Shown one piece after another: positions 1 to 64,000 of a stretch of 64,000 bases of DNA (its first letter is position 1; each line of letters begins with the position of its first letter). The stretch is from Rhizobium vallis (GTDB lineage Bacteria > Pseudomonadota > Alphaproteobacteria > Rhizobiales > Rhizobiaceae). Below the pieces are notes generated by a model. It saw only the letters and a list, made by a program, of their open reading frames with translations, was not told the origin of the DNA and did not search any database. The position numbers and the translations under genes were made by a program. The stretch spans positions 1 through 64,000 of the forward strand of contig NZ_ML133693.1 of NCBI RefSeq assembly GCF_003985155.1. Direction: 5' to 3'.

Positions 1-818
1 GCGCAAGAGCTACCCAGGTGGGCGGGGTCAGCCTCCAGATCGAGGATGCGCAGACCGACGTCTCCAAGCAGCTCAACCAGGTCAACAATTTCATCGCAGC
101 GGGCGTCGATGCGATTATCGTGACACTGGCGGATACTTCCGCGGCACCTGGCATCAGCGAAGCGGCGCAAAAAGCCGGCATTCCGCTCGTCTATCTCAAT
201 CTTCAGCCGGACAATATCGACCGGCTTCCCGAGAAGCAGGCCTATGTCGGCTCCAAGGAAACCGACTCGGGACGACTGGGCGCCGAGGCCGCCTGTGCGC
301 TCTTGAAGAAGAATGGAAAGGCAGGCGACGCACAGGCCTACATTCTTATGGGCGATCTTGCCCACCAGGCCTCGCGCGACCGCACCTCGTCGGTCAAGAA
401 AACGCTCGCGGCAGGTGATTGCAAGGGTGTGACCATCGCCGACGAGCAATCCGCCGCCTGGACGCGGACCAATGCGATGGACCTGACCACGAACTGGATC
501 ACCGCAGGCCGTCCTATCGACGCGGTCTTTGCCAACAATGACGAGATGGCGATCGGCGCGATCCAGGCACTCAAGGCCGCGGGGGTGTCGATGGACAGTG
601 TCGTTGTGGTCGGTATCGACGCAACGCAGGATGCCCTGGCCGCCATGGCGAACGGCGATCTTGACGTCACCGTGTTCCAGAATGCCAAGGGGCAGTCCGC
701 CGGGGCGCTCGATGCTGCCGTCGCGCTTGCCCGCGGTAACAGCGTCGACAAGCAGGTCATGGTGCCGTTCGAATTGGTCACGCCCACAAACATGGCCGAG
801 TACGCACACCAGAACTGA
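1..818 (+). CDS. Sugar/inositol-type ABC transporter substrate-binding protein (5' truncated)
   Basis: The reading frame is open from the first bases, so the start and signal peptide lie outside the window; about 271 residues are visible. They have the pattern of type 1 periplasmic binding proteins of the ribose/inositol class: an alternating fold with a stretch around GVDAIIVTLADTS, then AYVGSKETDSG, and near the end VVVVGIDATQDALAAM. Such proteins capture a sugar or polyol in the periplasm for a CUT2 ABC importer. The following FAD reductase and TIM-barrel isomerase recall rhizopine (moc) clusters, so a MocB-like inositol or rhizopine ligand is plausible, but this is inference from context. 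An intrinsic terminator-like hairpin separates it from the next gene. Confidence 0.9.
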   Translation, partial: ARATQVGGVSLQIEDAQTDVSKQLNQVNNFIAAGVDAIIVTLADTSAAPGISEAAQKAGIPLVYLNLQPDNIDRLPEKQAYVGSKETDSGRLGAEAACALLKKNGKAGDAQAYILMGDLAHQASRDRTSSVKKTLAAGDCKGVTIADEQSAAWTRTNAMDLTTNWITAGRPIDAVFANNDEMAIGAIQALKAAGVSMDSVVVVGIDATQDALAAMANGDLDVTVFQNAKGQSAGALDAAVALARGNSVDKQVMVPFELVTPTNMAEYAHQN

Positions 819-826
819 ACCTGCCT

Positions 827-863
827 GGCCGGCGTCTCTTCCTCACGAGCGCCGGCCTTTTTT
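827..863 (+). terminator. Intrinsic terminator or attenuator after the binding-protein gene
   Basis: A perfect 8-bp GC stem (GGCCGGCG / CGCCGGCC) with a 15-nt loop is followed directly by six T residues. It begins 9 nt after the stop codon at 818 and ends 12 nt before the next start. It should partly or wholly stop transcription between the binding protein and the reductase. Confidence 0.8.
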
Positions 864-874
864 CGGAGAGCACA

Positions 875-2080
875 ATGAACGGCATCGTCATCATCGGCGC
901 GGGGGAATGCGGCACGCGCGCAGCATTCGCGCTACGAGAGGCGGGATATTCCCGATCCATCAAACTGGTCGGCGCCGAGCCCCATCTGCCATATGAACGG
1001 CCGCCGCTGTCGAAGCCTGCGAGCGGTGCGGTGCAGATGAAGCTGATCTGTACGGAAGACATGCTCGAGGCCGCCGGCATCGATTATATTAAAGGGCTGT
1101 CGGCCTCGAAGGTCGATACCGAAGCCGGCGCCGTAACCCTGAGTAATGGACGGGTGGTGGCTTATGAAAAGCTGCTCTTCGCCACCGGCGCGCGGCCGAG
1201 GCGGCTTACCTGCCCTGGCAGGGAACGCACACTCGACTTTCGCAGCCATGCCGATGCCGAAGCGATCTTCGCCAATGCCAGGGCCGGCCGCAACGTTGCC
1301 GTCATCGGCGGCGGCCTGATCGGCATGGAGCTTGCTTCAGTCCTTCGCGGCAAAGATATCGCCGTCAGTGTCATCGAAGCGGCACCGAAGCCCCTGGGAC
1401 GCGCCGTCCCTCCACGCTTTGCAGAAAAGCTGCATGCCAGGCACGTAGCCGAGGGCGTCGAATTTCACCTGGACCGCGGCGTGGCTGGGATCACGGAGGA
1501 TGGCGTCATCCTGACTGATGGCCGCGTGGTTCGAGCCGATCTTGTTGTCAGCGCAATCGGCGTTGCCCCGGATATTGCGTTGGCGCACGAGGCCGGATTA
1601 TCGACGGGAAACGGGATCTTGACGGATGTCCATCTTCGAACCAGCAGGCCGAACATATTTGCGGCGGGCGACTGCGCTGCCGTGGGCCAGCCCGATGGAG
1701 GCCACATGCGTTTCGAGAGTTGGCGAAATGCGAGGGCCCAGGCCGAGACTGCGGCACGCAACATGATCGGTGCCGCGGAAGCTTTCGCCGCACTCCCCTG
1801 GTTCTGGTCGGACCAGTATGATCTCGGCCTCCAGGTCGTCGGGCTGCCGCAGCCGACACATCAAAGCGTGCTGCGTGCCACTATCGACGGCGAGCTTGAA
1901 TTCTATCTTGATGCAAGCCGGCTCGTTGCTGCAGCCGGTCTTGGCGTCGGCAATGGCGTCGCCAAGGACATCAAGCTTGCGGAGATGTTGATTGCAGCCG
2001 GCATCAATCCCGAACCAGCCGCCCTGGCCGATCCGAGCCTGAACCTCAAGGCTCTGCTGAAAGGCACAAGGGCCGCATGA
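875..2080 (+). CDS. FAD-dependent ferredoxin/rubredoxin reductase family oxidoreductase
   Basis: A 401-residue pyridine nucleotide-disulfide oxidoreductase of the ferredoxin reductase type, the usual length for the family. The N-terminal FAD site is IIGAGECG (residues 6-13), the NAD(P)H site is VIGGGLIGMELAS (143-155), and the second FAD contact is IFAAGDCAAV near residue 265. Such enzymes pass electrons from NAD(P)H to a ferredoxin that serves an oxygenase. In rhizopine catabolism MocF has this role; no ferredoxin or oxygenase partner is visible here, so it may lie upstream of the window. The start is set by a GGAG 8 nt upstream. Its stop overlaps the next start (ATGA). Confidence 0.88.
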   Translation: MNGIVIIGAGECGTRAAFALREAGYSRSIKLVGAEPHLPYERPPLSKPASGAVQMKLICTEDMLEAAGIDYIKGLSASKVDTEAGAVTLSNGRVVAYEKLLFATGARPRRLTCPGRERTLDFRSHADAEAIFANARAGRNVAVIGGGLIGMELASVLRGKDIAVSVIEAAPKPLGRAVPPRFAEKLHARHVAEGVEFHLDRGVAGITEDGVILTDGRVVRADLVVSAIGVAPDIALAHEAGLSTGNGILTDVHLRTSRPNIFAAGDCAAVGQPDGGHMRFESWRNARAQAETAARNMIGAAEAFAALPWFWSDQYDLGLQVVGLPQPTHQSVLRATIDGELEFYLDASRLVAAAGLGVGNGVAKDIKLAEMLIAAGINPEPAALADPSLNLKALLKGTRAA

Positions 2081-2910
2081 TGCAGAAGCTGCTGATTTTC
2101 CAGTCGCTCTGGGCCATGGAGCGAAGACATACGGATGGGTATGAGCGCAGCCTTGACGAAAACATCGCGATGATCGCAGAGGCTGGCTTCGATGGCATCA
2201 GCGCACATTATACCAACCGGATCGAGACCATCAGGCTGAATGAAGCGATCCGAGGGACCGGATTGAAGGTCGAAGGCATTTGCTTCCCGCGCAGTGTCGA
2301 GGATTTGCGTCTGCCGCTCGAGCTTGCCGTTGAATTTCCGGTCAGCCACATCAACCTGCAACCCGATATCCGTCTGCGCCGCATCGAGGATTGCCTGCCA
2401 CTTCTGGACGGCTGGATGCAGCTCGCCGAGGATGCCGGCATTCCCGTGTTCATCGAGACCCACCGCGACAGGATGACGACGGACCTGTTCTTCACCCTGG
2501 ACCTGCTGGAGCGGCGGCCTGATCTGCCGCTGCTTGCCGACCTGTCGCATTTCCTCGTCGCACGCGAATTTCCTTATCCGGTCGATGCGGAAAGCCATGC
2601 CATGATCCATCGCATCCTGCGCAATGCCCGGGCTTTCCATGGCCGGGTCGGTTCGTGCGAGCAGGTGCAGATCGAGATCTCGTTTCCGCACCATCGGCCC
2701 TGGGTCGATCTGTTCCTTCAATGGTGGGACCTCGGCATGCGAGAGTGGCGCAGTCGTGCGGCTTCGAACGCCGAACTGGTTTTTACATGCGAACTCGGAC
2801 CAAAGCCCTACGCGATCACCGGGCGCGACGGCAACGACAGCACCGATCGATGGACGGAAGCATTGTTGCTGCGGCAGATGCTTCGCGATCTCTGGGCGGG
2901 GATTTCCTGA
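2077..2910 (+). CDS. TIM-barrel sugar isomerase/epimerase-like protein
   Basis: A 277-residue protein resembling the xylose isomerase-like / AP endonuclease 2 TIM barrels. Likely metal or substrate acidic residues lie in IPVFIETHRDRM (residues 126-137) and LLADLSHFLV, the places where this fold carries its conserved Glu and Asp/His. It may isomerise, epimerise or dehydrate a keto-sugar or inositol derivative, as IolE/IolI/MocC do; the substrate is not deducible. It overlaps the reductase gene by 4 nt (ATGA), so the two are co-translated. A second ATG directly follows the first at 2080. A strong hairpin lies 33 nt after the stop. Confidence 0.75.
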   Translation: MMQKLLIFQSLWAMERRHTDGYERSLDENIAMIAEAGFDGISAHYTNRIETIRLNEAIRGTGLKVEGICFPRSVEDLRLPLELAVEFPVSHINLQPDIRLRRIEDCLPLLDGWMQLAEDAGIPVFIETHRDRMTTDLFFTLDLLERRPDLPLLADLSHFLVAREFPYPVDAESHAMIHRILRNARAFHGRVGSCEQVQIEISFPHHRPWVDLFLQWWDLGMREWRSRAASNAELVFTCELGPKPYAITGRDGNDSTDRWTEALLLRQMLRDLWAGIS

Positions 2911-2943
2911 TTTCTACCCCAAGTGTGGCTGGCGATAAGCCGA

Positions 2944-2976
2944 ACAGGGATGGTTTTCGCATCGAACCATCCCTGT
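2944..2976. terminator. Perfect 12-bp hairpin after the isomerase gene
   Basis: A stem of 12 perfect pairs (ACAGGGATGGTT / AACCATCCCTGT) with a 9-nt loop sits 33 nt downstream of the last gene of the operon. There is no T tract, so it may be a factor-assisted terminator or an mRNA 3'-end stabiliser rather than a simple intrinsic terminator. Confidence 0.55.
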
Positions 2977-3010
2977 CGGATACAATTCGCCCGGCGAAAA
3001 TCACGAGGAC

Positions 3011-3199
3011 TCAGACCTGTTCGTCGGACAAAGCGAGATCGCGGCGCAGCCATGATGGAAAGGGGCCGAGGCTGTTTGCCATGCGACGGCGTTTCCACCG
3101 GGCAATGACGGTTGCGACAAGAATCTCTCGAAAGCTAAATCGCGAGCAAAGCTCGCTCATGGATGTCGCCAGGCTCTCGCCGGCGTGCTGATTGTTCAT
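3011..3199 (-). CDS. Small basic protein, possibly DUF1127-like
   Basis: A 62-residue frame, ATG at 3199, stop TGA or equivalent at 3011. The second half is rich in Arg/Lys and Trp (VIARWKRRR, then PSWLRRDLALSDEQV), recalling the small DUF1127 proteins common in rhizobia, which end in a Leu-Arg-Asp-Leu/Ile-Gly-type motif. No strong ribosome site precedes the ATG, and an internal ATG about 13 codons further on is another possible start. It is the only credible gene in this intergenic stretch. It could also be chance; the call rests on composition and the terminal motif only. Confidence 0.4.
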   Translation of the reverse strand: MNNQHAGESLATSMSELCSRFSFREILVATVIARWKRRRMANSLGPFPSWLRRDLALSDEQV

Positions 3200-3551
3200 G
3201 ATCAATCGCGGTCAGAATTCTGAACCGCCCTTCTTTCAAACCTGAAGAGCGCAGCGCCGTATCGCGCGGACGTCGCCGTGCGCAGAGGCTGCGTGCGAAA
3301 CGCGTGCCGTCTTCGGATGGTGAAGCTTGAAAGGTCTCGGATGTGATCGAGGGTAGGAGCTTCGGAAGCCTATGCCAAAGAGGCGTTGGACGAAGAAATA
3401 TCTGTCATTGCACGCCTCCATTGTTGGTTGGTTCCTGCACTACCAATAGCTGATTGGGAAAAAGGAGGCAAGGGGGCACCTCATTCAAGCCTTCAAGATC
3501 GCCATCGATACTGATTTTCACCCGGAACCGATGTCGCCTCTGCATCGGCAA
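3200..3551. other. Intergenic stretch without recognised gene
   Basis: About 350 bases between the small minus-strand frame and the promoter of the next operon. I see no credible coding frame, RNA gene or repeat in it. The promoter and operator of the ABC operon follow directly at 3552-3600. Confidence 0.5.
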
Positions 3552-3600
3552 TTGACCACGTCGAGAACATCGTCATAATAATTTTTGCACACGTGCTCAA
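3552..3600 (+). promoter_or_regulatory. Promoter with LacI-type operator for the glycerophosphodiester-like operon
   Basis: TTGACC at 3552-3557 and CATAAT/ATAATA at 3574-3580 form a sigma-70-like promoter with a 16-17 nt spacer. Four bases later comes TTGCACACGTGCTCAA (3585-3600), an imperfect palindrome with a central CG, as LacI-family operators have; the arms TTG/CAA and the core CACGTG are symmetrical. It would cover the transcription start. The operon contains its own LacI-family gene at 9104, the obvious candidate repressor. The mRNA leader would be about 150 nt. Confidence 0.6.
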
Positions 3601-3735
3601 TTTTGTCACTCGGTCGTTACGTTCACCCCCTAGAGCAGGATACGCCACGTTCTCGCGGGGTCTTCGGAACGGTCGTCAAAACCGGTGATGACCCGCCAAG
3701 AGGCCTCACACCGCTCTTCCAGGGAGACGAAGAAG

Positions 3736-5082
3736 ATGACCATTTTGCCGACATTGAAATCCCTTACCGTCGCAGCCGCCATCCTGGCCTCGACCTCTGC
3801 TTTTGCACTCGCCAAGGACGTTCACATCGGCGTCTGGGCCGGCGGCACCGGCCCCAACGACGTCTATCGCCTCGACGCCATCGAGATCGCAGCCCAGCAG
3901 CTGCAGCGCCAGGCCTCTCTCAAGGGCGAAGACCTGAAAATCACCGTCGAGAAGAAGGCCTATTCCGGCTGGGACGACTTCAAACAGGCGCTGACCCTTG
4001 CCGCCGAAGCCAAGACCGCCCCGAACATCGTCGTCAGCGGCCATGAAGATATTGCGCCGTGGTCGCAGGCCGGCCTCATCGTTCCGGTCGAGGATTACGT
4101 CGATCTCGACGCCTGGCCGCTCAACGGCATCTATGAAAACCTGTTGAAGATCGCCTCCTACAACGGCGCCGTCTACGGTGTCCCGCAGGACGCCGAATCC
4201 CGCCCGATGTTCTTCTGGAAGCCTTATATGAAGGCAATCGGCTACAGCGACGCCGATCTGGACGCGCTGCCGCAGAGCGTTCAGGACGGCAAGTATACGA
4301 TGAAGAACCTGCTCGAAGACGCCAAGAAAATGCAGGACAAGGGTCTCGTCCAGCCGGGCTACGGCTTCTATCCGCGCACCAGCAACGGCCCTGACTATTG
4401 GCAGTTCTACACTTCGTTCGGCGGCACGATGGAAGAAAACGGCAAACTCGTTTTCGACAAGGCCGCCATGACCCGCACCTATCAGTTCTTCGCCGACGCC
4501 GTTAAGGCAGGCGTCACCAAGAAGAACCACATCGGTATGCCGGGCGACCAGTGGTGGAAAGAAGTCGCCACCGGCAAGGCCGGCATCTGGGACGGCGGCA
4601 CCTGGCACTATGCCCGCCTCGTCAACCAGGAAGGTCTCAAGGACTTCTTCGGCAACGTGATCTTCACGCTGATCCCCGCCGGCGAAGGCGGCAAGGCCAA
4701 CACGCTGACCCATCCGCTCGTCTACCTCCTGACCGCAGGTCACGACAAGGAAGACACCGATATCGCAGCCCAGCTGATCACCATCGCCTCCGAGCCGCGC
4801 ATCAACGCGCTGCACGCGGTCAAGTCAGCCCATCTCGGCATTTCCGAGGCGGAATCGGAAGTCGACTTCTACTCGGCCGACCGCTGGACCCGCGAAGCGA
4901 CCGAGCGCCTGTTGCCGCATGCCAATGCGATGCCGAACAATTCCGATTTCGGCAAATATTGGAACATCATGTGGAAGAACCTCGAAGCATCCTGGACCGG
5001 TGCCAAGACCGTCGACGCCGCCATCGGCGACGCCGAGAGCGAGCTGAAGAGCACGCTCGGCGACAAGATCGTCATCCGCTAA
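3736..5082 (+). CDS. ABC transporter substrate-binding protein, CUT1 family 1
   Basis: A 448-residue extracellular solute-binding protein. The start chosen is the ATG at 3736, preceded by AGGGAG with 9 nt spacing; upstream in-frame starts would add a non-signal extension. Residues 1-25 form a typical Sec signal (LKSLTVAAAILASTSAFALA). The mature part has the MalE/UgpB two-lobe pattern, with GGTWHYARLVNQEG in the C-lobe. It delivers its ligand to the two following permeases. The phosphodiesterase in the same operon suggests a glycerophosphodiester ligand, as for UgpB; this is inference. A GC-rich hairpin separates it from the permease gene. Confidence 0.9.
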   Translation: MTILPTLKSLTVAAAILASTSAFALAKDVHIGVWAGGTGPNDVYRLDAIEIAAQQLQRQASLKGEDLKITVEKKAYSGWDDFKQALTLAAEAKTAPNIVVSGHEDIAPWSQAGLIVPVEDYVDLDAWPLNGIYENLLKIASYNGAVYGVPQDAESRPMFFWKPYMKAIGYSDADLDALPQSVQDGKYTMKNLLEDAKKMQDKGLVQPGYGFYPRTSNGPDYWQFYTSFGGTMEENGKLVFDKAAMTRTYQFFADAVKAGVTKKNHIGMPGDQWWKEVATGKAGIWDGGTWHYARLVNQEGLKDFFGNVIFTLIPAGEGGKANTLTHPLVYLLTAGHDKEDTDIAAQLITIASEPRINALHAVKSAHLGISEAESEVDFYSADRWTREATERLLPHANAMPNNSDFGKYWNIMWKNLEASWTGAKTVDAAIGDAESELKSTLGDKIVIR

Positions 5083-5097
5083 GACTGAAGCATTCCT

Positions 5098-5123
5098 CCG
5101 GGCGGCGGCAACCCGCCGCCCGG
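5098..5123 (+). repeat. Strong hairpin between binding-protein and permease genes
   Basis: Eleven perfect pairs (CCGGGCGGCGG / CCGCCGCCCGG) with a 4-nt loop CAAC, placed 16 nt after the binding-protein stop and 22 nt before the permease start. It lacks a T tract. It is well placed to protect the 3' end of the binding-protein message and lower downstream expression, as the malE-malF spacer does in enterobacteria. Confidence 0.7.
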
Positions 5124-5145
5124 TCGATCCCGCGAGGAGGCTTCC

Positions 5146-6447
5146 ATGAAATCGTCCAGAAGACTCGGACTGGTGATGATCGCACCCGCGGCGATCATGA
5201 TCGTCCTCTTCTTCCTGCTGCCGGTCGTTCTGACGGCGGTCTTCTCGATGACCAACATGTCGACCGCGACGGGCATATCGGGCGGGGTCTACCAGATCGC
5301 CCCCAATTCGCTGATCACGCTGAAATCGGCAATGCCCGACATCGCCGCCGAATTGGCCGAACCGCGCTATGCGATCGATGAGGCGGGCCTCAAATCCGTG
5401 GAAGGCCTCGGGCTGGCGCCCGGCATCGCCGCGGAATTGCGCGCCAAACACAATGGCGAAGTCTTCCCGACGCGGCGCGACGCCGAGCGCATGATCAAGG
5501 ATCTTGCCGAACGGCCTTCGACGCGCGACGTCAAGCAGATTTCCGAACAGTTCAACCGCTCCGTCGTCAACACACGCTTCGACAGCAAGGGTGAGCTCTT
5601 TTCGGCTCTCGATACGCTGGGCCTCAAGCTGACGCCGGAACAGAAGGAAACCGTCGCAGGCGCCACTTATACCGGCTGGACCTGGACGACCGACAATTTC
5701 TCGCGCATCGCCACCTCGCCCGACATGGCGCGCGTGCTTTTTAATACGGCGCTCTACGTCGCCCTGGTTCTGATGCTCTTCAATGTCGGCTACGCGCTGC
5801 TGCTGGCGATCTGGACGCATTACATGCCGCCGACGCCAGCCTCGATCTTCCGCGGCATTTGGCTGCTGCCGCGCATCACTCCGGTCGTCATCTATGTGAT
5901 GCTGTGGAAATGGCTCGCCTGGGATACCGGCTTCATTTCGGTGCTGATGGGCAAATTCGGCTATCCCCCGAAGAATTATCTGCTCGACACCGCCTATCAT
6001 GCCTGGTTCTTCGTCGTGCTGATCAACGGCTTCATCGGAGCCTCGATGGGCATGCTGGTCTTCTCCTCGGCGATGAAGGCCATTCCGAAGAGCCAGTTTT
6101 ATGCGAGCGAGGTCGACGGCGCCTCACGCTGGCAGCAGATCCGCTACATCATCCTGCCGCAGATGCGCTGGCCGATCCTCTTCGTCACCTGCTACCAGAC
6201 GCTGTCGTTGCTCGCCTCCTTCAACGAAACCCTGCTTTCGACAAATGGCGGGCCGGGTAATTCGACCGAGATCTGGGCGCTCGCCGCCTATCATACCGCA
6301 TTGAGAAACTATGCCGGCAATCTCGAATACGGGCTGGGGGCCGCCATGGCGCTGGTGCTCGTCGTCATCGGCGTGACGCTGTCGCTGCTCTACCTGCGCG
6401 TCTTCAACTACGGCACGCTTGTCGCCAAGCCCCTGATCGAGGATTGA
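5146..6447 (+). CDS. ABC sugar permease, MalF-like, with large insertion
   Basis: A 433-residue inner-membrane permease. TM1 spans about residues 10-34 and the next membrane segment starts only near 197 (VLFNTALYVALVLMLFN), so about 150 residues lie outside the membrane between them, roughly 100 more than usual for this family. That insert (residues 45-180) is charged and helical, with a GLGLAPGIAAELR motif recalling a helix-hairpin-helix. The cytoplasmic EAA loop that docks on the ATPase is SEVDGASRWQQIRYIILPQ (321-339). The start follows GAGGAGG. It partners the next permease gene. Confidence 0.9.
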   Translation: MKSSRRLGLVMIAPAAIMIVLFFLLPVVLTAVFSMTNMSTATGISGGVYQIAPNSLITLKSAMPDIAAELAEPRYAIDEAGLKSVEGLGLAPGIAAELRAKHNGEVFPTRRDAERMIKDLAERPSTRDVKQISEQFNRSVVNTRFDSKGELFSALDTLGLKLTPEQKETVAGATYTGWTWTTDNFSRIATSPDMARVLFNTALYVALVLMLFNVGYALLLAIWTHYMPPTPASIFRGIWLLPRITPVVIYVMLWKWLAWDTGFISVLMGKFGYPPKNYLLDTAYHAWFFVVLINGFIGASMGMLVFSSAMKAIPKSQFYASEVDGASRWQQIRYIILPQMRWPILFVTCYQTLSLLASFNETLLSTNGGPGNSTEIWALAAYHTALRNYAGNLEYGLGAAMALVLVVIGVTLSLLYLRVFNYGTLVAKPLIED

Positions 6448-6449
6448 CC

Positions 6450-7292
6450 ATGGCCGAACGATCGCAGCCATCGGCAAATTACCGCAGCTGGCCTGTCATA
6501 TCGGCACTGACCATCATCAGCCTGCCGCTGCTCCTGATGTACGTCTATCTCTTCCTCGACACCGTGACGGTGAAGCAGCCGGACGCGCTGCTGCCTTCCG
6601 GCTTCACGCTCCAGCACTGGCGCTTCCTGTGGCAGACGACGGCGGGCAAGGCCAACATCTGGCAGGTGACTGTGAACACGCTGCTGTTTTCGGCCTGCAC
6701 CACCAGTCTCGTGCTCCTAATATCGTCGATGGCGGGTTACGTTCTCTCGCGATTGAACGTGCCGGCGCGAGGCTTCTTCCTCGCCGGCGTCATGGTGCTG
6801 CACGCCTTCCCGTCGGTGACGCTGATCATTGCCATCTTCATCGTGCTGCAGATGATCGGCCTCTACAATTCGCTGATCGGCGTCATCCTGGTGAAGGCGG
6901 CGATCGACCTGCCGCTCGGCATCTGGCTGATGAAGGGCTTCTACGACACCGTGCCGTGGGAAATCGAAATGGCCGGCGTCGTCGACGGCGCCTCGCGTTT
7001 CCGTGTCTGGAAGAGCCTCGTGCTGCCACAGGTCAAGCCCGGCATCATGGCGCTCGGCCTGTTCTCCTTCCTCGCCGGCTGGGGCGAGTTCATCCTGCCG
7101 CAGGTGCTGGCGCCAGGCAATGAGGTGCAGGTGCTCTCGGTCTATCTCGCGGGTTTCCTCGCCGACGACAACAATTACGATTTCAACATGTTCAAGGCGG
7201 TCGGCCTCTTCTACCTCGTTCCGGTTCTGATCGCTTATGCGCTCTTCAACAAATATCTCATGAATATCTACGGCGGCGGGAGCAAAGGCTGA
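6450..7292 (+). CDS. ABC sugar permease, MalG-like
   Basis: A 280-residue inner-membrane protein with six predicted membrane segments, the normal size for MalG/UgpE-type permeases. The EAA loop is EMAGVVDGASRFRVWKSLVL, near residue 175. The chosen ATG at 6450 lies 2 nt after the stop of the upstream permease; a TTG two codons earlier is possible. It forms the membrane channel with the upstream MalF-like partner. The stop overlaps the ATPase start by one base. Confidence 0.92.
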   Translation: MAERSQPSANYRSWPVISALTIISLPLLLMYVYLFLDTVTVKQPDALLPSGFTLQHWRFLWQTTAGKANIWQVTVNTLLFSACTTSLVLLISSMAGYVLSRLNVPARGFFLAGVMVLHAFPSVTLIIAIFIVLQMIGLYNSLIGVILVKAAIDLPLGIWLMKGFYDTVPWEIEMAGVVDGASRFRVWKSLVLPQVKPGIMALGLFSFLAGWGEFILPQVLAPGNEVQVLSVYLAGFLADDNNYDFNMFKAVGLFYLVPVLIAYALFNKYLMNIYGGGSKG

Positions 7293-8341
7293 TGCGCATC
7301 CTCCTCGACAATTTTTCGAAGAGCTTCGGCTCGACCAAAGTCATCGAGAACATGCGGCTCGAAGTCGGCAGCGGCGAGATGCTGGCGCTGCTCGGCCCCT
7401 CCGGCTGCGGCAAATCGACGACGCTCTTTTCCATCTGCGGCATTCACCGGCCGACCGGCGGACGCATTCTCTTCGGCGACCGCGATGTCACCGACCTGCC
7501 GAGCCAGGCCCGCAATGTCGGCGTCGTCTTCCAGTCCTATGCGCTCTATCCGCATATGACGGTTACTGAAAACATCGGCTTTCCCCTGAAGGTCAAAGGG
7601 ATGCCGGCTGCCGAAATCCGCAAGGAAGTCGACCGGATCGCCGCCCTCGTCCAGATCGGCAACCTGATGGGCCGACGGCCGGCCGAGCTTTCCGGTGGCC
7701 AGCAGCAGCGCGTGGCGCTGGCGCGCGCGCTGATCCGCAAACCCGACGTGCTGCTGCTCGACGAGCCGCTCGCCAATCTCGACGCCAAACTTCGCCTCGA
7801 AATGCGCTCGGAGATCCGCCGCCTGCAGCGCGAGACCGGCATCACCGCCATCCTCGTCACCCACGATCAGGTGGAGGCGATGAGCATGTGCGACCGCATC
7901 GCCATCATGAAGGAAGGCGAGATCGTCCAGATTGCCACGCCGGCCGAGATGTACAACGATCCTCGCACCGCTTTCGTCGCCGGTTTCCTCGGCAATCCGC
8001 CGATCACCTTCCTGCGCGGCATCATGCAGAACGGCGCCTTCACCATGCCGGAAAGCGAGATCCGCGTTCCGGTTTCGGTCAATGCCGCCGAAGGCACGAA
8101 GCTCACCCTCGGTGTGCGGCCCGAGCATTTCAACCCGGCCGGCGACGTCGCCGTTGCTGGCAAGGTCACCTTCGCCGAGACGCAGGGCCGTGAAAATCTC
8201 TACGACGTGCAGCTTAACGGAGGTTCGCTGCTCCGCTCCATCCAACCGGTCCGCAACGACGTCCATGTCGGCGACGATGTCCGTTGGGCGATCGACAGCC
8301 GCGGCGTGCTCGTCTTCGACGAAAATGGCAGGAGGCTCTGA
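7292..8341 (+). CDS. ABC transporter ATPase, MalK/UgpC family
   Basis: A 349-residue nucleotide-binding subunit. Walker A is GPSGCGKST (residues 35-43), the Q-loop is VVFQSYALYPHMTV, the signature is LSGGQQQRVALARAL, and Walker B is LLLDEPLANLDAKL, followed by a H-loop in VTHDQVEAM. The C-terminal third (from about residue 240) is the MOP-like regulatory domain of CUT1 ATPases, with LGVRPEHF. It powers import through the two preceding permeases. Start and stop both overlap neighbours by one to three bases, as expected in a translationally coupled operon. Confidence 0.95.
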   Translation: MRILLDNFSKSFGSTKVIENMRLEVGSGEMLALLGPSGCGKSTTLFSICGIHRPTGGRILFGDRDVTDLPSQARNVGVVFQSYALYPHMTVTENIGFPLKVKGMPAAEIRKEVDRIAALVQIGNLMGRRPAELSGGQQQRVALARALIRKPDVLLLDEPLANLDAKLRLEMRSEIRRLQRETGITAILVTHDQVEAMSMCDRIAIMKEGEIVQIATPAEMYNDPRTAFVAGFLGNPPITFLRGIMQNGAFTMPESEIRVPVSVNAAEGTKLTLGVRPEHFNPAGDVAVAGKVTFAETQGRENLYDVQLNGGSLLRSIQPVRNDVHVGDDVRWAIDSRGVLVFDENGRRL

Positions 8342-9114
8342 TGACCCGTGATTTCTCTCCGTTTTTTGCGCGTTACGCCTGGCCAACGACCAAGGGCCGG
8401 CTGCCCTTCTGCATCGGCCATCGCGGCGCCAGCGGCCATGAACGCGAGAACACGATTGCCGCCTTCCGGCGCGCCGCCGAACTTGGCGCGGAGATGTGGG
8501 AGCTCGACACGCAGCTGACCAAAGACAGCGTCGTCGTCGTTTCGCATGACGACCATCTGGAACGCGTCTTCGGCATCGACCGGCGCATTTCCGAGATGAC
8601 GGCCGCCGAGCTCGCCGCGCTTGACGGCGTCGATGTCCCGAGTTTTTCGGAGGTCGCCGCCCTCGGGCGCAAGACGGGAACCGGCCTCTATGTCGAACTC
8701 AAGGCGCCCGGAACCGGCATGCTCTGCTGGCGCCGTCTTGTCGAAATGAACCAGCGTTTCGCCTGCCTTGGTTCCTTCGATACGGCGCAGGTGCGCGAAC
8801 TCCGTGACGCAGGCTGCGAATTTCCGCTCTCGGTGCTGGTCCGTGTCGGCCACGATCCGCATGCTCTCGGCGACGAGGCCGGTGCCGATATCCTGCATCT
8901 TTGTTGGGAGAGGGCAGGGGAACGGCCGCAAGACCTGGTCACCGACACGTTGATGCGCCGCGCCTTCGAAGCGGGCCGCGAAATCGTGCTCTGGCACGAG
9001 GAGCGACCGGCCATTCTCGGTGAGATCATGAAGCTTCCGGTTCTCGGCATCTGCACGGATCTGCCCGATCTGATGCGGCCGTCGGCAGAGAGGGAAAAGG
9101 CAGTTGGCAGATAG
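8341..9114 (+). CDS. Glycerophosphodiester phosphodiesterase family protein (UgpQ-like)
   Basis: A 257-residue cytoplasmic protein (no signal peptide) with the GDPD signature: IGHRGASGHERENTIAAF (residues 24-41), then MWELDTQL and VVSHDDHL. These give the catalytic His pair, the Arg and the metal-binding Glu/Asp. Family members cut glycerophosphodiesters to glycerol 3-phosphate and an alcohol. The ATG overlaps the ATPase stop (ATGA), so it is part of the transport operon and probably acts on the imported compound. With the phosphatase-family gene at 10108 this suggests a route for a compound such as glycerophosphoinositol; that substrate is inferred. Confidence 0.9.
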   Translation: MTRDFSPFFARYAWPTTKGRLPFCIGHRGASGHERENTIAAFRRAAELGAEMWELDTQLTKDSVVVVSHDDHLERVFGIDRRISEMTAAELAALDGVDVPSFSEVAALGRKTGTGLYVELKAPGTGMLCWRRLVEMNQRFACLGSFDTAQVRELRDAGCEFPLSVLVRVGHDPHALGDEAGADILHLCWERAGERPQDLVTDTLMRRAFEAGREIVLWHEERPAILGEIMKLPVLGICTDLPDLMRPSAEREKAVGR

Positions 9115-10108
9115 GGACAAGGGACCGCGCAAGGTAACCTCCTTCGACGTGGCGCGTGTCGCCGGCGTCTCGCGCGCCGCCGTCTCGCGCGCTTTCACGC
9201 CGGATGCCAGCGTCTCCCCGAAGACCCGCGAAAAAGTCTATCAGGCCGCCAAGGAACTCGGCTATCGGGTGAATTATCTCGCCCGAAGCCTCACCAACAA
9301 GCGCTCCGATCTCGTCGGCCTCGTCGCCGCCGGCCTCGACAATCCGTTCCGCACGTTGCAGATCGAGCACCTCGCAAGAGCGCTGCTCGCCCGCAATTTC
9401 CGCCCCATCCTGCTGCCGACCTCGCCGGAGGCGGATACCTCGACGGTTATCGGCCAATTGCTGCATTACGCGGTCTCGGGCGTCATCGTCACCTCGGACG
9501 CTCCGCCGACCGAGATCTGCGAACAGTGCGCGGCCGAAGGCGTGCCGATCGTGCTGATCAACAAGGGCGACGACATTCCCTTCGTCGACCGCATCATCTC
9601 CGACGACCGCATGGCCGGGCATCTGGCGGCAAGTCACCTGATCGACAGCGGTGTACGAAAGCCCGCCGTGATGGCGGCGTCCGCGATATCCTATACGGCG
9701 CGGCGTCGCAGCGAGGCCTTCGTCGCGCGCTGCAAGCAACTCGGCGTCGAGGCTGAGTTTCTGCATGTCAGGATCAACGACTACCGAAGCGGCTATGATG
9801 CGGCGGGCGAGCTTGCCGCGTCGGGCATCGACGGGCTGTTCTGCGCCAACGACTACATGGCCTGCGGCGTGGTCGACCGCATCATGCAGGGCCGCGGCCG
9901 CGATGACGCGCCGCCGCTTGCCATCATCGGCCATGACGATATTCCGCAGGCGAGCTGGAGCGCCTACGAGCTTACGACCATTCGCCAACCCTGCGATCTC
10001 CAGGCCGAACAGACGGTCGATCTGCTGATGAGCCGGATCGCAGAACCGGATTTAACGGCGCGTGTCGAATTCACGCCGGTGACACTGATAGAAAGAAGGA
10101 CTGCCTGA
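9104..10108 (+). CDS. LacI-family transcriptional regulator
   Basis: A 334-residue LacI/GalR protein. The helix-turn-helix is SFDVARVAGVSRAAVSRAF (residues 13-31), followed by the hinge helix region around NYLARSLTNKRS, and a periplasmic-binding-protein-like effector domain. The start appears to be TTG at 9104, inside the end of the phosphodiesterase gene (11-nt overlap), with a GAGAGGG purine run upstream; no ATG lies near. Its position inside the operon suggests autoregulation. The candidate operator is the palindrome at 3585-3600 near the operon's start site. Confidence 0.88.
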   Translation: MADRDKGPRKVTSFDVARVAGVSRAAVSRAFTPDASVSPKTREKVYQAAKELGYRVNYLARSLTNKRSDLVGLVAAGLDNPFRTLQIEHLARALLARNFRPILLPTSPEADTSTVIGQLLHYAVSGVIVTSDAPPTEICEQCAAEGVPIVLINKGDDIPFVDRIISDDRMAGHLAASHLIDSGVRKPAVMAASAISYTARRRSEAFVARCKQLGVEAEFLHVRINDYRSGYDAAGELAASGIDGLFCANDYMACGVVDRIMQGRGRDDAPPLAIIGHDDIPQASWSAYELTTIRQPCDLQAEQTVDLLMSRIAEPDLTARVEFTPVTLIERRTA

Positions 10109-10932
10109 TGAAACCCGCATTCGACGCCGCCGCCTTCCGCGCACGGGCGGAGGTCGCGATCACCATCGCTCTCGAGGTCGGACGGGAAGCAGCCCGGTTC
10201 CGGCGCGACTCCAATCCCGGCACACTGGCCGTCGAGAACAAAGGATTGCAGGATTTCGTCACCGTCGCCGACAGAAGGGCCGAGCAGGCCATTCGCGACG
10301 GGCTGCTGTCACGCTTTCCGAACGATACCTTCATGGGAGAGGAGAGCGGCGGGCAATCGGGTGGGACCGGCACCTGGGTGGTCGATCCGATCGACGGCAC
10401 GACCAATTATATCAGGGGCTTCCGCCACTGGGGCGTCTCGATCGCCTTCGTCGCGAGCGGCAACGTCGAGATCGGCGTGGTCTACGACGCCGCCGAGGAT
10501 AAGGTCTTCCACGCCGTCAGCGGCGGCGGTGCCTTCAAGGACGGCAGGCCGGTCCATGCGGCGGCGACCGCCGATCCGGCCAATGCGCTCGTCATTCTCG
10601 GTCATTCCCGCAAGACAAGCTTCGACGATCATCTCGCACTCTCCAGGCGGCTCCACGAACGCGGCATGGACTATCGCCGCATGGGTGCCGCCGCCATCGA
10701 TCTCGTCCGCGTCGCCGAAGGCACTGCCGATCTCTATTACGAACGCCATCTCAACGCGTGGGACATGCTCGCTGGCGCGCTGATCGCTAGAGAAGCCGGT
10801 GCGATGGTGGCAATGCCGCCGGTTGAAAGACTGCTTGCGGATGGCGGACCAGTCATTGCCCATTCGCCCGGCCTTGCCGGCGAATTCGCCTTCATCCTCG
10901 ATCTCGAAGGACTGGCGCCCGTTACTCGTTAA
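10108..10932 (+). CDS. Inositol monophosphatase family protein
   Basis: A 274-residue Mg-dependent phosphatase with all three family motifs: MGEES (residues 77-81), VDPIDGTTN (92-100) and WDMLAGALIAREAGA near 219. The family includes inositol-1-phosphatase, fructose-1,6-bisphosphatase-like and 3'-phosphoadenosine phosphatases, so the substrate is open. It is the last gene of the transport operon, overlapping the regulator by one base (TGATG). Hydrolysis of an inositol phosphate or of another polyol phosphate freed from the imported diester would fit. Its 3' end overlaps the convergent gene by 11 nt. Confidence 0.88.
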   Translation: MKPAFDAAAFRARAEVAITIALEVGREAARFRRDSNPGTLAVENKGLQDFVTVADRRAEQAIRDGLLSRFPNDTFMGEESGGQSGGTGTWVVDPIDGTTNYIRGFRHWGVSIAFVASGNVEIGVVYDAAEDKVFHAVSGGGAFKDGRPVHAAATADPANALVILGHSRKTSFDDHLALSRRLHERGMDYRRMGAAAIDLVRVAEGTADLYYERHLNAWDMLAGALIAREAGAMVAMPPVERLLADGGPVIAHSPGLAGEFAFILDLEGLAPVTR

Positions 10933-11785
10933 TGCGCCTGCGCCATGCGCGTTCGGTCGCCGGCGCCTCGTCGGTGGTGATCTGATCCGGCTTGAGCGCC
11001 ATCAGCGCCGAGAAGTTCAGCCATTCCTCCTCGCTGAACCCGGCCTCCGGATCCTTCAGGGTGAAGGTCCAGGCATCGACGCGTTTGCCGTGGTCCTGGC
11101 AGAGCGCGATCATATCGAGCCCCTCTTTGGCGGCATCCAGAATCAAACGCCAGTGCAGATAGACCGTGTCCGGTTCGGTCGGGCCGGTGAGGTCGGCGCG
11201 CAATTCCGCCTCGACCGCCTTCCAGCCATTGGCCTTCCAGATGTCATAGAGCTTGTCGGTGGGATCGATGCCGCGCAGCAGGTGCGGCAGCTTCTCCTTG
11301 ACGGCAACGATGAGATCGAGGCTGCCGCCGCTGACGATCACCGATGCGGCGACATCCCGGAAGTGCGCGGCAAGATGCTCAATGCCTTTGGCACCGATCG
11401 CTTCATAATCGTCCTTCATGTCGAATTGCAGCAGTGCGTCCGGATGCGTCGATTGCATCATCGCGGCGAGATCCTCACTGAGGATCAGCGGCCGTCCGCC
11501 TTCCTTCATCAGCACACCGCTGAAGTCATCGATGCTCTTCTCGGCGATCGGTCCATGGCCCGTCGTCTCGCCTTCGAGCTCTCTATCGTGCAGCACGACG
11601 AAGCCGCCATCGGCGCGCACGCGCAGATCGAGCTCCATCGAAGCGCCAGCCGCAAAACCCTCCGCCATCACCTCGGCTGAGAACAGCGGATCGGCAAAGC
11701 GCTTGCGCAGCCGATGCCATTTCAGCCGGGTGCGATGCCCCTCATGCGAAATCTCAAGGCCCTGAACATTCGCCACGTCAGTCAT
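10922..11785 (-). CDS. Divergent glycerophosphodiester phosphodiesterase-like protein
   Basis: A 287-residue protein of the GDPD TIM-barrel type: SMELDLRVRADGGFVVLHD matches the second half of the catalytic signature (metal-binding Glu/Asp and catalytic His). The first half is altered: the usual His-Arg-Gly is WHRLRKR and the Glu-Asn pair is replaced by Phe-Ser in ADPLFSAEV. Activity on typical substrates is therefore uncertain. The ATG at 11785 is preferred because GGAGG precedes it by 9 nt; ATG 11791 is too close. It converges on and overlaps the end of the phosphatase gene, so it is expressed from its own promoter. Confidence 0.75.
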   Translation of the reverse strand: MTDVANVQGLEISHEGHRTRLKWHRLRKRFADPLFSAEVMAEGFAAGASMELDLRVRADGGFVVLHDRELEGETTGHGPIAEKSIDDFSGVLMKEGGRPLILSEDLAAMMQSTHPDALLQFDMKDDYEAIGAKGIEHLAAHFRDVAASVIVSGGSLDLIVAVKEKLPHLLRGIDPTDKLYDIWKANGWKAVEAELRADLTGPTEPDTVYLHWRLILDAAKEGLDMIALCQDHGKRVDAWTFTLKDPEAGFSEEEWLNFSALMALKPDQITTDEAPATERAWRRRINE

Positions 11786-11896
11786 CTGCATCAGCCTCCG
11801 CGATGCCAATCTCCTGCCTTGACTGCTGCCGATTCTCAAGGGCCGAAAAATGCTTTCATCGGGATGCCGGACAGTTTTCGCCAGGCCGGCCGGACC

Positions 11897-12991
11897 TCAG
11901 CGGCTATAAGCCGCGGCGATCGCCTCGGAGGCGGCTGATATATCCGCGGAATGGCCGGCCTGCCTGAGCGCAATTCCATAAGCCACGACATTCGAAAGCA
12001 CCGTCTGCAATGTGGCGCGCGGGCCGGTGTGGTTGAACCGTATCAGACGGGCCGGAGCGGTTCCCACGCCTTCCGTGAGCTCGACGCCCACGCGCACGGC
12101 GGTTGCGATCAGCGAAGCGGGCGTGAGCGTTTCGGGTACAGGCACCGCCGTCACCAGGTTCGAGGCCTTTGCCGGCGGCACCCAAGCCCCAGCACCGAGT
12201 GCTGCAAGCCCCGCCTGTGTCGCCGATGCCGCCAGCGCGTGACGGGCGATAACGTTTTCCAGCCCTTCGGCCTCGATGCGGTCGAGTGCCGCTTCCAGCG
12301 CGAAGAATTCCAGCGGCGCCGGCGTTCCGGGCAGATCACGCCGGCCGCCGTCGAGCCACACCTTCAGATCGGCCAGCGACAGGATCGAATCGCGCGGTGC
12401 GCCGTCCCTCAGGATCAGCTCCCAGGCGCGGCGGCTGACAGAGAGCGCGGATATCCCAGCGGGACCGGCGAGCGCCTTCTGCGGGCCGATCACTGCGATG
12501 TCGATGCCGAGAGCGTCGACGGAGAGTGGATGGCCGCCGACCGAGGCGACCGCATCGACGACGGTGACGATGCCGCGGGCACGTGCGAGCGCCAGGATCT
12601 CGGGCAAAGGATTGAGAATACCGCTCGCGGATTCGGCATGAACCAGGGCGAGCACATCGATGTGAGGAGCCGCGTTTAGTGCTTTGGCCACGGCTTCGAT
12701 CTCAATCGGCAGGCCTGGTTCGGCAACGATTTCCCTGACCGTCGCACCGCCCCGGCGCAGCCATTGCCCGAACCAGCCGCCATAAGAGCTGGTGACGATA
12801 TTGAGGGCCGAAAGGCCGGGGCGGGCAAGGCTGGCGGCCACGGCTTCCAGCGCGACGACGGCCTCGGCCTGGACGAATACGATATCGTTGCGGCTCAGCA
12901 ATATCCTGCCGATCCTGTCGGCGAGGCAGGCATAGTGCTCCGCGGGATAGGAGGGGACACCGTGCAGGGGATTCCAACCGGGATCGGGCAT
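11897..12991 (-). CDS. PLP-dependent class V aminotransferase (alanine-glyoxylate type)
   Basis: A 364-residue fold-type I enzyme. The cofactor-binding lysine is K172 in GPQKALAGPAG, and D146 in VVDAVASVGG should contact the pyridine nitrogen. The layout matches the alanine-glyoxylate / serine-pyruvate aminotransferase group, which also contains ureidoglycine-glyoxylate enzymes. It lies 13 nt after the last ATPase of the Dpp-type transporter on the same strand, so it is probably the catabolic gene of that operon, deaminating an imported amino compound. The substrate is not deducible. It is cytoplasmic. Confidence 0.82.
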   Translation of the reverse strand: MPDPGWNPLHGVPSYPAEHYACLADRIGRILLSRNDIVFVQAEAVVALEAVAASLARPGLSALNIVTSSYGGWFGQWLRRGGATVREIVAEPGLPIEIEAVAKALNAAPHIDVLALVHAESASGILNPLPEILALARARGIVTVVDAVASVGGHPLSVDALGIDIAVIGPQKALAGPAGISALSVSRRAWELILRDGAPRDSILSLADLKVWLDGGRRDLPGTPAPLEFFALEAALDRIEAEGLENVIARHALAASATQAGLAALGAGAWVPPAKASNLVTAVPVPETLTPASLIATAVRVGVELTEGVGTAPARLIRFNHTGPRATLQTVLSNVVAYGIALRQAGHSADISAASEAIAAAYSR

Positions 12992-13004
12992 GACGACTGC
13001 TCCT

Positions 13005-13787
13005 TCAGGACGGTTCGGTCACGAGACGGGGGACGGCGGCAACAAGCGCACGGGCGGCATCGGATTGCGGCGCGGCAACGACGGATGCCGCAGGACCGGT
13101 TTCCACGATCCGCCCGCCATCCATGACGGCGATGCGGTGGGAGACGGCGCGGACCACGGCAAGATCGTGCGAAATGAAGAGGCAAGCGATACCCATTTCC
13201 CTTTGCAGGTCGACCAGAAGCTCGAGAATCCTGCCGCGCACGGTGACGTCGAGTGCAGACACCGCTTCGTCGAGCACCAGCAACGAGGGCCGCGTCGCTA
13301 TCGCCCGGGCAATCGCCACGCGCTGGCGCTGGCCGCCGGAAAGCGATCTTACAGGGCGAAAGGCATAATCGGCGGGCAGGCCGACGCGTTCGAGAAGCAT
13401 CGCGATCTCGCTGGCGCGCCGGTCCCGTGGGACGACGTCATGGATGCGCAGCGGATCGTCGAGCACAGTATCCACGGCTGCCAGCGGATTGAAGGCGGCA
13501 AGCGGGTCCTGGAACACCATCTGCATACGCGCCCGCTTGCGGCGAAGCGCGGCACCTTTCAAGGCGAGCCAATCCTCCCCCTCGAAGCCGATCGCACCAG
13601 TATCGGCGGCAAGCAGCCGCAGCAGGACGCGCGACAGCGTCGATTTTCCGCTGCCGGAGGCGCCGACGAGACCGAGGGTTTCCCCGGCTGCGATCGTCAG
13701 CGAAACATTGTCGAGGGCGGCAATCCGGCGGCCGGAGGAGGAAAAACCTTTCGACAGGTTCTCGATGGAAAGCAGCACATCGCTCAT
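13005..13787 (-). CDS. ABC transporter ATPase, DppF/OppF type
   Basis: A 260-residue nucleotide-binding protein: Walker A GASGSGKST (residues 42-50), signature SLSGGQRQRVAIARAI, Walker B LLVLDEAVSALDV, and a H-loop in LFISHDLAVV. It is the second of two ATPases of a peptide/nickel/opine (PepT) type importer; such transporters use two different ATPase subunits. It lacks the long C-terminal oligopeptide cysteine domain, being shorter than typical OppF (about 330). The start overlaps the other ATPase by 4 nt (ATGA). Confidence 0.92.
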   Translation of the reverse strand: MSDVLLSIENLSKGFSSSGRRIAALDNVSLTIAAGETLGLVGASGSGKSTLSRVLLRLLAADTGAIGFEGEDWLALKGAALRRKRARMQMVFQDPLAAFNPLAAVDTVLDDPLRIHDVVPRDRRASEIAMLLERVGLPADYAFRPVRSLSGGQRQRVAIARAIATRPSLLVLDEAVSALDVTVRGRILELLVDLQREMGIACLFISHDLAVVRAVSHRIAVMDGGRIVETGPAASVVAAPQSDAARALVAAVPRLVTEPS

Positions 13788-14569
13788 GACGCCGCCTCCG
13801 CAACCAGCGGCGGCGTCGCAAGATCGCGATGGCTGGCGATGAGCGCGGCAGTATAGTCGTTTTCCGGGGCCGAAATCACCGAACGGACAGGCCCGGCCTC
13901 GACCAGCCTCGAATTTTGGAAGACGGCGATGCGATCGACGAAGCCGGAAGCGAGCGCGATGTCGTGGGTGATGAAGAGCAGCGTCGTGCCGTCCTCGCGC
14001 ACCAGCCCGTCGAGCAGGCGGACGATCTCTGCCTGGACCACGACGTCGAGCGCGCTCGTCGCCTCGTCGGCGATCAGCAGCGCCGGCTTTGCGGCGATGG
14101 CCGCCGCGATCGCCACGCGCTGGCGCTGGCCGCCGGAAAGCTGATGGAAAAAAGCCCGCATCGCCTTGTCAGGCTGCGGCATTCGCACCCGCCCGAGCAA
14201 CTCCTCAGCTCTGGCATAGGCCTGCTTCCAGCTGAGGCCGAGATGGCGCCTGGCGCCTTCGGCAATCTGCTCGCCGATTGTCAGCACGGGATTGAGGCTG
14301 GAGCCCGGGTCCTGGAAGACGAAGCCGAAATCGCGGCCGGGGCGGGGCGGATGACCAAGCCCGGGCCAGAGGATCTCGCCACTGACCTTTGCTCTCTCCG
14401 GCAGCAAGCCGGCGAGCGCACGGGCGAGCGTGCTCTTGCCGGAACCGCTTTCGCCGATGATCGCCAGCCTTTCACCGGTGAGGATATCGAGATCGATGCA
14501 GTCGAGTGCGCCAGCGCCGCGCCCGTAGGTGACCGAAAGCTGCTTCAGGCTGCAGAAGATGCCGCTCAT
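13784..14569 (-). CDS. ABC transporter ATPase, DppD/OppD type
   Basis: A 261-residue ATPase with Walker A GESGSGKST (residues 39-47), signature QLSGGQRQRVAIAAAI, and Walker B LLIADEATSALDV. It pairs with the ATPase encoded directly after it. Like its partner it is shorter than classical DppD (about 330 residues) and seems to lack the C-terminal extension. Both ends overlap neighbours by 4 nt, showing tight translational coupling within the minus-strand operon 18036-11897. Confidence 0.92.
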   Translation of the reverse strand: MSGIFCSLKQLSVTYGRGAGALDCIDLDILTGERLAIIGESGSGKSTLARALAGLLPERAKVSGEILWPGLGHPPRPGRDFGFVFQDPGSSLNPVLTIGEQIAEGARRHLGLSWKQAYARAEELLGRVRMPQPDKAMRAFFHQLSGGQRQRVAIAAAIAAKPALLIADEATSALDVVVQAEIVRLLDGLVREDGTTLLFITHDIALASGFVDRIAVFQNSRLVEAGPVRSVISAPENDYTAALIASHRDLATPPLVAEAAS

Positions 14570-15399
14570 GCTGCCCTCGCGCCGTCATTGCCGAGCGCCT
14601 TGCCGAGCCCTTCGCTGAAGAGATGGACGCCGAGCACGGTCACGGCGAGCGCTGCGCCCGGAATGATGGAGAGATAGGATGCCGAACGCAGCACGCTGCG
14701 GCCCTCGGCGATCATCGAACCCCAGGTGGCGATATTGGGGTTGCCGAGACCGAGGAAGGAGAGCGCCGCCTCGGTGAGGATCGCGCCCGCGACGATGGTG
14801 GCCGAGAGCGCCAGCACCGGCGGAAGCGCGTTCGGCAGGATTTCCCGGAAAGCGATCTCAGCCGGATGCATGCCGATCACCCTTGCCGAGGCGACGTAAT
14901 CCTGCTCGCGGATCGCCAGCACTTGTGCTCTCGTCAGCCGCGCCGGGTCGGCCCAGGCGCCGAGCGCGATGGCAAGAACAATGATAGGCGTCGAGACCCC
15001 GATGGTGCTGACGAAGGCAAGGGCGAGCAGAAAGCCCGGCACGATCTGGAAGGCATCGACCACGCGCATCAGCGCCTCGTCGACGATCCCGCCGGCAAAA
15101 CCGGCCGCCATGCCGACGCAGACGCCGAGGATCATGGCCGAAAACGCCGCTGCGAGACCGACGACAAGCGAGGTTCGCGCGCCATAGAGCAGGCCCGCCA
15201 GGACGTCGCGTCCGAGGCGGTCGGTACCCAGCGGGAAAGCCCGATCGGTAAACGGCGCCAGCAGCGCGCGGCCGGCAATTCTCAGCGGATCGCCTGGCGA
15301 GATGATAGAGGCGAGCAGGCCGGCCGACAGCAGGACGAGAAGGATCGCAAGTCCTGCCAGACCTTCCGGCCTGCGGAGGAGGCGCCGCGGCCAGCTCAT
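14566..15399 (-). CDS. ABC transporter permease, DppC/OppC type
   Basis: A 277-residue inner-membrane permease. After a first membrane helix (AILLVLLSAGLLASII) comes the periplasmic motif FPLGTDRLGRDVLAGLLYGA, diagnostic for DppC-type permeases, and the ATPase-docking loop YVASARVIGMHPAEIAFRE. Five or six helices are predicted. It pairs with the upstream DppB-type permease and overlaps it by 4 nt. Confidence 0.92.
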   Translation of the reverse strand: MSWPRRLLRRPEGLAGLAILLVLLSAGLLASIISPGDPLRIAGRALLAPFTDRAFPLGTDRLGRDVLAGLLYGARTSLVVGLAAAFSAMILGVCVGMAAGFAGGIVDEALMRVVDAFQIVPGFLLALAFVSTIGVSTPIIVLAIALGAWADPARLTRAQVLAIREQDYVASARVIGMHPAEIAFREILPNALPPVLALSATIVAGAILTEAALSFLGLGNPNIATWGSMIAEGRSVLRSASYLSIIPGAALAVTVLGVHLFSEGLGKALGNDGARAA

Positions 15400-16385
15400 G
15401 CGCCGCCCTCCGATGCGCCTATGCGCGGGTCGAGCGCAGCATAGACGAGATCGACGAGGAAATTGACCGAAATGACGAGGGCGGCGCTGGTGATAATGAT
15501 GCCCATCAGCAGCGGGGCATCACGGCCGTTGACCGCTTCCTGCGCCAGCCGCCCGAAACCGGGAATCGCAAAGACACTCTCGATCACCACGCTGCCGCCG
15601 AGCATCGCTGCCGATTGCAGCCCGAGCATGGTGACGAGCGGCAGCAGCGCATTGCGCGCGACGTGGCGCAGCACGATGCGGCTGCGCGATAGGCCTTTGG
15701 CACGGGCGAAGAGCACGAAATCGAGTTTCCACGCCTCGGCCATGCTGCTGCGCATCACCCGCAGGAACAAGGCGAGATAGATCAGGGCGAGCGCACCGAC
15801 CGGCAGGACGAGATGATCCGCAATGTCGAGCGCACGCGCAAATCCCGTCTTGCCGGAGGCGATCGTCTCGATGCCGGCAATCGGCAGCCAGCGCAGCTTC
15901 ACCGAAAAGGCGATGCTGAGGACAAGCCCGAGCCAGAAGCTCGGAATGGCGTAGACGATCAACGAGCCGATCGACAGCAACCGGTCACGCAGGCTTCCCG
16001 GCCGCGCGCCGGCGAGGATGCCGAGCGCCGAACCGAAACCGAAGGAGAGTGCTGTGGCGCTGCCCATCAGGAGCAGCGTATTCGGCAGGCGTTCTGCGAT
16101 GAGCGCTCCGACCGGCCTGTTGAAAGCAACAGACCAGCCGAGATCGAGCCGCACCAGCGAAGAGAGATAGAGCCAGAGGCGGGCGAGCACGGACCGGTCG
16201 AGGCCGTAGCTTTCGCGCAGCGACTGCCTGAGTGCCGCATCGCCGCCGCCGATAGAGCCGAGATAGGCATCGACGGCATCGCCCGAAGCGGATTCGAGCA
16301 GGAAAAAGGTGAAGATCACCACGATCAGCAGCACCGGTATGCTGCTGATCGCCCTGCGCCTCAGGAGGATGATGGCTCGTTTCAC
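15396..16385 (-). CDS. ABC transporter permease, DppB/OppB type
   Basis: A 329-residue inner-membrane permease with the DppB layout: TM1 near residues 9-28 (SSIPVLLIVVIFTFFLLES), a large periplasmic region with RESYGLDRSVLARLW, and the docking loop LFARAKGLSRSRIVLRH. The frame extends upstream, but that part overlaps no family region and runs into the binding-protein gene, so the GTG at 16385 is chosen; its ribosome site is weak. The binding-protein stop lies 40 nt upstream. Confidence 0.88.
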   Translation of the reverse strand: MKRAIILLRRRAISSIPVLLIVVIFTFFLLESASGDAVDAYLGSIGGGDAALRQSLRESYGLDRSVLARLWLYLSSLVRLDLGWSVAFNRPVGALIAERLPNTLLLMGSATALSFGFGSALGILAGARPGSLRDRLLSIGSLIVYAIPSFWLGLVLSIAFSVKLRWLPIAGIETIASGKTGFARALDIADHLVLPVGALALIYLALFLRVMRSSMAEAWKLDFVLFARAKGLSRSRIVLRHVARNALLPLVTMLGLQSAAMLGGSVVIESVFAIPGFGRLAQEAVNGRDAPLLMGIIITSAALVISVNFLVDLVYAALDPRIGASEGGA

Positions 16386-16425
16386 GCCGGACAGGGCCTC
16401 TGGAAGGGAATTGCCGCCGATCCTA

Positions 16426-18036
16426 TCACGATTGCAGCGCGGTATCGCCCCAGTTCGAAACGGCCCAGCGGGGGTTGTCGGAGACGTTGAGCACGGTGTC
16501 GCGCGCAACGGTGATGAAGCCCCATTCCGCGACGTTGATCAGCGGCAGATCAGCGACGACAAGCTGCTGGAACTTGCGGTAGAGATCGGTGCGCGCCGCC
16601 GTATCGATGGTTTCGGAAGCCTGCTGGATGATCTTGTCGAGCTCCGGATTGGCATAGCCGCCCTGGTTGGAGAAGGGCACACCGTCAGGCGTGCCGGACC
16701 GGACGAGAATGGTGGTCGAGATTGCCGGATCGCCGCGGAAAACAGGCGGGCCGACGGCGAGGTCGAAATCGTGGTCGGTATAAACCGCCTTCAGATGCGC
16801 GGCCGCATCGGCATTGACGATCTCAGCATTGATGCCGATCTTGGCCAGCGCCTGGCGAAGGTAATCGCCGAACTGACGGGTCTCGTTGAAATAGGGTGCA
16901 GGACGGAGCTTCAGCGTGAAGCGGTTGCCGTCCGCTCCCTTGATGTATCCGGCCTTGTCGAGGATGTCGTTTGCGGCCACTGGGTCGAAATTATAGGTCG
17001 CGACCTCAGAGGTATAGAACTCCGGCGCATTCTTCGGCACCGGGCCGGTCGAGGCAGCGGCGTAGCCCAGGAAAATCGTGTCGACCACGAATTTCTTGTC
17101 GATGGCCTGGGCGATCGCCTGGCGGACTCTCAGATCGGCGAGTTCCTTGCGGCGGTGATTGATCTCGACGACGAGCTGGTAGGTCAAAGCCTCGTAGCCC
17201 TTCGAGATCACCTTGATGCCGTTGACCTTGGAGATGCGGTCGAGATCGGCGAGCGGCACCGCCGAGAAGGCGGCGAGCTGAATCTCTTCGGCTTCAAGTG
17301 CCGCACCCGCCGACTCACGGTCCGGCAGCACGCGGAAGACGATCTCGTCGAGTTTCGGCTGGTCCTTGTCCCAGTAATTCTCGTTGCGCGTCAGCCGGTA
17401 ATATTCGCCGGGCTTGTATTCGGCGAACTTGAACGGGCCGGTACCAACAAGCGCGTTGTTGGCCGGATTGGTGGCGATATCGGTCCCGTCGAAAATATGC
17501 TTGGCGACGACGCTTGTCACGACAGGCAGCGCATTGCGGATCAGCTGGAACGGCGTCGGCTTGGAGAAGCGGAAGATCGCGGTGTAATCATCAGGCGTAT
17601 CGACGGCTTCGAGATTGGCGAAGACCAGGCGACCGAGATTCTGCAGCGGCTTCCAGATGTTGAGGGCCGAGAAGGCGACATCGACCGAGGTGAACGGCTT
17701 GCCGTCGTGCCAGGTAACGCCATCGCGCAGCTTGAAGGTGACGGAAAGACCGTCGGCCGAACCCTCCCAGGAGGTGGCAAGCCGCGGCGCAAGCCCGTCC
17801 TTGCCGTCGAACGAGGCTTCGGCCAGCGGCTCGATCACCTTGCTCGCGACGAAGAACACGCCGTTCGAGGCGACGATCGCAGGATTGAGGTTCTTCGGCT
17901 CGGAATCGGCTGCTACGATCAGCCTGCCGCCGCTCGGCGCCGTCTGAGCGAACGCCTGCCGGGCGAGCGCTGTCGAGGCAAGGAGCAGGGCAGTGCCCTT
18001 CATCAGCGTGCGCCGCGAGATAGATGGTACGGTCAT
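16426..18036 (-). CDS. ABC transporter substrate-binding protein, family 5 (peptide/opine type)
   Basis: A 536-residue SBP_bac_5 protein, the usual size. The N-terminus carries a twin-arginine signal, SRRTLMKG (residues 7-14), followed by a hydrophobic stretch ending in ARQAFAQ, so it is probably exported folded by Tat. The mature part shows family hallmarks such as VTFKLRDGVTWHDGKPFT. Ligands of this family range from peptides to nickel, opines and glycosides; here the ligand is unknown. It is the first gene of the minus-strand operon and has a plausible promoter at 18093-18120. Confidence 0.92.
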   Translation of the reverse strand: MTVPSISRRTLMKGTALLLASTALARQAFAQTAPSGGRLIVAADSEPKNLNPAIVASNGVFFVASKVIEPLAEASFDGKDGLAPRLATSWEGSADGLSVTFKLRDGVTWHDGKPFTSVDVAFSALNIWKPLQNLGRLVFANLEAVDTPDDYTAIFRFSKPTPFQLIRNALPVVTSVVAKHIFDGTDIATNPANNALVGTGPFKFAEYKPGEYYRLTRNENYWDKDQPKLDEIVFRVLPDRESAGAALEAEEIQLAAFSAVPLADLDRISKVNGIKVISKGYEALTYQLVVEINHRRKELADLRVRQAIAQAIDKKFVVDTIFLGYAAASTGPVPKNAPEFYTSEVATYNFDPVAANDILDKAGYIKGADGNRFTLKLRPAPYFNETRQFGDYLRQALAKIGINAEIVNADAAAHLKAVYTDHDFDLAVGPPVFRGDPAISTTILVRSGTPDGVPFSNQGGYANPELDKIIQQASETIDTAARTDLYRKFQQLVVADLPLINVAEWGFITVARDTVLNVSDNPRWAVSNWGDTALQS

Positions 18037-18092
18037 GACCCCTCCTGATCGTGGAAATTCCGAATGCCCATATTCAGGGCGAAGTGCCTATT

Positions 18093-18120
18093 ATCATAGA
18101 AATTAAATTCGAATGGTCAG
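18093..18120 (-). promoter_or_regulatory. Candidate promoter of the Dpp-type operon
   Basis: On the minus strand CTGACC (18120-18115) and TATGAT (18098-18093) are separated by 16 nt, a fair sigma-70-like match 57 nt upstream of the binding-protein start. The -10 box lies inside the inverted repeat CTATTATCATAG (18088-18099). Confidence 0.4.
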
Positions 18121-18160
18121 GCTGGGCGAGACACTTTTTTGTCACCCAGCCATTATTTCC

Positions 18161-19558
18161 TCAACCGTTGGCGGCTTGGCGCGCGGGTTCGGCGAAGAGA
18201 TTGCGATAACTGGCGCCCGGATGCGGCGCGACAAGCCGCGGTCCCGCTCCCCCGAGCTTTTCGCGTAGTGTGCCCTTGGCATATTCGGTCTTGTAGACGC
18301 CGCGCTTCTGCAGCTCCGGCACCAGCAGATCGACGGCATCCTCGAAACTCTCTGGCGTCACGGCATAGGCGAGGTTGAAGCCGTCAACGTCGGTGTCCTC
18401 GACCCATTCCTGCATCAGGTCGGCGACCGTCTGCGGCGATCCGACGAAGACAGGGCCGAAACCGCCGACGCCGACCCACTCGGCCATTTCGCGCACCGTC
18501 CACTCCTTGTTGGGATCGATCGTGGTGAAAGTCTCGACGGCCGATTGCACTGCGTTGGTGTGGCGGTGCCGGAGCACCTCGTCCGGCCCGAACTGGCCGA
18601 AATCGATGCCGGTCCAGCCTGAGATCAGCGTCAGCGCGCCCTCGAAGGAGGCGTATTTGCGGTATTCGTTGAATTTCCGCTGCGCTTCCGCGTCCGTCTC
18701 GCCGAGAACCACCGTCTGCAGGTTGAAGGCGAGGATTTCGCGCGGGTTGCGGCCGACGCGTTCGGCCGCCTCGCGGACATTGGCGACGTAGCGCTTCAGC
18801 ACGGGTTTCGAGGGCGATGCGACGAAGATGCATTCGGCATGGGCGCCGGCGAAATCCTTGCCGCGGCTGGAGGCGCCGGCCTGATAGAGCACTGGGGTGC
18901 GCTGCGGCGAGGGCTCGCTCAAGTGAATGCCGGGCACGTTGAAATGCTTGCCGGCATGGCGGATCGGGTGGACCTTGCCGGGATGGGTGAAGATGCCGGT
19001 TTCCCGGTCGCGCACGACCGCGTCATCCTCCCAGCTACCCTCCCAGAGCTTGTAGCAGACCTCGAGATATTCCTCGGCGAGATCATAGCGATCGTCATGT
19101 TTCGTCTGCGCGGGCTTGCCGATATTGAGTGCGCCGCTGTTGAGATAGGAGGTCACGATATTCCAGCCGACGCGGCCTTTGGTCAGATGGTCGAGCGTCG
19201 AGATGCGGCGGGCGAAAGTGTAAGGATGCTCGAAGGAAAGCGATGCCGTCAGGCCGAAGCCGAGATGCTCGGTCTCGTAGGACATGGTCGGGATGAGCTG
19301 CAGCGGATCGTTGACCGGCACCTGTGCGGAATGGCGCAGTGCGGCATCGACATTGCCGTTCAGCACGTCGTAGACGCCGAGCACGTCAGCGATGAACAGG
19401 CCGTCGAACTTGCCGCGCTCCAGCGTCTTTGCCAGATGCACCCAGTAGTCGAGATCCTTGTAGGTCCAGGATTTGTCGCGCGGATGGCGCCAGAGTCCCG
19501 GCGACTGGTGTCCGACGCAATTCATGTCGAAGGCGTTCAGCCTGATTTCGCGGGTCAT
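18161..19558 (-). CDS. LLM-class flavin-dependent monooxygenase (NtaA/SnaA/DszA family)
   Basis: A 465-residue member of the bacterial luciferase-like group that includes nitrilotriacetate monooxygenase NtaA and sulfone monooxygenase DszA. Typical segments are GKFDGLFIADVLGVYD (residues 50-65), FGLTASLSFEHPYTFARR, and KGRVGWNIVTSYLNS. Such enzymes use reduced FMN from a separate reductase to cleave C-N or C-S bonds; no reductase gene is present in this window. The ATG follows GGAAGAAAGAC. It lies 17 nt behind the CUT2 permease gene, so transporter and enzyme are co-expressed. Confidence 0.92.
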   Translation of the reverse strand: MTREIRLNAFDMNCVGHQSPGLWRHPRDKSWTYKDLDYWVHLAKTLERGKFDGLFIADVLGVYDVLNGNVDAALRHSAQVPVNDPLQLIPTMSYETEHLGFGLTASLSFEHPYTFARRISTLDHLTKGRVGWNIVTSYLNSGALNIGKPAQTKHDDRYDLAEEYLEVCYKLWEGSWEDDAVVRDRETGIFTHPGKVHPIRHAGKHFNVPGIHLSEPSPQRTPVLYQAGASSRGKDFAGAHAECIFVASPSKPVLKRYVANVREAAERVGRNPREILAFNLQTVVLGETDAEAQRKFNEYRKYASFEGALTLISGWTGIDFGQFGPDEVLRHRHTNAVQSAVETFTTIDPNKEWTVREMAEWVGVGGFGPVFVGSPQTVADLMQEWVEDTDVDGFNLAYAVTPESFEDAVDLLVPELQKRGVYKTEYAKGTLREKLGGAGPRLVAPHPGASYRNLFAEPARQAANG

Positions 19559-19575
19559 GTCTTTCTTCCTTGGAA

Positions 19576-20637
19576 TTAGGGATTGCTGCGGCCGAGGCCG
19601 TAGGTCAGCGCCAGTGCTCCGACGAGCACGGCGCCCTTGACGAAATCCTGGGTGTAGTAGGGGGCATTCAGCATGGTGAGCCCGTTCAAGAGCACGCCGA
19701 CAAAGACGGCACCGGCAACGGTGCCGAGCACGTTGGGACGCCTGAGATTGAGGACGGCGAAGCCGATCAATGCGGCCGCAACCGAATCCATCAGCAGCGA
19801 ACCGCCGGAGGAGACGTCGCCACGCCCGACGCGGGCGGCAATCACGATGCCACCGAGCGATGCCAGCGTGCCTGACAGGACATAGGCGAGCGTCTTCAAC
19901 CTGACGGTCGAGGCACCGGCGAGCCGGGTGGCGACCTCGTTGCCGCCGGTCGCAAACAGCAGCCGGCCGATGCGGGTGCGCTCGGTGAGGATGAAAAGAA
20001 AAACGGCGACAGCGACCATCAGCACCACGGAGACGGGCAGGGTGCCGAGGATGCTGTAGCGGCCGATCAGCAGGAAAGCCGGGTCGTAGGCGCCGGTCGC
20101 CTTCGAACCGTCAGGCAAGGTGAGACCCGCCGAGATCGAGCGGCCGGCTGTGGGTATCAGCTGCAGACCGGAAAGCAGGAACATCATCGCCAGTGTCGCC
20201 AGGAGATCCGGAACCTTCAGGCGCACGATCAGGAAGGCATTGACGAGCCCGATCAAAGCGCCGAAGGCGAGCACCAGCGGCACCGTCGCATAGGCATCGA
20301 AGCCCCAGACGATCATCGCATAACTCGCCGCCATCACGCTCGATGCGGCGACCGCGCCAATCGACAGGTCGAAACCGCCGACGGCCAGCGTGACGGTGAC
20401 GCCGGCGCCGAGGATGGCGACGACCGAGACCGCCTGCAGGATGCTCATCAGATTGGCAATATTGATGAAGGCGGGCTCGGCAATGGTGAAACCGACGACG
20501 AGAGCCGCAAGCAGGATGAACACCGCACCCGCCCGAAGGAAGGCTCCAAGGGCGGCGAGGCGGCTGCCGCCCGATTGCGGCAATGTCTTTGGCCGGACGC
20601 TTGCCTGTGGAAGAGTGTTGTCGTCAATCGTGGTCAT
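19576..20637 (-). CDS. ABC transporter permease, RbsC-like (CUT2)
   Basis: A 353-residue inner-membrane permease with the eight-to-ten helix pattern of ribose/xylose/autoinducer-2 type channels. Characteristic stretches are VGGFDLSIGAVAASSVMAAS and, near the end, RRPNVLGTVAGAVFVGVLLNG. It is a single permease that presumably works as a homodimer. It overlaps the ATPase gene by 4 nt. The binding protein is encoded divergently at 22352. Confidence 0.93.
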   Translation of the reverse strand: MTTIDDNTLPQASVRPKTLPQSGGSRLAALGAFLRAGAVFILLAALVVGFTIAEPAFINIANLMSILQAVSVVAILGAGVTVTLAVGGFDLSIGAVAASSVMAASYAMIVWGFDAYATVPLVLAFGALIGLVNAFLIVRLKVPDLLATLAMMFLLSGLQLIPTAGRSISAGLTLPDGSKATGAYDPAFLLIGRYSILGTLPVSVVLMVAVAVFLFILTERTRIGRLLFATGGNEVATRLAGASTVRLKTLAYVLSGTLASLGGIVIAARVGRGDVSSGGSLLMDSVAAALIGFAVLNLRRPNVLGTVAGAVFVGVLLNGLTMLNAPYYTQDFVKGAVLVGALALTYGLGRSNP

Positions 20638-22118
20638 GCGGATATTCCCTGGATTGCGGAGGCAAGCGCGGATCCGTCCGCCGCGGGCCTCAACACGTGG
20701 TGGTCGATGACGAGGATGCGGTCGGCCACTTCATAGGCCTCTTCCGGATCGGAGGTCGCGATCAGCGTCGCCCGGTCGGTGTGGGCGCGGATTGCCCGGA
20801 TGATGTCGTGACGGGCGCCGACATCGACGCCCTGGAAGGGTTCGTCGAGCAGCAGCAGCCGGCTCGGCTCCGCCTCCCATCGGGCGATCACCGCCTTCTG
20901 CTGGTTGCCGCCGGAGAGCGACCAGACCGAGGCGAGCGGACCGGTGGCCTTGATGCCGAGACGGGCGATTGCCTGTTCGGCCTCGCGTCGTTCTCGCCCG
21001 CCGACGAGGAAACCACTGGGATACCATTTGCCAAGATGCGGCAGGCTGATCGTCGCCGACAGCGAATGGCCGGGCCATGCCGGCGGCATCAGCGAGGAAC
21101 GATGACGGTCCTCGGCCGCCATGGCGACACCTGCCGCAATCGCTTCGGCCGCACTTTTCGGCCGGTAAGGCCGGCCGTCGAGAAACATCGCGCCACCGCT
21201 TAGCGCGGTCACGCCGAAGATCGCCTGGAGCAACCGGCTCTTGCCGGCGCCGAGCACGCCTGTTACCGCAACCACCTCACCCTCGTGCAGCGACAGATCG
21301 AAGGGCTCAGCTTGAGGGAGCAGGCTGATATCGCGCATCTCGAAAATCGCCGGCCCGGTCGCCGGCCGCGCATCCGGCCGGGCGGCATCCAGTCTGCGGC
21401 CGATCATCGTCTCGATGGCGCTCGAAAAATCGATCGGCCGCGAGAAGGTGCCGACCACGCGGCCGCCGCGCATGACGAGCGCCCGGTCGGCGATCGCTTC
21501 AAGATCGGCCGTGCGGTGCGAGATATAAAGGATCGCCAGGCCGCGCTTGCGCAGGCTCAGCAGAATATCGAAAAGGCGGCGGCTTTCCTCTCCGGAAAGG
21601 CTCGCCGTCGGCTCGTCGAGGATGAGGAGATCGGCGCGGTTGGCAAGCGCGCGGGCAATCGCCACCAATTGTCGGTCAGCGCTGGTGAGTTCGCCGAAAT
21701 CACGGTCGAGCGGCAGGCCGAAGCCGGCGGCGTCGAGCATTGCCTGCGCGGCGCGGCGGATGCCGGCGCGCGAGACAAAAAAGGGCGTGGCGCGATCGGC
21801 GAAGCGGTTGAGCAACAGGGCGTCGGCAACACTCAGGCCGGCCGCACCGACGAGATCCGTCGACTGATGCACGGTGACGACGCCGGCCCTTGCCGCCTCG
21901 GCCGGGCTGCGCGGCGCAAAGGGGCGGCCACCCAGTTGGATCGCGCCGCCGTCGGCCGGAAGCACCCCGGAAAGGATTTTGACCAGCGTCGATTTGCCTG
22001 CGCCGTTCGCTCCCATCAGCGCCACGATCTCGCCGCGCTCGATCGAAAGATCAGCACCGGCCAGCGCCCGCGTCGACCCGAAACTGCGGGTGATGTTGTC
22101 AATGTGAAGAAGCGGCAT
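20634..22118 (-). CDS. ABC transporter tandem ATPase, RbsA/MglA-like
   Basis: A 494-residue protein with two fused nucleotide-binding domains, as in CUT2 systems. Domain 1 has Walker A GANGAGKST (residues 36-44) and DLLILDEPTASLSG; domain 2 has GVLGAGKSR, signature LSGGNQQKAVIARW and LLLLDEPFQGVDVG. The first domain's signature is weak (ELTSADRQLVAIARAL), which is common in this family. It energises the RbsC-like permease that follows. Confidence 0.93.
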   Translation of the reverse strand: MPLLHIDNITRSFGSTRALAGADLSIERGEIVALMGANGAGKSTLVKILSGVLPADGGAIQLGGRPFAPRSPAEAARAGVVTVHQSTDLVGAAGLSVADALLLNRFADRATPFFVSRAGIRRAAQAMLDAAGFGLPLDRDFGELTSADRQLVAIARALANRADLLILDEPTASLSGEESRRLFDILLSLRKRGLAILYISHRTADLEAIADRALVMRGGRVVGTFSRPIDFSSAIETMIGRRLDAARPDARPATGPAIFEMRDISLLPQAEPFDLSLHEGEVVAVTGVLGAGKSRLLQAIFGVTALSGGAMFLDGRPYRPKSAAEAIAAGVAMAAEDRHRSSLMPPAWPGHSLSATISLPHLGKWYPSGFLVGGRERREAEQAIARLGIKATGPLASVWSLSGGNQQKAVIARWEAEPSRLLLLDEPFQGVDVGARHDIIRAIRAHTDRATLIATSDPEEAYEVADRILVIDHHVLRPAADGSALASAIQGISA

Positions 22119-22351
22119 CGATCATGTCCGGGACTGCATTCGAAGCCGGAGTGTGCCCTGCCCGGGCGGTCGAATTCCAGGCACGCCTTTCCTTCGGGAA
22201 CTGCCCTCGGGAAACAAAGAATCTCCCGCGGTCCGTAAATTCGGATCATTTACCCTACTAAAAACATAGAGATTATATCTAATAATTCGACGCGTCGCGA
22301 GGGCTCTCAACCTGTCAGACGACGCTTCCGATTGCTAGAAGGAACGCGACG

Positions 22352-23398
22352 ATGAAATCCCTCGAACGGCTCGCACTGTCTGCCGCCGTCATTCCGTTCA
22401 TTTTCATTCAAGGCGCAAAAGCCGACGGTCTGTCCGGCGCTCCGGCCCCCTTCGATAAGGGCGGCGTCAAGGTTGCGCTGATCAGCTACATCTCGGCCGG
22501 CGATTTCTTCCAGGCCTACCAGGCGGGCGCCGAAGCCCAGGCCAAGGCACTGGATATCGACCTGCGCGTCTTCCCAGGACGGCAGGACGCCGCCGAGCAG
22601 CGCGAGCAGATCCTGCAGGCGATCAATCTCGGCGTCTCCGGCATCGTCATCGACCACGGCCTGCCGGAATCGCTCGGCGACGTCGTGCAGCAGGCACTCG
22701 ACAAGGGCATCAAGGTCGTCGCCTTCGACGTCAACCTCAACAACCCGAAGATCCCGCAAGTCGAGCAGAGCGACCACGAGCTTGCTTCGCTCGCTCTCGA
22801 GCAGGTGGTGAAGGACAACGGCAAGGACTTCAAAGCCGGTTATGTCTATGTCGCGGGCTTTGCGCCGCTCGACCGCCGCAACGAGGTCTGGGACAAGTTC
22901 AAGTCGGAGAATAAGGGCGTCACCGAAAAGGCCCGTTTCGGCAATGTCAGCGACACGACGGCGACCTCGACCGCCGACCAGGCAAAGGCCGCGCTGACCG
23001 CCAATCCCGACATATCAGTGGTTTTCGCCCCCTATGACGAATTCGCTCGCGGCGTGAAGCTCGCCGCCAACGACCTCGGCATCGCCAAAAAGCTCAAGAT
23101 CTATTCGGCCGACGTCTCCACGGCCGATATCCAGGAAATCACCGAGGAAGGCAGCCCATGGGTTGCGACCGTGGCGACCAATCCTGCTGTCGTCGGCGCC
23201 GTCTCTATCCGTGCCGCAGCGCTCGAAATCGCCGGCCAGACGGTTCCCCATCAGATTACCGTGAAGCCGACGCTTCTGACGCAGGAGAGCCTGCGCGCAG
23301 CCGGCGTCAAGACGATCGAGGACCTGGCGGCGAAGATCCCGGCCTTCAGCACCAGCGATGCGGCGACCGCGAGCTGGATCCCGGACAAGCTGTTCTAA
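22352..23398 (+). CDS. Sugar-type periplasmic substrate-binding protein (CUT2)
   Basis: A 348-residue periplasmic binding protein with a signal peptide (residues 1-24, ending GAKA before DGLSG). The body has the type 1 fold: VALISYISAGDFFQAYQAGA, a central GIVIDHGLPESL, and VVFAPYDEFARGVKLA. AAGGAACGCGACG precedes the ATG. It is divergent from the ATPase/permease/monooxygenase operon and should serve that transporter. The neighbours suggest that the ligand carries sulfur, possibly a sulfonated or thio-carbohydrate; that is inference. A terminator-like hairpin follows the stop. Confidence 0.9.
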   Translation: MKSLERLALSAAVIPFIFIQGAKADGLSGAPAPFDKGGVKVALISYISAGDFFQAYQAGAEAQAKALDIDLRVFPGRQDAAEQREQILQAINLGVSGIVIDHGLPESLGDVVQQALDKGIKVVAFDVNLNNPKIPQVEQSDHELASLALEQVVKDNGKDFKAGYVYVAGFAPLDRRNEVWDKFKSENKGVTEKARFGNVSDTTATSTADQAKAALTANPDISVVFAPYDEFARGVKLAANDLGIAKKLKIYSADVSTADIQEITEEGSPWVATVATNPAVVGAVSIRAAALEIAGQTVPHQITVKPTLLTQESLRAAGVKTIEDLAAKIPAFSTSDAATASWIPDKLF

Positions 23399-23417
23399 GG
23401 CTTTTCACCTCGGCCCT

Positions 23418-23456
23418 TCCGGCGGGAGCGTGCGGCTTCCGCCGGAGCATCTTTTT
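23418..23456 (+). terminator. Terminator or attenuator after the CUT2 binding-protein gene
   Basis: An 8-bp perfect stem (TCCGGCGG / CCGCCGGA) with a 13-nt loop, then GCATC and five T residues (23452-23456). It lies 20 nt after the stop and ends 21 nt before the next start, so it should let only part of transcription enter the acyl-CoA-dehydrogenase-like gene. Confidence 0.65.
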
Positions 23457-23477
23457 GGAGAAATTGGAGTCCCGCCC

Positions 23478-24686
23478 ATGAGCCAGTCCAATGTCGTCTT
23501 CGCGGTGAGCCGCAATCCGACGCGAGAAGACCTCTTTGCCCATGCCAAGGAGATATCGGCTGACCTTTCCCGGCGCGCGGCAGACCTCGACCGCGAAGGT
23601 CGACCGCCGCTCGCCGAAATCGTCAAGCTGAAGAATGCCGGGCTGCTCAATGCGCTGCATCCCACCGAGATCGGCGGCGGTGGCCTCGACTGGGTCGACG
23701 GACTGAGGCTGGTGCGCATCCTCGCCCGCGGCGAAAGCTCGATCGGCCAGCTGCTCGGCTACCACTATGTCAACAGCCAGTACATCTATTGGGCCCTCGA
23801 TGCCGCACGTGCCCATGCGCTGGGCAGCGATACCGTCGCCAGGAACCTCTATTGGGGTGCGGCAGTCAATCCGCGCGATCCGGGGCTGGTGCTCACCCGC
23901 CGCGGCAACGGCTATGTGCTGAACGGGCGCAAGTCCTTCTCCACCGCGGCGCGGGTTTCCGACTATATCAATGCCAATGCGACGCTCGACGACAAGATCG
24001 CCGGTTTCGCCGTTCCGACCAATCGCCCGGGCTACGTCGCCAATGACGATTGGGACAATATCGGCCAGCGCCTCTCCGACAGCGGGAGCGTCGAATTTCA
24101 CGACTTTCCCGTCTACGAGGAGGATTTCGTCGGTGCACCTGCTGCGCCCGACGCAGCGCCGCCGGTATTGTCGACCTTCAACACGCCATTCATCCAGCTG
24201 GTCTTCGTCAATTTCTATCTCGGCACCGCCGAAGGCGCGCTGCAGGCAGCCGTCGATTACGTCAGAACCACCACCCGGCCGTGGCTCACGTCAGGTGTCG
24301 AGCGGGCGGCCGACGATCCCTATATTCTCGAACGCGTCGGCGAATTCACCGCCGCGCTGAAAGCCTCGGCAGCCCTTGCCGACAATGCGGCATCGGCCGT
24401 GCAGGCGGGGCTTGACCGCGGGCGTGACGTGACGGCGCGCGAGCGCGGCGAGGCGGCGGCGGAAGCCTATGCCGCCAAGGTGCACTCCACCCATGTCTCA
24501 CTCGACATCACCTCCCGCGTGTTCGAGCTGACGGGGGCGCGCTCGACAGCCGACAAATACCGTTTCGACCGTTTCTGGCGCAATGTCCGCACCCATACCC
24601 TGCACGATCCGGTCTTCTACAAGGCTAAGGAAGTCGGCGAATTCGTGCTGAACGACAAGATACCGGAGGTCAGCCTCTATAGCTGA
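23478..24686 (+). CDS. Acyl-CoA dehydrogenase-fold flavin monooxygenase (DszC/SfnC-like)
   Basis: A 402-residue protein with the acyl-CoA dehydrogenase fold but the DszC-type C-terminal signature RTHTLHDPVFYK, seen in flavin monooxygenases acting on sulfur compounds. The catalytic Glu of true acyl-CoA dehydrogenases is not evident. YVLNGRKSFSTAARVSDY marks the flavin/substrate middle domain. The ATG at 23478 follows TTGGAG; the frame is open earlier but that part overlaps the binding protein. With the luciferase-like enzymes nearby, a role in releasing sulfite from an organosulfur compound is likely. Confidence 0.8.
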   Translation: MSQSNVVFAVSRNPTREDLFAHAKEISADLSRRAADLDREGRPPLAEIVKLKNAGLLNALHPTEIGGGGLDWVDGLRLVRILARGESSIGQLLGYHYVNSQYIYWALDAARAHALGSDTVARNLYWGAAVNPRDPGLVLTRRGNGYVLNGRKSFSTAARVSDYINANATLDDKIAGFAVPTNRPGYVANDDWDNIGQRLSDSGSVEFHDFPVYEEDFVGAPAAPDAAPPVLSTFNTPFIQLVFVNFYLGTAEGALQAAVDYVRTTTRPWLTSGVERAADDPYILERVGEFTAALKASAALADNAASAVQAGLDRGRDVTARERGEAAAEAYAAKVHSTHVSLDITSRVFELTGARSTADKYRFDRFWRNVRTHTLHDPVFYKAKEVGEFVLNDKIPEVSLYS

Positions 24687-24760
24687 GGCCGACGATCATC
24701 ACCGAAAGCAAAACTCCACCGCCCGCGGTAGGTCAGTTTGTCGACAACCTCTCGTCCGTC

Positions 24761-24783
24761 ATGCTCGGCCTTGTGCCGAGCAT
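24761..24783. repeat. Rhizobial palindromic intergenic repeat, copy A
   Basis: ATGCTCGGC / GCCGAGCAT form a 9-bp stem with loop CTTGT. It is one of two inverted copies of a 28-nt unit between two convergent genes. Such palindromes occur widely between rhizobial genes. Confidence 0.7.
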
Positions 24784-24846
24784 CTAACCACGGCAATTTC
24801 CTGGCGACAAACTATTATTTTCAGATATTTAATTGGGCCTGCACAG

Positions 24847-24869
24847 ATCCTCGGCACAAGGCCGAGGAT
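24847..24869. repeat. Rhizobial palindromic intergenic repeat, copy B (inverted)
   Basis: ATCCTCGGC / GCCGAGGAT form a 9-bp stem with loop ACAAG, the reverse complement of copy A apart from a paired G-C to C-G change that keeps the stem. It lies 64 nt beyond copy A and 46 nt before the stop of the convergent gene. Confidence 0.7.
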
Positions 24870-24915
24870 GACGTTGCGGGTTTTGTCGTGGTTTATCAGA
24901 GAAGCGGCAGAAATT

Positions 24916-26133
24916 TCAGAGCGCGCCGTTCTTGGGCGGCGTTACGCCGTTCAGATGGTAGTTGCCGACCACGTGGTATTTCCAGCGAACGGGATCGTGG
25001 AGCGTATGGGTGCGGGCATTGCGCCAATGGCGGTCGAGATTGAGCCCGACCTGCACCGACGAGGTTCCGGCAAGCTCGAATAGCGTATTCGCCGCTTCGA
25101 TCGCCACCTCGGTCGTCAGCACTTTGGCGGCGGCGACCGCAAGCGTGGCCGCGATCACCTTTTCGTCCGTCGTTTCGACCTGCGCAGCATCGACCTTGTG
25201 ACCGGCGCGCTCCACGAGAGCGGTTGCGGCTTCCAGCCGGATGGCGATCTGTCCAACCTTGGCAATGGTCAGCGGGTCGTCAGACGCGCGGTCGAGGCCA
25301 CTGTCCATCCAGGGGCGCGATTTCGTCCTGACGAACTCAAGCGTTTCGGCAAAGGCCGCCCTGGCGATGCCGAGATCGACGCCAGCATGGATGATCTGGC
25401 CGACGGAGCCGATCGTCGTCGGCCGCTCGAAACCCTTGTGGTGGAAGACCACGGAATCGGCGCTGACATAGACGTTGTCGAGGATCGTCGTGCCGCTGCC
25501 GGTGGTGCGCTGGCCGAAGCCGTCCCAATCGTCGACGATCTCGATGCCTTCGGTGCCCTTCGGCACGAAGGCCATGGTCAGCCGGTCCTCCGGATCGAGC
25601 GCGAAGATGGTGACCCAGTCGGCGAAGAGCACGCCTGTGGAATAGAATTTGCGACCGTTGATCCGGTAGCCCGGCCCGTCGCGGGTGATGCGGGTGTTGT
25701 AGTGGCCGACCGTCTTCGTGCCGCGTTCGGAAAGCGCATTGCCGAAGCGGTCGCCGGCCAGCACCCGGCCGAAGAAATAGCGTTGCTGCTCCTCGCTGCC
25801 ATCGGTCCTCAGCGCTTCGAGAATATAGAAATGGTTCTGCGGGATCTGGCCGATCGAACCATCCGCCTCGGCGAGGATCGCGGTAATCTCGGCAAGCACG
25901 GCGTTCGAAACGTCGAGCCCGCCATATTGCGAGGGCACGGTGATCGCTAGAAGGCCGGACTGTGCGAGAAGATCGAGTTCGGCGAAAGGCAGGATCCGGT
26001 CGGCGTCGCGCTCAGCGGCGCGCGCGGCGAATTGCGCTGCCAGTCTGCGGGCGGTTGCGATCGCCTCCTCGTCGCTGCCGATACGGGCGGCCACGGGCCG
26101 AATCTGATCTGCTTGCCTGAGCACGGTATTCAT
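24916..26133 (-). CDS. SfnB-family sulfur acquisition oxidoreductase
   Basis: A 405-residue acyl-CoA-dehydrogenase-fold flavoprotein matching the SfnB sulfur acquisition family: QNHFYILEALRTDGSEEQQ (near residues 99-117), ALSERGTKTVGHYNT, GYRINGRKFYSTGVLFADW, and the C-terminal RTHTLHDPVRWKYH. Family members are induced by sulfate starvation and take part in dimethyl sulfone or sulfonate use. ATG 26133 is supported by GGAG 7 nt upstream; an upstream in-frame start lacks one. It is a paralogue of the gene at 23478 and is divergent from the monooxygenase gene at 26456. Confidence 0.85.
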   Translation of the reverse strand: MNTVLRQADQIRPVAARIGSDEEAIATARRLAAQFAARAAERDADRILPFAELDLLAQSGLLAITVPSQYGGLDVSNAVLAEITAILAEADGSIGQIPQNHFYILEALRTDGSEEQQRYFFGRVLAGDRFGNALSERGTKTVGHYNTRITRDGPGYRINGRKFYSTGVLFADWVTIFALDPEDRLTMAFVPKGTEGIEIVDDWDGFGQRTTGSGTTILDNVYVSADSVVFHHKGFERPTTIGSVGQIIHAGVDLGIARAAFAETLEFVRTKSRPWMDSGLDRASDDPLTIAKVGQIAIRLEAATALVERAGHKVDAAQVETTDEKVIAATLAVAAAKVLTTEVAIEAANTLFELAGTSSVQVGLNLDRHWRNARTHTLHDPVRWKYHVVGNYHLNGVTPPKNGAL

Positions 26134-26455
26134 CGTTGTCTCCACTTCTGACGATCCTATCGGTGAAAGAAATCGAGCGCCGAGATAAGAGCACAAATTC
26201 TATAGATGTCATCGAAAACGAAAAGTGTTTGCTTATCAGCCTCCAACGATCGCGATTAGGCTTTCGATCTGGCGTTTGTGCGAAAATGCGGGTCGGAAAA
26301 GCAATGAAATTCCTGCCGGAAATTACGATAGCCGGCCTCGATTTGATTTCACCGACCTCCTACGTAACCGATATCCGATGCGTCGCCGCAGCGGCTCCAG
26401 ACAGAACGCCCAATGTGGGGCAGGCGGCCACCTAGCCCGATCCATGAGGAAAATC
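26134..26455. other. Divergent intergenic region of sulfur-related genes
   Basis: About 320 bases between two divergent starts, so promoters for both must lie here. It contains TTCTATAGAT around 26198, similar to ATAGA-type elements at 18096 and 22265. I see no credible small gene; a GTG-started extension of the downstream frame exists but has no family similarity. Confidence 0.45.
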
Positions 26456-27784
26456 ATGACCCGTTCACGGCAGTTGCGCCTCGGCGCCTTCATGCGTCCC
26501 GTCAGCCTGCATACCGGCGCGTGGCGCTATCCCGGTTCCTTCCCCGACGCCAATTTCAATTTTGCCCATCTGAAGTCCTTCGCGCAGGCGCTGGAACGGG
26601 CGAAATTCGACGCCTTCTTCATGGCCGATCACCTGGCCGTGCTCAACATGCCGGTCGAGGCGCTCAGGCGCAGCCACACCGTGACCTCCTTCGAGCCATT
26701 CACGCTGCTCTCCGCACTGGCGGCGGTGACGGAGCGTATCGGCCTCGTCGCCACCGCCTCCACCACCTTCGACGAGCCCTATCACATCGCCCGGCGTTTC
26801 GCTTCGCTCGATCATATCAGCGGCGGCCGCGCCGGCTGGAACATCGTCACGACGTCAAATCCCGACGCCGCGCTCAATTTCGGCCTCGACGAACATGTGG
26901 AACACGGCGAGCGCTACCATCGCGCCAGGGAATTCTACGATGTCGTGACCGGGCTCTGGGACAGCTTTGCCGACGACGCCTTTATCCGCGACCGGGAAAG
27001 CGGCCTGTTCTTCGATCCCGAGAAGATGCATGTGCTTGGTCACAAGGGCGAAGAGCTCAGCGTGCGTGGGCCGCTCAATATCGCCCGCCCGCCGCAGGGC
27101 TGGCCCGTCATCGTCCAGGCCGGTCAGTCCGATCCTGGCCGCCAGCTCGCGGCGGAAACCGCCGAGATGGTCTTCTGTTCCCCGCGCGACCTTGCCGCCG
27201 GCAAGGCGCTCTATGCCGATATCAAGGGCCGCATGGAAGTGATCGGCCGCAACCGCGACCATTTGAAAATCCTGCCCGCCGCCTTCGTCATCGTCGGTGA
27301 TAGCATCGAGGAGGCGCGCGCCAAACGCGCCACGCTCGACAGCCTGGTGCATTACGACAGCGCCATCGCCTCGCTTTCGATCGCGCTCGGTCATGACGCT
27401 TCTGGCTTCGATCCAGACGCCCCGCTGCCGGCCGATATTCCCGATACCAATGCCAGCAAGACAGGCCGGGCGCAGGTGCTGAAGCTTGCAGCCGAGGAGA
27501 ACCTGACCGTGCGCCAGCTCGCACAGCGCTACGGTGGCTATGCCGGCCTCGCCTTCGTCGGCACGCCGGCCAGCATCGCCGACGAAATGGAACGCTGGCT
27601 TGATGAGGAAGGCTCCGACGGCTTCAACGTCGTATTCCCCTATCTGCCGCAGGGTCTAACGGACGTCACCGAACGGCTGGTCCCCGAGCTTCAGCGTCGC
27701 GGCCTGTTCCGCAGCGAATATGAGGGAACGACGCTGCGTGAGCATCTCGGACTTCCGCGGCCGGAGAACCGGTTTTTCGCCTGA
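26456..27784 (+). CDS. LLM-class flavin-dependent monooxygenase (NtaA/DszA family)
   Basis: A 442-residue luciferase-like monooxygenase, second of its type in the window. Recognisable segments: AKFDAFFMADHLAVLNMP, LVATASTTFDEPYHIARRFA, and SGGRAGWNIVTTSNPDAALN. GAGG at 26446-26449 sets the ATG at 26456. It is expected to be cytoplasmic and to need reduced FMN from a partner not found here. It forms a divergent pair with the SfnB-type gene. It differs enough from the enzyme at 18161 that a different substrate is likely. Confidence 0.9.
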   Translation: MTRSRQLRLGAFMRPVSLHTGAWRYPGSFPDANFNFAHLKSFAQALERAKFDAFFMADHLAVLNMPVEALRRSHTVTSFEPFTLLSALAAVTERIGLVATASTTFDEPYHIARRFASLDHISGGRAGWNIVTTSNPDAALNFGLDEHVEHGERYHRAREFYDVVTGLWDSFADDAFIRDRESGLFFDPEKMHVLGHKGEELSVRGPLNIARPPQGWPVIVQAGQSDPGRQLAAETAEMVFCSPRDLAAGKALYADIKGRMEVIGRNRDHLKILPAAFVIVGDSIEEARAKRATLDSLVHYDSAIASLSIALGHDASGFDPDAPLPADIPDTNASKTGRAQVLKLAAEENLTVRQLAQRYGGYAGLAFVGTPASIADEMERWLDEEGSDGFNVVFPYLPQGLTDVTERLVPELQRRGLFRSEYEGTTLREHLGLPRPENRFFA

Positions 27785-27857
27785 GGTAAACGAGGCATGG
27801 CTACCGCCACTCAGATCCGCGCGGCGGCAACGATAATCGCATCGACAAGGGCTGCCA

Positions 27858-28952
27858 TCAGAACTCGACGGTCCGGTCGCCGAAACTCAACCGCTCGGGC
27901 TCGAACTCCTTTTCGTCCGCCCCGACCTCGAACGCATCGCTCTCGCCCGGCATCAGTTCGAGAGGCCAGACGATGTTGCGGCCGTCGCCTGGATAGAATT
28001 CTTGATAGGCCGGCATGGTGGCGAGAAGCATCTGGCCGAGTTCGACGCCGAGATCGTAGAGCGAGATGCGGAAGCAGCTGAGCGAGGGCTGCAGGAACCG
28101 TGCGCGCGGAGCGTCGCGGAAACCGATCACCGCAAGATCGCGGCCGGGCATGACGCCCGATTCCATCAGGCGGCGGTAAAGGCCGATGGCCATCAGCTCG
28201 TAGATCAGGATTACCGCCGTCGGCCGCTCTTCGAGCAGCAGCAATTCATGGGCTGCCTGGTAACCGCCATGTTCGCTCGACCTGACGCGGATGACGAGTG
28301 ACGGGTCGAAGGCTATATTGTGCCGCTCAAGCGCACGGCGATAGCTTTCGATAAAGAGATAGCCGAGATTGGCCTCGCTCGAAGGCGCAGTGATGGCGAT
28401 CCGGCGATGGCCAAGCGCGATCAGCCGCTCGACGGCATGGGCGGCCACGCCTTCGAAATCGAGATCGATCCATGGAAAACTGCTGGCCGAAAGGCTGCGG
28501 CCGAGCGCGACAAAAGGGATCTTTGCCCGCGACAGAAAATCGATGCGCCGGTCGATGCGCTGCGTGTCCGAGATGATCATCGCATCGACGATACGCCGCG
28601 CCACCATGCGCTTCAGATATTCGTGCGGGTCCTCGTCGCTCGGGCAGGGCAGCATGATCAGGTCAAGGTTGTGGCGGGCGAAGACACTCTGCAGGCCGCT
28701 GGTGACGCCGAGGAAGAAGTTGTCGGCATTTTCGACCGTCTCCTTGCTGGATTCGATCATCAACCCAATGACCTTCGTCTCGCCCTGTCGGAGGCTTCGT
28801 CCCGATTGGTTGGCAACATAGCCAAGTTCCTCGGCCGCCGCCAGCACGCGCCGGCGGGTTTCGCCGTTCACATCAGGCTTGCCGTTCAGCGCGCGGGAGA
28901 CCGTGCCGATCGAAATATCCAGGTATTCGGCAAGCCGACGAATCCCTTTCAT
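27858..28952 (-). CDS. LacI-family transcriptional regulator
   Basis: A 364-residue LacI/GalR regulator. The helix-turn-helix is RRLAEYLDISIGTVSRALNG (residues 4-23), followed by a sugar-binding effector domain with VIGLMIESSKETVENADNFF. ATG 28952 is chosen; a start at 29003 would add 17 residues of no known role and would place coding bases on the -35 box of the divergent promoter. GGAGGA lies 12 nt upstream of the chosen ATG, rather far. It probably represses the divergent operon from 29088 by binding the palindrome at 29027-29040. Confidence 0.88.
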   Translation of the reverse strand: MKGIRRLAEYLDISIGTVSRALNGKPDVNGETRRRVLAAAEELGYVANQSGRSLRQGETKVIGLMIESSKETVENADNFFLGVTSGLQSVFARHNLDLIMLPCPSDEDPHEYLKRMVARRIVDAMIISDTQRIDRRIDFLSRAKIPFVALGRSLSASSFPWIDLDFEGVAAHAVERLIALGHRRIAITAPSSEANLGYLFIESYRRALERHNIAFDPSLVIRVRSSEHGGYQAAHELLLLEERPTAVILIYELMAIGLYRRLMESGVMPGRDLAVIGFRDAPRARFLQPSLSCFRISLYDLGVELGQMLLATMPAYQEFYPGDGRNIVWPLELMPGESDAFEVGADEKEFEPERLSFGDRTVEF

Positions 28953-28996
28953 TGCTGGCGATTTTCCTCCGGTCCGCACTTTCGCATTAACCTCTA

Positions 28997-29040
28997 TTGA
29001 CATCGCAAAATATTTTCGCCTACATTCGTAAACGTTTACG
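28997..29040 (+). promoter_or_regulatory. Promoter with perfect LacI-type operator
   Basis: TTGACA (28997-29002) and TACATT (29021-29026) are spaced by 18 nt. The very next bases are CGTAAACGTTTACG (29027-29040), a perfect 14-bp palindrome with central CG, typical of LacI/GalR operators and covering the start site. The divergent LacI gene ends its N-terminus next to it. The message leader would be about 55 nt. Confidence 0.8.
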
Positions 29041-29087
29041 GAATGCGTGTCACTAGGAGAGTTGGCGCCATTCCTTCGGAGGAAATC

Positions 29088-30122
29088 GTGAAATTCAGAG
29101 CCATTCTGTGCGGGTGCGGAGCTATGTCCAAAGGTTGGTTACGCGCCATTGCGTCCAACCCGCTCCTGGCCGAATCCATCGCTATCGTCGGCCTCGTCGA
29201 CCTGAACCGGGAGACGGCGGAAAAGCTCGCCGCCGAGTTTGGTCTCGAGGGCGCCGTCATTGGTTCCGACCTCTCCGAGGTCATCGCTGCGACGAAGGCC
29301 GATCTTGTCTTCGACATCGTCATCCCGTCCGCTCGTTATGATGTCGTCTCGACGGCGCTGAAGGCCGACTGCCACGTGCTCAGCGAAAAGCCGATGGCCG
29401 CTTCGCTTGCCGAGGGCGCCGCGCTGATCGATCTCGCGGCAGAGACCGGCCGTATTCACGCCGTCATCCAGAACCGCCGCTTCATATCGGGCGTCCGGCG
29501 CCTTCGCCGTTTCGTCGAGAGCGGAGCGATCGGCGAACTCACCGGCATCCATTGCGACTTCTTCCTCGCGCCGCATTTCGGCGGTTTTCGCGAGGAGATG
29601 GACAATGTGCTTCTTCTCGACATGGCGATCCACACCTTCGATGCGGCGCGCTACGTCGCGGATAAGAAGCCGCTCGCCGTCTATTGCGTCGAGCGCAATC
29701 CGAAGGGTTCCTGGTACAGACACGGCGCCTCGGCCAATGCCATCTTCGAATTTTCCGACGACATCGTCTTCACCTATCGCGGCTCATGGTGCGCCGAGGG
29801 CGAGCGCACCAGCTGGGAAAGCCAGTGGCGGCTTGTCGGCTCCAAGGGGATGCTCACCTGGGACGGCGAGGAGAGCTTCAAAGCGACTGTTGCCGGCGAA
29901 GAGCCCGGCCTTATGCGCGGCGCTGCTTCCGTAAACGTTCCCGGTCCGGAACATGACGAGGAAACCCACGGCCACGCCAGCGTCATTGCCGATTTCGTCA
30001 CGGCGATCCGCACCGGCAAACAGCCCGAGACCGTCAATTCCGACAATATCCGAAGCCTCGCCATGGTCTTCGGCGCGATCGAAAGCGCCAAGAGCGGCCG
30101 GCGTATCGAAATTTCAGCATAG
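29088..30122 (+). CDS. Gfo/Idh/MocA-family dehydrogenase
   Basis: A 344-residue NAD(P)-dependent oxidoreductase. The Rossmann nucleotide site is LCGCGAMSKGW (residues 7-17) and the family's conserved Lys is in HVLSEKPMAAS (near 97-107). The C-terminal domain holds the active-site His region LLDMAIHTFDAARY. Members oxidise inositols, sugars or sugar-derived polyols. The GTG start at 29088 is favoured by GGAGG 5 nt upstream; an ATG at 29043 would lie too close to the promoter. It is the first gene of the LacI-controlled operon. A near-copy of the operator lies within it at 29930. Confidence 0.9.
   Translation: MKFRAILCGCGAMSKGWLRAIASNPLLAESIAIVGLVDLNRETAEKLAAEFGLEGAVIGSDLSEVIAATKADLVFDIVIPSARYDVVSTALKADCHVLSEKPMAASLAEGAALIDLAAETGRIHAVIQNRRFISGVRRLRRFVESGAIGELTGIHCDFFLAPHFGGFREEMDNVLLLDMAIHTFDAARYVADKKPLAVYCVERNPKGSWYRHGASANAIFEFSDDIVFTYRGSWCAEGERTSWESQWRLVGSKGMLTWDGEESFKATVAGEEPGLMRGAASVNVPGPEHDEETHGHASVIADFVTAIRTGKQPETVNSDNIRSLAMVFGAIESAKSGRRIEISA
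29930..29943 (+). promoter_or_regulatory. Possible intragenic second LacI operator
   Basis: CGTAAACGTTCCCG matches 12 of 14 bases of the promoter operator, including the intact left half-site and central CG, about 900 bp downstream. It encodes part of the dehydrogenase, so it could be chance or an auxiliary site for repression by looping. Confidence 0.3.
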
Positions 30123-30133
30123 GATGAAGTGAC

Positions 30134-31036
30134 GTGAGCAACCCTGCAAAATCCATTCGCATCGGCACCATGGTCAGCGGCAACAAGGGCGATGCCGCCG
30201 CGCGCATCGGTCAGATTGCCGATCTCGGCTTCGAGAGCTTCGAACCCTTCTTCTGGCAGACGACGAAGGGCCAAAACCTCGCCGAACTCGGCAAGCGTTG
30301 CCTCGATACAATCGGCGACCGCGACATCACCATTTCGACGCTCGGCATGTTCGGCAACCCGCTGGAAGAGGACGCAATCGACCTGGAGACGTTGCAGGGC
30401 TGGAAGGATTGCATCGATAATGCCCATCACTTCGGCGCCACCTGTGTCGCCGGCTTCACCGGCCGCATCCGCGGCAAGCCGCTGACCGACAGCCTGCCGC
30501 GCTACAGAGAGATCTGGAGCGAACTCGCCAAACGCGCCGCCGACAAGGGCGTCAGGATCGCCTTCGAGAATTGCGCCATGGACGGCAACTGGGCAAGCGG
30601 CGACTGGAACATCGCGCACAATCCCGATGCCTGGGAACTGATCTTCAATGAGACGCCGGATGACCATATCGGGCTGGAATGGGAACCCTGCCATCAGATG
30701 GTCTATCTGATCGACCCTCTGCCGCAGATCCGCAAATGGGCGCACAAGATCTTCCACGTGCATGGCAAGGACGCGACCATCCGCTGGGAAGTCATCAAGG
30801 AGCACGGCATCTTCGGCAAGGAGAAGTTCGTCTTCATGCGCACGCCGGGCTTCGGCGACAGCAACTGGACCGACATCATTTCCGAACTGCGCCTTGCCGG
30901 CTGGTCGGGCTCGATCGACATCGAAGGCTGGCACGACCCGGTCTATCGCGACGAACTCGAAATGACCGGCCAGGTCTACGCGTTGAACCATCTTAAGCAT
31001 GCCCGGGGTGGCGAATTCGTCGTCGATCCGGTCTGA
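30134..31036 (+). CDS. TIM-barrel sugar phosphate isomerase/epimerase
   Basis: A 300-residue protein of the AP-endonuclease-2/xylose-isomerase-like fold. Metal-binding acidic and His residues are expected in RIAFENCAMDG, GLEWEPCHQMVYLID, HVHGKDA and SIDIEGWHDP, spaced as in the family. It starts with GTG at 30134, 11 nt after the dehydrogenase stop. Together with the MocA-type dehydrogenase it probably forms a two-step route that oxidises and then isomerises or epimerises an imported sugar or cyclitol. A hairpin follows the stop. Confidence 0.85.
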   Translation: MSNPAKSIRIGTMVSGNKGDAAARIGQIADLGFESFEPFFWQTTKGQNLAELGKRCLDTIGDRDITISTLGMFGNPLEEDAIDLETLQGWKDCIDNAHHFGATCVAGFTGRIRGKPLTDSLPRYREIWSELAKRAADKGVRIAFENCAMDGNWASGDWNIAHNPDAWELIFNETPDDHIGLEWEPCHQMVYLIDPLPQIRKWAHKIFHVHGKDATIRWEVIKEHGIFGKEKFVFMRTPGFGDSNWTDIISELRLAGWSGSIDIEGWHDPVYRDELEMTGQVYALNHLKHARGGEFVVDPV

Positions 31037-31045
31037 TGAGATCGT

Positions 31046-31070
31046 GGCCGGCAAGGAGGAATTGCCGGCC
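31046..31070 (+). repeat. Hairpin with a ribosome-site-like loop before the binding-protein gene
   Basis: GGCCGGCAA / TTGCCGGCC form a perfect 9-bp stem with the loop GGAGGAA. The true ribosome site (AAAGGAGGAGAACC) of the next gene lies 15 nt further on. The hairpin may mark an mRNA processing point that stabilises the binding-protein message. Confidence 0.55.
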
Positions 31071-31098
31071 CACGGGATAACCACAAAGGAGGAGAACC

Positions 31099-32331
31099 AT
31101 GGCTATCCGCAAATATGCAATTCTCGGCGCTCTGGCGCTCGCAGGCGTCTCGCTCTTCGGCCTGTCCGCCAAGGCGGAAGACGTCAAGCTGACGCTCTGG
31201 TCGCTTGACAAGGACACCCAGCCGGCGCCGACCCTGGTCAAGCAATTCAATGACCAGCATAACGGCATCACCATCGAATATCGTGTGATCCAGTTCGATG
31301 ACGTGGTCACCGAAGCAATGCGCGCCTATGCCACCGGCCAGGCGCCTGACATCATTGCCGTCGACAATCCCGAGCACGCGTTGTTTTCCTCGCGCGGCGC
31401 CTTCCTTGATCTCACCGACATGATCAAGAACTCGAAGGTCATCAAGCCCGAAAACTACTTTCCCGGACCGCTGAAGTCGGTCGAGTGGGACGGCAAATAT
31501 TTCGGTGTGCCGAAGGCAACGAACACCATCGCCCTCTACTACAACAAGGACATGTTCAAGGCGAAGGGCCTCGATCCGAGCAAGCCGCCACAGACCTGGG
31601 ACGAACTTGTCGAAGATGCGCGCAAGCTCACCGATCCCGCCAAGAACGTCTATGGCCTTGCCTTTTCGGCCAAGGCCAACGAGGAGGGCACCTTCCAGTT
31701 CCTCCCATGGGCCCAGATGGGCGGCGGCAGCTACGAACACATCAATGCCGACGGCGCGGTGAAGGCGCTCGGGATCTGGAAGACGATCATCGACGATAAG
31801 CTCGCGTCTCCCGATACGCTGACCCGCGGCCAGTGGGATTCCACAGGCACCTTCAACTCAGGCAATGCGGCAATGGTGATCTCGGGTCCGTGGGAACTCG
31901 ACCGCATGCTGCAGGAAGCGAAATTCGACTGGGGTGTCACCCTGCTTCCGATCCCGAAGGAAGGGGCTGAACGCTCCTCGGCCATGGGCGACTTCAACTG
32001 GGCGATCTTCGCCTCGAGCAAACATCCGGCCGAAGCCTTCAAGGCGCTCGAATATTTCGCCTCGCAGGACGACAAGATGTTCAAGAACTTCGGCCAGCTT
32101 CCGGCTCGTTCCGACATCTCGATCCCCGAGACCGGCCAGCCGCTGAAGGATGCCGCCCTCAAGGTCTTCCTCGAACAGCTGAAATACGCCAAGCCCCGCG
32201 GCCCGCATCCGCAGTGGCCGAAGATCTCCAAGGCGATCCAGGACGCCATCCAGGCGGCGCTGACCGGCCAGATGAGCCCGAAGGACGCGCTCGACCAGGC
32301 CGCGGACAAGATCAAGGCTGTGCTAGGGTGA
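31099..32331 (+). CDS. ABC transporter substrate-binding protein, CUT1 family 1
   Basis: A 410-residue extracellular binding protein with a clear signal peptide (residues 1-26, [17 protein letters not shown]). The mature part shows MalE-type features: [34 protein letters not shown], and [22 protein letters not shown] very strong ribosome site (AAAGGAGGAGAA) precedes the ATG, in line with high binding-protein levels. It should collect the sugar or cyclitol handled by the dehydrogenase and isomerase upstream. It is separated from the permease gene by a hairpin and 180 nt. Confidence 0.92.
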
Positions 32332-32405
32332 GGAGCGGTTCGGCGTAGCCGAAGCGACGAACGCCCGAAGCGCAAGCGCAGGGCCGGGGTCGCCACTTTC
32401 TCCCT

Positions 32406-32427
32406 CTTCTCCCCGCACGGGGAGAAG
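32406..32427. repeat. Rhizobial CTTCTCCCC palindrome between binding-protein and permease genes
   Basis: CTTCTCCCC / GGGGAGAAG pair perfectly over 9 bp with loop GCAC, followed by AAAAATTC. This CTCCCC-GGGGAG palindrome type recurs between rhizobial genes. The 179-nt spacer it occupies is unusually long for this operon. Confidence 0.65.
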
Positions 32428-32510
32428 AAAAATTCTAACCATTTCCTCCCGGCAGGGGCCGTCTTCCGCATCATGCGCCAGGCGGCCCCGTTCGGAGCAT
32501 CGGAGGACTC

Positions 32511-33413
32511 ATGAAGAGGATCCTGACGAGCGTCAGGGACGGCCGCGGTTTCGATATCGTGCTGGTCGCATTTCCCCTAGGCTTTCTGTTCCTGATGGCG
32601 GGTCTGCCGCTCATCTACAATGTGGTGATGAGCTTCCAGGAGGTCGACATGTTCAGCCTCGGCACCTTCTCGCGCCCCTTCGTCGGCTTCAAGAATTACA
32701 CCGACCTCTTCGCGCAGCCGGAAACGCTGCCGATCCTCTATAACACCGTCATCTTCGTCGTCGGCTCCATCGCCGGCCAGTTCCTGATCGGCTTCGGCCT
32801 GGCGCTGTTCTTCTGGGTCAATTTTCCCGGCGCTTCGTGGATGCGCGGTCTGTTTCTTGTCTCCTGGATCATGCCCGGCCTCGTCGTCGGCGCCATCTGG
32901 AACTGGATTCTCTCGGGCGATTTCGGCGTGCTGAACTTCATCCTGAAGGAAAGCGACGTCATCTCCGCCAACATCTTCTGGCGCTCGGACCCGCATTATT
33001 CGCTTTATGCCGTCATCATCGCCAATATCTGGCTCGGCACCTCATTCAACATGATCCTGCTGTCCGTCGGTCTCGCCGGCATCCCGGCCGATCTCTACGA
33101 AGCGGCCGAACTCGACGGCGCCAATGTCTGGCAGCGTTTCTGGACGATCACGCTGCCGATGATGCGTTCGACCATCGGCGCCATTGTCTCGCTCGGTCTG
33201 ATCTTCACCCTGCAGCAGTTCGACCTTTTTGCCGCGATCACTTCGGGCGGACCGAACAATTCGTCGAACGTCACACAATACTGGGCTTGGGATCTCTCCT
33301 TCCGGCAATATGACTTCGCCAAGGGCGCGACGATCTCCGTCATCATGATCGTCTTCGTTATGTTCGCGTCCGTCGTCTATGTCCGGTCCACACGCCACGA
33401 GGTGCGCGGATGA
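32511..33413 (+). CDS. ABC sugar permease, MalF/UgpA-like
   Basis: A 300-residue inner-membrane permease with six predicted helices (first at residues 15-38). The family motif TFSRPFVGFKNYTDLFAQPE follows TM1, and the EAA docking loop is YEAAELDGANVWQRFWTITL (near 196-215). GGAGGA precedes the ATG. It has the standard loop length, unlike the MalF-like protein at 5146. Its stop overlaps the partner permease start (ATGA). Confidence 0.93.
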   Translation: MKRILTSVRDGRGFDIVLVAFPLGFLFLMAGLPLIYNVVMSFQEVDMFSLGTFSRPFVGFKNYTDLFAQPETLPILYNTVIFVVGSIAGQFLIGFGLALFFWVNFPGASWMRGLFLVSWIMPGLVVGAIWNWILSGDFGVLNFILKESDVISANIFWRSDPHYSLYAVIIANIWLGTSFNMILLSVGLAGIPADLYEAAELDGANVWQRFWTITLPMMRSTIGAIVSLGLIFTLQQFDLFAAITSGGPNNSSNVTQYWAWDLSFRQYDFAKGATISVIMIVFVMFASVVYVRSTRHEVRG

Positions 33414-34237
33414 ATACGACGAACCGCGACCGCCTGATGCTCGCAATATCGATCGTCATGGCGGCGATCTATCTCTTTCCACTCTACTGGATGTACATCA
33501 CGGCGCTGAAAAGCGGCTCGGAGATGTTCGCCACGCCGCCGAGCTTCTGGCCGGCAGCACCCCAATGGAGCACCTATGCCTATGTCTGGGAAACCCGCGA
33601 CATGGGCCGCTATCTCTGGAATTCGCTGGTCATCGCTCTCGGCTCCATGGCGCTCATCGCTCTGCTCGGCATCGGCTGCGCCTATGTGCTCGCCAGATAC
33701 CGCAACGTTTGGGTGGATATCGGCCTGTTCCTGATCCTGATGCTGCAGGTTCTCCCTGCCTCGCTGATGATCACGCCGATCTTCGTCGGTTTCTCGCAGA
33801 TCGGCATGCTTTCTTATCCGCGCCTTGCCGTCATGATCGCGATTGCGGCAAAGAGCATGCCCTTCTTCGTCGTCCTGGTGCGCGCCACTTTCATGAGCGT
33901 TCCCCAGGAACTGGAGGAGGCGGCCCTCGTCGACGGCAATTCGCGCGTCGGCGCCTTCTTCAACATCGTGCTGCCGCTCGCCCGCAACGGCATTCTCGTC
34001 AGCGCCATCCTGATCTTCATGCAGGCCTTCGGCGAATTCGTCTATTCCAAGTCGATGATCCAGGCGGCCGAGCTTCAGCCGGCAAGCGTCGGCCTCAACT
34101 CCTTCATGGGGCCGAACACCAACGAGTGGAACAACATCATGGCCTACGCCACGATGTATGTGACGCCGATCCTTGCCATCTTCGTTCTCTTGCAGCGCCG
34201 CATCGTATCCGGCCTCACCTCTGGAGCCCTCAAATGA
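33410..34237 (+). CDS. ABC sugar permease, MalG/UgpE-like
   Basis: A 275-residue inner-membrane protein with six predicted helices. The EAA loop is LEEAALVDGNSRVGAFFNIV, near residues 166-185. It pairs with the permease directly upstream and overlaps both neighbours by 4 nt. Confidence 0.93.
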   Translation: MNTTNRDRLMLAISIVMAAIYLFPLYWMYITALKSGSEMFATPPSFWPAAPQWSTYAYVWETRDMGRYLWNSLVIALGSMALIALLGIGCAYVLARYRNVWVDIGLFLILMLQVLPASLMITPIFVGFSQIGMLSYPRLAVMIAIAAKSMPFFVVLVRATFMSVPQELEEAALVDGNSRVGAFFNIVLPLARNGILVSAILIFMQAFGEFVYSKSMIQAAELQPASVGLNSFMGPNTNEWNNIMAYATMYVTPILAIFVLLQRRIVSGLTSGALK

Positions 34238-35304
34238 CCACGCAGATCGAGCTCAGAGGCGTCAACAAATACTACGGCGCCTTCCATGCCCTGAAGAATA
34301 TCGACCTTTCGATCGCCAAGGGCACCTTCGTCGCGCTCGTCGGCCCGTCGGGTTGCGGCAAGTCCACGCTGCTGCGCTCGCTCGCCGGCCTCGAAAGCAT
34401 CTCGACTGGCGATCTCAAAATCGCCGGCGAGCTGATGAACGGTGTGCCGCCGCGCAAGCGCGACGTCGCCATGGTCTTCCAGTCCTATGCGCTCTATCCT
34501 CATATGACGGTCGAGGAGAACCTGACCTACAGCCTGCGCATCCGCGGCACCGCCAAAGCGGAAGCCAAAAAGGCGGCCGAGGACGTGGCGGCGACGACAG
34601 GTCTCTCGCATCTCCTGAAGCGCTACCCGCGCGAGCTTTCCGGCGGCCAGCGCCAGCGCGTCGCCATGAGCCGCGCCATCATCCGCCATCCCAAGGCCTT
34701 CCTGTTCGACGAGCCGCTCTCCAACCTCGACGCGGCGCTGCGTGTTCACATGCGCAAGGAAATCCGGGCGCTGCACGACCGGCTGAACGCAACCTTCGTC
34801 TACGTCACGCATGACCAGGTCGAAGCGATGACGATGGCCGACCACGTGGTGGTGATGCGCGACGGCATCATCGAACAGCAGGGCGCGCCGCTTGATCTCT
34901 ACGACCGGCCGGCAAACCGCTTCGTTGCGGGTTTCATCGGTTCGCCTGCGATGAATTTCATTCCCGCGATCACCGGGGAGGACGGCAAGAGCTTGATCCT
35001 GGATTTCGGCCCGGTGAAGCAGACGCTTGCGATAGCCCGCGCCGTCGAGCCGGGACGCAAGCTTATCGCGGGTATCCGGCCGGAGCATATCGAGGTCGTG
35101 GCACCCGGCCACGGCAGCTTCGACGTGCCGATCGCCTTCATCGAATCGACCGGCTCGTCGACCTTCATCGTCGCCGAAACCCAGCCGGAACTGACGATCG
35201 TCGAGACACGGCGCGACAGGGTCAAGACGGGAGACACAATCGGACTTTCGGTCGATCCGACCCACGTCCATCTCTTTGACGCATCGACCGAGCGACTGAT
35301 ATAA
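34234..35304 (+). CDS. ABC transporter ATPase, MalK/UgpC family
   Basis: A 356-residue ATPase. Walker A GPSGCGKST lies at residues 36-44; the signature is LSGGQRQRVAMSRAI, Walker B AFLFDEPLSNLDAAL, and VTHDQVEAMTMAD includes the H-loop. The C-terminal regulatory domain has AGIRPEHIEVV. The frame is open far upstream, but ATG 34234 overlapping the permease stop (ATGA) is clearly the start. It powers the transporter encoded at 31099-34237. Confidence 0.95.
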   Translation: MTTQIELRGVNKYYGAFHALKNIDLSIAKGTFVALVGPSGCGKSTLLRSLAGLESISTGDLKIAGELMNGVPPRKRDVAMVFQSYALYPHMTVEENLTYSLRIRGTAKAEAKKAAEDVAATTGLSHLLKRYPRELSGGQRQRVAMSRAIIRHPKAFLFDEPLSNLDAALRVHMRKEIRALHDRLNATFVYVTHDQVEAMTMADHVVVMRDGIIEQQGAPLDLYDRPANRFVAGFIGSPAMNFIPAITGEDGKSLILDFGPVKQTLAIARAVEPGRKLIAGIRPEHIEVVAPGHGSFDVPIAFIESTGSSTFIVAETQPELTIVETRRDRVKTGDTIGLSVDPTHVHLFDASTERLI

Positions 35305-35415
35305 CACCCGCTGGGCAGGGTGCGGCCAGCTTCATAAAACCATCATCGGCCTCTGCGAAGGGAGTGGTTCCGCACGATTCACTCCCGTCATATTTGCAGC
35401 ACCCGGATTTTCAAC

Positions 35416-36240
35416 ATGACATCCTCCCCGATATCAGCGCGTCTTTCCCCGAACGCATCGCCCCGCCTCGTCGTACTTGCCGAAACGGTATTGAAGGCGG
35501 GCGACACGGCCCGCACCTCGCTGCGGCGGCGGACATCTGAGGAAATGCTCGCCAAGGCGCCGCGCGACTATCAGACCGAGATCGATGTCGCCGTCGAGCG
35601 CATCATCGTCGAGGAGGTGACCAAGGCCTTTCCTGACTACGCCATCCAGGGCGAGGAAGCCGTCGGCAACCGCATGGCCGGGCCGGAGACGCCGATCATC
35701 TACATCGACCCGATCGACGGCACCACCAATTACGCCTGGGGCATCCCGCATTTCGGCATGACGATCGCGATCGTCGAAGGCGGTAGGCTCGTCGCCGGCG
35801 TGGTCTACGACGCCATGCAGGACGAGCTGTTCAGCGCCGAGATCGGCGGTGGCGCCTATCTCAACGGCGAGCGCATCCGCTGCGCCGATGTCGCCGATAT
35901 CGAGAACGTACTCGTCGGTGCCGGGCTGCCGATCCCGGGCCAGGTCAAGGCGGTTTCGGAAGAGACCTATTTTGAAGCCATCAAGCGCCTGATGGCCAAC
36001 ACGGCAGGTGTGCGCCGCCTCGGCTCAGCAGCCCTATCGATCGCCTATGTCGCCTGCGGCCGGCTGGACGGTTTCTTCGAAGACGGGCTCGCGATCCATG
36101 ATTTCGGCGCCTCGGCGCTGATGGTCGAAGAGGCGGGCGGCATCGTCACCCGTTTCTCCGGTGCCAAAGTCTATGGCCGTGGCGATATCCTCGTCGCCAG
36201 CCAGGCGCTGCATCCCTGGCTGCTGGAAGGTTTCCTCTAA
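35416..36240 (+). CDS. Inositol monophosphatase family protein (variant third motif)
   Basis: A 274-residue Mg-dependent phosphatase family protein with IQGEEAVG (residues 78-85) and YIDPIDGTTNYAW (96-108). The third motif reads IHDFGASALMVEEAGG, where the usual Trp-Asp-x-Ala-Ala is His-Asp-Phe-Gly-Ala, so the metal Asp is kept but the surrounding residues differ. It is probably the last gene of the LacI-controlled operon, 111 nt after the ATPase gene. A second such phosphatase ends the operon at 10108. The 3' end overlaps the convergent ATPase gene by 4 nt. Confidence 0.85.
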   Translation: MTSSPISARLSPNASPRLVVLAETVLKAGDTARTSLRRRTSEEMLAKAPRDYQTEIDVAVERIIVEEVTKAFPDYAIQGEEAVGNRMAGPETPIIYIDPIDGTTNYAWGIPHFGMTIAIVEGGRLVAGVVYDAMQDELFSAEIGGGAYLNGERIRCADVADIENVLVGAGLPIPGQVKAVSEETYFEAIKRLMANTAGVRRLGSAALSIAYVACGRLDGFFEDGLAIHDFGASALMVEEAGGIVTRFSGAKVYGRGDILVASQALHPWLLEGFL

Positions 36241-37316
36241 ATCCGCAGGAGCTCTTCGATCTCCGCGGCGCCGGTTGCCGGCGCCGACTGATGAACGAGT
36301 TCGTTGTCGCGGAAGACGAAGAAGCTGGAAAAATTGGGCTCAACCCTCATTCCGGCCCAGCTCCGATCATCAGGCGCCGCCATCGCCTTCAGGCGGATGC
36401 CGTCGGCAAGATCGATATCGACCATTTTGTGGGTGCCGAAATCGACGACGCGGTGGACCGTCGCCGCGTTTGCTCGGTCGGAGGGACGGATCGTTAGCGC
36501 TTCGGGGCGAGTAGCAAGCGTCACCGGACCGTCCTCGACGGGAACGGCAAGCGGAAAGAGCGCGTGCTCGCAGACCCCGTTTCGGACGCGGCTCTGGACA
36601 AAATTCATCGAGCCGATGAAGCCGGCGACGAAAGCCGTCTGCGGCTGCCGGTAGATGGTGCTCGGCGGCGCGATCTGTTCGGTGCGTCCGTCGCGCATGA
36701 CGACGATACGGTCGGCCAGCGCAAGGGCCTCGTCCTGGCCATGCGTAACGAAAAGCGTGGTGATGCCGAGGCGCTGCTGGATATCGCGCACCTCTTCCCG
36801 CAACCTTTCGCGCAGGTGCTGGTCGAGGCTGGCGAAGGGCTCGTCGAGCAGAAGGATCTTCGGTTCGAGCACGAGCGAGCGGGCAAGCGCGACGCGCTGC
36901 TGCTGTCCACCCGACAGTTGTGTCGTCATCCGGCGGCCGTAGGCTGCAAGGCCGACCAACGCCAAAGCGCTCTCGACACGCTCGCGGATTTCCGCTTTCG
37001 GCAGCCGGCGGAGCTTCAGGCCGAAGGCGATATTGTTGAAGACATCCATGTGCGTCCAGAGCGCGTGGCTCTGGAACACCATGCCGGTCGGGCGCCGCTC
37101 GGGCGGCAGGGTCGTCACATCTTTCGCATCGATGCGGATCGTTCCGCCGCTTGGGCGTTCGAAGCCGCCGATCATTCTGAGCAACGTCGACTTGCCGGAG
37201 CCGGATGGTCCGAGCAGGCATACGAGCTCGCCGTCGCCCACTTCGAGCGAGAAGTCGCGAACGGCAAAGGCAGTGCCGAACAGCTTGGAAACGCCCTCGA
37301 TCGCCAGATGTGCCAT
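36237..37316 (-). CDS. ABC transporter ATPase, FbpC/PotA/PhnT-like
   Basis: A 359-residue ATPase with Walker A GPSGSGKST (residues 36-44), Q-loop MVFQSHALWTHMDV, signature LSGGQQQRVALARSL and Walker B ILLLDEPFASLDQHL, then a C-terminal TOBE-like domain. Sequence type points to the iron/polyamine/thiamine/phosphonate group rather than sugars. ATG 37316 has GGAAGGA 7 nt upstream. It is the last gene of the minus-strand operon 40210-36237. Confidence 0.92.
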   Translation of the reverse strand: MAHLAIEGVSKLFGTAFAVRDFSLEVGDGELVCLLGPSGSGKSTLLRMIGGFERPSGGTIRIDAKDVTTLPPERRPTGMVFQSHALWTHMDVFNNIAFGLKLRRLPKAEIRERVESALALVGLAAYGRRMTTQLSGGQQQRVALARSLVLEPKILLLDEPFASLDQHLRERLREEVRDIQQRLGITTLFVTHGQDEALALADRIVVMRDGRTEQIAPPSTIYRQPQTAFVAGFIGSMNFVQSRVRNGVCEHALFPLAVPVEDGPVTLATRPEALTIRPSDRANAATVHRVVDFGTHKMVDIDLADGIRLKAMAAPDDRSWAGMRVEPNFSSFFVFRDNELVHQSAPATGAAEIEELLRI

Positions 37317-37350
37317 TCTCAAATCCTTCCCTGAATCCGGGGTCGCCGTC

Positions 37351-38178
37351 TCACGCGCCAAAACCTCTCGCAAAGGCGCCGGTGCCGATCACGCGGCGCG
37401 CAAACATCAGCGCGATGAAGGACGGCACCCAGAGCATGACGGAGAGCACGGCGCCGTATTGCACGACGATCTGGTTGTTGATGAAGCTGATCATCAGCAC
37501 CGGCATGGTGCGGATCTCGGGCGCTCCGATCAGCCAGGCGCCCTCGGTCTCGTAGAACGTGCCGACGAAGGTCAGGAGCAGGGCTGCTGATATCGTCGGT
37601 GCGGCCTGCGGCAACGTGATCGACCAGAAGACGCGCAACGGCGTGGCGCCGGCATCGCGCGCCGCCTCTTCCATGCGCCTATCGACGTTCTGGAAGGCCG
37701 CCACCGGAATCCAGATCATCAGCATCAGCGTGCCGACGAGCTGGATCAGCACAACACCCCAGAAGGTGCTGATCAGGCCGAGTTGCAGGAAAATGCCGGC
37801 AATGGCGACGAGCAGACCGAATTTCGGAAAGGCATGCGATGAGAGAAACGACAGGAACAGGATGTTCCGGCCGGGAAAGCGCATGCGCGCAAAGGCGTAA
37901 GCTGCGGGAAGGCAGATGATGGCGGACAGAATGGTCACCGTCGTCGTCAGCCGCAGGCTGAGAAAGAGCGCGTCCCAGACGTCCGGACGGGCCAGCGTCT
38001 GGCCCCAGAAACGCAGGCCGAACTGCTGCGGGATCACCGAGGGGTAACGCCAGACCTCGGTGAATGCCCATGTCCCGACGACGATGAGCGGCAGTGCGAT
38101 GAACAGGGTCAGCAGGCATGCGAAGAGCATGCCGATCCAGTCGAAGCGAAGGCCGATGCCCGATCTGCCCGCGCTCAT
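37351..38178 (-). CDS. ABC transporter permease (iron/polyamine/phosphonate type), second
   Basis: A 275-residue inner-membrane permease with about six helices (first at residues 17-40). The docking loop is EEAARDAGATPLRVFWSITL. It overlaps the other permease by 4 nt, and together they form the channel. Confidence 0.92.
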   Translation of the reverse strand: MSAGRSGIGLRFDWIGMLFACLLTLFIALPLIVVGTWAFTEVWRYPSVIPQQFGLRFWGQTLARPDVWDALFLSLRLTTTVTILSAIICLPAAYAFARMRFPGRNILFLSFLSSHAFPKFGLLVAIAGIFLQLGLISTFWGVVLIQLVGTLMLMIWIPVAAFQNVDRRMEEAARDAGATPLRVFWSITLPQAAPTISAALLLTFVGTFYETEGAWLIGAPEIRTMPVLMISFINNQIVVQYGAVLSVMLWVPSFIALMFARRVIGTGAFARGFGA

Positions 38179-39065
38179 GGCCTGGTCTCGCGGTTGCGGG
38201 CGATCGACCTGATATAGAAGATGCCGAAGATCAGACAGAAGCCGAATGTGATGACGGCCTGCGTCATGGCGTTCAGCGGATCGTTCATGTCGGCGAAGGT
38301 GCGCTGCATGAATGGCCCCATCATTTCAGGCGATGCCGGGCCGAGCACATAGGGAAGGGTGAAGGCGGAGAAGATGCCGAGCACGGCGAAGGAAGCGGTT
38401 ACCAGCAGTGAACTGCCCATGCGCGGCAGGATGATCGAGATGAAGACCCGAAGCGGCTTTGCGCCAACGTCGCGGGCGGCCTCGATCGCGCTGTTTGAAA
38501 CGGAGGAGAGCCCGGCCGTCAGCATCAGCACCGTGAGCGGAAGATTATCCCAGACGAGGCCGATGACCGGTCCCCACGGCGTCAGATAGGGCGTGCGCAG
38601 CTTGGGCAGGCCGACTGAATTCAGCAGCAGGTCTACAGTGCCGTTCGGCCCGATGGTCCTGATCAGCGCATAGGCGAGGATGATCGACGGCACGAACATC
38701 GGGAAGATCGCCAGGCCCTGCACGTAAGCCGCAAGATGCCCCTGCGAGAAACGCAGGTAAAGCGCGATCGGAAGCCCGATCGCCAAGAGCAGGACGCCGC
38801 AGACGGCGGTGGTCCAAAGCGTCACCCATAGATTGCTGAGGCTGTAGCCGTCGGTGAAGAAGAAGCGGTAGGAGGCGAGCGAAAATTCGGTCGCTCCGTC
38901 AGGACCCCTGACGAAGATCGTGCCGACCACCGCTGAAAAGATCGGAAAGATGATCAGCCATGCGAGCAGGAAAACCGGCAGGGCGACGAGGAGGAGCCCG
39001 ATCGAGCTCCCCCTGTTGATGGACCGGTGTCGGCGAAAAACCGCCGGCGTAGCTTCGGCAGACAT
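38175..39065 (-). CDS. ABC transporter permease (iron/polyamine/phosphonate type), first
   Basis: A 296-residue inner-membrane permease. ATG 39065 overlaps the binding-protein stop (ATGA); the frame is open upstream, but that part lies within the binding-protein gene. TM1 is SIGLLLVALPVFLLAWLIIF and the docking loop is EAARDVGAKPLRVFISIILP. Two separate permeases, as in PhnUV or PotBC, rather than one fused protein as in FbpB/AfuB. Confidence 0.9.
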   Translation of the reverse strand: MSAEATPAVFRRHRSINRGSSIGLLLVALPVFLLAWLIIFPIFSAVVGTIFVRGPDGATEFSLASYRFFFTDGYSLSNLWVTLWTTAVCGVLLLAIGLPIALYLRFSQGHLAAYVQGLAIFPMFVPSIILAYALIRTIGPNGTVDLLLNSVGLPKLRTPYLTPWGPVIGLVWDNLPLTVLMLTAGLSSVSNSAIEAARDVGAKPLRVFISIILPRMGSSLLVTASFAVLGIFSAFTLPYVLGPASPEMMGPFMQRTFADMNDPLNAMTQAVITFGFCLIFGIFYIRSIARNRETRP

Positions 39066-40210
39066 CAGGTGCGGCTGATGCCCGGAGCGACGCTGCGGTA
39101 CCAGCCGTCGTTGATCGCCTTCTCCCAATCGCCGCCCGGGAAGGTCGGGATGGTCGACGGAATGACGTCGGCATATTTCTTGCGCAGATCGTCGGAAATG
39201 TGATCCCAGGAGACGGCCGGGAAGCCGCCGATCCCAGTGATGATCGCTTCCTGCATTTCCTTCGTCAGCATAAAAGCGGCAAGCTTCAGCGCCGCATCCT
39301 TGTTGGCGCCGTTCGAGAACACCGTGATGCTGGAGAAACCGCCGCAAAGGGCGAGATCGCCGAGCTGCACCAAGCCGGTGGTCTCAGGCAATACGCCCTG
39401 CGCGATCGCCTGCAGCACCTGGTCCGACCACACCGGCACCATGGTAACGACGCCTTGAGCGAGCAGCTGGATCGACTGGGTGTTGCCTGACGTATAGGCG
39501 CCCTTGTCGTAGAGCGAGGGAGCGAGATCGGTGAGGATTTTCCAGGCCGGCGTCAGTGCCTCGGTGCCGAAGTCGGCAGTGTAATTGTCGATCTTGAACT
39601 TCTTCGGATCGCGGCCGTTGGCCTCGTGGATCGCACGGCGGACGAAGTTGCCGCCCGAGCCGCCCTTGTCGGGTCTGTTATAGATGAACTGGCCCGGATT
39701 GGCCTTGATCCATGCGATGAGCTGCTCCCAGCTCTTCGGCGCATCCTTCGGATCGAGCTTGGTCTTGTCATAGGCGAGAAGGACTTGCGAACCGCGATAG
39801 GGAAGGGAATAGGGGGTGTCGAGGGCGAGCGGATTGATATGGTCGTAGCCTTCGATGTTCTCGGCGGAGAACTTGACCCAGAGGCCGGCGTCGATGCCGC
39901 CGGACGGCAGGCGCGGATCGAACTGCTCGAACAGGTCCGCCTGCGGATCGGTCTTCGTCTTCAGCGCCGCAAGCGCACGGTCGGCGATGGCGCGCAGGCC
40001 GTTATTGTCGCCGGCATCCGTCACCTTCAGGGCAACACCGGGATGCGCCTTTTCGAAGGCCGGGCGAATGATGTTGTTCCAGAGGTCGACGATATTGGCA
40101 TCCGAACCGCTATAGAGGTCGATCGTATCGGCGGCGGCCGATGCGAAACGCGGAAGAACCAGAAGACCGGCCGCAGCCGACGATGTGATCAGAAATTCAC
40201 GCCTGTTCAT
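39065..40210 (-). CDS. ABC transporter substrate-binding protein with Tat signal
   Basis: A 381-residue extracellular binding protein. The N-terminus MNRREFLITSSAAAGLLVL has a twin-arginine motif and hydrophobic core, so Tat export is likely. The mature protein resembles iron/polyamine/YnjB-type binding proteins (LDTPYSLPYRGSQVLLAYD and LIAWIKANPGQFIYNRP). The ligand cannot be read from sequence; phosphonates, sugar phosphates, polyamines and iron complexes are all carried by relatives. It is the first gene of its operon, divergent from msrA. Confidence 0.88.
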   Translation of the reverse strand: MNRREFLITSSAAAGLLVLPRFASAAADTIDLYSGSDANIVDLWNNIIRPAFEKAHPGVALKVTDAGDNNGLRAIADRALAALKTKTDPQADLFEQFDPRLPSGGIDAGLWVKFSAENIEGYDHINPLALDTPYSLPYRGSQVLLAYDKTKLDPKDAPKSWEQLIAWIKANPGQFIYNRPDKGGSGGNFVRRAIHEANGRDPKKFKIDNYTADFGTEALTPAWKILTDLAPSLYDKGAYTSGNTQSIQLLAQGVVTMVPVWSDQVLQAIAQGVLPETTGLVQLGDLALCGGFSSITVFSNGANKDAALKLAAFMLTKEMQEAIITGIGGFPAVSWDHISDDLRKKYADVIPSTIPTFPGGDWEKAINDGWYRSVAPGISRT

Positions 40211-40319
40211 AACCCATCTCCATCAATGTCGAGGCTCTGCCTCCACGGGATTGTCCAGCCTTTGCTAGCCCCGGCGCGTAACATCGACATGACAGGATGA
40301 GTGGTGATTCAGAGAAATT

Positions 40320-40331
40320 GCACAGCTGTGC
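40320..40331. promoter_or_regulatory. Perfect 12-bp palindrome in the divergent msrA region
   Basis: GCACAGCTGTGC is a perfect palindrome 65 nt upstream of msrA and 110 nt upstream of the divergent binding-protein gene. It is placed where an operator would be; no regulator gene adjoins. Confidence 0.35.
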
Positions 40332-40396
40332 TGATTTCCGTCGTATGGAAATCGGCGGCGGGAGACACTATCTTTCGGCAAACAAGGAGATTTCAA

Positions 40397-40906
40397 ATGA
40401 CCGAAGAACGTGCAGTGCTCGCCGGCGGCTGCTTCTGGGGCATGCAGGACCTTATCCGCCGGTATAACGGCGTGATTTCGACCCGCGTCGGCTATACCGG
40501 CGGCGATGTGCCGAACGCCACCTACCGCAACCACGGAACCCATGCCGAGGCGATCGAGATCGTCTTCGATCCGACCAGAATCAGCTATCGGGAAATCCTG
40601 GAATTCTTCTTCCAGATCCACGACCCGAGCACACGCAACCGCCAGGGCAACGACGTCGGCACGAGCTATCGCTCGGCGATCTTCTATGTCAGTCCCGAGC
40701 AGGAGCGCGTCGCCAGGGATACGATCGTCGATGTCGACGCATCGGGCCTCTGGCCCGGCAAGGTCGTCACCGAAGTCGTGCCGGTTAGCGATTTCTGGGA
40801 GGCCGAACCCGAGCACCAGGACTATCTCGAGCGCATTCCGAACGGCTACACTTGCCACTTCGTCCGGCCCGGCTGGAAACTGCCGATTCGCCAGAAGATC
40901 GCCTGA
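40397..40906 (+). CDS. msrA: Peptide-methionine (S)-S-oxide reductase MsrA
   Basis: A 169-residue MsrA with the catalytic [10 protein letters not shown] (Cys12), then [20 protein letters not shown] and [11 protein letters not shown], all hallmarks. It repairs oxidised methionine in cytoplasmic proteins, using a resolving thiol or thioredoxin. AAGGAG with an 8-nt spacer sets the ATG. Only Cys12 and one later Cys near the C-terminus (YTCHFV) are present. It is monocistronic, with a hairpin after the stop. Confidence 0.97.
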
Positions 40907-40914
40907 CGCCGTTC

Positions 40915-40946
40915 ATGCATGCCGGCGTCGAGATGCCGGCATGCAT
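40915..40946. terminator. Perfect 12-bp hairpin between convergent genes
   Basis: ATGCATGCCGGC / GCCGGCATGCAT pair perfectly with an 8-nt loop, 9 nt after the msrA stop and 50 nt from the stop of the convergent hydrolase. It can serve both strands, though no T tract follows on either. Confidence 0.6.
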
Positions 40947-40995
40947 CGGCTGACCTGTCACTTTGGCCGAGCGGATTGAACGGACTTTCAAACCT

Positions 40996-41907
40996 TTAAG
41001 GCGCGGTATGGGCTGCGACGACGCGCGCTATCTCATCAATATCCCGATCGTGGACTTCGTGTCCTCCGCTGGCGATCCGGTGCAGTTCTGCGTTCGGAAC
41101 GACGCGGGTGAAGGCTTCTCCGTGCTCGATCGGGAACAGCGGATCTGATGTGCCGTGGATTGCAAGAACCGGCGCCACTATTTCCGACGCATGCAGCTTG
41201 GCGCCCTTATCCTCGCCCAATAGCATGAAGTGGTTGGTCGCACTGACATAGGACGGTGCGCGAGCCATGTCGCGCGCGATCAGGATTTTCGCCGACTCGG
41301 CATCATGAGGATGCCTGGTGCCGGCAAGCATGGCCGAGTCGCGACGCAGGAAATCGGCAATGGCTTCAAGGTCTGACCAGTCGATGCTCTCGGCAGCCGC
41401 AGAGTGTTCCTTATAGGTCGCAGTGGAGGAGGGCAGGCCGTCGACCCCAACCGGCGACGAGCTGATCAGGGTGAGCGTCCGCACACGCTGGGGATGGCGC
41501 AATGCGGCCTCCTGCGCAACGAAGCCGCCCATCGACATGCCCACCAGATGCGCGCCATCGATTCCATAACCATCAAGAACGGCGATGGCGTCATCGGACA
41601 GATCGCTGAACGAATAGGTGGGCTGACCTGGCGGATAATGCGTGGAAAGGCCGGTGTCGCGTTGGTCGTAGCGGATGACATAGCGTCCCTGTGCGGCGAG
41701 TTCCTCGCAAAACCGTTCCGGCCACCACAACATCGAGGACATTACCCCCATGATCAGCAGTACGGCTGGGTTGATCGGGTTGCCGAACGCTTGGGTTCGC
41801 AGTTCTGCATCCTTGAGTTCGACAATCTTCTCGGTGACGAAAGGCGATTTCACAGGGTCCATGATCGAGTTCTCTGATTGCAATTTGAAACTGGTTCTAT
41901 CTTGCAT
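40996..41907 (-). CDS. Alpha/beta hydrolase
   Basis: A 303-residue alpha/beta-hydrolase-fold protein. The nucleophile is Ser125 in VGMSMGG, the acid is in AIHGTSDPLFP and the His in ASGGHEVHD; VIRYDQRDTGLST is typical of the aclacinomycin methylesterase-like group. It probably cleaves an ester or lactone in the cytoplasm; the substrate is unknown. ATG 41907 has AGGA 6 nt upstream; ATG 41862 (288 residues) is an alternative. It is divergent from the methyltransferase gene, with TTGCA motifs between them. Confidence 0.82.
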   Translation of the reverse strand: MQDRTSFKLQSENSIMDPVKSPFVTEKIVELKDAELRTQAFGNPINPAVLLIMGVMSSMLWWPERFCEELAAQGRYVIRYDQRDTGLSTHYPPGQPTYSFSDLSDDAIAVLDGYGIDGAHLVGMSMGGFVAQEAALRHPQRVRTLTLISSSPVGVDGLPSSTATYKEHSAAAESIDWSDLEAIADFLRRDSAMLAGTRHPHDAESAKILIARDMARAPSYVSATNHFMLLGEDKGAKLHASEIVAPVLAIHGTSDPLFPIEHGEAFTRVVPNAELHRIASGGHEVHDRDIDEIARVVAAHTAP

Positions 41908-41955
41908 AACTGATCCTGATATGCAATTCGTTTTGCAACGAAATCGAAAATGCAA
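41902..41955. promoter_or_regulatory. Symmetrical TTGCA/TGCAA motif cluster between divergent genes
   Basis: TTGCA at 41902, TGCAA at 41922, TTGCA at 41933 and TGCAA at 41951 are nested symmetrically around position 41929. They lie between the divergent hydrolase and methyltransferase genes, so they could be an operator for both. Confidence 0.35.
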
Positions 41956-41973
41956 GGCCAAGGAGAGGGAGTG

Positions 41974-42753
41974 ATGGCGTTGGATCGTGCCGACTTTTAC
42001 GACGCAGAATTGGCGCGGCATAATCGGCACCTGCGGGTTGCTGCAAATGTCGGCCGCGTAGATCGGGTGCTCGATATCGGCTGCGGTGCGGGGCAAACGA
42101 CACGTGAGGCCGCCCGCGCGGCGACTGAGGGAGACGCGGTCGGTGTGGATACTTCCGCAGAGATGCTTGAGATCGCAAGGCGACGGAGCGCCGCCGAGGG
42201 TCTGCGGAATGTGGCGTTCGAACAGGGCGACGCGCAATTCCACGCATTCCCGACCGCCAGTTTCGACCTCTGCATCAGCCGGTTCGGCGTAATGTTTTTC
42301 GCCGATCCGGCGGCGGCCTTCGCCAATATCGGCCGGGCGATGCGTCCAGGTGCCCGTCTTGCGTGGATGGTGTGGCAAAGCCGGGAGCGCAACGACTGGT
42401 CCGGCGCCATCCGGCAGGCCCTGGCGCCTGCAACTCCCGTTTCTGCAGGAGCTCCCAATCCGTTTTCACTCGGCGAACCCGCTATTGCAACCGATCTTCT
42501 GCACGCAGCAGGCTTTACCTCGGTCGACTTTGTCGACGTGCGGGAGCCGGTCTTCTATGGATCAGACGTCGATGCGGCATTTGATGCGCTCAGCAGCCTC
42601 TATCTTGTAACGGACGCGCTCGCGCAGACAAATGAACCGCCTGACAAACCGCGGCAGCGGCTGCGTGATTTACTCGAAGAGCACATGACTGCGGAGGGCG
42701 TATTCTTCGACTCGCGCGCATGGATCATCACCGCGCGCCGGGCAGAGGGCTAG
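41974..42753 (+). CDS. Class I SAM-dependent methyltransferase
   Basis: A 259-residue methyltransferase. The SAM-binding motif I is VLDIGCGAGQTT (residues 32-43), followed by an acidic residue in GVDTSAEMLEIA and motif IV near FDLCISRFGVMFF. The substrate is unknown; the shape resembles UbiE/Coq5-like or small-molecule methyltransferases. AAGGAGAGGG precedes the ATG at 41974; a GTG directly before is possible. It is divergent from the hydrolase gene. Confidence 0.85.
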   Translation: MALDRADFYDAELARHNRHLRVAANVGRVDRVLDIGCGAGQTTREAARAATEGDAVGVDTSAEMLEIARRRSAAEGLRNVAFEQGDAQFHAFPTASFDLCISRFGVMFFADPAAAFANIGRAMRPGARLAWMVWQSRERNDWSGAIRQALAPATPVSAGAPNPFSLGEPAIATDLLHAAGFTSVDFVDVREPVFYGSDVDAAFDALSSLYLVTDALAQTNEPPDKPRQRLRDLLEEHMTAEGVFFDSRAWIITARRAEG

Positions 42754-42805
42754 CGGAGAGTGGGCAACGCTGCGGGACTTGACCGATGGTCGGTGCCGTA
42801 GCCTC

Positions 42806-44095
42806 TCAATAGCGAGAAGCGTAGTCCAGGCCGCCGTCGATCTGGGCTGGGCGCCCGTCCAGGAAGAGCTCGCCGATGCGCGGCGCCGAGCGGGCGACGA
42901 TCTTGCCCCGACGGATCACCGCCAGCCGGTTCGGCTTCAGCCGCAGCGCTTCCAGCGCATCGCGCGCCTGGAGGATGACGAGATCGGCATGGCGTCCCTT
43001 CTCGATTCCATAGCCTTCAAGGCCCATCGTCTTCGCCGAATTGACCGTCAGCGCATCGAAGATCCTCTTCTTGTCTTCGATGCCGGCCATCTGCGCGACA
43101 TGGATCGCCATATGGCCGACCTCCAGCATGTCGCCGGACCCCATCGAATACCAGGGATCCATGACGCAATCGTGCCCGAAGGAAACGTTGAGCCCGGCAT
43201 CTATCAATTCCTTCACACGGGTCATGCCGCGCCGTTTCGGATATGTATCGTGCCGTCCCTGCAGCATGATGTTGATCAGCGGATTGGGGATGACGTTAAT
43301 CCCGGCCTCTGCCATCAGCGGGATGAGCTTGGAAACATAGTAATTGTCCATCGAATGCATCGAGGTCAGATGCGAGCCGGCGACACGTCCCTGCAGGCCG
43401 AAGCGGATGGTTTGCGCAGCCAGCGTCTCGATATGGCGCGAGAGTGGATCGTCGGTTTCGTCGCAATGCATATCAACAGGCAGGCCGCGATCGGCGGCGA
43501 TGCGGCAGAGCGCCTCGACCGACGCCGTGCCTTCGCCCATCGTCCGTTCGAAATGCGGAATGCCGCCGACGATATCGACGCCCATGTCGAGGGCGCGGTT
43601 CAGCGCATCAATCGCGCCCGGCGAGCGGTAATAGCCATCCTGCGGGAAGGCGACCAGCTGGAGGTCGATATAGGGCGCGACCTTCTCTCGAACCTCGATC
43701 ATCGCCTCGACGGTCACCAGCCTGGGATCGCTGGTATCGACATGGCTGCGAATGAAGAGAAGGCCCTGCGTGACCGCCAGATCGCAATAGCGCAACGCGC
43801 GATCGACCAGTTCCTCTTTCGTCACGATCGGGCGCAGCTCCCCCCAGAGCGCGATGCCTTCGAGCAGGGTGCCGGACACGTTCATGCGCGGCAGGCCGAG
43901 CGACAGGGTGGCGTCCATATGGAAATGCGGGTCGACGAAAGGCGGGCTGGCAAGCCGGCCCGTCGCGTCGATCTCCTCTTTCGCCTGTGCCTGGAGATTG
44001 CGCTCGACAGCAACGATCTTGCCGCCCTGGATGCCGATATCGATACCCTTTGAGCCATCGGGGAGATTTGCATTTCTGACAATCAGATCGAACAT
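42806..44095 (-). CDS. codA: Cytosine deaminase family amidohydrolase
   Basis: A 429-residue cytoplasmic amidohydrolase. Its metal and catalytic residues match E. coli CodA in order: HxH at H57/H59 (DPHFHMD), H210 and E213 (MHCDET), H242 (GSHLTS) and D309 (FGHDCVMDP). CodA turns cytosine into uracil and ammonia; relatives act on isoguanine or other ring compounds. It is the last gene of the BMP-type transporter operon, 26 nt behind the permease, which fits a nucleobase or nucleoside substrate. GAGG lies 6 nt before the ATG. Confidence 0.82.
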   Translation of the reverse strand: MFDLIVRNANLPDGSKGIDIGIQGGKIVAVERNLQAQAKEEIDATGRLASPPFVDPHFHMDATLSLGLPRMNVSGTLLEGIALWGELRPIVTKEELVDRALRYCDLAVTQGLLFIRSHVDTSDPRLVTVEAMIEVREKVAPYIDLQLVAFPQDGYYRSPGAIDALNRALDMGVDIVGGIPHFERTMGEGTASVEALCRIAADRGLPVDMHCDETDDPLSRHIETLAAQTIRFGLQGRVAGSHLTSMHSMDNYYVSKLIPLMAEAGINVIPNPLINIMLQGRHDTYPKRRGMTRVKELIDAGLNVSFGHDCVMDPWYSMGSGDMLEVGHMAIHVAQMAGIEDKKRIFDALTVNSAKTMGLEGYGIEKGRHADLVILQARDALEALRLKPNRLAVIRRGKIVARSAPRIGELFLDGRPAQIDGGLDYASRY

Positions 44096-44121
44096 CGGAG
44101 CCTCATTGGATGTGGGCGGTT

Positions 44122-45066
44122 TCAGCGTTCGCCGCGCCGATAGGGCTGCATCAGCGCCTGCGGAACGCGGGCGCGGCGAGCCATGACGGCAAGGGCGGCG
44201 ATGGAAAGGATATATGGCGTCATTAGGAAGAGCTGATAGGGCACGAGCCCGCTCAGCGCGGTTTGCAGCCGAAGCTGGAAGGCGTCGAAGAAGGCAAAGA
44301 GCAGGGCGCCGAACAGCGCGCGGCCCGGCCGCCAGGAGGCGAAGACGACGAGCGCGATGCAGATCCAGCCGCGCCCCTGCACCATGGTTGGGAAGAAGCT
44401 GTTGAACGCCGACAAAGTCAGGAAGGCGCCGCCCATGCCCATCAGCGCGCTTCCTGCGATGACCGCGCCGTAGCGCACGTTCATCGGATTGACGCCCTGG
44501 GCTTCCGCCGCATGCGGGTTCTCGCCTGTCATACGGATCGCAAGCCCGACAGGCGTGCGGAAGATGATGTAAGCCATCAGCAGGGCCATGGCGATCGCGA
44601 GATAGGTCGGCGCCGTCTGCGTGAAGAAGGCCGGCCCGATGAAGGGCAGGGTCGAGAGACCCGGAATGGCGATCGGCTGGAACGGCACGATGGTGGGCGG
44701 CGTATTGGCAAGCGGCACGATCAGCCGGAAGACATAATAGCTGAAGCTGGAGGCAAAGAGCGTCACGCCAAGGCCAGCGACATGTTGGGAGAGGCCGAGT
44801 GTCACCGTCAGGCCGGCATGCAGCAGGCCGAAGACACCGCCGGCCACCGCTGCGACCAGCAGGCCGGTCCAGAGATCGGCGCCGTGATAGACGGAAAGCC
44901 AGCCGATCATCGCGCCGAAGGTCATGATGCCCTCGATGCCGAGATTGAGCACACCGGCCCGCTCGCAGAGCAGGGCGCCGAGCGTGCCGAAAATCAGCGG
45001 CGTGGCGATCCGCAGGATTGCCGCCCAGAGCCCCGCGGAGGCGATGATGTCGAACAGCTGCATCAT
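44122..45066 (-). CDS. ABC permease for nucleosides (BMP type), NupQ/YufQ-like
   Basis: A 314-residue inner-membrane permease of the branched-chain-amino-acid-like superfamily used by BMP-type nucleoside importers. Typical stretches are ERAGVLNLGIEGIMTFGAMI near the N-terminus and MTGENPHAAEAQGVNPMNVR, the docking loop. About eight helices are predicted. It overlaps its partner permease by 4 nt. Confidence 0.9.
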   Translation of the reverse strand: MMQLFDIIASAGLWAAILRIATPLIFGTLGALLCERAGVLNLGIEGIMTFGAMIGWLSVYHGADLWTGLLVAAVAGGVFGLLHAGLTVTLGLSQHVAGLGVTLFASSFSYYVFRLIVPLANTPPTIVPFQPIAIPGLSTLPFIGPAFFTQTAPTYLAIAMALLMAYIIFRTPVGLAIRMTGENPHAAEAQGVNPMNVRYGAVIAGSALMGMGGAFLTLSAFNSFFPTMVQGRGWICIALVVFASWRPGRALFGALLFAFFDAFQLRLQTALSGLVPYQLFLMTPYILSIAALAVMARRARVPQALMQPYRRGER

Positions 45067-46112
45067 CGTCGTATCCTGTATTGGGTGAAGAACAACGCGA
45101 TCAGCATCGTCAGCAGTGACAGGGCCACCGTGACATCGGCGATATAGGTCGGGATGCCGAGGCCCCGGCTCATGCCATCAGCGCCCACGAACATGGTGGC
45201 GGTAAAAATGGCGGCGAAGACGACGCCGAGCGGATTGAGGTTGGCGAGCATGGCAACAACGATCCCGGAATAGCCGAAACCCGGCGACAGATCGGTCGTC
45301 ACATAACCCTTGACGCCCATGACCTCGATCGCTCCGGCTAGCCCCGCAAGCCCGCCCGAGAGACAGGCTACTTTCACCAATGTTCTGCCGAGCGGGACGC
45401 CCGCGAAAACCGCACCAGTGGGGTTGAGGCCGGCGGCGCGCGAGTGCAAGCCGAACACGGTGCGGGACTGGACGAAATGGACGATGACGGCCAGCCCGAC
45501 AGCAATCGCGAAGCCGATATGCAGGCGCGAGCGGGCGATCAGCTTCGGCAGCATGGCATGATCGCTGACCGATTGCGACTGCGGCCAGCCGAAGGCGAGC
45601 GGATCCTTGAGAACACCGTCGATCAGCATCGAGACGAAGAGCACGGCGATGAAATTCAGCAGCAGGCTGGTGACGACCTCATCGACGGAGAAGCGCAGCC
45701 TGAGCCAGAGCGGGATCAGGATCAGCACCATGCCGGCAATGGCGCCGACCAACAGCAGCAGCGGAATGAGAATGGGGGCGGGAAGATTGCCCAGCAGTTT
45801 CGAGCTCGCCGCCGCAACGGCGATGGCGCCGAGATAGAACTGCCCCTCCGCACCGATATTCCAGAGCCGCGCCCGGAAGGCCACGGCGGCGGCAAGTCCG
45901 GTCAGCATCAGCGGCGTGGCCCGCGTCAGCGTTTCGGTGGCCGACAGCCGCGAACCGAAAGCACCGGTCAGGATGCGCCAATAGGCATCGAGAACAGGCG
46001 CGCCCGCGATAGCGATCAGGATACCCGCCAGCGCCAGCGCGGCGATGACCGCGATCACAGGCGTGACGATCAGCAGGTAAAGCGGGCGGTGCTCGCGACG
46101 CTCAAATCGCAT
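45063..46112 (-). CDS. ABC permease for nucleosides (BMP type), NupP/YufP-like
   Basis: A 349-residue inner-membrane permease; the first helix is at residues 13-34. Family stretches are LWNIGAEGQFYLGAIAVAA and LHSRAAGLNPTGAVFAGVPL. It forms the channel with the following permease gene, and its start overlaps the ATPase stop by 11 nt. Confidence 0.9.
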   Translation of the reverse strand: MRFERREHRPLYLLIVTPVIAVIAALALAGILIAIAGAPVLDAYWRILTGAFGSRLSATETLTRATPLMLTGLAAAVAFRARLWNIGAEGQFYLGAIAVAAASSKLLGNLPAPILIPLLLLVGAIAGMVLILIPLWLRLRFSVDEVVTSLLLNFIAVLFVSMLIDGVLKDPLAFGWPQSQSVSDHAMLPKLIARSRLHIGFAIAVGLAVIVHFVQSRTVFGLHSRAAGLNPTGAVFAGVPLGRTLVKVACLSGGLAGLAGAIEVMGVKGYVTTDLSPGFGYSGIVVAMLANLNPLGVVFAAIFTATMFVGADGMSRGLGIPTYIADVTVALSLLTMLIALFFTQYRIRR

Positions 46113-47634
46113 GATCGGCCTCTGGAGTTTGTTGCCATTCGCCGGCCATCATCAGCCCCAGCCTGCGGGCATCGGCGCCTTCTGCCTCGACGGGTGGCGA
46201 CAGGCGGCCGCCGACGATCGCCTGTATGCGATCGGCGAGCGCGATCACCTCATCGAGGTCTTCCGAGATCAGCAGCACGGCGCTGCCCTGCCGGCGGGCT
46301 TCGAGCAGGCGGGCGTACACGGCCGCCACCGCTCCTTCATCGAGGCCGCGCGCGGGCTGGGCGGCGATCAGAATGCGCGGCCGCCGATGCAGATTGCGGC
46401 CGAGAATGAGCTTTTGCATATTGCCGCCGGAGAGCAGCCGGGTGCGGATGGCAGGGCCGCCGCCGCGGACATCGAACCCGTCGATAATTTCGCTGGCGAA
46501 TGCCATGCCCGCCTTGCGGTTGACGAGGCCGCGGCGCGAAAAGACTGCTGAGGTGATGCGTTCCAGCACGGCGTTTTCCCAGATCGCCATTTCGCCGATC
46601 ACGCCCTCCTCGTTGCGGTCTTCGGGAATGCGGCCGATGCCGGCTTCGACGACATCCGAAACACCGAGATTGCCGATGGCTTCCCCGAACAGCAGAAGGT
46701 CGCCACCGCTGCGCGTCAGCGTGCCGGAGAGAAGATGCGCCAAGGCCGCCTGGCCATTGCCTGAAACGCCGATGATGCCGAGGATCTCTCCCTGGTGCAG
46801 CCGGAAGCTGATCGATTTCAGCCGATCGACGCCGCCAGTGCGCACCGTCACGCCGACCGCTTCAAGGGCAACCGCCCCGGGTGTCGACGGCTCGCGCACG
46901 GGCCGTGTCACGCGGCGGCCGACCATCAGTTCGGCGAGTCCCGCCTTGCTGGTGTCCGACGCCTTACGTTCGGCGACCATTTTACCGCTGCGTAAGACGA
47001 CGATGCGGTCGGCTGCCGCCATGACCTCGTCGAGCTTATGGGAGATGAAGATCAGCGACAGGCCCTGGCGGGCCATTTGCTTCAGCGTCGTGAACAGCCG
47101 TTCGGCCTCGATATTGGTCAGCACCGCCGTCGGCTCGTCGAGGATCAGGATGCGGGCATCGTTATAGAGCGCCTTGAGGATCTCGACGCGCTGCTGTTCG
47201 CCGACCGAGAGGTCGCCAAGGCGGGCATCGGGATCCACCTTGAGGCCGAAGCGTTCGGAAATTGCCAGGAGCTTCTTCCGCGCCGCCGATGTTCCCGAGC
47301 GCCACGACCATAGTTTTTCGGTGCCGGTCATGACATTTTCGAGAACGGTCAGATTGGGCGCCAGCGAGAAATGCTGATGCACCATGCCGACGCCGGCGCG
47401 GATCGCCGCACGCGGCTTGCCCTGCGGCACCTCCGTGCCTTCGATCAGAATGCGGCCGGCATCCGGCATGTAGTGGCCGAAGAGGATGCTCATCAACGTG
47501 GTCTTGCCCGCACCGTTCTCGCCGAGCAGGGCGACGACCTCGCCTCTGGCAAGCGTCATGGAAATATCGTCATTGGCGAGATTGTCGCCGAAGCGCTTGC
47601 TGACGCCTATGATCTCCAGCACAGGTCCGGTCAT
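46102..47634 (-). CDS. ABC tandem ATPase (BMP/nucleoside type), NupO/YufO-like
   Basis: A 510-residue protein with two fused ATPase domains. Domain 1 has Walker A GENGAGKTT, signature LSVGEQQRVEILKAL and Walker B ILILDEPTAVLT. Domain 2 has a degenerate Walker A (GVSGNGQAAL, no Lys) and LIAAQPARGLDEG in place of a full Walker B, as usual in this family, so only the first domain should bind and hydrolyse ATP normally. ATG 47634 overlaps the amidase stop (ATGA). Confidence 0.93.
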   Translation of the reverse strand: MTGPVLEIIGVSKRFGDNLANDDISMTLARGEVVALLGENGAGKTTLMSILFGHYMPDAGRILIEGTEVPQGKPRAAIRAGVGMVHQHFSLAPNLTVLENVMTGTEKLWSWRSGTSAARKKLLAISERFGLKVDPDARLGDLSVGEQQRVEILKALYNDARILILDEPTAVLTNIEAERLFTTLKQMARQGLSLIFISHKLDEVMAAADRIVVLRSGKMVAERKASDTSKAGLAELMVGRRVTRPVREPSTPGAVALEAVGVTVRTGGVDRLKSISFRLHQGEILGIIGVSGNGQAALAHLLSGTLTRSGGDLLLFGEAIGNLGVSDVVEAGIGRIPEDRNEEGVIGEMAIWENAVLERITSAVFSRRGLVNRKAGMAFASEIIDGFDVRGGGPAIRTRLLSGGNMQKLILGRNLHRRPRILIAAQPARGLDEGAVAAVYARLLEARRQGSAVLLISEDLDEVIALADRIQAIVGGRLSPPVEAEGADARRLGLMMAGEWQQTPEADHAI

Positions 47635-49043
47635 GACGGCAATCCAGCGACCGGAGACCGATGCTGCCATCGCCCTTCCGCCTCCAGGCGTGCGGCAAGC
47701 GACAGTAGACGCGGCTCGTGACCCATCGGCGCCATGATCTGCACCGGCAGCGGCATGGCATGCTCATCCTGTCCGAAAGGCAGCGTCAAAGCAGGAAAAC
47801 CCGAAATATTGGCGAGGCAGGCAAGCGGCGCGAATGCCGTCATCCGCTCGAGATGCAGATCTGTGTCGGCATGATCTGATGGAAAGGAACCGATCGCAAG
47901 AGGCGCGGAGGAAAGCATCGGCATCAGGATGCAATCGACCCTGTCGAACAATGTCCAGAGGTTACGGCTCACCAGAACGGCATCATTCAGGGTGTTCCAG
48001 AGCGATGTCGCCGGAAGCGCCCGTCCGCGCGCAACGAAGGCTTGCGTCAGAGGCTCGGCCCTGCTTTCATCGAGAGCAGCGGCCTTCATGAGTGCCGCAA
48101 GATTGACGGAGACGATGTCGGCGAAGGCGCGGCCGCCGGCGGCGACGCTCCATTCGAAATCGGCCCAGCTCAGCGGAACGATCTCGTGTCCGTCGCTTTC
48201 GAGTGCGCGGGCCGCATCTTCGATGGCTGCAAGCCGATTATCCTCAGTCGGATAGGCCGTCCCGGTATCGGCAAGCAGGCCGATGCGCAAAGGGCCGTTG
48301 CCGCTATCGACAGGCGAAGGGTCCGGAAAAGGTCCTCGGGAATTCCCGCTCAGCCTGTCGAAAATCAGCGCCGTATCCCGCACCGAGCGGCAGACCGCGA
48401 GTTCGCTGCTGATGCCGGCGAGGTGGTTGCCGAAGGATGGCCCGCCCGGGATGGCGCCACGCGTCGGCTTCATTCCGACGAGGCCGCAGCAGGCGGCGGG
48501 CACGCGGATCGAGCCGCCGGCGTCGGTCGCATGCGCAATCGCCACGATCCCAGCGGCGACCGCTGCCGCCGCACCGCCGGAGGAGCCGCCCGCGGTCTGC
48601 GTGGGATCGAGCGGATTGCGGCAGAGAGGCCCGATCGCCGGTTCGCTGGCGAGCGACAGGCCGAATTCCGGGCTCGTCGTCAGGCCGAACAGACAGAAGC
48701 CGACATCGCGGAAGCGGGAAGCGATATCGGAATCCACTTCGCCGCGCTTTCTCTCGAAGAGACGGGAACCGGCGGTCACCGGTAGCCCGGCGAAGGGACC
48801 GCCGAGATCCTTCGCCAAGGTCGGCACACCGGCAAAGGCCCGATTGGCGAAGCGCTCGGGTTCGCTCCGCCGTTCCCTGTCGCTTTCGTTCGCCGAAGCG
48901 AGGCCTATGACGGCATCGAGATAGGCGATGGCGCCGAGCGGCTCCTGCCGCGCAGCCGCCTCGAGGGAAGCCTGCATCGCCTCCGCAGCGCTCAGGCTGC
49001 CATGCCTGATCGCCGCCGCCAGATCCGTCGCATCACCTTGCAT
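47631..49043 (-). CDS. Amidase signature family amidohydrolase
   Basis: A 470-residue amidase with the Ser-cisSer-Lys triad: K78 (PTLAKDLGG), S154 (TAGGSSGGAA) and S178 (TDAGGSIRVP). The size fits the family, which includes allophanate hydrolase N-domains, GatA-like and aryl amidases. It lies between the BMP binding-protein gene (8 nt upstream) and the ATPase gene, so it probably hydrolyses an amide or ring-opened product of the imported compound in the cytoplasm. The substrate is unknown. Confidence 0.9.
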   Translation of the reverse strand: MQGDATDLAAAIRHGSLSAAEAMQASLEAAARQEPLGAIAYLDAVIGLASANESDRERRSEPERFANRAFAGVPTLAKDLGGPFAGLPVTAGSRLFERKRGEVDSDIASRFRDVGFCLFGLTTSPEFGLSLASEPAIGPLCRNPLDPTQTAGGSSGGAAAAVAAGIVAIAHATDAGGSIRVPAACCGLVGMKPTRGAIPGGPSFGNHLAGISSELAVCRSVRDTALIFDRLSGNSRGPFPDPSPVDSGNGPLRIGLLADTGTAYPTEDNRLAAIEDAARALESDGHEIVPLSWADFEWSVAAGGRAFADIVSVNLAALMKAAALDESRAEPLTQAFVARGRALPATSLWNTLNDAVLVSRNLWTLFDRVDCILMPMLSSAPLAIGSFPSDHADTDLHLERMTAFAPLACLANISGFPALTLPFGQDEHAMPLPVQIMAPMGHEPRLLSLAARLEAEGRWQHRSPVAGLPS

Positions 49044-49051
49044 GAGCAGGA

Positions 49052-50038
49052 TTACTTCGGCTCATCCATCATCTTCGGAACTTCGAAGGTGCCTGCCTTG
49101 ATCTCCGCCCGCTTGGCTTCCATCGCCGCTTCCGCATCGGCGGGCGCCACGCCCTTCACGAAGACGATGTCGCTGCCGCCTTCCTTCATCAGACCGTAGG
49201 AGGTGTAGTTTCTGCCGACCGGCTTTCCGGCTGCAACATCGGCAATCGCTGCATTCAGGATCGGGCGGAAGTACCACATGGCGTTGGCGAACACAGTGTC
49301 AGGGTAGCGCGGGGTATAGTCGATCAGCGAGCCGACCGACTTGATGCCGCGTTCCTTGGCGGCATCGGCGGTGCCGATACGCTCGCCGAATAGGATATCA
49401 GCGCCGGCATCGATCTGGGCAAGACCGGCTTCGCGGGCCTTCGGCGGATCGAAGAAGGTGCCGATGAACGAGACGAGGTGCTTGGCATCGGGATTGACCG
49501 CCTTGACGCCTGCCGCGAACGCATTGATCAGCATGTTGACTTCGGGGATCGGAATGGCGCCGACCGAGCCGACGACGTTCGATTTGGTCATCTTGCCGGC
49601 CAGCATGCCGGCAAGATAGGCGCCGTCATGGTTCCAGGTGCCGAAGACACCGAAATTGTCGCCGGCCTGCTCGCCGCTCGAACCCAGCACGAAAGCGGTA
49701 TCGGGATAATCGGCAGCGACCTGCCGAGCCTCTTTCTCCACTGCATAGGCTTCGCCGATGATCAGCTTGTTGCCCTGTTCGGCATATTCGCGCATGGCGC
49801 GGGGATAGTCGGTGCCGGAGACGCCTTCGGAGAAGACATATTCGATGACGCCTTCCTTGGCCGCGTCCTGCAGGGCCTTGTGCAGACAGGAGTTCCAGGC
49901 ATTCTCAACCGGCGACGCATGAATGCCGGCAACCTTCAGCGGCGCAGCCGCTCTCGCCAGCGGGGCGAAACCGCTGACGCCAAGCGCAATGCCCGACGCG
50001 ATCACTGCGCGGCGTGAAATCAGGATGTCTTTGGTCAT
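49052..50038 (-). CDS. BMP-family ABC transporter substrate-binding protein
   Basis: A 328-residue basic membrane protein (BMP/PnrA-like) family binding protein. ATG 50038 follows GGGGAACAATCA. The N-terminus LISRRAVIASGIALGVSGF looks like a twin-arginine signal, cleaved after ARA. Family stretches include NLIIGEAY-like NKLIIGEAYAVEKEAR, FGVFGTWNHDGAYLAGMLAG and AGADILFGERIGTADAAKE. Known relatives bind purine nucleosides. It is first in the operon running to the cytosine-deaminase-like gene and has a good promoter at 50076-50100. Confidence 0.92.
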   Translation of the reverse strand: MTKDILISRRAVIASGIALGVSGFAPLARAAAPLKVAGIHASPVENAWNSCLHKALQDAAKEGVIEYVFSEGVSGTDYPRAMREYAEQGNKLIIGEAYAVEKEARQVAADYPDTAFVLGSSGEQAGDNFGVFGTWNHDGAYLAGMLAGKMTKSNVVGSVGAIPIPEVNMLINAFAAGVKAVNPDAKHLVSFIGTFFDPPKAREAGLAQIDAGADILFGERIGTADAAKERGIKSVGSLIDYTPRYPDTVFANAMWYFRPILNAAIADVAAGKPVGRNYTSYGLMKEGGSDIVFVKGVAPADAEAAMEAKRAEIKAGTFEVPKMMDEPK

Positions 50039-50072
50039 TGATTGTTCCCCTTTTTTACCATTTGGTTCAAAA

Positions 50073-50100
50073 ATCATAGTAGCGCCTAAAAATGTGTCAA
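50073..50100 (-). promoter_or_regulatory. Sigma-70-like promoter of the BMP/amidase/codA operon
   Basis: On the minus strand TTGACA (50100-50095) and TATGAT (50078-50073) are separated by 16 nt, close to consensus. The start site would be near 50066, giving a leader of about 28 nt to the ATG at 50038. Confidence 0.65.
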
Positions 50101-50348
50101 GCAGCGAATGGGCTTAAAAATCAGGCGGATCGGCCCTTTGCGCGCTTTCTTCGTAACCGACTTTTTGCGCGTTCGCATGGCGTTGCGACTTGGCTGAAAG
50201 AAGAAGGCATGGCAGGCTCCGCGCCTGATGTCGCCGCGCCTCCCGGTTGAGACTTCTGTTCGAACAAGGACGTCCCGGGCCGGGATCTACAGGGCTTGGC
50301 GCGACGACATTGGCAGGATATGCAGAGAATATCGGGTGGGGAAATGAG
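50101..50348. other. Region upstream of the phospholipid operon
   Basis: About 250 bases from the minus-strand promoter to the next plus-strand start. I see no gene, RNA or repeat in it; the promoter of the phospholipid genes should lie here but no clear boxes stand out. The downstream frame is open from 50247, so a longer start is possible. Confidence 0.4.
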
Positions 50349-50978
50349 ATGGGTGAAGAAGAGGACGCTTCGCGGCGACCGATCGCGAGCCGGTCGTCGT
50401 CCTGGGCGATCGGCATGAGCGCATGGCTGGCGCGTACCGGCGTGACGCCGAACAGCATTTCGCTTTTCTCGATCCTATTTGCCGGCATCGGCGCGGCGCT
50501 CATCCTGTTCACGACCCATCCGATCGCCATGGTCTGCGCTGCGATCTCTGTGCAGATGCGGCTCGTCTGCAATCTGCTTGACGGGATGGTCGCGATCGAA
50601 GGCGGCAAGAAAACCAAGAGCGGGGCGATCTACAATGAGTTCCCCGACCGCATCGCCGACAGCCTGCTTCTTGTCGCGGCCGGCTATGCCTGCGGCTTTG
50701 CCTGGCTCGGCTGGTTGGCTGCGCTCTTTGCCGCGCTCACCGCCTATATCAGGGTCTTCGGAGGAGCGGTCGGTCTTCCCCAGGATTTCAGCGGCATCAT
50801 GGCAAAGCAACGCCGCATGGCGGTCTTGACGGCCGGGCTTGTCGCCCAGAGCCTAGAGACGCTGATATCCGCCAGCCATTGGTCGCTGATCTTCGCCTCT
50901 GTCATCATCGCGGCCGGCAGCTTCGTCACCTGCATCACGCGCACGATAAGCCTCAACCGCTCCCTGGAGAGCCTATGA
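50349..50978 (+). CDS. CDP-alcohol phosphatidyltransferase family protein, variant motif (YnbA-like)
   Basis: A 209-residue membrane protein with about five helices. The family motif is recognisable at NLLDGMVA...G...NEFPD (residues 75-100), but two of the four catalytic Asp are Asn (N75 and N96) and the Arg is I83; D78, G79, G92 and D100 remain. Such enzymes swap CMP of a CDP-alcohol for another alcohol, making phospholipids. The variant motif recalls YnbA of enterobacteria, which is also next to a CdsA-like gene. The start overlaps nothing; its stop overlaps the acyltransferase start (ATGA). Confidence 0.75.
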   Translation: MGEEEDASRRPIASRSSSWAIGMSAWLARTGVTPNSISLFSILFAGIGAALILFTTHPIAMVCAAISVQMRLVCNLLDGMVAIEGGKKTKSGAIYNEFPDRIADSLLLVAAGYACGFAWLGWLAALFAALTAYIRVFGGAVGLPQDFSGIMAKQRRMAVLTAGLVAQSLETLISASHWSLIFASVIIAAGSFVTCITRTISLNRSLESL

Positions 50979-51595
50979 TTGCCATCATCCGTCGTCTTCT
51001 CGTGCTGTTCGTCCGTATCATGGTCGGCGCCCGAAGCGAGTGGCGGGGCTGTGCGCCCGACACTCGCCGCCGCATCTATTTCGCCAATCACAACAGCCAT
51101 GTCGATACCGTCGCCGTCATGGCCGCCCTGCCATGGCCGGTGCGGCGGCTGACCCATCCGGTTGCTGCGCGCGATTACTGGGGAACGACCGCCTTTCGCC
51201 GTTTCATCGCCGAGAAAGGCCTGCGCGCCGTCCTGATAGACCGCAAGCCTCTGCCGGACAGCAATCCGCTGGCGCCTCTCGAGCGCCTGCTCGAGGAGGG
51301 TCGCTCCATCCTCATTTTCCCGGAAGGAACGAGAAGCGCCACTGATGAGGTCGCCCCGTTCCGCAGCGGCATCTATCGCCTCGCCTGCCGATTCCCCGAT
51401 GTCGATCTCGTGCCGATTCATCTCGACAATCTTCAGCGAATCCTGCCGAAGGGAAGCTGGCTGATCGTGCCGATCACCTGCACAGCGCGCTTCGGCAAGC
51501 CCCTGCGCGTCGAGCCGGGCGAGGGAAAGGACGCATTCCTGGCCCGCGCCCGTGCAGCGGTCATGGAGCTCGCAGACGGAGGGCGCATCGCATGA
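50975..51595 (+). CDS. Lysophospholipid acyltransferase (PlsC-like)
   Basis: A 206-residue acyltransferase with the catalytic block NHNSHVD (residues 38-44, NHx4D) and FPEGTR (115-120). A hydrophobic N-terminus (residues 1-17) should anchor it to the inner membrane. Family members acylate lysophosphatidate or other lysophospholipids. It lies between the CDP-alcohol transferase and cytidylyltransferase genes with 4-nt overlaps on both sides, so the three proteins very probably work in one lipid pathway. Confidence 0.88.
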   Translation: MIAIIRRLLVLFVRIMVGARSEWRGCAPDTRRRIYFANHNSHVDTVAVMAALPWPVRRLTHPVAARDYWGTTAFRRFIAEKGLRAVLIDRKPLPDSNPLAPLERLLEEGRSILIFPEGTRSATDEVAPFRSGIYRLACRFPDVDLVPIHLDNLQRILPKGSWLIVPITCTARFGKPLRVEPGEGKDAFLARARAAVMELADGGRIA

Positions 51596-52521
51596 CCAGC
51601 CTTTTCTCCATCGTGCTTGCCGCTATCCTCGGCCTGCTTGCGGTCGCCTCCGCCATCGGTTTCATCCTGCAACGGCGCGCGACCGAGCCCGGCCCCATCG
51701 CCACCGTCCACAACCTTAATGCCCGAATTCGCTCATGGTGGATCATGGTCGCCGTCTTCGGTGGCGCGATCCTGCTCGGCGATACCGCGGTGGTCATCCT
51801 GTTCGGATTCCTGTCCTTCATGGCGCTTCGCGAATTCTGGACGCTGACGCCGTCGCGACGCGGCGATCACCTGGCGCTGTTCCTATCTTTCTTCGTCGTC
51901 CTGCCGGTGCAATATTGGCTGCTCGGAACCCTATGGTACGGCCTCTTTGCGATCTTCATCCCGGTCTATGCCTTCCTGATCCTGCCGGCGGTGGCGACCT
52001 TGACGGGCGACGTCAACGAATTCCTGGCGCGAACCGCCAAGGTACAATGGGGATTGATGCTGACGGTCTATTCGATCAGCCATGCGCCCGCACTCCTGAT
52101 GCTGCAGACCGGCACGCCGTCCGCACTTCTTCTCATCTATCTCGTCATCGTCGTGCAGCTCAGCGACGTCTTCCAATATGTCTGGGGCAAGCTCCTGGGT
52201 AAGCACCGTTTCTCGCCGAACATCAGCCCATCGAAGACGCTCGAAGGGCTGATCGGCGGCGGCGCCTCGGCCATCCTCGTGGGCACGCTGCTCTATCGCC
52301 TGACCCCGTTCTCACCGCTGCAGGCTGCGGCCGTCAGCACCGTCATCGTCGTCGCGGGCTTCTTCGGCGGCTTCGTGCTCTCGGCGATCAAACGCGATCT
52401 CAACGCCAAGGACTGGGGCTATGTAATCGAAGGCCATGGCGGCGTGCTCGACCGGCTGGACTCCATCACCTTCGCAGCGCCGCTGTTTTTCCACATCGTC
52501 CGCTACTGGTTCACCACCTGA
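51592..52521 (+). CDS. Phosphatidate cytidylyltransferase (CdsA family)
   Basis: A 309-residue integral membrane protein with about eight helices. The CDS signature is present near the C-terminus: SAIKRDLNAKDWG then EGHGGVLDRLDS, and before it NISPSKTLEGLIGG. The enzyme makes CDP-diacylglycerol from phosphatidate and CTP. A housekeeping cdsA should exist elsewhere in the genome, so this copy is probably specialised for the CDP-alcohol transferase in the same operon. Confidence 0.92.
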   Translation: MTSLFSIVLAAILGLLAVASAIGFILQRRATEPGPIATVHNLNARIRSWWIMVAVFGGAILLGDTAVVILFGFLSFMALREFWTLTPSRRGDHLALFLSFFVVLPVQYWLLGTLWYGLFAIFIPVYAFLILPAVATLTGDVNEFLARTAKVQWGLMLTVYSISHAPALLMLQTGTPSALLLIYLVIVVQLSDVFQYVWGKLLGKHRFSPNISPSKTLEGLIGGGASAILVGTLLYRLTPFSPLQAAAVSTVIVVAGFFGGFVLSAIKRDLNAKDWGYVIEGHGGVLDRLDSITFAAPLFFHIVRYWFTT

Positions 52522-52548
52522 GGATATCCGTCGGCATGCCCCGTTCGC

Positions 52549-52872
52549 TCAAAACCGGTCGATATCCTCAAGGCTCTCGAACAGACGCAGCTGAACGTCC
52601 CGCTCCTGCCTGCTGATCGCCGTCATCAGCTTGCCCATGGTTCCCCTGAGGCCATGAAGCTGATCGACCAGATCCATGACGACATCGACGCCGGCTTCGT
52701 TGACGCCCATATTGCTCATGAGATCCAGGATCAGCCGGGCGCGGGCGACGTCGACGTCGCGAAACTGCCGCGCTCCGCTCGAGGTCTCCGGGATCAGCCA
52801 GCCCTGTTCGACCCAGAAATCGAGCTGGACGACATCGATTTTCAAGTAAAGACGGAATTCGAGATCATCCAT
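52549..52872 (-). CDS. cbpM: Chaperone modulator CbpM
   Basis: A 107-residue MerR-helix-like protein. In E. coli CbpM binds the J-domain of CbpA and inhibits it. VVQLDFWVEQGWLIPE and ARARLILDLMSNMGVNEAGV match the family pattern. It directly follows cbpA; the two nearly touch (ATG 52872, cbpA stop at 52875). GGAGG lies 7 nt before the ATG, inside the end of cbpA. Confidence 0.85.
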   Translation of the reverse strand: MDDLEFRLYLKIDVVQLDFWVEQGWLIPETSSGARQFRDVDVARARLILDLMSNMGVNEAGVDVVMDLVDQLHGLRGTMGKLMTAISRQERDVQLRLFESLEDIDRF

Positions 52873-52874
52873 GA

Positions 52875-53789
52875 TCAGGCCTCCATGTTCTTTCTCGGAT
52901 CGTATGGATGTGCCGTCGCCCATTCCTGCACCAGGGACGTCAGCCGTTCGTCGGGACTGTCGGGAAGCACAATTTTCAGGGAGACGTAAACGTCGCCATG
53001 TCCGCCGCCACGTTTGGCAACGCCCTTGCCCTTGAGGCGCAGGAGCTTGCCGGTGTTGGAATGCGGCGGCAGCGTCAGATTGACCGGCCCGGAAGGTGTG
53101 GGCGCGCGAACCTTGCCGCCAAGGACCGCCTCAGAGAGCGAAATCGGCAGCTCCAGGCGGATATCGTCGCCGTCGCGCGTGAAGAAGCGGTGCGGCCGCA
53201 CGTGGATTTCAATAAGGGCATCGCCCGCCGGCCCTCCGCCTTTATCAGGCTCGCCTTTGCCGCGCAGCCGCAGGGTCTGGCCGTCGCGGGTTCCCGGCGG
53301 GATCTGCACCTCGAGCGCAGGGCCGTCAGGAAGCTTGATCTCCGTCCTGGTGCCGTTGACGGCTTCGAGAAAGCCGACCTCCATCGAGAAATGCCGGTCC
53401 TGGCCTTGGCTGCGCGCCCGGCCGCCGCCGGCGCGGCGCGAAAAGAAGCTGGCAAAGAGATCGTCGGCGTCGCCAAAATCGGCGAAGCCGGCGCTGTTGT
53501 GATAGGGATCTTCGGGACCGCTCGCCGAGGCGTAGTCGCGGTAATAGCTGCGCTGCGCCCGCTCGGCGCCCGTGATGTCGATCTCGCCGCGATCGAAACG
53601 GCCGCGCTTTTCCTCGTCGCTCAAAATCTCGTAAGCGGTCGAAATCTCCTTGAACTTTTCCTCCGCCTTTTTGTCGCCGGGGTTCAGATCGGGGTGAAGC
53701 TTCTTGGCAAGTTTGCGGAACGCGCTTTGAATGTCCTTCTGCGTCGCATCCCGTTTCACGCCCAGAAGCTCATAGGGATCCTGGCTCAT
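52875..53789 (-). CDS. cbpA: DnaJ-like co-chaperone CbpA
   Basis: A 304-residue J-protein. The J-domain covers residues 4-68, with the HPD motif at 32-34 (LHPDLNPG). A Gly/Phe-rich linker ([15 protein letters not shown]) follows, then two DnaJ C-terminal substrate-binding domains; there is no zinc finger, as in CbpA. It stimulates DnaK and may also bind DNA. ATG 53789 follows GGAG by 7 nt. It forms an operon with cbpM. Confidence 0.93.
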
Positions 53790-53882
53790 GCACATCTCCA
53801 GTCAGGCAGCGAATATCGCTGGTTGGCTTGCCGGTGATATAGGTTGCCGGTCCGCTACCGGGGAGGGGGAGGCCACGGAAGG

Positions 53883-54329
53883 TTAGAACAGCGCGCCGTC
53901 TTCCTGTGGCTGGCCGGGACGCCGGTCGATAAGAACCGAGCATCCGGCATGACGCACGACCTTTTCGACAATCGAGGAGAAGACGTAGTCGGTGATGTCA
54001 GTCACATGGGATGAAAGCAGGATGAGGTCGGCAGACTTCTCCCTGGCGGCCGATACCAGCACGGAACCGGCAACGCCGATGCGGACTTCGACCGTCGCCG
54101 GAATCGCGAACTCCTTGCAGAGCGACATGAGTTTTTTCTCTGCTTCGACGATCGCGGTCGTTTCGAATTCCTCGGGAAGGTCCGTCAGATGGCGGCGCGG
54201 AATATTCTCGACGACATGTATGACGAAGATGCTGCCGCCTTCATCCACCAGCGCCGCAGCCCGGCGCAGGAGGCGGTTTGCCGTTTCGCGGGAGCCCATG
54301 CCGATGGCGCAGATGATCGTCCGATACAT
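53883..54329 (-). CDS. UspA-family universal stress protein
   Basis: A 148-residue single-domain Usp. The fold begins TIICAIGMG and ends KVVRHAGCSVLID; the ATP-binding glycine loop (normally GxxGx9G(S/T)) is not conserved, being LLSSHVTDITDYVFSS here, so nucleotide binding is doubtful. Such proteins help cells survive growth arrest or low oxygen. The promoter at 54365-54405 contains a FixK/FNR-type box in class II position. Confidence 0.88.
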   Translation of the reverse strand: MYRTIICAIGMGSRETANRLLRRAAALVDEGGSIFVIHVVENIPRRHLTDLPEEFETTAIVEAEKKLMSLCKEFAIPATVEVRIGVAGSVLVSAAREKSADLILLSSHVTDITDYVFSSIVEKVVRHAGCSVLIDRRPGQPQEDGALF

Positions 54330-54364
54330 GCAATCAATACCTTCAAATAGGAACGGCTTCGCCG

Positions 54365-54405
54365 ATCATACCGATATCGGCTGTGCCTGCTTTGACCGAT
54401 ATCAA
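54365..54405 (-). promoter_or_regulatory. FixK/FNR-type promoter of the universal stress gene
   Basis: TTGACCGATATCAA (54392-54405) matches the FNR/FixK consensus TTGAT-N4-ATCAA except for one base. On the minus strand a TATGAT -10 box is at 54370-54365, which puts the start site near 54358 and the box centre (54398.5) at about -40.5, the standard class II activation distance. Confidence 0.7.
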
Positions 54406-54623
54406 GCAGAAACTTTGCAACATCGCAACGCCGACGCGCAGGAAGCCAGCAGCGGGCGTCTTCCTGAAGCGGCCGTTTTCTTCAGGTCTGCCAAGGCTGT
54501 GACGATTGCGTGAAACCGCGCCAACACCTCTGACAAAACCTCATCGCCTCTGCTATGTCAGGACAAATGCGGCAACCCCAACCTGCGCCGCACTCTGTCT
54601 GACCAATCCCAGGAGTTTGAAAG

Positions 54624-55499
54624 ATGAGCGGTTCTCCCGAGTATGTCCCCCCGAAAGTCTGGACCTGGAACAAGGCGAATGGCGGCCAGTTCGCCAACAT
54701 CAACCGCCCGATCTCCGGGCCGACGCATGACAAGGAGCTTCCGATCGGCCGTCATCCGCTGCAGCTCTATTCGCTCGGCACGCCGAACGGCCAGAAGGTC
54801 ACGATCTTGCTCGAGGAGCTGCTGGCACTCGGCCATAGCGGTGCGGAATACGATGCCTGGCTGATCAGGATCGGCGATGGCGACCAGTTCGGCAGCGGCT
54901 TCGTCGCGGTCAATCCCAACTCCAAGATCCCGGCACTGATGGACCGCAGCGGTCCGAAGCCGATCCGGGTCTTCGAATCCGGTGCCATCCTTACCTATCT
55001 CGCCGAAAAGTTCGGCGCCTTCCTGCCGACCGAACCGAGCGAGCGCGCCGAATGCCTGTCATGGCTGTTCTGGCAGATGGGAAGCGCGCCCTATCTCGGC
55101 GGCGGTTTCGGCCATTTCTATGCCTATGCGCCGACAAAGATCGAATATGCGATCGACCGCTTCGCCATGGAGGTGAAGCGCCAGCTCGACGTGCTCGATC
55201 GCCGTCTTGCCGAAAGCGAGTATCTGGCAGGCAGCCAGTACACGATTGCCGATATTGCCGTCTGGCCCTGGTATGGCGGCCTGGTGAAGGGCTGGACCTA
55301 TGGTGCAGCCGAGTTTCTGCAAGTCGAGGACTATAAGAACGTGCTGCGCTGGGCCGACGCCATCCACAGCCGGCCGGCCGTGCAACGCGGGCGAATGGTC
55401 AACCGCCTCTCCGGCGATCCCTCGGGCCAGTTGCATGAACGTCACGACGCCAGCGATTTCGACACCAGAACGCAGGACAAGCTCGCGGCGGCCGAGTAA
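54624..55499 (+). CDS. yghU: Glutathione transferase / disulfide-bond reductase YghU
   Basis: A 291-residue GST of the YghU type: N-terminal extension (KVWTWNKANGGQFANINRPI), thioredoxin-like domain with LGTPNGQKVTILLEELLALG (residues 51-70, the TPN turn at the glutathione site), and an alpha-helical domain with MGSAPYLGGGFGHFYAYAP. YghU uses two glutathiones and reduces disulfides or organic peroxides. CAGGAG precedes the ATG. It is monocistronic. Confidence 0.95.
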   Translation: MSGSPEYVPPKVWTWNKANGGQFANINRPISGPTHDKELPIGRHPLQLYSLGTPNGQKVTILLEELLALGHSGAEYDAWLIRIGDGDQFGSGFVAVNPNSKIPALMDRSGPKPIRVFESGAILTYLAEKFGAFLPTEPSERAECLSWLFWQMGSAPYLGGGFGHFYAYAPTKIEYAIDRFAMEVKRQLDVLDRRLAESEYLAGSQYTIADIAVWPWYGGLVKGWTYGAAEFLQVEDYKNVLRWADAIHSRPAVQRGRMVNRLSGDPSGQLHERHDASDFDTRTQDKLAAAE

Positions 55500-55517
55500 G
55501 CAAGTCTGCGATCAGCT

Positions 55518-55540
55518 CGAAGGCCGATGACCGGCCTTCG
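55518..55540. terminator. Hairpin between convergent yghU and formamidase-like genes
   Basis: CGAAGGCCG / CGGCCTTCG pair perfectly over 9 bp with a 5-nt loop, 18 nt after the yghU stop and 40 nt from the convergent stop. No T tract follows. Confidence 0.55.
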
Positions 55541-55579
55541 GCACCGCTCGATACCAAGCGCGTCAACGCTTGAGGATGC

Positions 55580-56491
55580 CTATCGGCGGACCAGCCATTT
55601 CTTGGCAATTCGGCAAGCCATCGTATAGGCCGGATCGAAGACATTGCCGACATCGTAACGCACCACCTGGCCGAGCAGATGGCTGGCCGCCGTTCTGTCC
55701 AGCCCATAATCCGACGCCAGCCAGTTCAACATTTCCGTGGTCGCATGTTGGAGCGCCTGATCGAGGGGCCGGGCGTTGCCGATGGTGAAGATGTCATCGG
55801 CGGTTTCCCCGCGCGGCCAGACCAGCCCGGCCTTCTTTTCCACCGTCAGCCGCACCGTGACTTCGAACGTCGTTTCGACGCCGGTTCCGACAATCTCGCC
55901 ATCCCCTTGCACGGCATGGCAGTCGCCCAGGAAGAACAGAGCGCCAGGAACTGATACCGGGAAGCGGATCGTCGTGCCCGGCCCGAGCAGCCGATAGTCC
56001 ATGTTGCCGCCATATTCGCCGCTGGTGGCGGTCGATATCGCCTGGCCGAGGCCGGGCGCCACACCGAAACAGCCGATCATCGGGGAAAGAGGCAGAACGA
56101 AATTTTCAAGACCGGCGACCGGCTCGGAAAGCCGGACGGTCATTGCCTCACGGTCGATGGCCCAGATGGCCATATCGCGCGGCGGCAGGTCGCGAACGGT
56201 CTCGGGATCGACGACATTGGCCGCGACGACACTGCGGGTAAACCCCGTCTCCCTGGTCGGGATCATGCTGACGATCTCGACTTTCAACGCATCTCCAGGT
56301 TCCGCACCGTCCACGAAGATCGGACCGTTCATCGGGTTGCCGCCGGGTGCCTGCTTGACGCCATCCTTGTCATGCCCGGCAGCGTCGAGCGTTTCGGTAA
56401 CCACGGTATCGCCGTCGGCGATGTGCAGAGCCGGCGGCAGAGAGCCGATGACATTGTGAAAGCTCGTCGGAATGAAGCGGTGCGTGGTCAT
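55580..56491 (-). CDS. Acetamidase/formamidase family protein
   Basis: A 303-residue FmdA/AmdA family amidohydrolase. Typical stretches are DGAEPGDALKVEIVSMIPT, LSPMIGCFGVAPG and FFLGDCHAVQGDGEIVGTG, the last carrying the Asp/His thought to bind metal. The family splits formamide or acetamide into ammonia and acid. No transporter gene adjoins. No signal peptide is visible, so it is cytoplasmic. Confidence 0.9.
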   Translation of the reverse strand: MTTHRFIPTSFHNVIGSLPPALHIADGDTVVTETLDAAGHDKDGVKQAPGGNPMNGPIFVDGAEPGDALKVEIVSMIPTRETGFTRSVVAANVVDPETVRDLPPRDMAIWAIDREAMTVRLSEPVAGLENFVLPLSPMIGCFGVAPGLGQAISTATSGEYGGNMDYRLLGPGTTIRFPVSVPGALFFLGDCHAVQGDGEIVGTGVETTFEVTVRLTVEKKAGLVWPRGETADDIFTIGNARPLDQALQHATTEMLNWLASDYGLDRTAASHLLGQVVRYDVGNVFDPAYTMACRIAKKWLVRR

Positions 56492-56660
56492 GAGAATTCA
56501 GCTCTCGCTCGTTTCGAATGTCATGGGCCTGCAGTTGCACGGCCTGGCGGAGAGTTGAAGATAGATCAGAGATCGCTTGGAATGCCAACATCCGCGGCAC
56601 CGCCCGGTTACGCTCGGGCATCAATTCGGCGCAGATCGGCAAAAGGCATGCAGACTGCGA

Positions 56661-57197
56661 CTACGACTCGTCGCGCTGGGCGCGCAGATTGGCGACGACG
56701 CGACGGTTCTGCACCTTGCACGAACGCTCCGTGCAGTCGCGGACTTCGCGGTCGTTGCCGTAACCTCTGGCCCACATGCGCCTTGCATCTACGCCCTTCG
56801 AGGCGAGATAGGCCATCGTCGCATCGGCGCGCTGCTGCGATAACGTTTTCATCTTGGACTCGGATCCGGAATCATCGGAAAATCCCTGCAGCTTGATCAG
56901 CCAGCTCGGGTTCCTGTTGAGCCAGGCGGCCTGATTGTCCAAAGTCGCCATGGCGACGGAATCGAGCTTGGCGGAATCCTGTGTGAAGTAGATCCGTCTG
57001 CCGACATTGAGGATAAAATCCTCCTCGCTACCCGCCTTGACGTTCTCGAAACCGGGCGCGGGATCGTTGGTCTGGCCGGTCGTCGGCACCGCTGGCGGTT
57101 CTTCCACGGAAGCAATATCGGTAGTGCTGCAGGCGGTGAGCGCCAAAAGCATGGCCGCGGCGAGGAGGCGGCTCTTTTGTCCGGTCGAAGCAGGCAT
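56661..57197 (-). CDS. OmpA-family outer-membrane lipoprotein
   Basis: A 178-residue lipoprotein: signal with lipobox LTAC (Cys23), a short linker rich in Pro/Glu, then an OmpA peptidoglycan-binding domain (about residues 60-175) with VGRRIYFTQDSAKLD and QRADATMAYLASKGV. It should tether the outer membrane to peptidoglycan, like Pal. True pal sits with tolB, so this is an accessory copy. It lies 12 nt after the L,D-transpeptidase gene on the same strand, suggesting joint cell-wall function. Confidence 0.88.
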   Translation of the reverse strand: MPASTGQKSRLLAAAMLLALTACSTTDIASVEEPPAVPTTGQTNDPAPGFENVKAGSEEDFILNVGRRIYFTQDSAKLDSVAMATLDNQAAWLNRNPSWLIKLQGFSDDSGSESKMKTLSQQRADATMAYLASKGVDARRMWARGYGNDREVRDCTERSCKVQNRRVVANLRAQRDES

Positions 57198-57209
57198 CAG
57201 GGCTATTCC

Positions 57210-57875
57210 TTATTCGACCGCGGTTACTTCGGTGACTGGAGGCGCCTGGTCGGCAATGTGCGGCAGGACCTGAACGGCGGTGCCGATCGGGCAACGCTGG
57301 TAAAGATCGATGGCGTCCTCGTTGAACATGCGGATGCAGCCGCTGGAGGCATCCTTGCCGATGCTCCATGGTTCCAGCGTGCCGTGGAAACGATAGCCAG
57401 TGTCGACCCCATCGCGATGCAGGTACATGGCGCGGGGGCCGAGTGGATTCTTCGGTGAGCCTCCTGCCACGGATTCTGGCAGTTCGGGATGGCGCTTGCG
57501 CATCTCCGGCGGCGGCGTCCAGAGCGGCCAAAGTGATTTAGCGTCGATCGTGGCGCGCCCAAACCATTTGAAGCCGTCGCGGCCGACTCCGACGCCATAA
57601 CGGATGGCCGTCTTGTTTTCCATGATCAAGTAGAGAAAATGATGTCTGGTATCGACGACGACGGTGCCGATCGGCTCGCTGCTGAAATATTTGACGACCT
57701 GGCGGTGCCACTGCTTGTCGATCTTGGCGAAGTTCGTCGCTCGAAACGTCACGCCATTGTCGACGGCGGTGCCGGCAAAATAGGAAGACGCCTGGGCGAA
57801 TGCCGGTTTCTGAAGAGCGCCGGCGCCAAGTAACGCCAAACCGCCAAGCACAATATCCCTGCGGGTCCACTCCAT
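57210..57875 (-). CDS. L,D-transpeptidase (YkuD/ErfK family), Tat-exported
   Basis: A 221-residue periplasmic protein. The N-terminus MEWTRRDIVLGGLALLGAG carries a twin-arginine signal. The catalytic domain has H164 in YRFHGTL and the motif DASSGCIRM with Cys180, both needed by L,D-transpeptidases that link peptidoglycan peptides or attach proteins to it. ATG 57875 has GGGGGA 8 nt upstream; the frame is open further but without family similarity. It is co-oriented with the OmpA lipoprotein gene. Confidence 0.92.
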   Translation of the reverse strand: MEWTRRDIVLGGLALLGAGALQKPAFAQASSYFAGTAVDNGVTFRATNFAKIDKQWHRQVVKYFSSEPIGTVVVDTRHHFLYLIMENKTAIRYGVGVGRDGFKWFGRATIDAKSLWPLWTPPPEMRKRHPELPESVAGGSPKNPLGPRAMYLHRDGVDTGYRFHGTLEPWSIGKDASSGCIRMFNEDAIDLYQRCPIGTAVQVLPHIADQAPPVTEVTAVE

Positions 57876-58206
57876 CGGCAATATCCCCCAAAGCCAAGCA
57901 GCGAAACCGCAGTAAATCAGATTTTTCGAATGCGACAACAGAAAACTCCTTTTCGCCGGTCCTTTTAAGAGACTGATGAGCAAAGAACGTCTTACTGATT
58001 GCGGTAGGCGATCGTGCCGGCAATCCGCTGGTGAGCACGACGACGCACCCGACCGCCCACTGACCGCGGTGACCAGTTCGCGCATGAGTTCCCCGTGGCC
58101 TGGAGTCCCGAGGGCTGCCGGTCGCGGGTGTTCGGCCGGGGAATATGTTTGTGCCGGACCTTCCTCTACAGCGCTGCCGCTGCTGCGATAAAAATCACAA
58201 AGCGAG
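57876..58206. other. Intergenic stretch upstream of the L,D-transpeptidase
   Basis: About 330 bases holding the unmarked promoter of the transpeptidase gene. I found no credible coding frame, RNA gene or repeat. Short open frames here have no recognisable similarity or ribosome site. Confidence 0.45.
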
Positions 58207-58227
58207 GGATATCGACGGACGATATCC
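58207..58227 (-). terminator. Hairpin at the end of the BMP/biuH operon
   Basis: GGATATCG / CGATATCC pair over 8 bp with a 5-nt loop, starting 12 nt after the cupin stop. On the minus strand a run of five T residues follows about 10 nt later, so it is a weak terminator candidate for the whole operon. Confidence 0.45.
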
Positions 58228-58238
58228 TCGGCTTCATG

Positions 58239-58586
58239 CTAGTTCTCTTCCAGTATTTTCACTGGCCGGTCCCACTGGATGAGCACGACACAGCCGGTAT
58301 CGCTCCAGACCGAATGTTCGGTGCCGGGCGCATTGACGATGTAGCTGCCGCGGCCGTAATCGCCCGCTTCGTCGGATTGCACACCTTCGAGCACGAGAAT
58401 GGTTTCCAGCCCCTCATGCCGATGGCGGGGAACAGCGGCGCCGGCTTCGTATTTCAGGAGCGCCACGCCTGGTTGGTCGCCTTCGAACGGTCGGATCCAG
58501 TGGATCGTCACCTGATCGCGGAACGGACTGAATTCGAGATCCCTCCAGCCGCCTGACGTCAGCAGTTCGCGGGTGGTTTCAGGCAT
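58239..58586 (-). CDS. Small cupin-domain protein
   Basis: A 115-residue single-cupin protein. The metal site is probably H55, H57, E61 (PRHRHEGLE) and H91 (GTEHSVW), as in ChrR-type or dioxygenase-type cupins. It overlaps the end of the isochorismatase-family gene by 8 nt and closes the operon. It may be an enzyme acting on the same compound or a small regulator; the sequence does not decide. Confidence 0.8.
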
Positions 58587-59247
58587 TGGCGATGCTTTCC
58601 AATATGTCGTCGATGTGAGCCGTCCAGCCGACGATCGCGCCCTGAGCGCGGATCATGGCGATGGCTGCGGCCTTGAACTCCGGAAAATAGCTTTCCGTCG
58701 CGTCCTCGGCGAGCAGGCACTCGTAGCCGCGGTCGTTTGCCTCACGCATGGTTGTCTGCACGCAGACTTCGGTCGTCACGCCCGCGAAAACCAGCTGTTT
58801 GATACCCTTCTGCTGCAGCACTTCGCCGAGTTCGGTCGCATAGAAAGCGCCCTTGCCGGGTTTTTCGATAACCACTTCGCCTTTGACCGGCGCAAGCTCC
58901 GGCAAGATCGCCGTGCCGGGCTCGCCGGAGATGAGGATGCGGCCCATCGGGCCTTCGTCGCCGATCCTGAGTGTGGGATTGCCGCGGTCGCGTTTTGCCG
59001 GCGGCAGATCCGAAAGATCGGGCTTGTGGCATTCCATCGTGTGGATGACCGGCAGTCCGGCATAACGGAAGCCCTGGATGAGACGTTTGACATCAGGCAC
59101 GATCCTGGTGATGCGGCCGACATCATTGCCGAGACTGGCGCCAAAGCCTCCCGGCTCGGCGAAATCGCGCTGCATGTCGATGACGATGAGGGCGAGCCGG
59201 TCGAGCTTCACCGGAAACGCGAAGGGTTCTGCCTTGATCTCCGCCAT
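58579..59247 (-). CDS. Isochorismatase-family cysteine hydrolase, BiuH paralogue
   Basis: A 222-residue cysteine hydrolase. The triad D24 (IVIDMQRDF), K129 (IEKPGKGAF) and C162 ([10 protein letters not shown]) is complete, and Q202 matches the biuret-contacting Gln215 of BiuH. It is clearly related to the biuH product encoded in the same operon, but its N-terminus is shorter and the substrate-pocket stretches differ. A related amide such as another ureido compound is likely. Its start overlaps the ATPase stop (ATGA). Confidence 0.88.
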
Positions 59248-60797
59248 CAGTGATGCCCCGCCATATGGGCGCCGATCACGCCGATGTCAGCCGAGCGCGC
59301 CGGCGTCTCGTAGACCAGTCTACCTTCGGAAATGACCAAGATGCGATCGGACATCTCGAGCAGCTCGTCGAGGTCCTCGGAGAGCAGCAGCACGGCCGCG
59401 CCGGAATTGCGGGCCTTCATGATGCGGGCCCGGATCTCGGCAACGGCGGAGAAATCGAGGCCGAAACACGGGTTCGAGACGATCAGCAGATCCACCTCGC
59501 CTGTGAGTTCGCGGGCAAGCACGGCGCGCTGCACATTGCCGCCGGAAAGCGAGGCAATCGGCGAGGAAGACGAGGCCGTCTTCACCTTGAAGTCGGAAAT
59601 CAGCGCCGTGGCGCGCTTCCTCATCTTACCCTTGTTCAGCCAGATCGCGTCCTTGCCGTCCCCCTTCAGGTCGAAGGTCCGAAAGGCGAGATTTTCGCTG
59701 ACTGTCATGCGCGGCGCACACGCATTCTGCAGCGGCTCCTCGGGGATGAAGCGGACATTGTTCTTGCGCGTCTCGCGACGTGTCGCGCCGTAGGCCTCGC
59801 CTTTGACGCTGACGCGGCCGCTATCGGCCGGCCGCTGGCCGGCAAGGATTTCCGTCAGTTCCTTCTGGCCATTGCCGGAGATGCCGGCAATGCCGACGAT
59901 CTCGCCGGAACGAACCATCAGATTTTCGATCTCGATGGTTTTGAGACCGGAACGATCCGGCGCCTTCACCTGTTCGACCTTCAGTACCGGCTCGGCGCTC
60001 TCGGAGACTGGAATGCGGGTATCGAGCTTTGCCAGCTTGACGTCCCCGATCATCATGGCCGCCATATCTGCGGTGGAGAGCTCGCCGACCTTGCCTGTGC
60101 CGACCAGCTTACCGCGCCGCAGGATCGAGACGGCATCGGCGAATTTCGTCACCTCGTGGAACTTGTGGGAGATCATCAGCACGGTCAGTTCGCCGCGCTC
60201 GGTCATCCCACGCACGAGGCCGAGCATCTCGTCGGCTTCCGCCGGCGTCAACACCGAGGTCGGCTCGTCGAGGACCAGAAAGGAGCGGCCGAGATAGAGC
60301 TGCTTGACGATCTCGAGCTTCTGCTTCTCGCCGGCGGCAAGCTCGCTCACCGGCCGCTCGAGCGGGATCTTGAAGGGCATCCGCTCCATGAAGGCGGAAA
60401 GATCCTTCCGCTCCTTGGCCCAGTTGATGATGGCGGGGACTTCCGCGCGGCTGATGACGAGGTTTTCGGCACCCGTCAGCGACGGAACCAGGGTGAAGTG
60501 CTGATACACCATGCCGAGGCCATAACTCGCAGCATCCTTGGGCGAGGCAATCGCCACCTCGCGACCATCGACGGAAAGAGAACCCGATGTCGCGTGATAG
60601 AAGCCCATGATGCATTTGACGAGCGTCGACTTGCCGGCGCCATTTTCACCGAGCAGGGCGTGGAAGCTGCCCGAGGGCACCTTGATCGAGACATGGTCGA
60701 GCGCGGTGAAACTGCCAAAACGCATCGTCATGTCGATCGTGTCGATGCCGACGGCCTTGCCGGATTGCGGAAGCGGGGTGTCGCGGATCGTGCTCAT
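59247..60797 (-). CDS. ABC tandem ATPase (BMP/nucleoside type)
   Basis: A 516-residue protein with two fused ATPase domains. Domain 1: Walker [10 protein letters not shown], signature [16 protein letters not shown], Walker [13 protein letters not shown]. Domain 2 is degenerate ([10 protein letters not shown] without Lys; [14 protein letters not shown] in place of Walker B) but keeps the signature [15 protein letters not shown]. It powers the importer formed by the permeases at 61600 and 62526. ATG 60797 overlaps the biuH stop by 4 nt. Confidence 0.93.
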
Positions 60798-61495
60798 GGC
60801 AGCTGGCTCACGAGCGTTGCGGAATTGGAGACGGAGCCGAAGACGCCGCCTTGCATCTTCACCATCTTGATGGCTGCGAGGTGATTGCCGTAATCGGTCG
60901 CGCCGCAGCAGTCCTCGAGCAGCAGGCATTCGAAGCCGCGATCGTTGGCCTCGCGCATCGTGGTGGAAACGCAGACGTCGGTCGTGATCCCGGTCAGGAT
61001 GATGTTTTCGATGCGTTTCTGGTTGAGGATCAGTTCCAGATCGGTGGCGCAGAAAGAGCCCTTACCGGGCTTGTCGATGATCGTCTCGCCCTCGACCGGA
61101 TAGAGCTCCGGAATGATGTCCCAGCCGGGTTCGCCGCGTGTGAGGATGCGTCCGCATGGGCCTGGATCGCCAATGCCCGCGCCGATGCGCTGTGAACGCC
61201 AGCGCTTATTGGCCGGCAGGTCGGCAAGATCGGGCCGATGGCCTTCGCGGGTATGGATGATGTGATAGCCCTTGGCGCGCATGGCGGCCAAAACCTTTTT
61301 GATCGGCTCGATGGGCGCCTGAACCAGCGACAGGTCGTATCCCATGTGGTCGACATAACCGCCCTTGCCGCAGAAATCCGTCTGCATGTCGATGATGATG
61401 AGGGCCGTATTGTCCGGCCGCAGGGCTCCGTTGTAGGGCCAGGGATAGGGATCAGCGTCGATATAGTGTCCTTTGGTCTCGACCATGGCGTCCAT
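60794..61495 (-). CDS. biuH: Biuret amidohydrolase BiuH
   Basis: A 233-residue isochorismatase-fold cysteine hydrolase that agrees with my recollection of BiuH from R. leguminosarum bv. viciae 3841 over its whole length. The catalytic residues D36 (IIIDMQTDF), K142 (IDKPGKGSF), C175 ([10 protein letters not shown]) and the substrate-contacting Q215 fall at the published numbers when counting starts at ATG 61495. It cleaves biuret to allophanate and ammonia in the cytoplasm. AGGAG lies 8 nt before this ATG; ATG 61504 is too close. It sits between permease and ATPase genes of a BMP-type importer. No cyanuric acid hydrolase or allophanate hydrolase gene is seen nearby. Confidence 0.93.
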
Positions 61496-61599
61496 CGTCT
61501 TCATCTCCTATTCACCCGCGGGTTTGAATGTTCTTCCGCAGCGGTTCGACCAATTCGATCGGCTCAGTTCACCGAGGCTGGACATGGGCTGCCGCCTCC

Positions 61600-62526
61600 T
61601 CATTTTGTCAGCGACAGCGCGCCTGGCGCACCGACAAGCGAACGTGTGGGCGAGGAGGTCGCGATCATGATGATGAGGGTGAGCACGTAGGGCGCGGCAT
61701 AGAAGAGGTAGTAGCCCTGGGTCACGCCGATCGATTGCAGCGCAGGCCCGAGCGCACCCGCTCCGCCGAACAGCAGGGCAGCCAGGAAGCAGCCGATCGG
61801 ATTCCAGCGGGCGAAGATGACGAGCGCCACGGCCATCAGGCCCTGGCCTGAAGAAATGCCCTCGTTCCAGGAGCCGGGATAATAGAGCGAGAGGTAGGCG
61901 CCGCCGATCGCCGCCAACGAACCGCCGACGGCGGTGGCCAGCAGACGGACGCGATCCGGGTTGATGCCCATGGCGCGGGCCGCATCCGTGCTGTCGCCGA
62001 CAACGCGCAGGATGAGGCCCACCCGCGTATTCCTGAAGGCCCACCAGAGGCCGAAGGCAAGCAAGGCGCCGAGGATGAACAATATATTGATGTTCAGCGC
62101 TGCCTGGATCTGCGGCAGGTTCGACCAGGAGCCGAAGGGGATCGACGGCAGATGCGGCGCGGCCGGCTGAATGAAGGACTTTCCGAGGAAGAAGGCGAGG
62201 CCCAGGCCGAACTGCATCATGGCGATGCCGATTGCGATGTCGTTCACCTTCGGCCATTTGCAGATCCAGCCGTGCACGAGACCGAAGACGGCGCCGGTCG
62301 CCATGGCGGCGAGCACGCCGAGCCAGGGCGAGTTGGTCATGACAGCGACGGCGTAGGCCGTCATGGCGCCGAAGACGAGCGTGCCTTCCAGCCCAAGGTT
62401 GATGCGGCCGGAACGCTCGGTGATCGTCTCACCAAGGCTGACGAAAATGAAGGGAGTGGAAACGCGGATCGCGCCTGCCAGGATCGCGAGCGGCACACCC
62501 CAGATGCCGATGCCCGTCTCTTCCAT
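61600..62526 (-). CDS. ABC permease (BMP type), second
   Basis: A 308-residue inner-membrane permease with about eight helices. Family stretches: ERSGRINLGLEGTLVFGAMT near the N-terminus and VVGDSTDAARAMGINPDRVR as the docking loop. The frame stays open far upstream, but that part overlaps the other permease gene, and ATG 62526 overlaps the upstream stop by one base. It pairs with the permease at 62526-63656. 104 nt separate it from biuH. Confidence 0.9.
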   Translation of the reverse strand: MEETGIGIWGVPLAILAGAIRVSTPFIFVSLGETITERSGRINLGLEGTLVFGAMTAYAVAVMTNSPWLGVLAAMATGAVFGLVHGWICKWPKVNDIAIGIAMMQFGLGLAFFLGKSFIQPAAPHLPSIPFGSWSNLPQIQAALNINILFILGALLAFGLWWAFRNTRVGLILRVVGDSTDAARAMGINPDRVRLLATAVGGSLAAIGGAYLSLYYPGSWNEGISSGQGLMAVALVIFARWNPIGCFLAALLFGGAGALGPALQSIGVTQGYYLFYAAPYVLTLIIMIATSSPTRSLVGAPGALSLTK

Positions 62527-63656
62527 CAGAGGCTCCTTTTCCAGAGGTCGGGATTGAAGATCTTGAAGCGGCCGTAGAAGGTCTCGCAAAAGAGGATGAC
62601 GATGAAGAGTGTACCCTGCAGCACGAGCACGGTGGCATCCGGCAGGCCCATGCGGCGCTGGATGAGACCGCCCGAGGCATCGATGCCGCCGAGCATGATC
62701 GCGACCGGGATGATCGCCAGTGGATTGTGGCGGGCGAGGAAGGCGACGAGAATACCGGTATAGCCGTAGCCCGCGGCCAGCGAGGCATTGGCGCTGCCTT
62801 GCACGGCGGCGACTTCGATCATGCCGGCAAGACCTGCAAAACTGCCGGCGATCGCCGTGAAGCCGGCAATCAGCCTGCCGACCGGCAAGCCCTGGATCTG
62901 GGCAGCGCGCACGTTGCCGCCGGCAATGCGGGCGGCGAACCCAAAGCTCGTCACCTCGATCAGGAGCCAGGAGAAGATGCAGGCGAGGATGCCGATCACA
63001 AGGCCCCAATGCACATCCATGCCGGGGATGTTGCCGAGCAGGTATTCTGATGGCAGCGGTTTGGTCGAGGGTTTGTTGAGGCTGGCGGGATCGCGCAGCG
63101 GCCCTTCGACGAACTGGTTCATCAGGGCGATGGCGATATAGGAAAGGAGCAGCGACGAGATCGTCTCGTTGACGCCGCGATAGTGGCGCAGGAAGCCGGC
63201 AAGCCCGATCCAGATGCCACCAACCACCATGGCGGCAATGCCCATGAGAGTGAGGGTGAGAAAAACAGGCGCGGTGCCGGCAAGCGGCATGGCCATGGCC
63301 GCGGCGGCAACGCCGCCCAGCACGACCGCTCCTTCCCCGCCGATGATGACAAGGCCGAGGCGGGCGGGCAGGGCGACGCAGAGTGCCGTCAGGAGAAGGG
63401 GTGCGGCACGACTTAGGCTGTTCTGCACCGAAAACCAGCTGCCGAAGCCGCCGGTGTACATGAGCTGGAAGAGCATGGCCGGCGATTTGCCGACTGCCAG
63501 GATGAAGAGGGAGAAGAGCCCGAGGCCGATCAGGATGGCCGCAAGGCCAATGACCAAAGGTTCGGCCCGGCGCGCGATCCACTCCAACATGGGTCGCAGC
63601 GAGGCCGGCCTGTCGGAAGCGGCCGATATTGCGGGATCGTTGGCCTGAACGGTCAT
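62526..63656 (-). CDS. ABC permease (BMP type), first
   Basis: A 376-residue inner-membrane permease, slightly longer than its counterpart at 45063 owing to an N-terminal extension of about 30 polar residues. Typical segments are LGLVIIGGEGAVVLGGVAAA and IAGGNVRAAQIQGLPVGRLI. It lies 21 nt after the binding-protein gene and pairs with the permease that follows. Confidence 0.9.
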   Translation of the reverse strand: MTVQANDPAISAASDRPASLRPMLEWIARRAEPLVIGLAAILIGLGLFSLFILAVGKSPAMLFQLMYTGGFGSWFSVQNSLSRAAPLLLTALCVALPARLGLVIIGGEGAVVLGGVAAAAMAMPLAGTAPVFLTLTLMGIAAMVVGGIWIGLAGFLRHYRGVNETISSLLLSYIAIALMNQFVEGPLRDPASLNKPSTKPLPSEYLLGNIPGMDVHWGLVIGILACIFSWLLIEVTSFGFAARIAGGNVRAAQIQGLPVGRLIAGFTAIAGSFAGLAGMIEVAAVQGSANASLAAGYGYTGILVAFLARHNPLAIIPVAIMLGGIDASGGLIQRRMGLPDATVLVLQGTLFIVILFCETFYGRFKIFNPDLWKRSL

Positions 63657-63677
63657 GGCGCTTCTCCCTGTTGCGGT

Positions 63678-64000
63678 TTACACCGTGGACCCGACGACAC
63701 CCTCGACCAGGTAGTCCATGCTTTCGAGCTCGATCGCATCTTCCGCGTAGCTCTTGTCGGCCGTGACGACGGTGCTGCCCTTGTTGTCCTTCAGCGGTCC
63801 CTTGAAGACCGAGAAGCCGCCCTTCATCATGTCGGCATGGGTCGCCTCGAATGCCTTGCGGCCCTCCTCGGAAACGCCGGGACCGAGCGCGCTCATCTTC
63901 ACGAAGCCGTCCTTCAGGCCGCCGCGCACGAAGTTGCCGGGCTTTTCGCCGGCCTGGGCCTTCTTGACGAAGCCGCTATAGACATTGCCCCAGGCCCATT
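63678..64000 (-). CDS. BMP-family substrate-binding protein (5' part beyond window)
   Basis: About 106 C-terminal codons of a BMP-family periplasmic binding protein; the frame continues past the window end. Visible stretches are WAWGNVYSGFVKKAQAGEKP, FVRGGLKDGFVKMSALGPGV and the terminal YLVEGVVGSTV. It is the first gene of the operon with the two permeases, biuH and the ATPase. The proximity of biuH suggests that biuret or a related N-rich compound is a ligand; that is inference. Confidence 0.85.
   Translation of the reverse strand, partial: WAWGNVYSGFVKKAQAGEKPGNFVRGGLKDGFVKMSALGPGVSEEGRKAFEATHADMMKGGFSVFKGPLKDNKGSTVVTADKSYAEDAIELESMDYLVEGVVGSTV

Follow-up and report, generated by a model that had tools for sequence, protein, structure and literature searches.

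A seven-gene cluster of Rhizobium vallis probably serves the uptake of methylthioribose (MTR), or of a closely related S-alkyl thio-pentose, together with oxidative release of its sulfur. The cluster lies within a 64-kb stretch of DNA (positions 1-64000), which we refer to as the window. A preliminary description of this DNA had proposed that a sugar-type importer here takes up a sulfur-bearing sugar, from which the sulfur would then be removed. That proposal was supported and could be sharpened by the kinship of the importer with MTR transporters, by its linkage to S-oxygenase genes and by a promoter element that it shares with msuE and an SsuD-like gene.

Open reading frames and family profiles were checked, and all seven genes were found at or near the positions described earlier, with families as described. 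Boundaries were refined for the DszC-like gene (start), the SfnB gene (both ends) and the second NtaA-family gene, LLM2 (start near 26456); the refined lengths of dszC and the SfnB gene equal those in the R. etli annotation. There is a 4-bp overlap between the permease and ATPase genes, and a 17-bp gap separates the permease gene from LLM1. On the other side of the divergent promoter, dszC begins 79 bp downstream of the binding-protein gene on the same strand. Both groups, ATPase-permease-LLM1 and binding protein-dszC, have operon-type spacing. The SfnB gene is convergent with dszC, and LLM2, which is divergent from SfnB, is loosely attached to the cluster. A riboswitch in the divergent leader was rejected, as no Rfam family reached its gathering score in the window.

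Features of the cluster (coordinates in the 64-kb window)
Feature	Position	Strand	Basis or occurrence
LLM1, NtaA/DmoA-family FMNH2-dependent monooxygenase	18161..19558	-	TIGR03860 577.6 bits; in 64/76 full-length relatives
CUT2 permease, MtrC-like	19576..20637	-	family profile and identity to mtnK-linked permeases
CUT2 double ATPase, MtrA-like	20634..22118	-	family profile and identity to mtnK-linked ATPases
Palindromic promoter element CCTACTAAAAACATAGA, 17 bp	22254..22270	.	divergent promoter
Periplasmic binding protein, MtrB-like, Peripla_BP_4	22352..23398	+	nearest solved structure 4RY8
DszC/MsuC-like flavin monooxygenase, acyl-CoA dehydrogenase fold	23478..24686	+	in 76/76 full-length relatives
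SfnB-family sulfur acquisition oxidoreductase	24916..26133	-	TIGR04022 621.5 bits; in 72/76 full-length relatives
LLM2, second NtaA-family monooxygenase	26456..27784	+	TIGR03860 551.6 bits; in 21/76 full-length relatives

Among solved structures, the binding protein was most closely related to 4RY8, titled a 5-methylthioribose transporter solute binding protein (phmmer E value of 4.8e-61, followed by 5ULB at 5.8e-35). 4RY8 also ranked first in a structure comparison that used one of two predictions of the binding protein (mean pLDDT 75.3), with a Z score of 32.1 and an rmsd of 4.3 over 314 residues. Relatives with 51-59% identity in Rhizobiaceae and Devosiaceae adjoin mtnK and mtnA, encoding MTR kinase and isomerase, as does a Klebsiella relative with about 30% identity. 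The single CUT2 permease and the double ATPase are likewise homologous to the sets of mtnK-linked systems. Identity of the permease to mtnK-linked permeases was 51-59%, compared to about 27-34% for CUT2 permeases of a second set found in related loci, and that of the ATPase to mtnK-linked ATPases was 41-47%. An SsuA/TauA-type binding protein was ruled out, as the protein belongs to the Peripla_BP_4 family and is accompanied by a CUT2 permease and ATPase; the importer differs from SsuABC and TauABC in these same respects. These comparisons indicate that it is not a generic sugar importer and that its nearest ligand-assigned relatives are MTR importers.

Residues of the putative ligand pocket were compared at 57 positions, picked by alignment and by what we take to be the ligand contacts of ribose-binding proteins. 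The window's clade and the mtnK-linked clade have the same majority residue at 42 of these 57 positions (179/307 overall). Across these two clades, a third clade and 4RY8, 44 positions of the protein are invariant. The loop at residues 199-203 differs, being VSDTT in the window's clade versus L/M-DNPI in the mtnK-linked clade. Because this loop, which we take to border the ligand, differs, the S-substituent may differ between the clades. The same change, in a clade that has diverged from the mtnK-linked one, could instead reflect a shift to another organosulfur ligand desulfurised by the oxygenases, such as a sulfoquinovose-type sulfonated sugar, a glucosinolate-derived thioglucoside or a non-sugar thioether or sulfone. 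Linkage and the promoter element fit such a ligand equally well. However, we consider this alternative unlikely in view of the 44 invariant positions and of the resemblance of the enzymes to those acting on thioethers and sulfones; moreover, none of the neighbouring gene products that were scanned or listed, which represent part of the open reading frames, was a glycosidase or a sulfoglycolysis protein.

Returning to MTR or a similar thio-pentose as the probable ligand, a tree of binding proteins placed 15 mtnK-linked rows (support 100/98) apart from the window's clade, which comprised 25 rows (99/97). A desulfurisation-type gene was found within 9 kb in 22 of the latter 25, and mtnK in none. 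Among 120 Rhizobium genomes sampled, 98 carry the window's binding protein and 13 carry mtnK; a binding-protein relative with 56-58% identity is encoded no more than 3 kb from each of the 13 mtnK genes. The same search gave no mtnK match in this genome, nor was mtnA matched here, its family being found in 9 of 14 controls. The window's clade had neither mtnK nor mtnA in any of its 76 full-length loci. A close permease was missing from 18 of these loci, the ATPase from 18 and LLM1 from 12, and a second CUT2 set was present in 44. The gene set was kept together despite a changed order in loci L118-L120, L168, L169 and L171, and was partly kept on a Methylobacterium plasmid. R. johnstonii 3841 has this cluster too, on pRL9 (locus L047). 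From the 76 full-length relatives we conclude that the gene arrangement is far from chance. The Methylobacterium region also contains a branched-chain-type importer.

The palindromic element in the divergent promoter is the sole such site in the 64 kb (0.11 expected). Of 92 binding-protein genes in the window's clade, 82 are preceded by the element, the other 10 upstream regions being without it. In the same genome, sites of the CCTACTAAAAACATAGA type recur upstream of an SsuD-like gene and of each of the three MsuE flavin-reductase genes that score above cutoff. The matrix was built solely from sites upstream of window-clade binding-protein genes, and the scan of this genome considered the best three sites of each stretch; two control sites outscored one of the msuE sites. 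As the consensus used for counting was written after the matrix hits, the own-genome counts are partly circular. In the mtnK-linked group the element was found upstream of 0 of 20 binding-protein genes (17 with mtnK in the locus), but as a test of promoters this count is unfair, since the binding-protein gene stands third in the operon there. The fair count is that for the ATPase gene at the operon head, where the element was found in 0 of 16 mtnK-linked importer operons. In the third clade it was found upstream of 0 of 13 binding-protein genes and upstream of the ATPase gene in 3 of 7 importer operons belonging to that clade only. Our first guess at an operator, CTA-N6-TAG, common to the dppA and atp/sbp upstream regions, was dropped: exact matches occurred only at the two sites from which the pattern had been written, a reversed-pattern control gave 4 matches, and the CTA half is not conserved upstream of dppA in relatives.

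These results also bear on whether the importer might simply transport ribose or another sulfur-free pentose, with the oxygenases as chance neighbours. CUT2 importers mostly carry sugars, and generic family models score this one as ribose-type. However, solved ribose-type chains matched the binding protein far more weakly than 4RY8 did (E values of about 1e-10), the linkage outlasts rearrangement and recurs on the Methylobacterium plasmid, and the element shared with msuE is missing from the 16 mtnK-linked importer operons. We therefore regard an ordinary sugar importer as very improbable.

Relatives of the cluster's oxygenases include the thioether and sulfone enzymes DmoA, DszC and MsuC. LLM1 and LLM2 both exceeded the curated TIGR03860 cutoff of 279.7 bits. 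LLM1 was closest to the dimethyl-sulfide monooxygenase DmoA (6AK1; 54% identity over 412 aligned residues) and LLM2 to YtnJ/MoxC. LLM1 keeps 18 of the 20 DmoA binding residues listed in PMC9259527, the changes being G231S and L367F; of the 12 such positions that fall at or before residue 206, 10 are shared by the alkane monooxygenase LadA, which is about as close to LLM1 in the N-terminal half (125/206 identical residues versus 128/205 for DmoA). LLM1 is a candidate DmoA-like enzyme by sequence. In PMC9259527, DmoA preparations yielded no methanethiol from dimethyl sulfide (DMS). The SfnB gene product passed the TIGR04022 cutoff of 430.9 bits, whereas its DszC-like neighbour (252.1 bits) did not. 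The latter was also far below the NF043015 cutoff for DszC dibenzothiophene monooxygenase (293.7 versus 850) and scored 266 bits to 3X0X. With respect to the candidate ligands put forward in the preliminary description, the thio-carbohydrate branch is favoured, and the sequence kinship of LLM1 and LLM2 tells against the sulfonated-sugar branch; sulfonated sugars are less likely as the ligand. A sulfoquinovose route was rejected as first choice on account of the CUT2 importer and of oxygenases whose nearest relatives are DmoA and YtnJ/MoxC. The cluster differs in both features from sulfo-SMO clusters, which we take to have a CUT1-type importer and an SmoC-type monooxygenase.

The earlier statement that the window lacks a flavin reductase held for the two families searched, as none of the 9 PF01613 and 5 TIGR03566 hits in the genome fell within positions 1-64000. 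Three MsuE proteins above cutoff are encoded elsewhere in the genome, as are above-cutoff members of the SfnG and SsuD families. CUT2 genes on contig C15 were ruled out as operons with nearby LLM genes, being separated or laid out differently.

We propose that the binding protein, permease and ATPase constitute an MtrB/MtrC/MtrA-type CUT2 importer for MTR or an S-alkyl thio-pentose, and that the imported substrate would be neither phosphorylated nor salvaged to methionine. The DszC-like enzyme would convert the thioether to the sulfoxide and then the sulfone, followed by C-S bond cleavage by the DmoA-like LLM1 to give a pentose-derived aldehyde along with methanesulfinate (or methanethiol directly). 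SfnB, which is related to MsuC and DszC, and the SsuD of the genome would then take methanesulfinate through methanesulfonate to sulfite, with FMNH2 supplied in trans by the MsuE reductases. Homology, gene linkage, the lack of mtnK and mtnA matches, the presence of the MsuE, SfnG and SsuD families and the common promoter element are observations, whereas the ligand, each reaction and the order of steps, as well as induction by sulfur starvation, are inferred.

MTR might also be imported and used via unknown enzymes while the oxygenases act on other compounds, such as DMS, sulfones or the ligands of Dpp-type or second CUT2 importers, the region being a gathering of separate sulfur scavengers. 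Several importers do occur in the region (a Dpp-type importer encoded in the window, the second CUT2 set, found in 44 of the 76 full-length loci, and the branched-chain-type importer in Methylobacterium), and monooxygenases of these types are promiscuous according to PMC13352529. We nevertheless consider this arrangement improbable given the operon spacing of both gene groups and the presence of dszC in 76 of 76 full-length loci.

The proposed pathway resembles several known systems in part. MtrACB, described in PMC3228920 as the probable, not functionally characterised, MTR ABC importer of enterobacteria and Bacillus, has a homologous binding protein (solved as 4RY8), a single CUT2 permease and a double ATPase. 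In contrast, the window's clade lacks mtnK and mtnA in its full-length loci and has DszC-like, SfnB and NtaA/DmoA-type enzymes as well as the element common to sulfur genes. PMC13352529 describes the same enzyme types in Acinetobacter baylyi for DMS, with one MsuE serving all, and reports that none of the group C enzymes oxidised DMS. The A. baylyi and Sfn/Msu routes share with the cluster S-oxygenases of the acyl-CoA dehydrogenase fold and TIM-barrel C-S cleaving enzymes, and their MsuE reductase is shared. Unlike those of the DMS route, the window enzymes are linked to an importer of the thio-sugar type, and the proposed thioether is a sugar rather than a volatile sulfide. Relatives of DszC and of the NtaA/DszA family recall dibenzothiophene desulfurisation by DszABC (4S), but the DszC-like enzyme is under the equivalog cutoff and the nearest relative of LLM1 is DmoA rather than DszA. 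From the DmoA system the cluster differs in that the window contains no PF01613 or TIGR03566 reductase.

The bacterial routes for MTR known to us all proceed via MtnK or MtnP together with MtnA. A further fate, besides methionine salvage and aldolase-type shunts, is about evenly balanced in our judgement: in rhizobia that mostly lack mtnK, an MtrB-type importer may supply MTR, or the S-oxide of MTR, to flavin monooxygenases of the DszC-like and DmoA-like kinds, whose oxidative removal of the sulfur would make it available for assimilation during sulfur starvation. Among the 12 papers listed by a search of largely open-access literature, none pairs methylthioribose with an Sfn, Msu or Dsz name, and a search of the same literature gave none treating methylthioribose, sulfur source and monooxygenase together. 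Methylthioadenosine is a by-product of quorum-signal and plant ethylene synthesis. It is also a by-product of polyamine synthesis and the compound from which MTR derives (PMC3228920), and E. coli, which lacks salvage, excretes MTR (PMC3228920 and PMC6302742). If the proposal is correct, most sampled genomes of Rhizobium, a soil and root-nodule bacterium, would possess a sulfur-recovery route distinct from methionine salvage, and the DszC/SfnB/NtaA gene set, so far annotated by family only, would gain a substrate. The promoter element provides a testable handle on the regulation of sulfur scavenging in Rhizobium, and the pathway would show how root bacteria draw sulfur from a sugar-bound methylthio group.

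Every gene named in the preliminary description of this cluster, which had proposed a ribose-type importer and sulfur monooxygenases for a sulfur-bearing sugar, was recovered by gene calls and family assignments. LLM1 and LLM2 denote its two NtaA-family flavin monooxygenases. A LacI gene at 27858 marks the border of a neighbouring CUT1-type cluster. The nearest relatives of the locus in this 7.11-Mb genome were Rhizobium leguminosarum-group strains, including R. johnstonii 3841, where plasmid pRL9 carries the cluster (L047). A Dpp/Gsi-type ABC importer with a downstream class V aminotransferase gene (13005–18036) adjoins LLM1 in the R. leguminosarum group, and two glycerophosphodiester phosphodiesterase-like genes (8284–9114 and 10922–11839) lie on either side of genes for a LacI regulator and an inositol-phosphatase-like protein.

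Genes of the importer and monooxygenase cluster
Gene	Position	Direction	Remark
CUT2 double ATPase	22118–20634	leftward (−)	
CUT2 permease	20637–19576	leftward (−)	4-bp overlap with ATPase gene
LLM1, NtaA/DmoA-family monooxygenase	19558–18161	leftward (−)	17 bp after permease
Peripla_BP_4 binding protein (sbp)	22352–23398	rightward (+)	
DszC-like oxygenase	23478–24686	rightward (+)	start corrected to 23478
SfnB	26133–24916	leftward (−)	convergent with dszC
LLM2	about 26456–27784	rightward (+)	divergent from SfnB

Among solved structures, sequence searches matched the binding protein best to 4RY8 (E 4.8e-61), entitled 5-methylthioribose (MTR) transporter solute binding protein TLET_1677 of Thermotoga lettingae; ribose-type chains were found at ~1e-10. 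Structure comparison using a predicted model (mean pLDDT 75.3) also ranked 4RY8 first (Z 32.1, rmsd 4.3, 314 aligned, 34% identity), with 5ULB second (Z 29.0). Relatives at E ≤ 1e-50 occurred in 77 of 199 genomes of the family. Those of one clade, 51–59% identical to the window protein, have their own CUT2 ATPase and permease and adjoin mtnK and mtnA, which encode S-methyl-5-thioribose kinase and the isomerase, in Shinella, Sinorhizobium meliloti pSymB and Mariluticola and in further loci (L124–L132, L134, L135, L137, L167). The same two genes are adjacent to a Klebsiella relative of about 30% identity. PMC3228920 names this importer MtrACB, regards it as probable and still lacking functional characterisation, and places a gene, mtrY, after mtrB. 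On the basis of these comparisons, the importer in the window is predicted to be of the methylthioribose type. In Mariluticola (L144:722-6142), genes for a RuBisCO-like protein and of transketolase/DXS type adjoin the MTR importer and mtnKA, a set that we take to resemble an MTA-isoprenoid-type shunt. A 41% relative in Bradyrhizobium (L139) lies with a MocE-type ferredoxin and with TIM-barrel and FAD enzymes, and no mtnK is annotated there; because of these neighbours, the wider binding-protein family may accept other ligands as well.

The 127 binding proteins were dereplicated to 51, whose maximum-likelihood tree contained the mtnK-linked clade (15 rows, support 100/98), the clade containing the window (25 rows, 99/97) and a third clade (6 rows, 100/100), without resolution of the branching among the three. 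mtnK was within 9 kb in 15/15 rows of the mtnK-linked clade and near the binding-protein gene in 0/25 rows of the window's clade, 22 of which had a dszC, sfnB or LLM relative; none was found at the other three (L121, L123, L170). Neighbouring genes were counted in the 76 full-length loci of 80, excluding four shorter ones, at identity thresholds of 65–80% depending on the gene and 30% for mtn genes. dszC was present in 76/76, sfnB in 72, LLM1 in 64, the permease and the ATPase in 58 each, dppA in 24 and LLM2 in 21; mtnK and mtnA were each found in 0/76. Gene order was changed in L118–L120, L168, L169 and L171, yet the set was still grouped, and a related set on a Methylobacterium plasmid includes SfnB, an LLM and a gene of the acyl-CoA-dehydrogenase type. 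Among 120 genomes of the genus, counted by hand with up to 17 candidates scored per genome, 98 had a window-clade copy (≥ 78% identity), 13 had mtnK and 9 had both; all 13 mtnK genes were within 3 kb of a 56–58% binding protein. We conclude that the window's clade is a separate branch with a different partner set from that of the mtnK-linked clade.

In 44/76 full-length loci the cluster has a second CUT2 importer next to it (L141:4490-9113), composed of a binding protein, an ATPase and two permeases, with 4WT7 of Agrobacterium vitis as the nearest solved chain; this importer was not found in the window's own cluster. Third-clade MtrB-like proteins (L160–L166, L174, L083, L133) mostly accompany a permease ~78–82% identical to the window's. 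These ten loci have a neighbouring gene in common, the L174 copy of which encodes an LVIVD-repeat (mtrY-like) protein. A single permease/ATPase pair lies between binding proteins of two clades in L083 and loci like it, suggesting an importer common to both. The third-clade importer of Agrobacterium leguminum (L174:12572-16955) has an LLM gene and two SfnB genes nearby, so a link to sulfur may hold for that clade too.

Neither mtnK, nor mtnA by protein query or family model, had a match in this genome; the mtnA model had matches in 9/14 controls. The MTA phosphorylase model gave a single match of 100.6 bits, far under its 274.85 cutoff. Imported MTR would thus be without a recognised kinase/isomerase route here.

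In an alignment, 44 positions were invariant across the three clades and 4RY8, including D126, E138, Q139, D141, A171–D174, R176, D229–F231, D254 and W270; the ribose protein 4RY0 lacks many of them. Ligand-touching residues were presumed from ribose-binding-protein contacts, without coordinates. The window's and mtnK-linked clades had the same majority residue at 42/57 pocket-region positions, compared to 179/307 over residues 37–343, and differed in the 199–203 loop. We take this to mean that the ligand is probably MTR-like, possibly with an altered S-substituent.

LLM1 was closest to the dimethyl-sulfide monooxygenase DmoA (6AK1, E 4.5e-167; 224/412 residues identical), although LadA was nearly as close (499.9 vs 559.8 bits), and equally close over the first half. 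LLM1 keeps 18 of the 20 DmoA binding residues given in PMC9259527, including Q18 and Y138, at which LadA differs. LLM2 was closest to YtnJ/MoxC. The DszC-like enzyme matched DszC (266 bits), the probable monooxygenase 8CDA (255) and the methanesulfinate monooxygenase MsuC (240), and it keeps the GYH and RTHxLHDP stretches, whose histidines we take to be catalytic in DszC. For SfnB, DszC and MsuC matched about equally well. Elsewhere in the genome, MsuE, SfnG and a second SfnB form one same-strand gene run (L191), and SsuD and three MsuE were above cutoff. With MsuE, SfnG, SfnB and SsuD present, a route from sulfone through methanesulfinate and methanesulfonate to sulfite is predicted to be encoded. 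For A. baylyi, PMC13352529 describes acyl-CoA-dehydrogenase-fold oxygenases that convert dimethyl sulfide to sulfoxide and sulfone, later enzymes that yield methanesulfinate and finally sulfite, and a single MsuE that serves all; none of the group C enzymes oxidised dimethyl sulfide. DmoA preparations gave no methanethiol, according to PMC9259527. Both results disfavour direct thioether cleavage by LLM1. Another sulfur cluster on the window's contig (L196:4508-11038; C8, 310–317 kb) contains an LLM1-like enzyme (51%), MsuE, MetQ, MetN-type importer genes and two palindromes.

The divergent promoter contains a conserved element of the TCTACTAAAAACATAGAGATTATATCTAAT type, found by a first pattern in 78 of 92 loci. 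A matrix built from these sites was used to search 478 kb of the genome (the window, 16 stretches at sulfur-type or flavin-reductase genes and 10 controls). Among the best three sites per stretch, the window site scored highest (29.5). Sites upstream of msuE genes scored 25.1, 18.2 (msuE/sfnG run) and 15.3 (third msuE), the last exceeded by two control sites (17.4 and 17.1); those upstream of a fatty-acid desaturase gene, an SsuD-like gene on contig C15 and an LLM gene scored 22.2, 18.6 and 17.4. When two msuE upstream regions were letter-shuffled, the real score was reached in 3/2000 and 1/2000 shuffles. For msuE homologues from eight other records, the upstream regions gave five scores of ≥ 13.5 and three of ≤ 3.5. 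The desaturase gene (L197:13197-14199) has a strong palindrome copy 47 bp upstream and no obvious sulfur role.

In palindrome form the element reads YCYAY-N7-RTRGR with an AT-rich centre. The 64-kb window had one occurrence against 0.11 expected, 225 kb around sulfur-type genes had 8 and 189 kb of control had 1; these counts are partly circular because the consensus was drawn up once the matrix hits were known. The palindrome was upstream of 82/92 binding-protein genes of the window's clade, of the ATPase gene, which heads the other importer operons, in 0/16 mtnK-linked ones and 3/7 having the third clade alone, and of 16/55 binding-protein genes of the second CUT2 set. It was rare upstream of sfnB (6/83) and found upstream of neither dppA (0/25) nor LLM2 (0/25). 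The dppA upstream region has a CATAGARATTA stretch, like part of the sbp element, without the palindrome. The element supports putative co-regulation of the importer with sulfonate and sulfone genes, and we infer that sulfur starvation would induce the cluster.

The thio-carbohydrate idea of the preliminary description stands, with MTR added as a candidate ligand. Two known kinds of part, importer and desulfurisation enzymes, are joined in this cluster, a combination that we did not find described in the literature searched. Judged from its genes, the cluster most likely takes up MTR, or a compound close to it, and desulfurises it oxidatively for sulfur supply.
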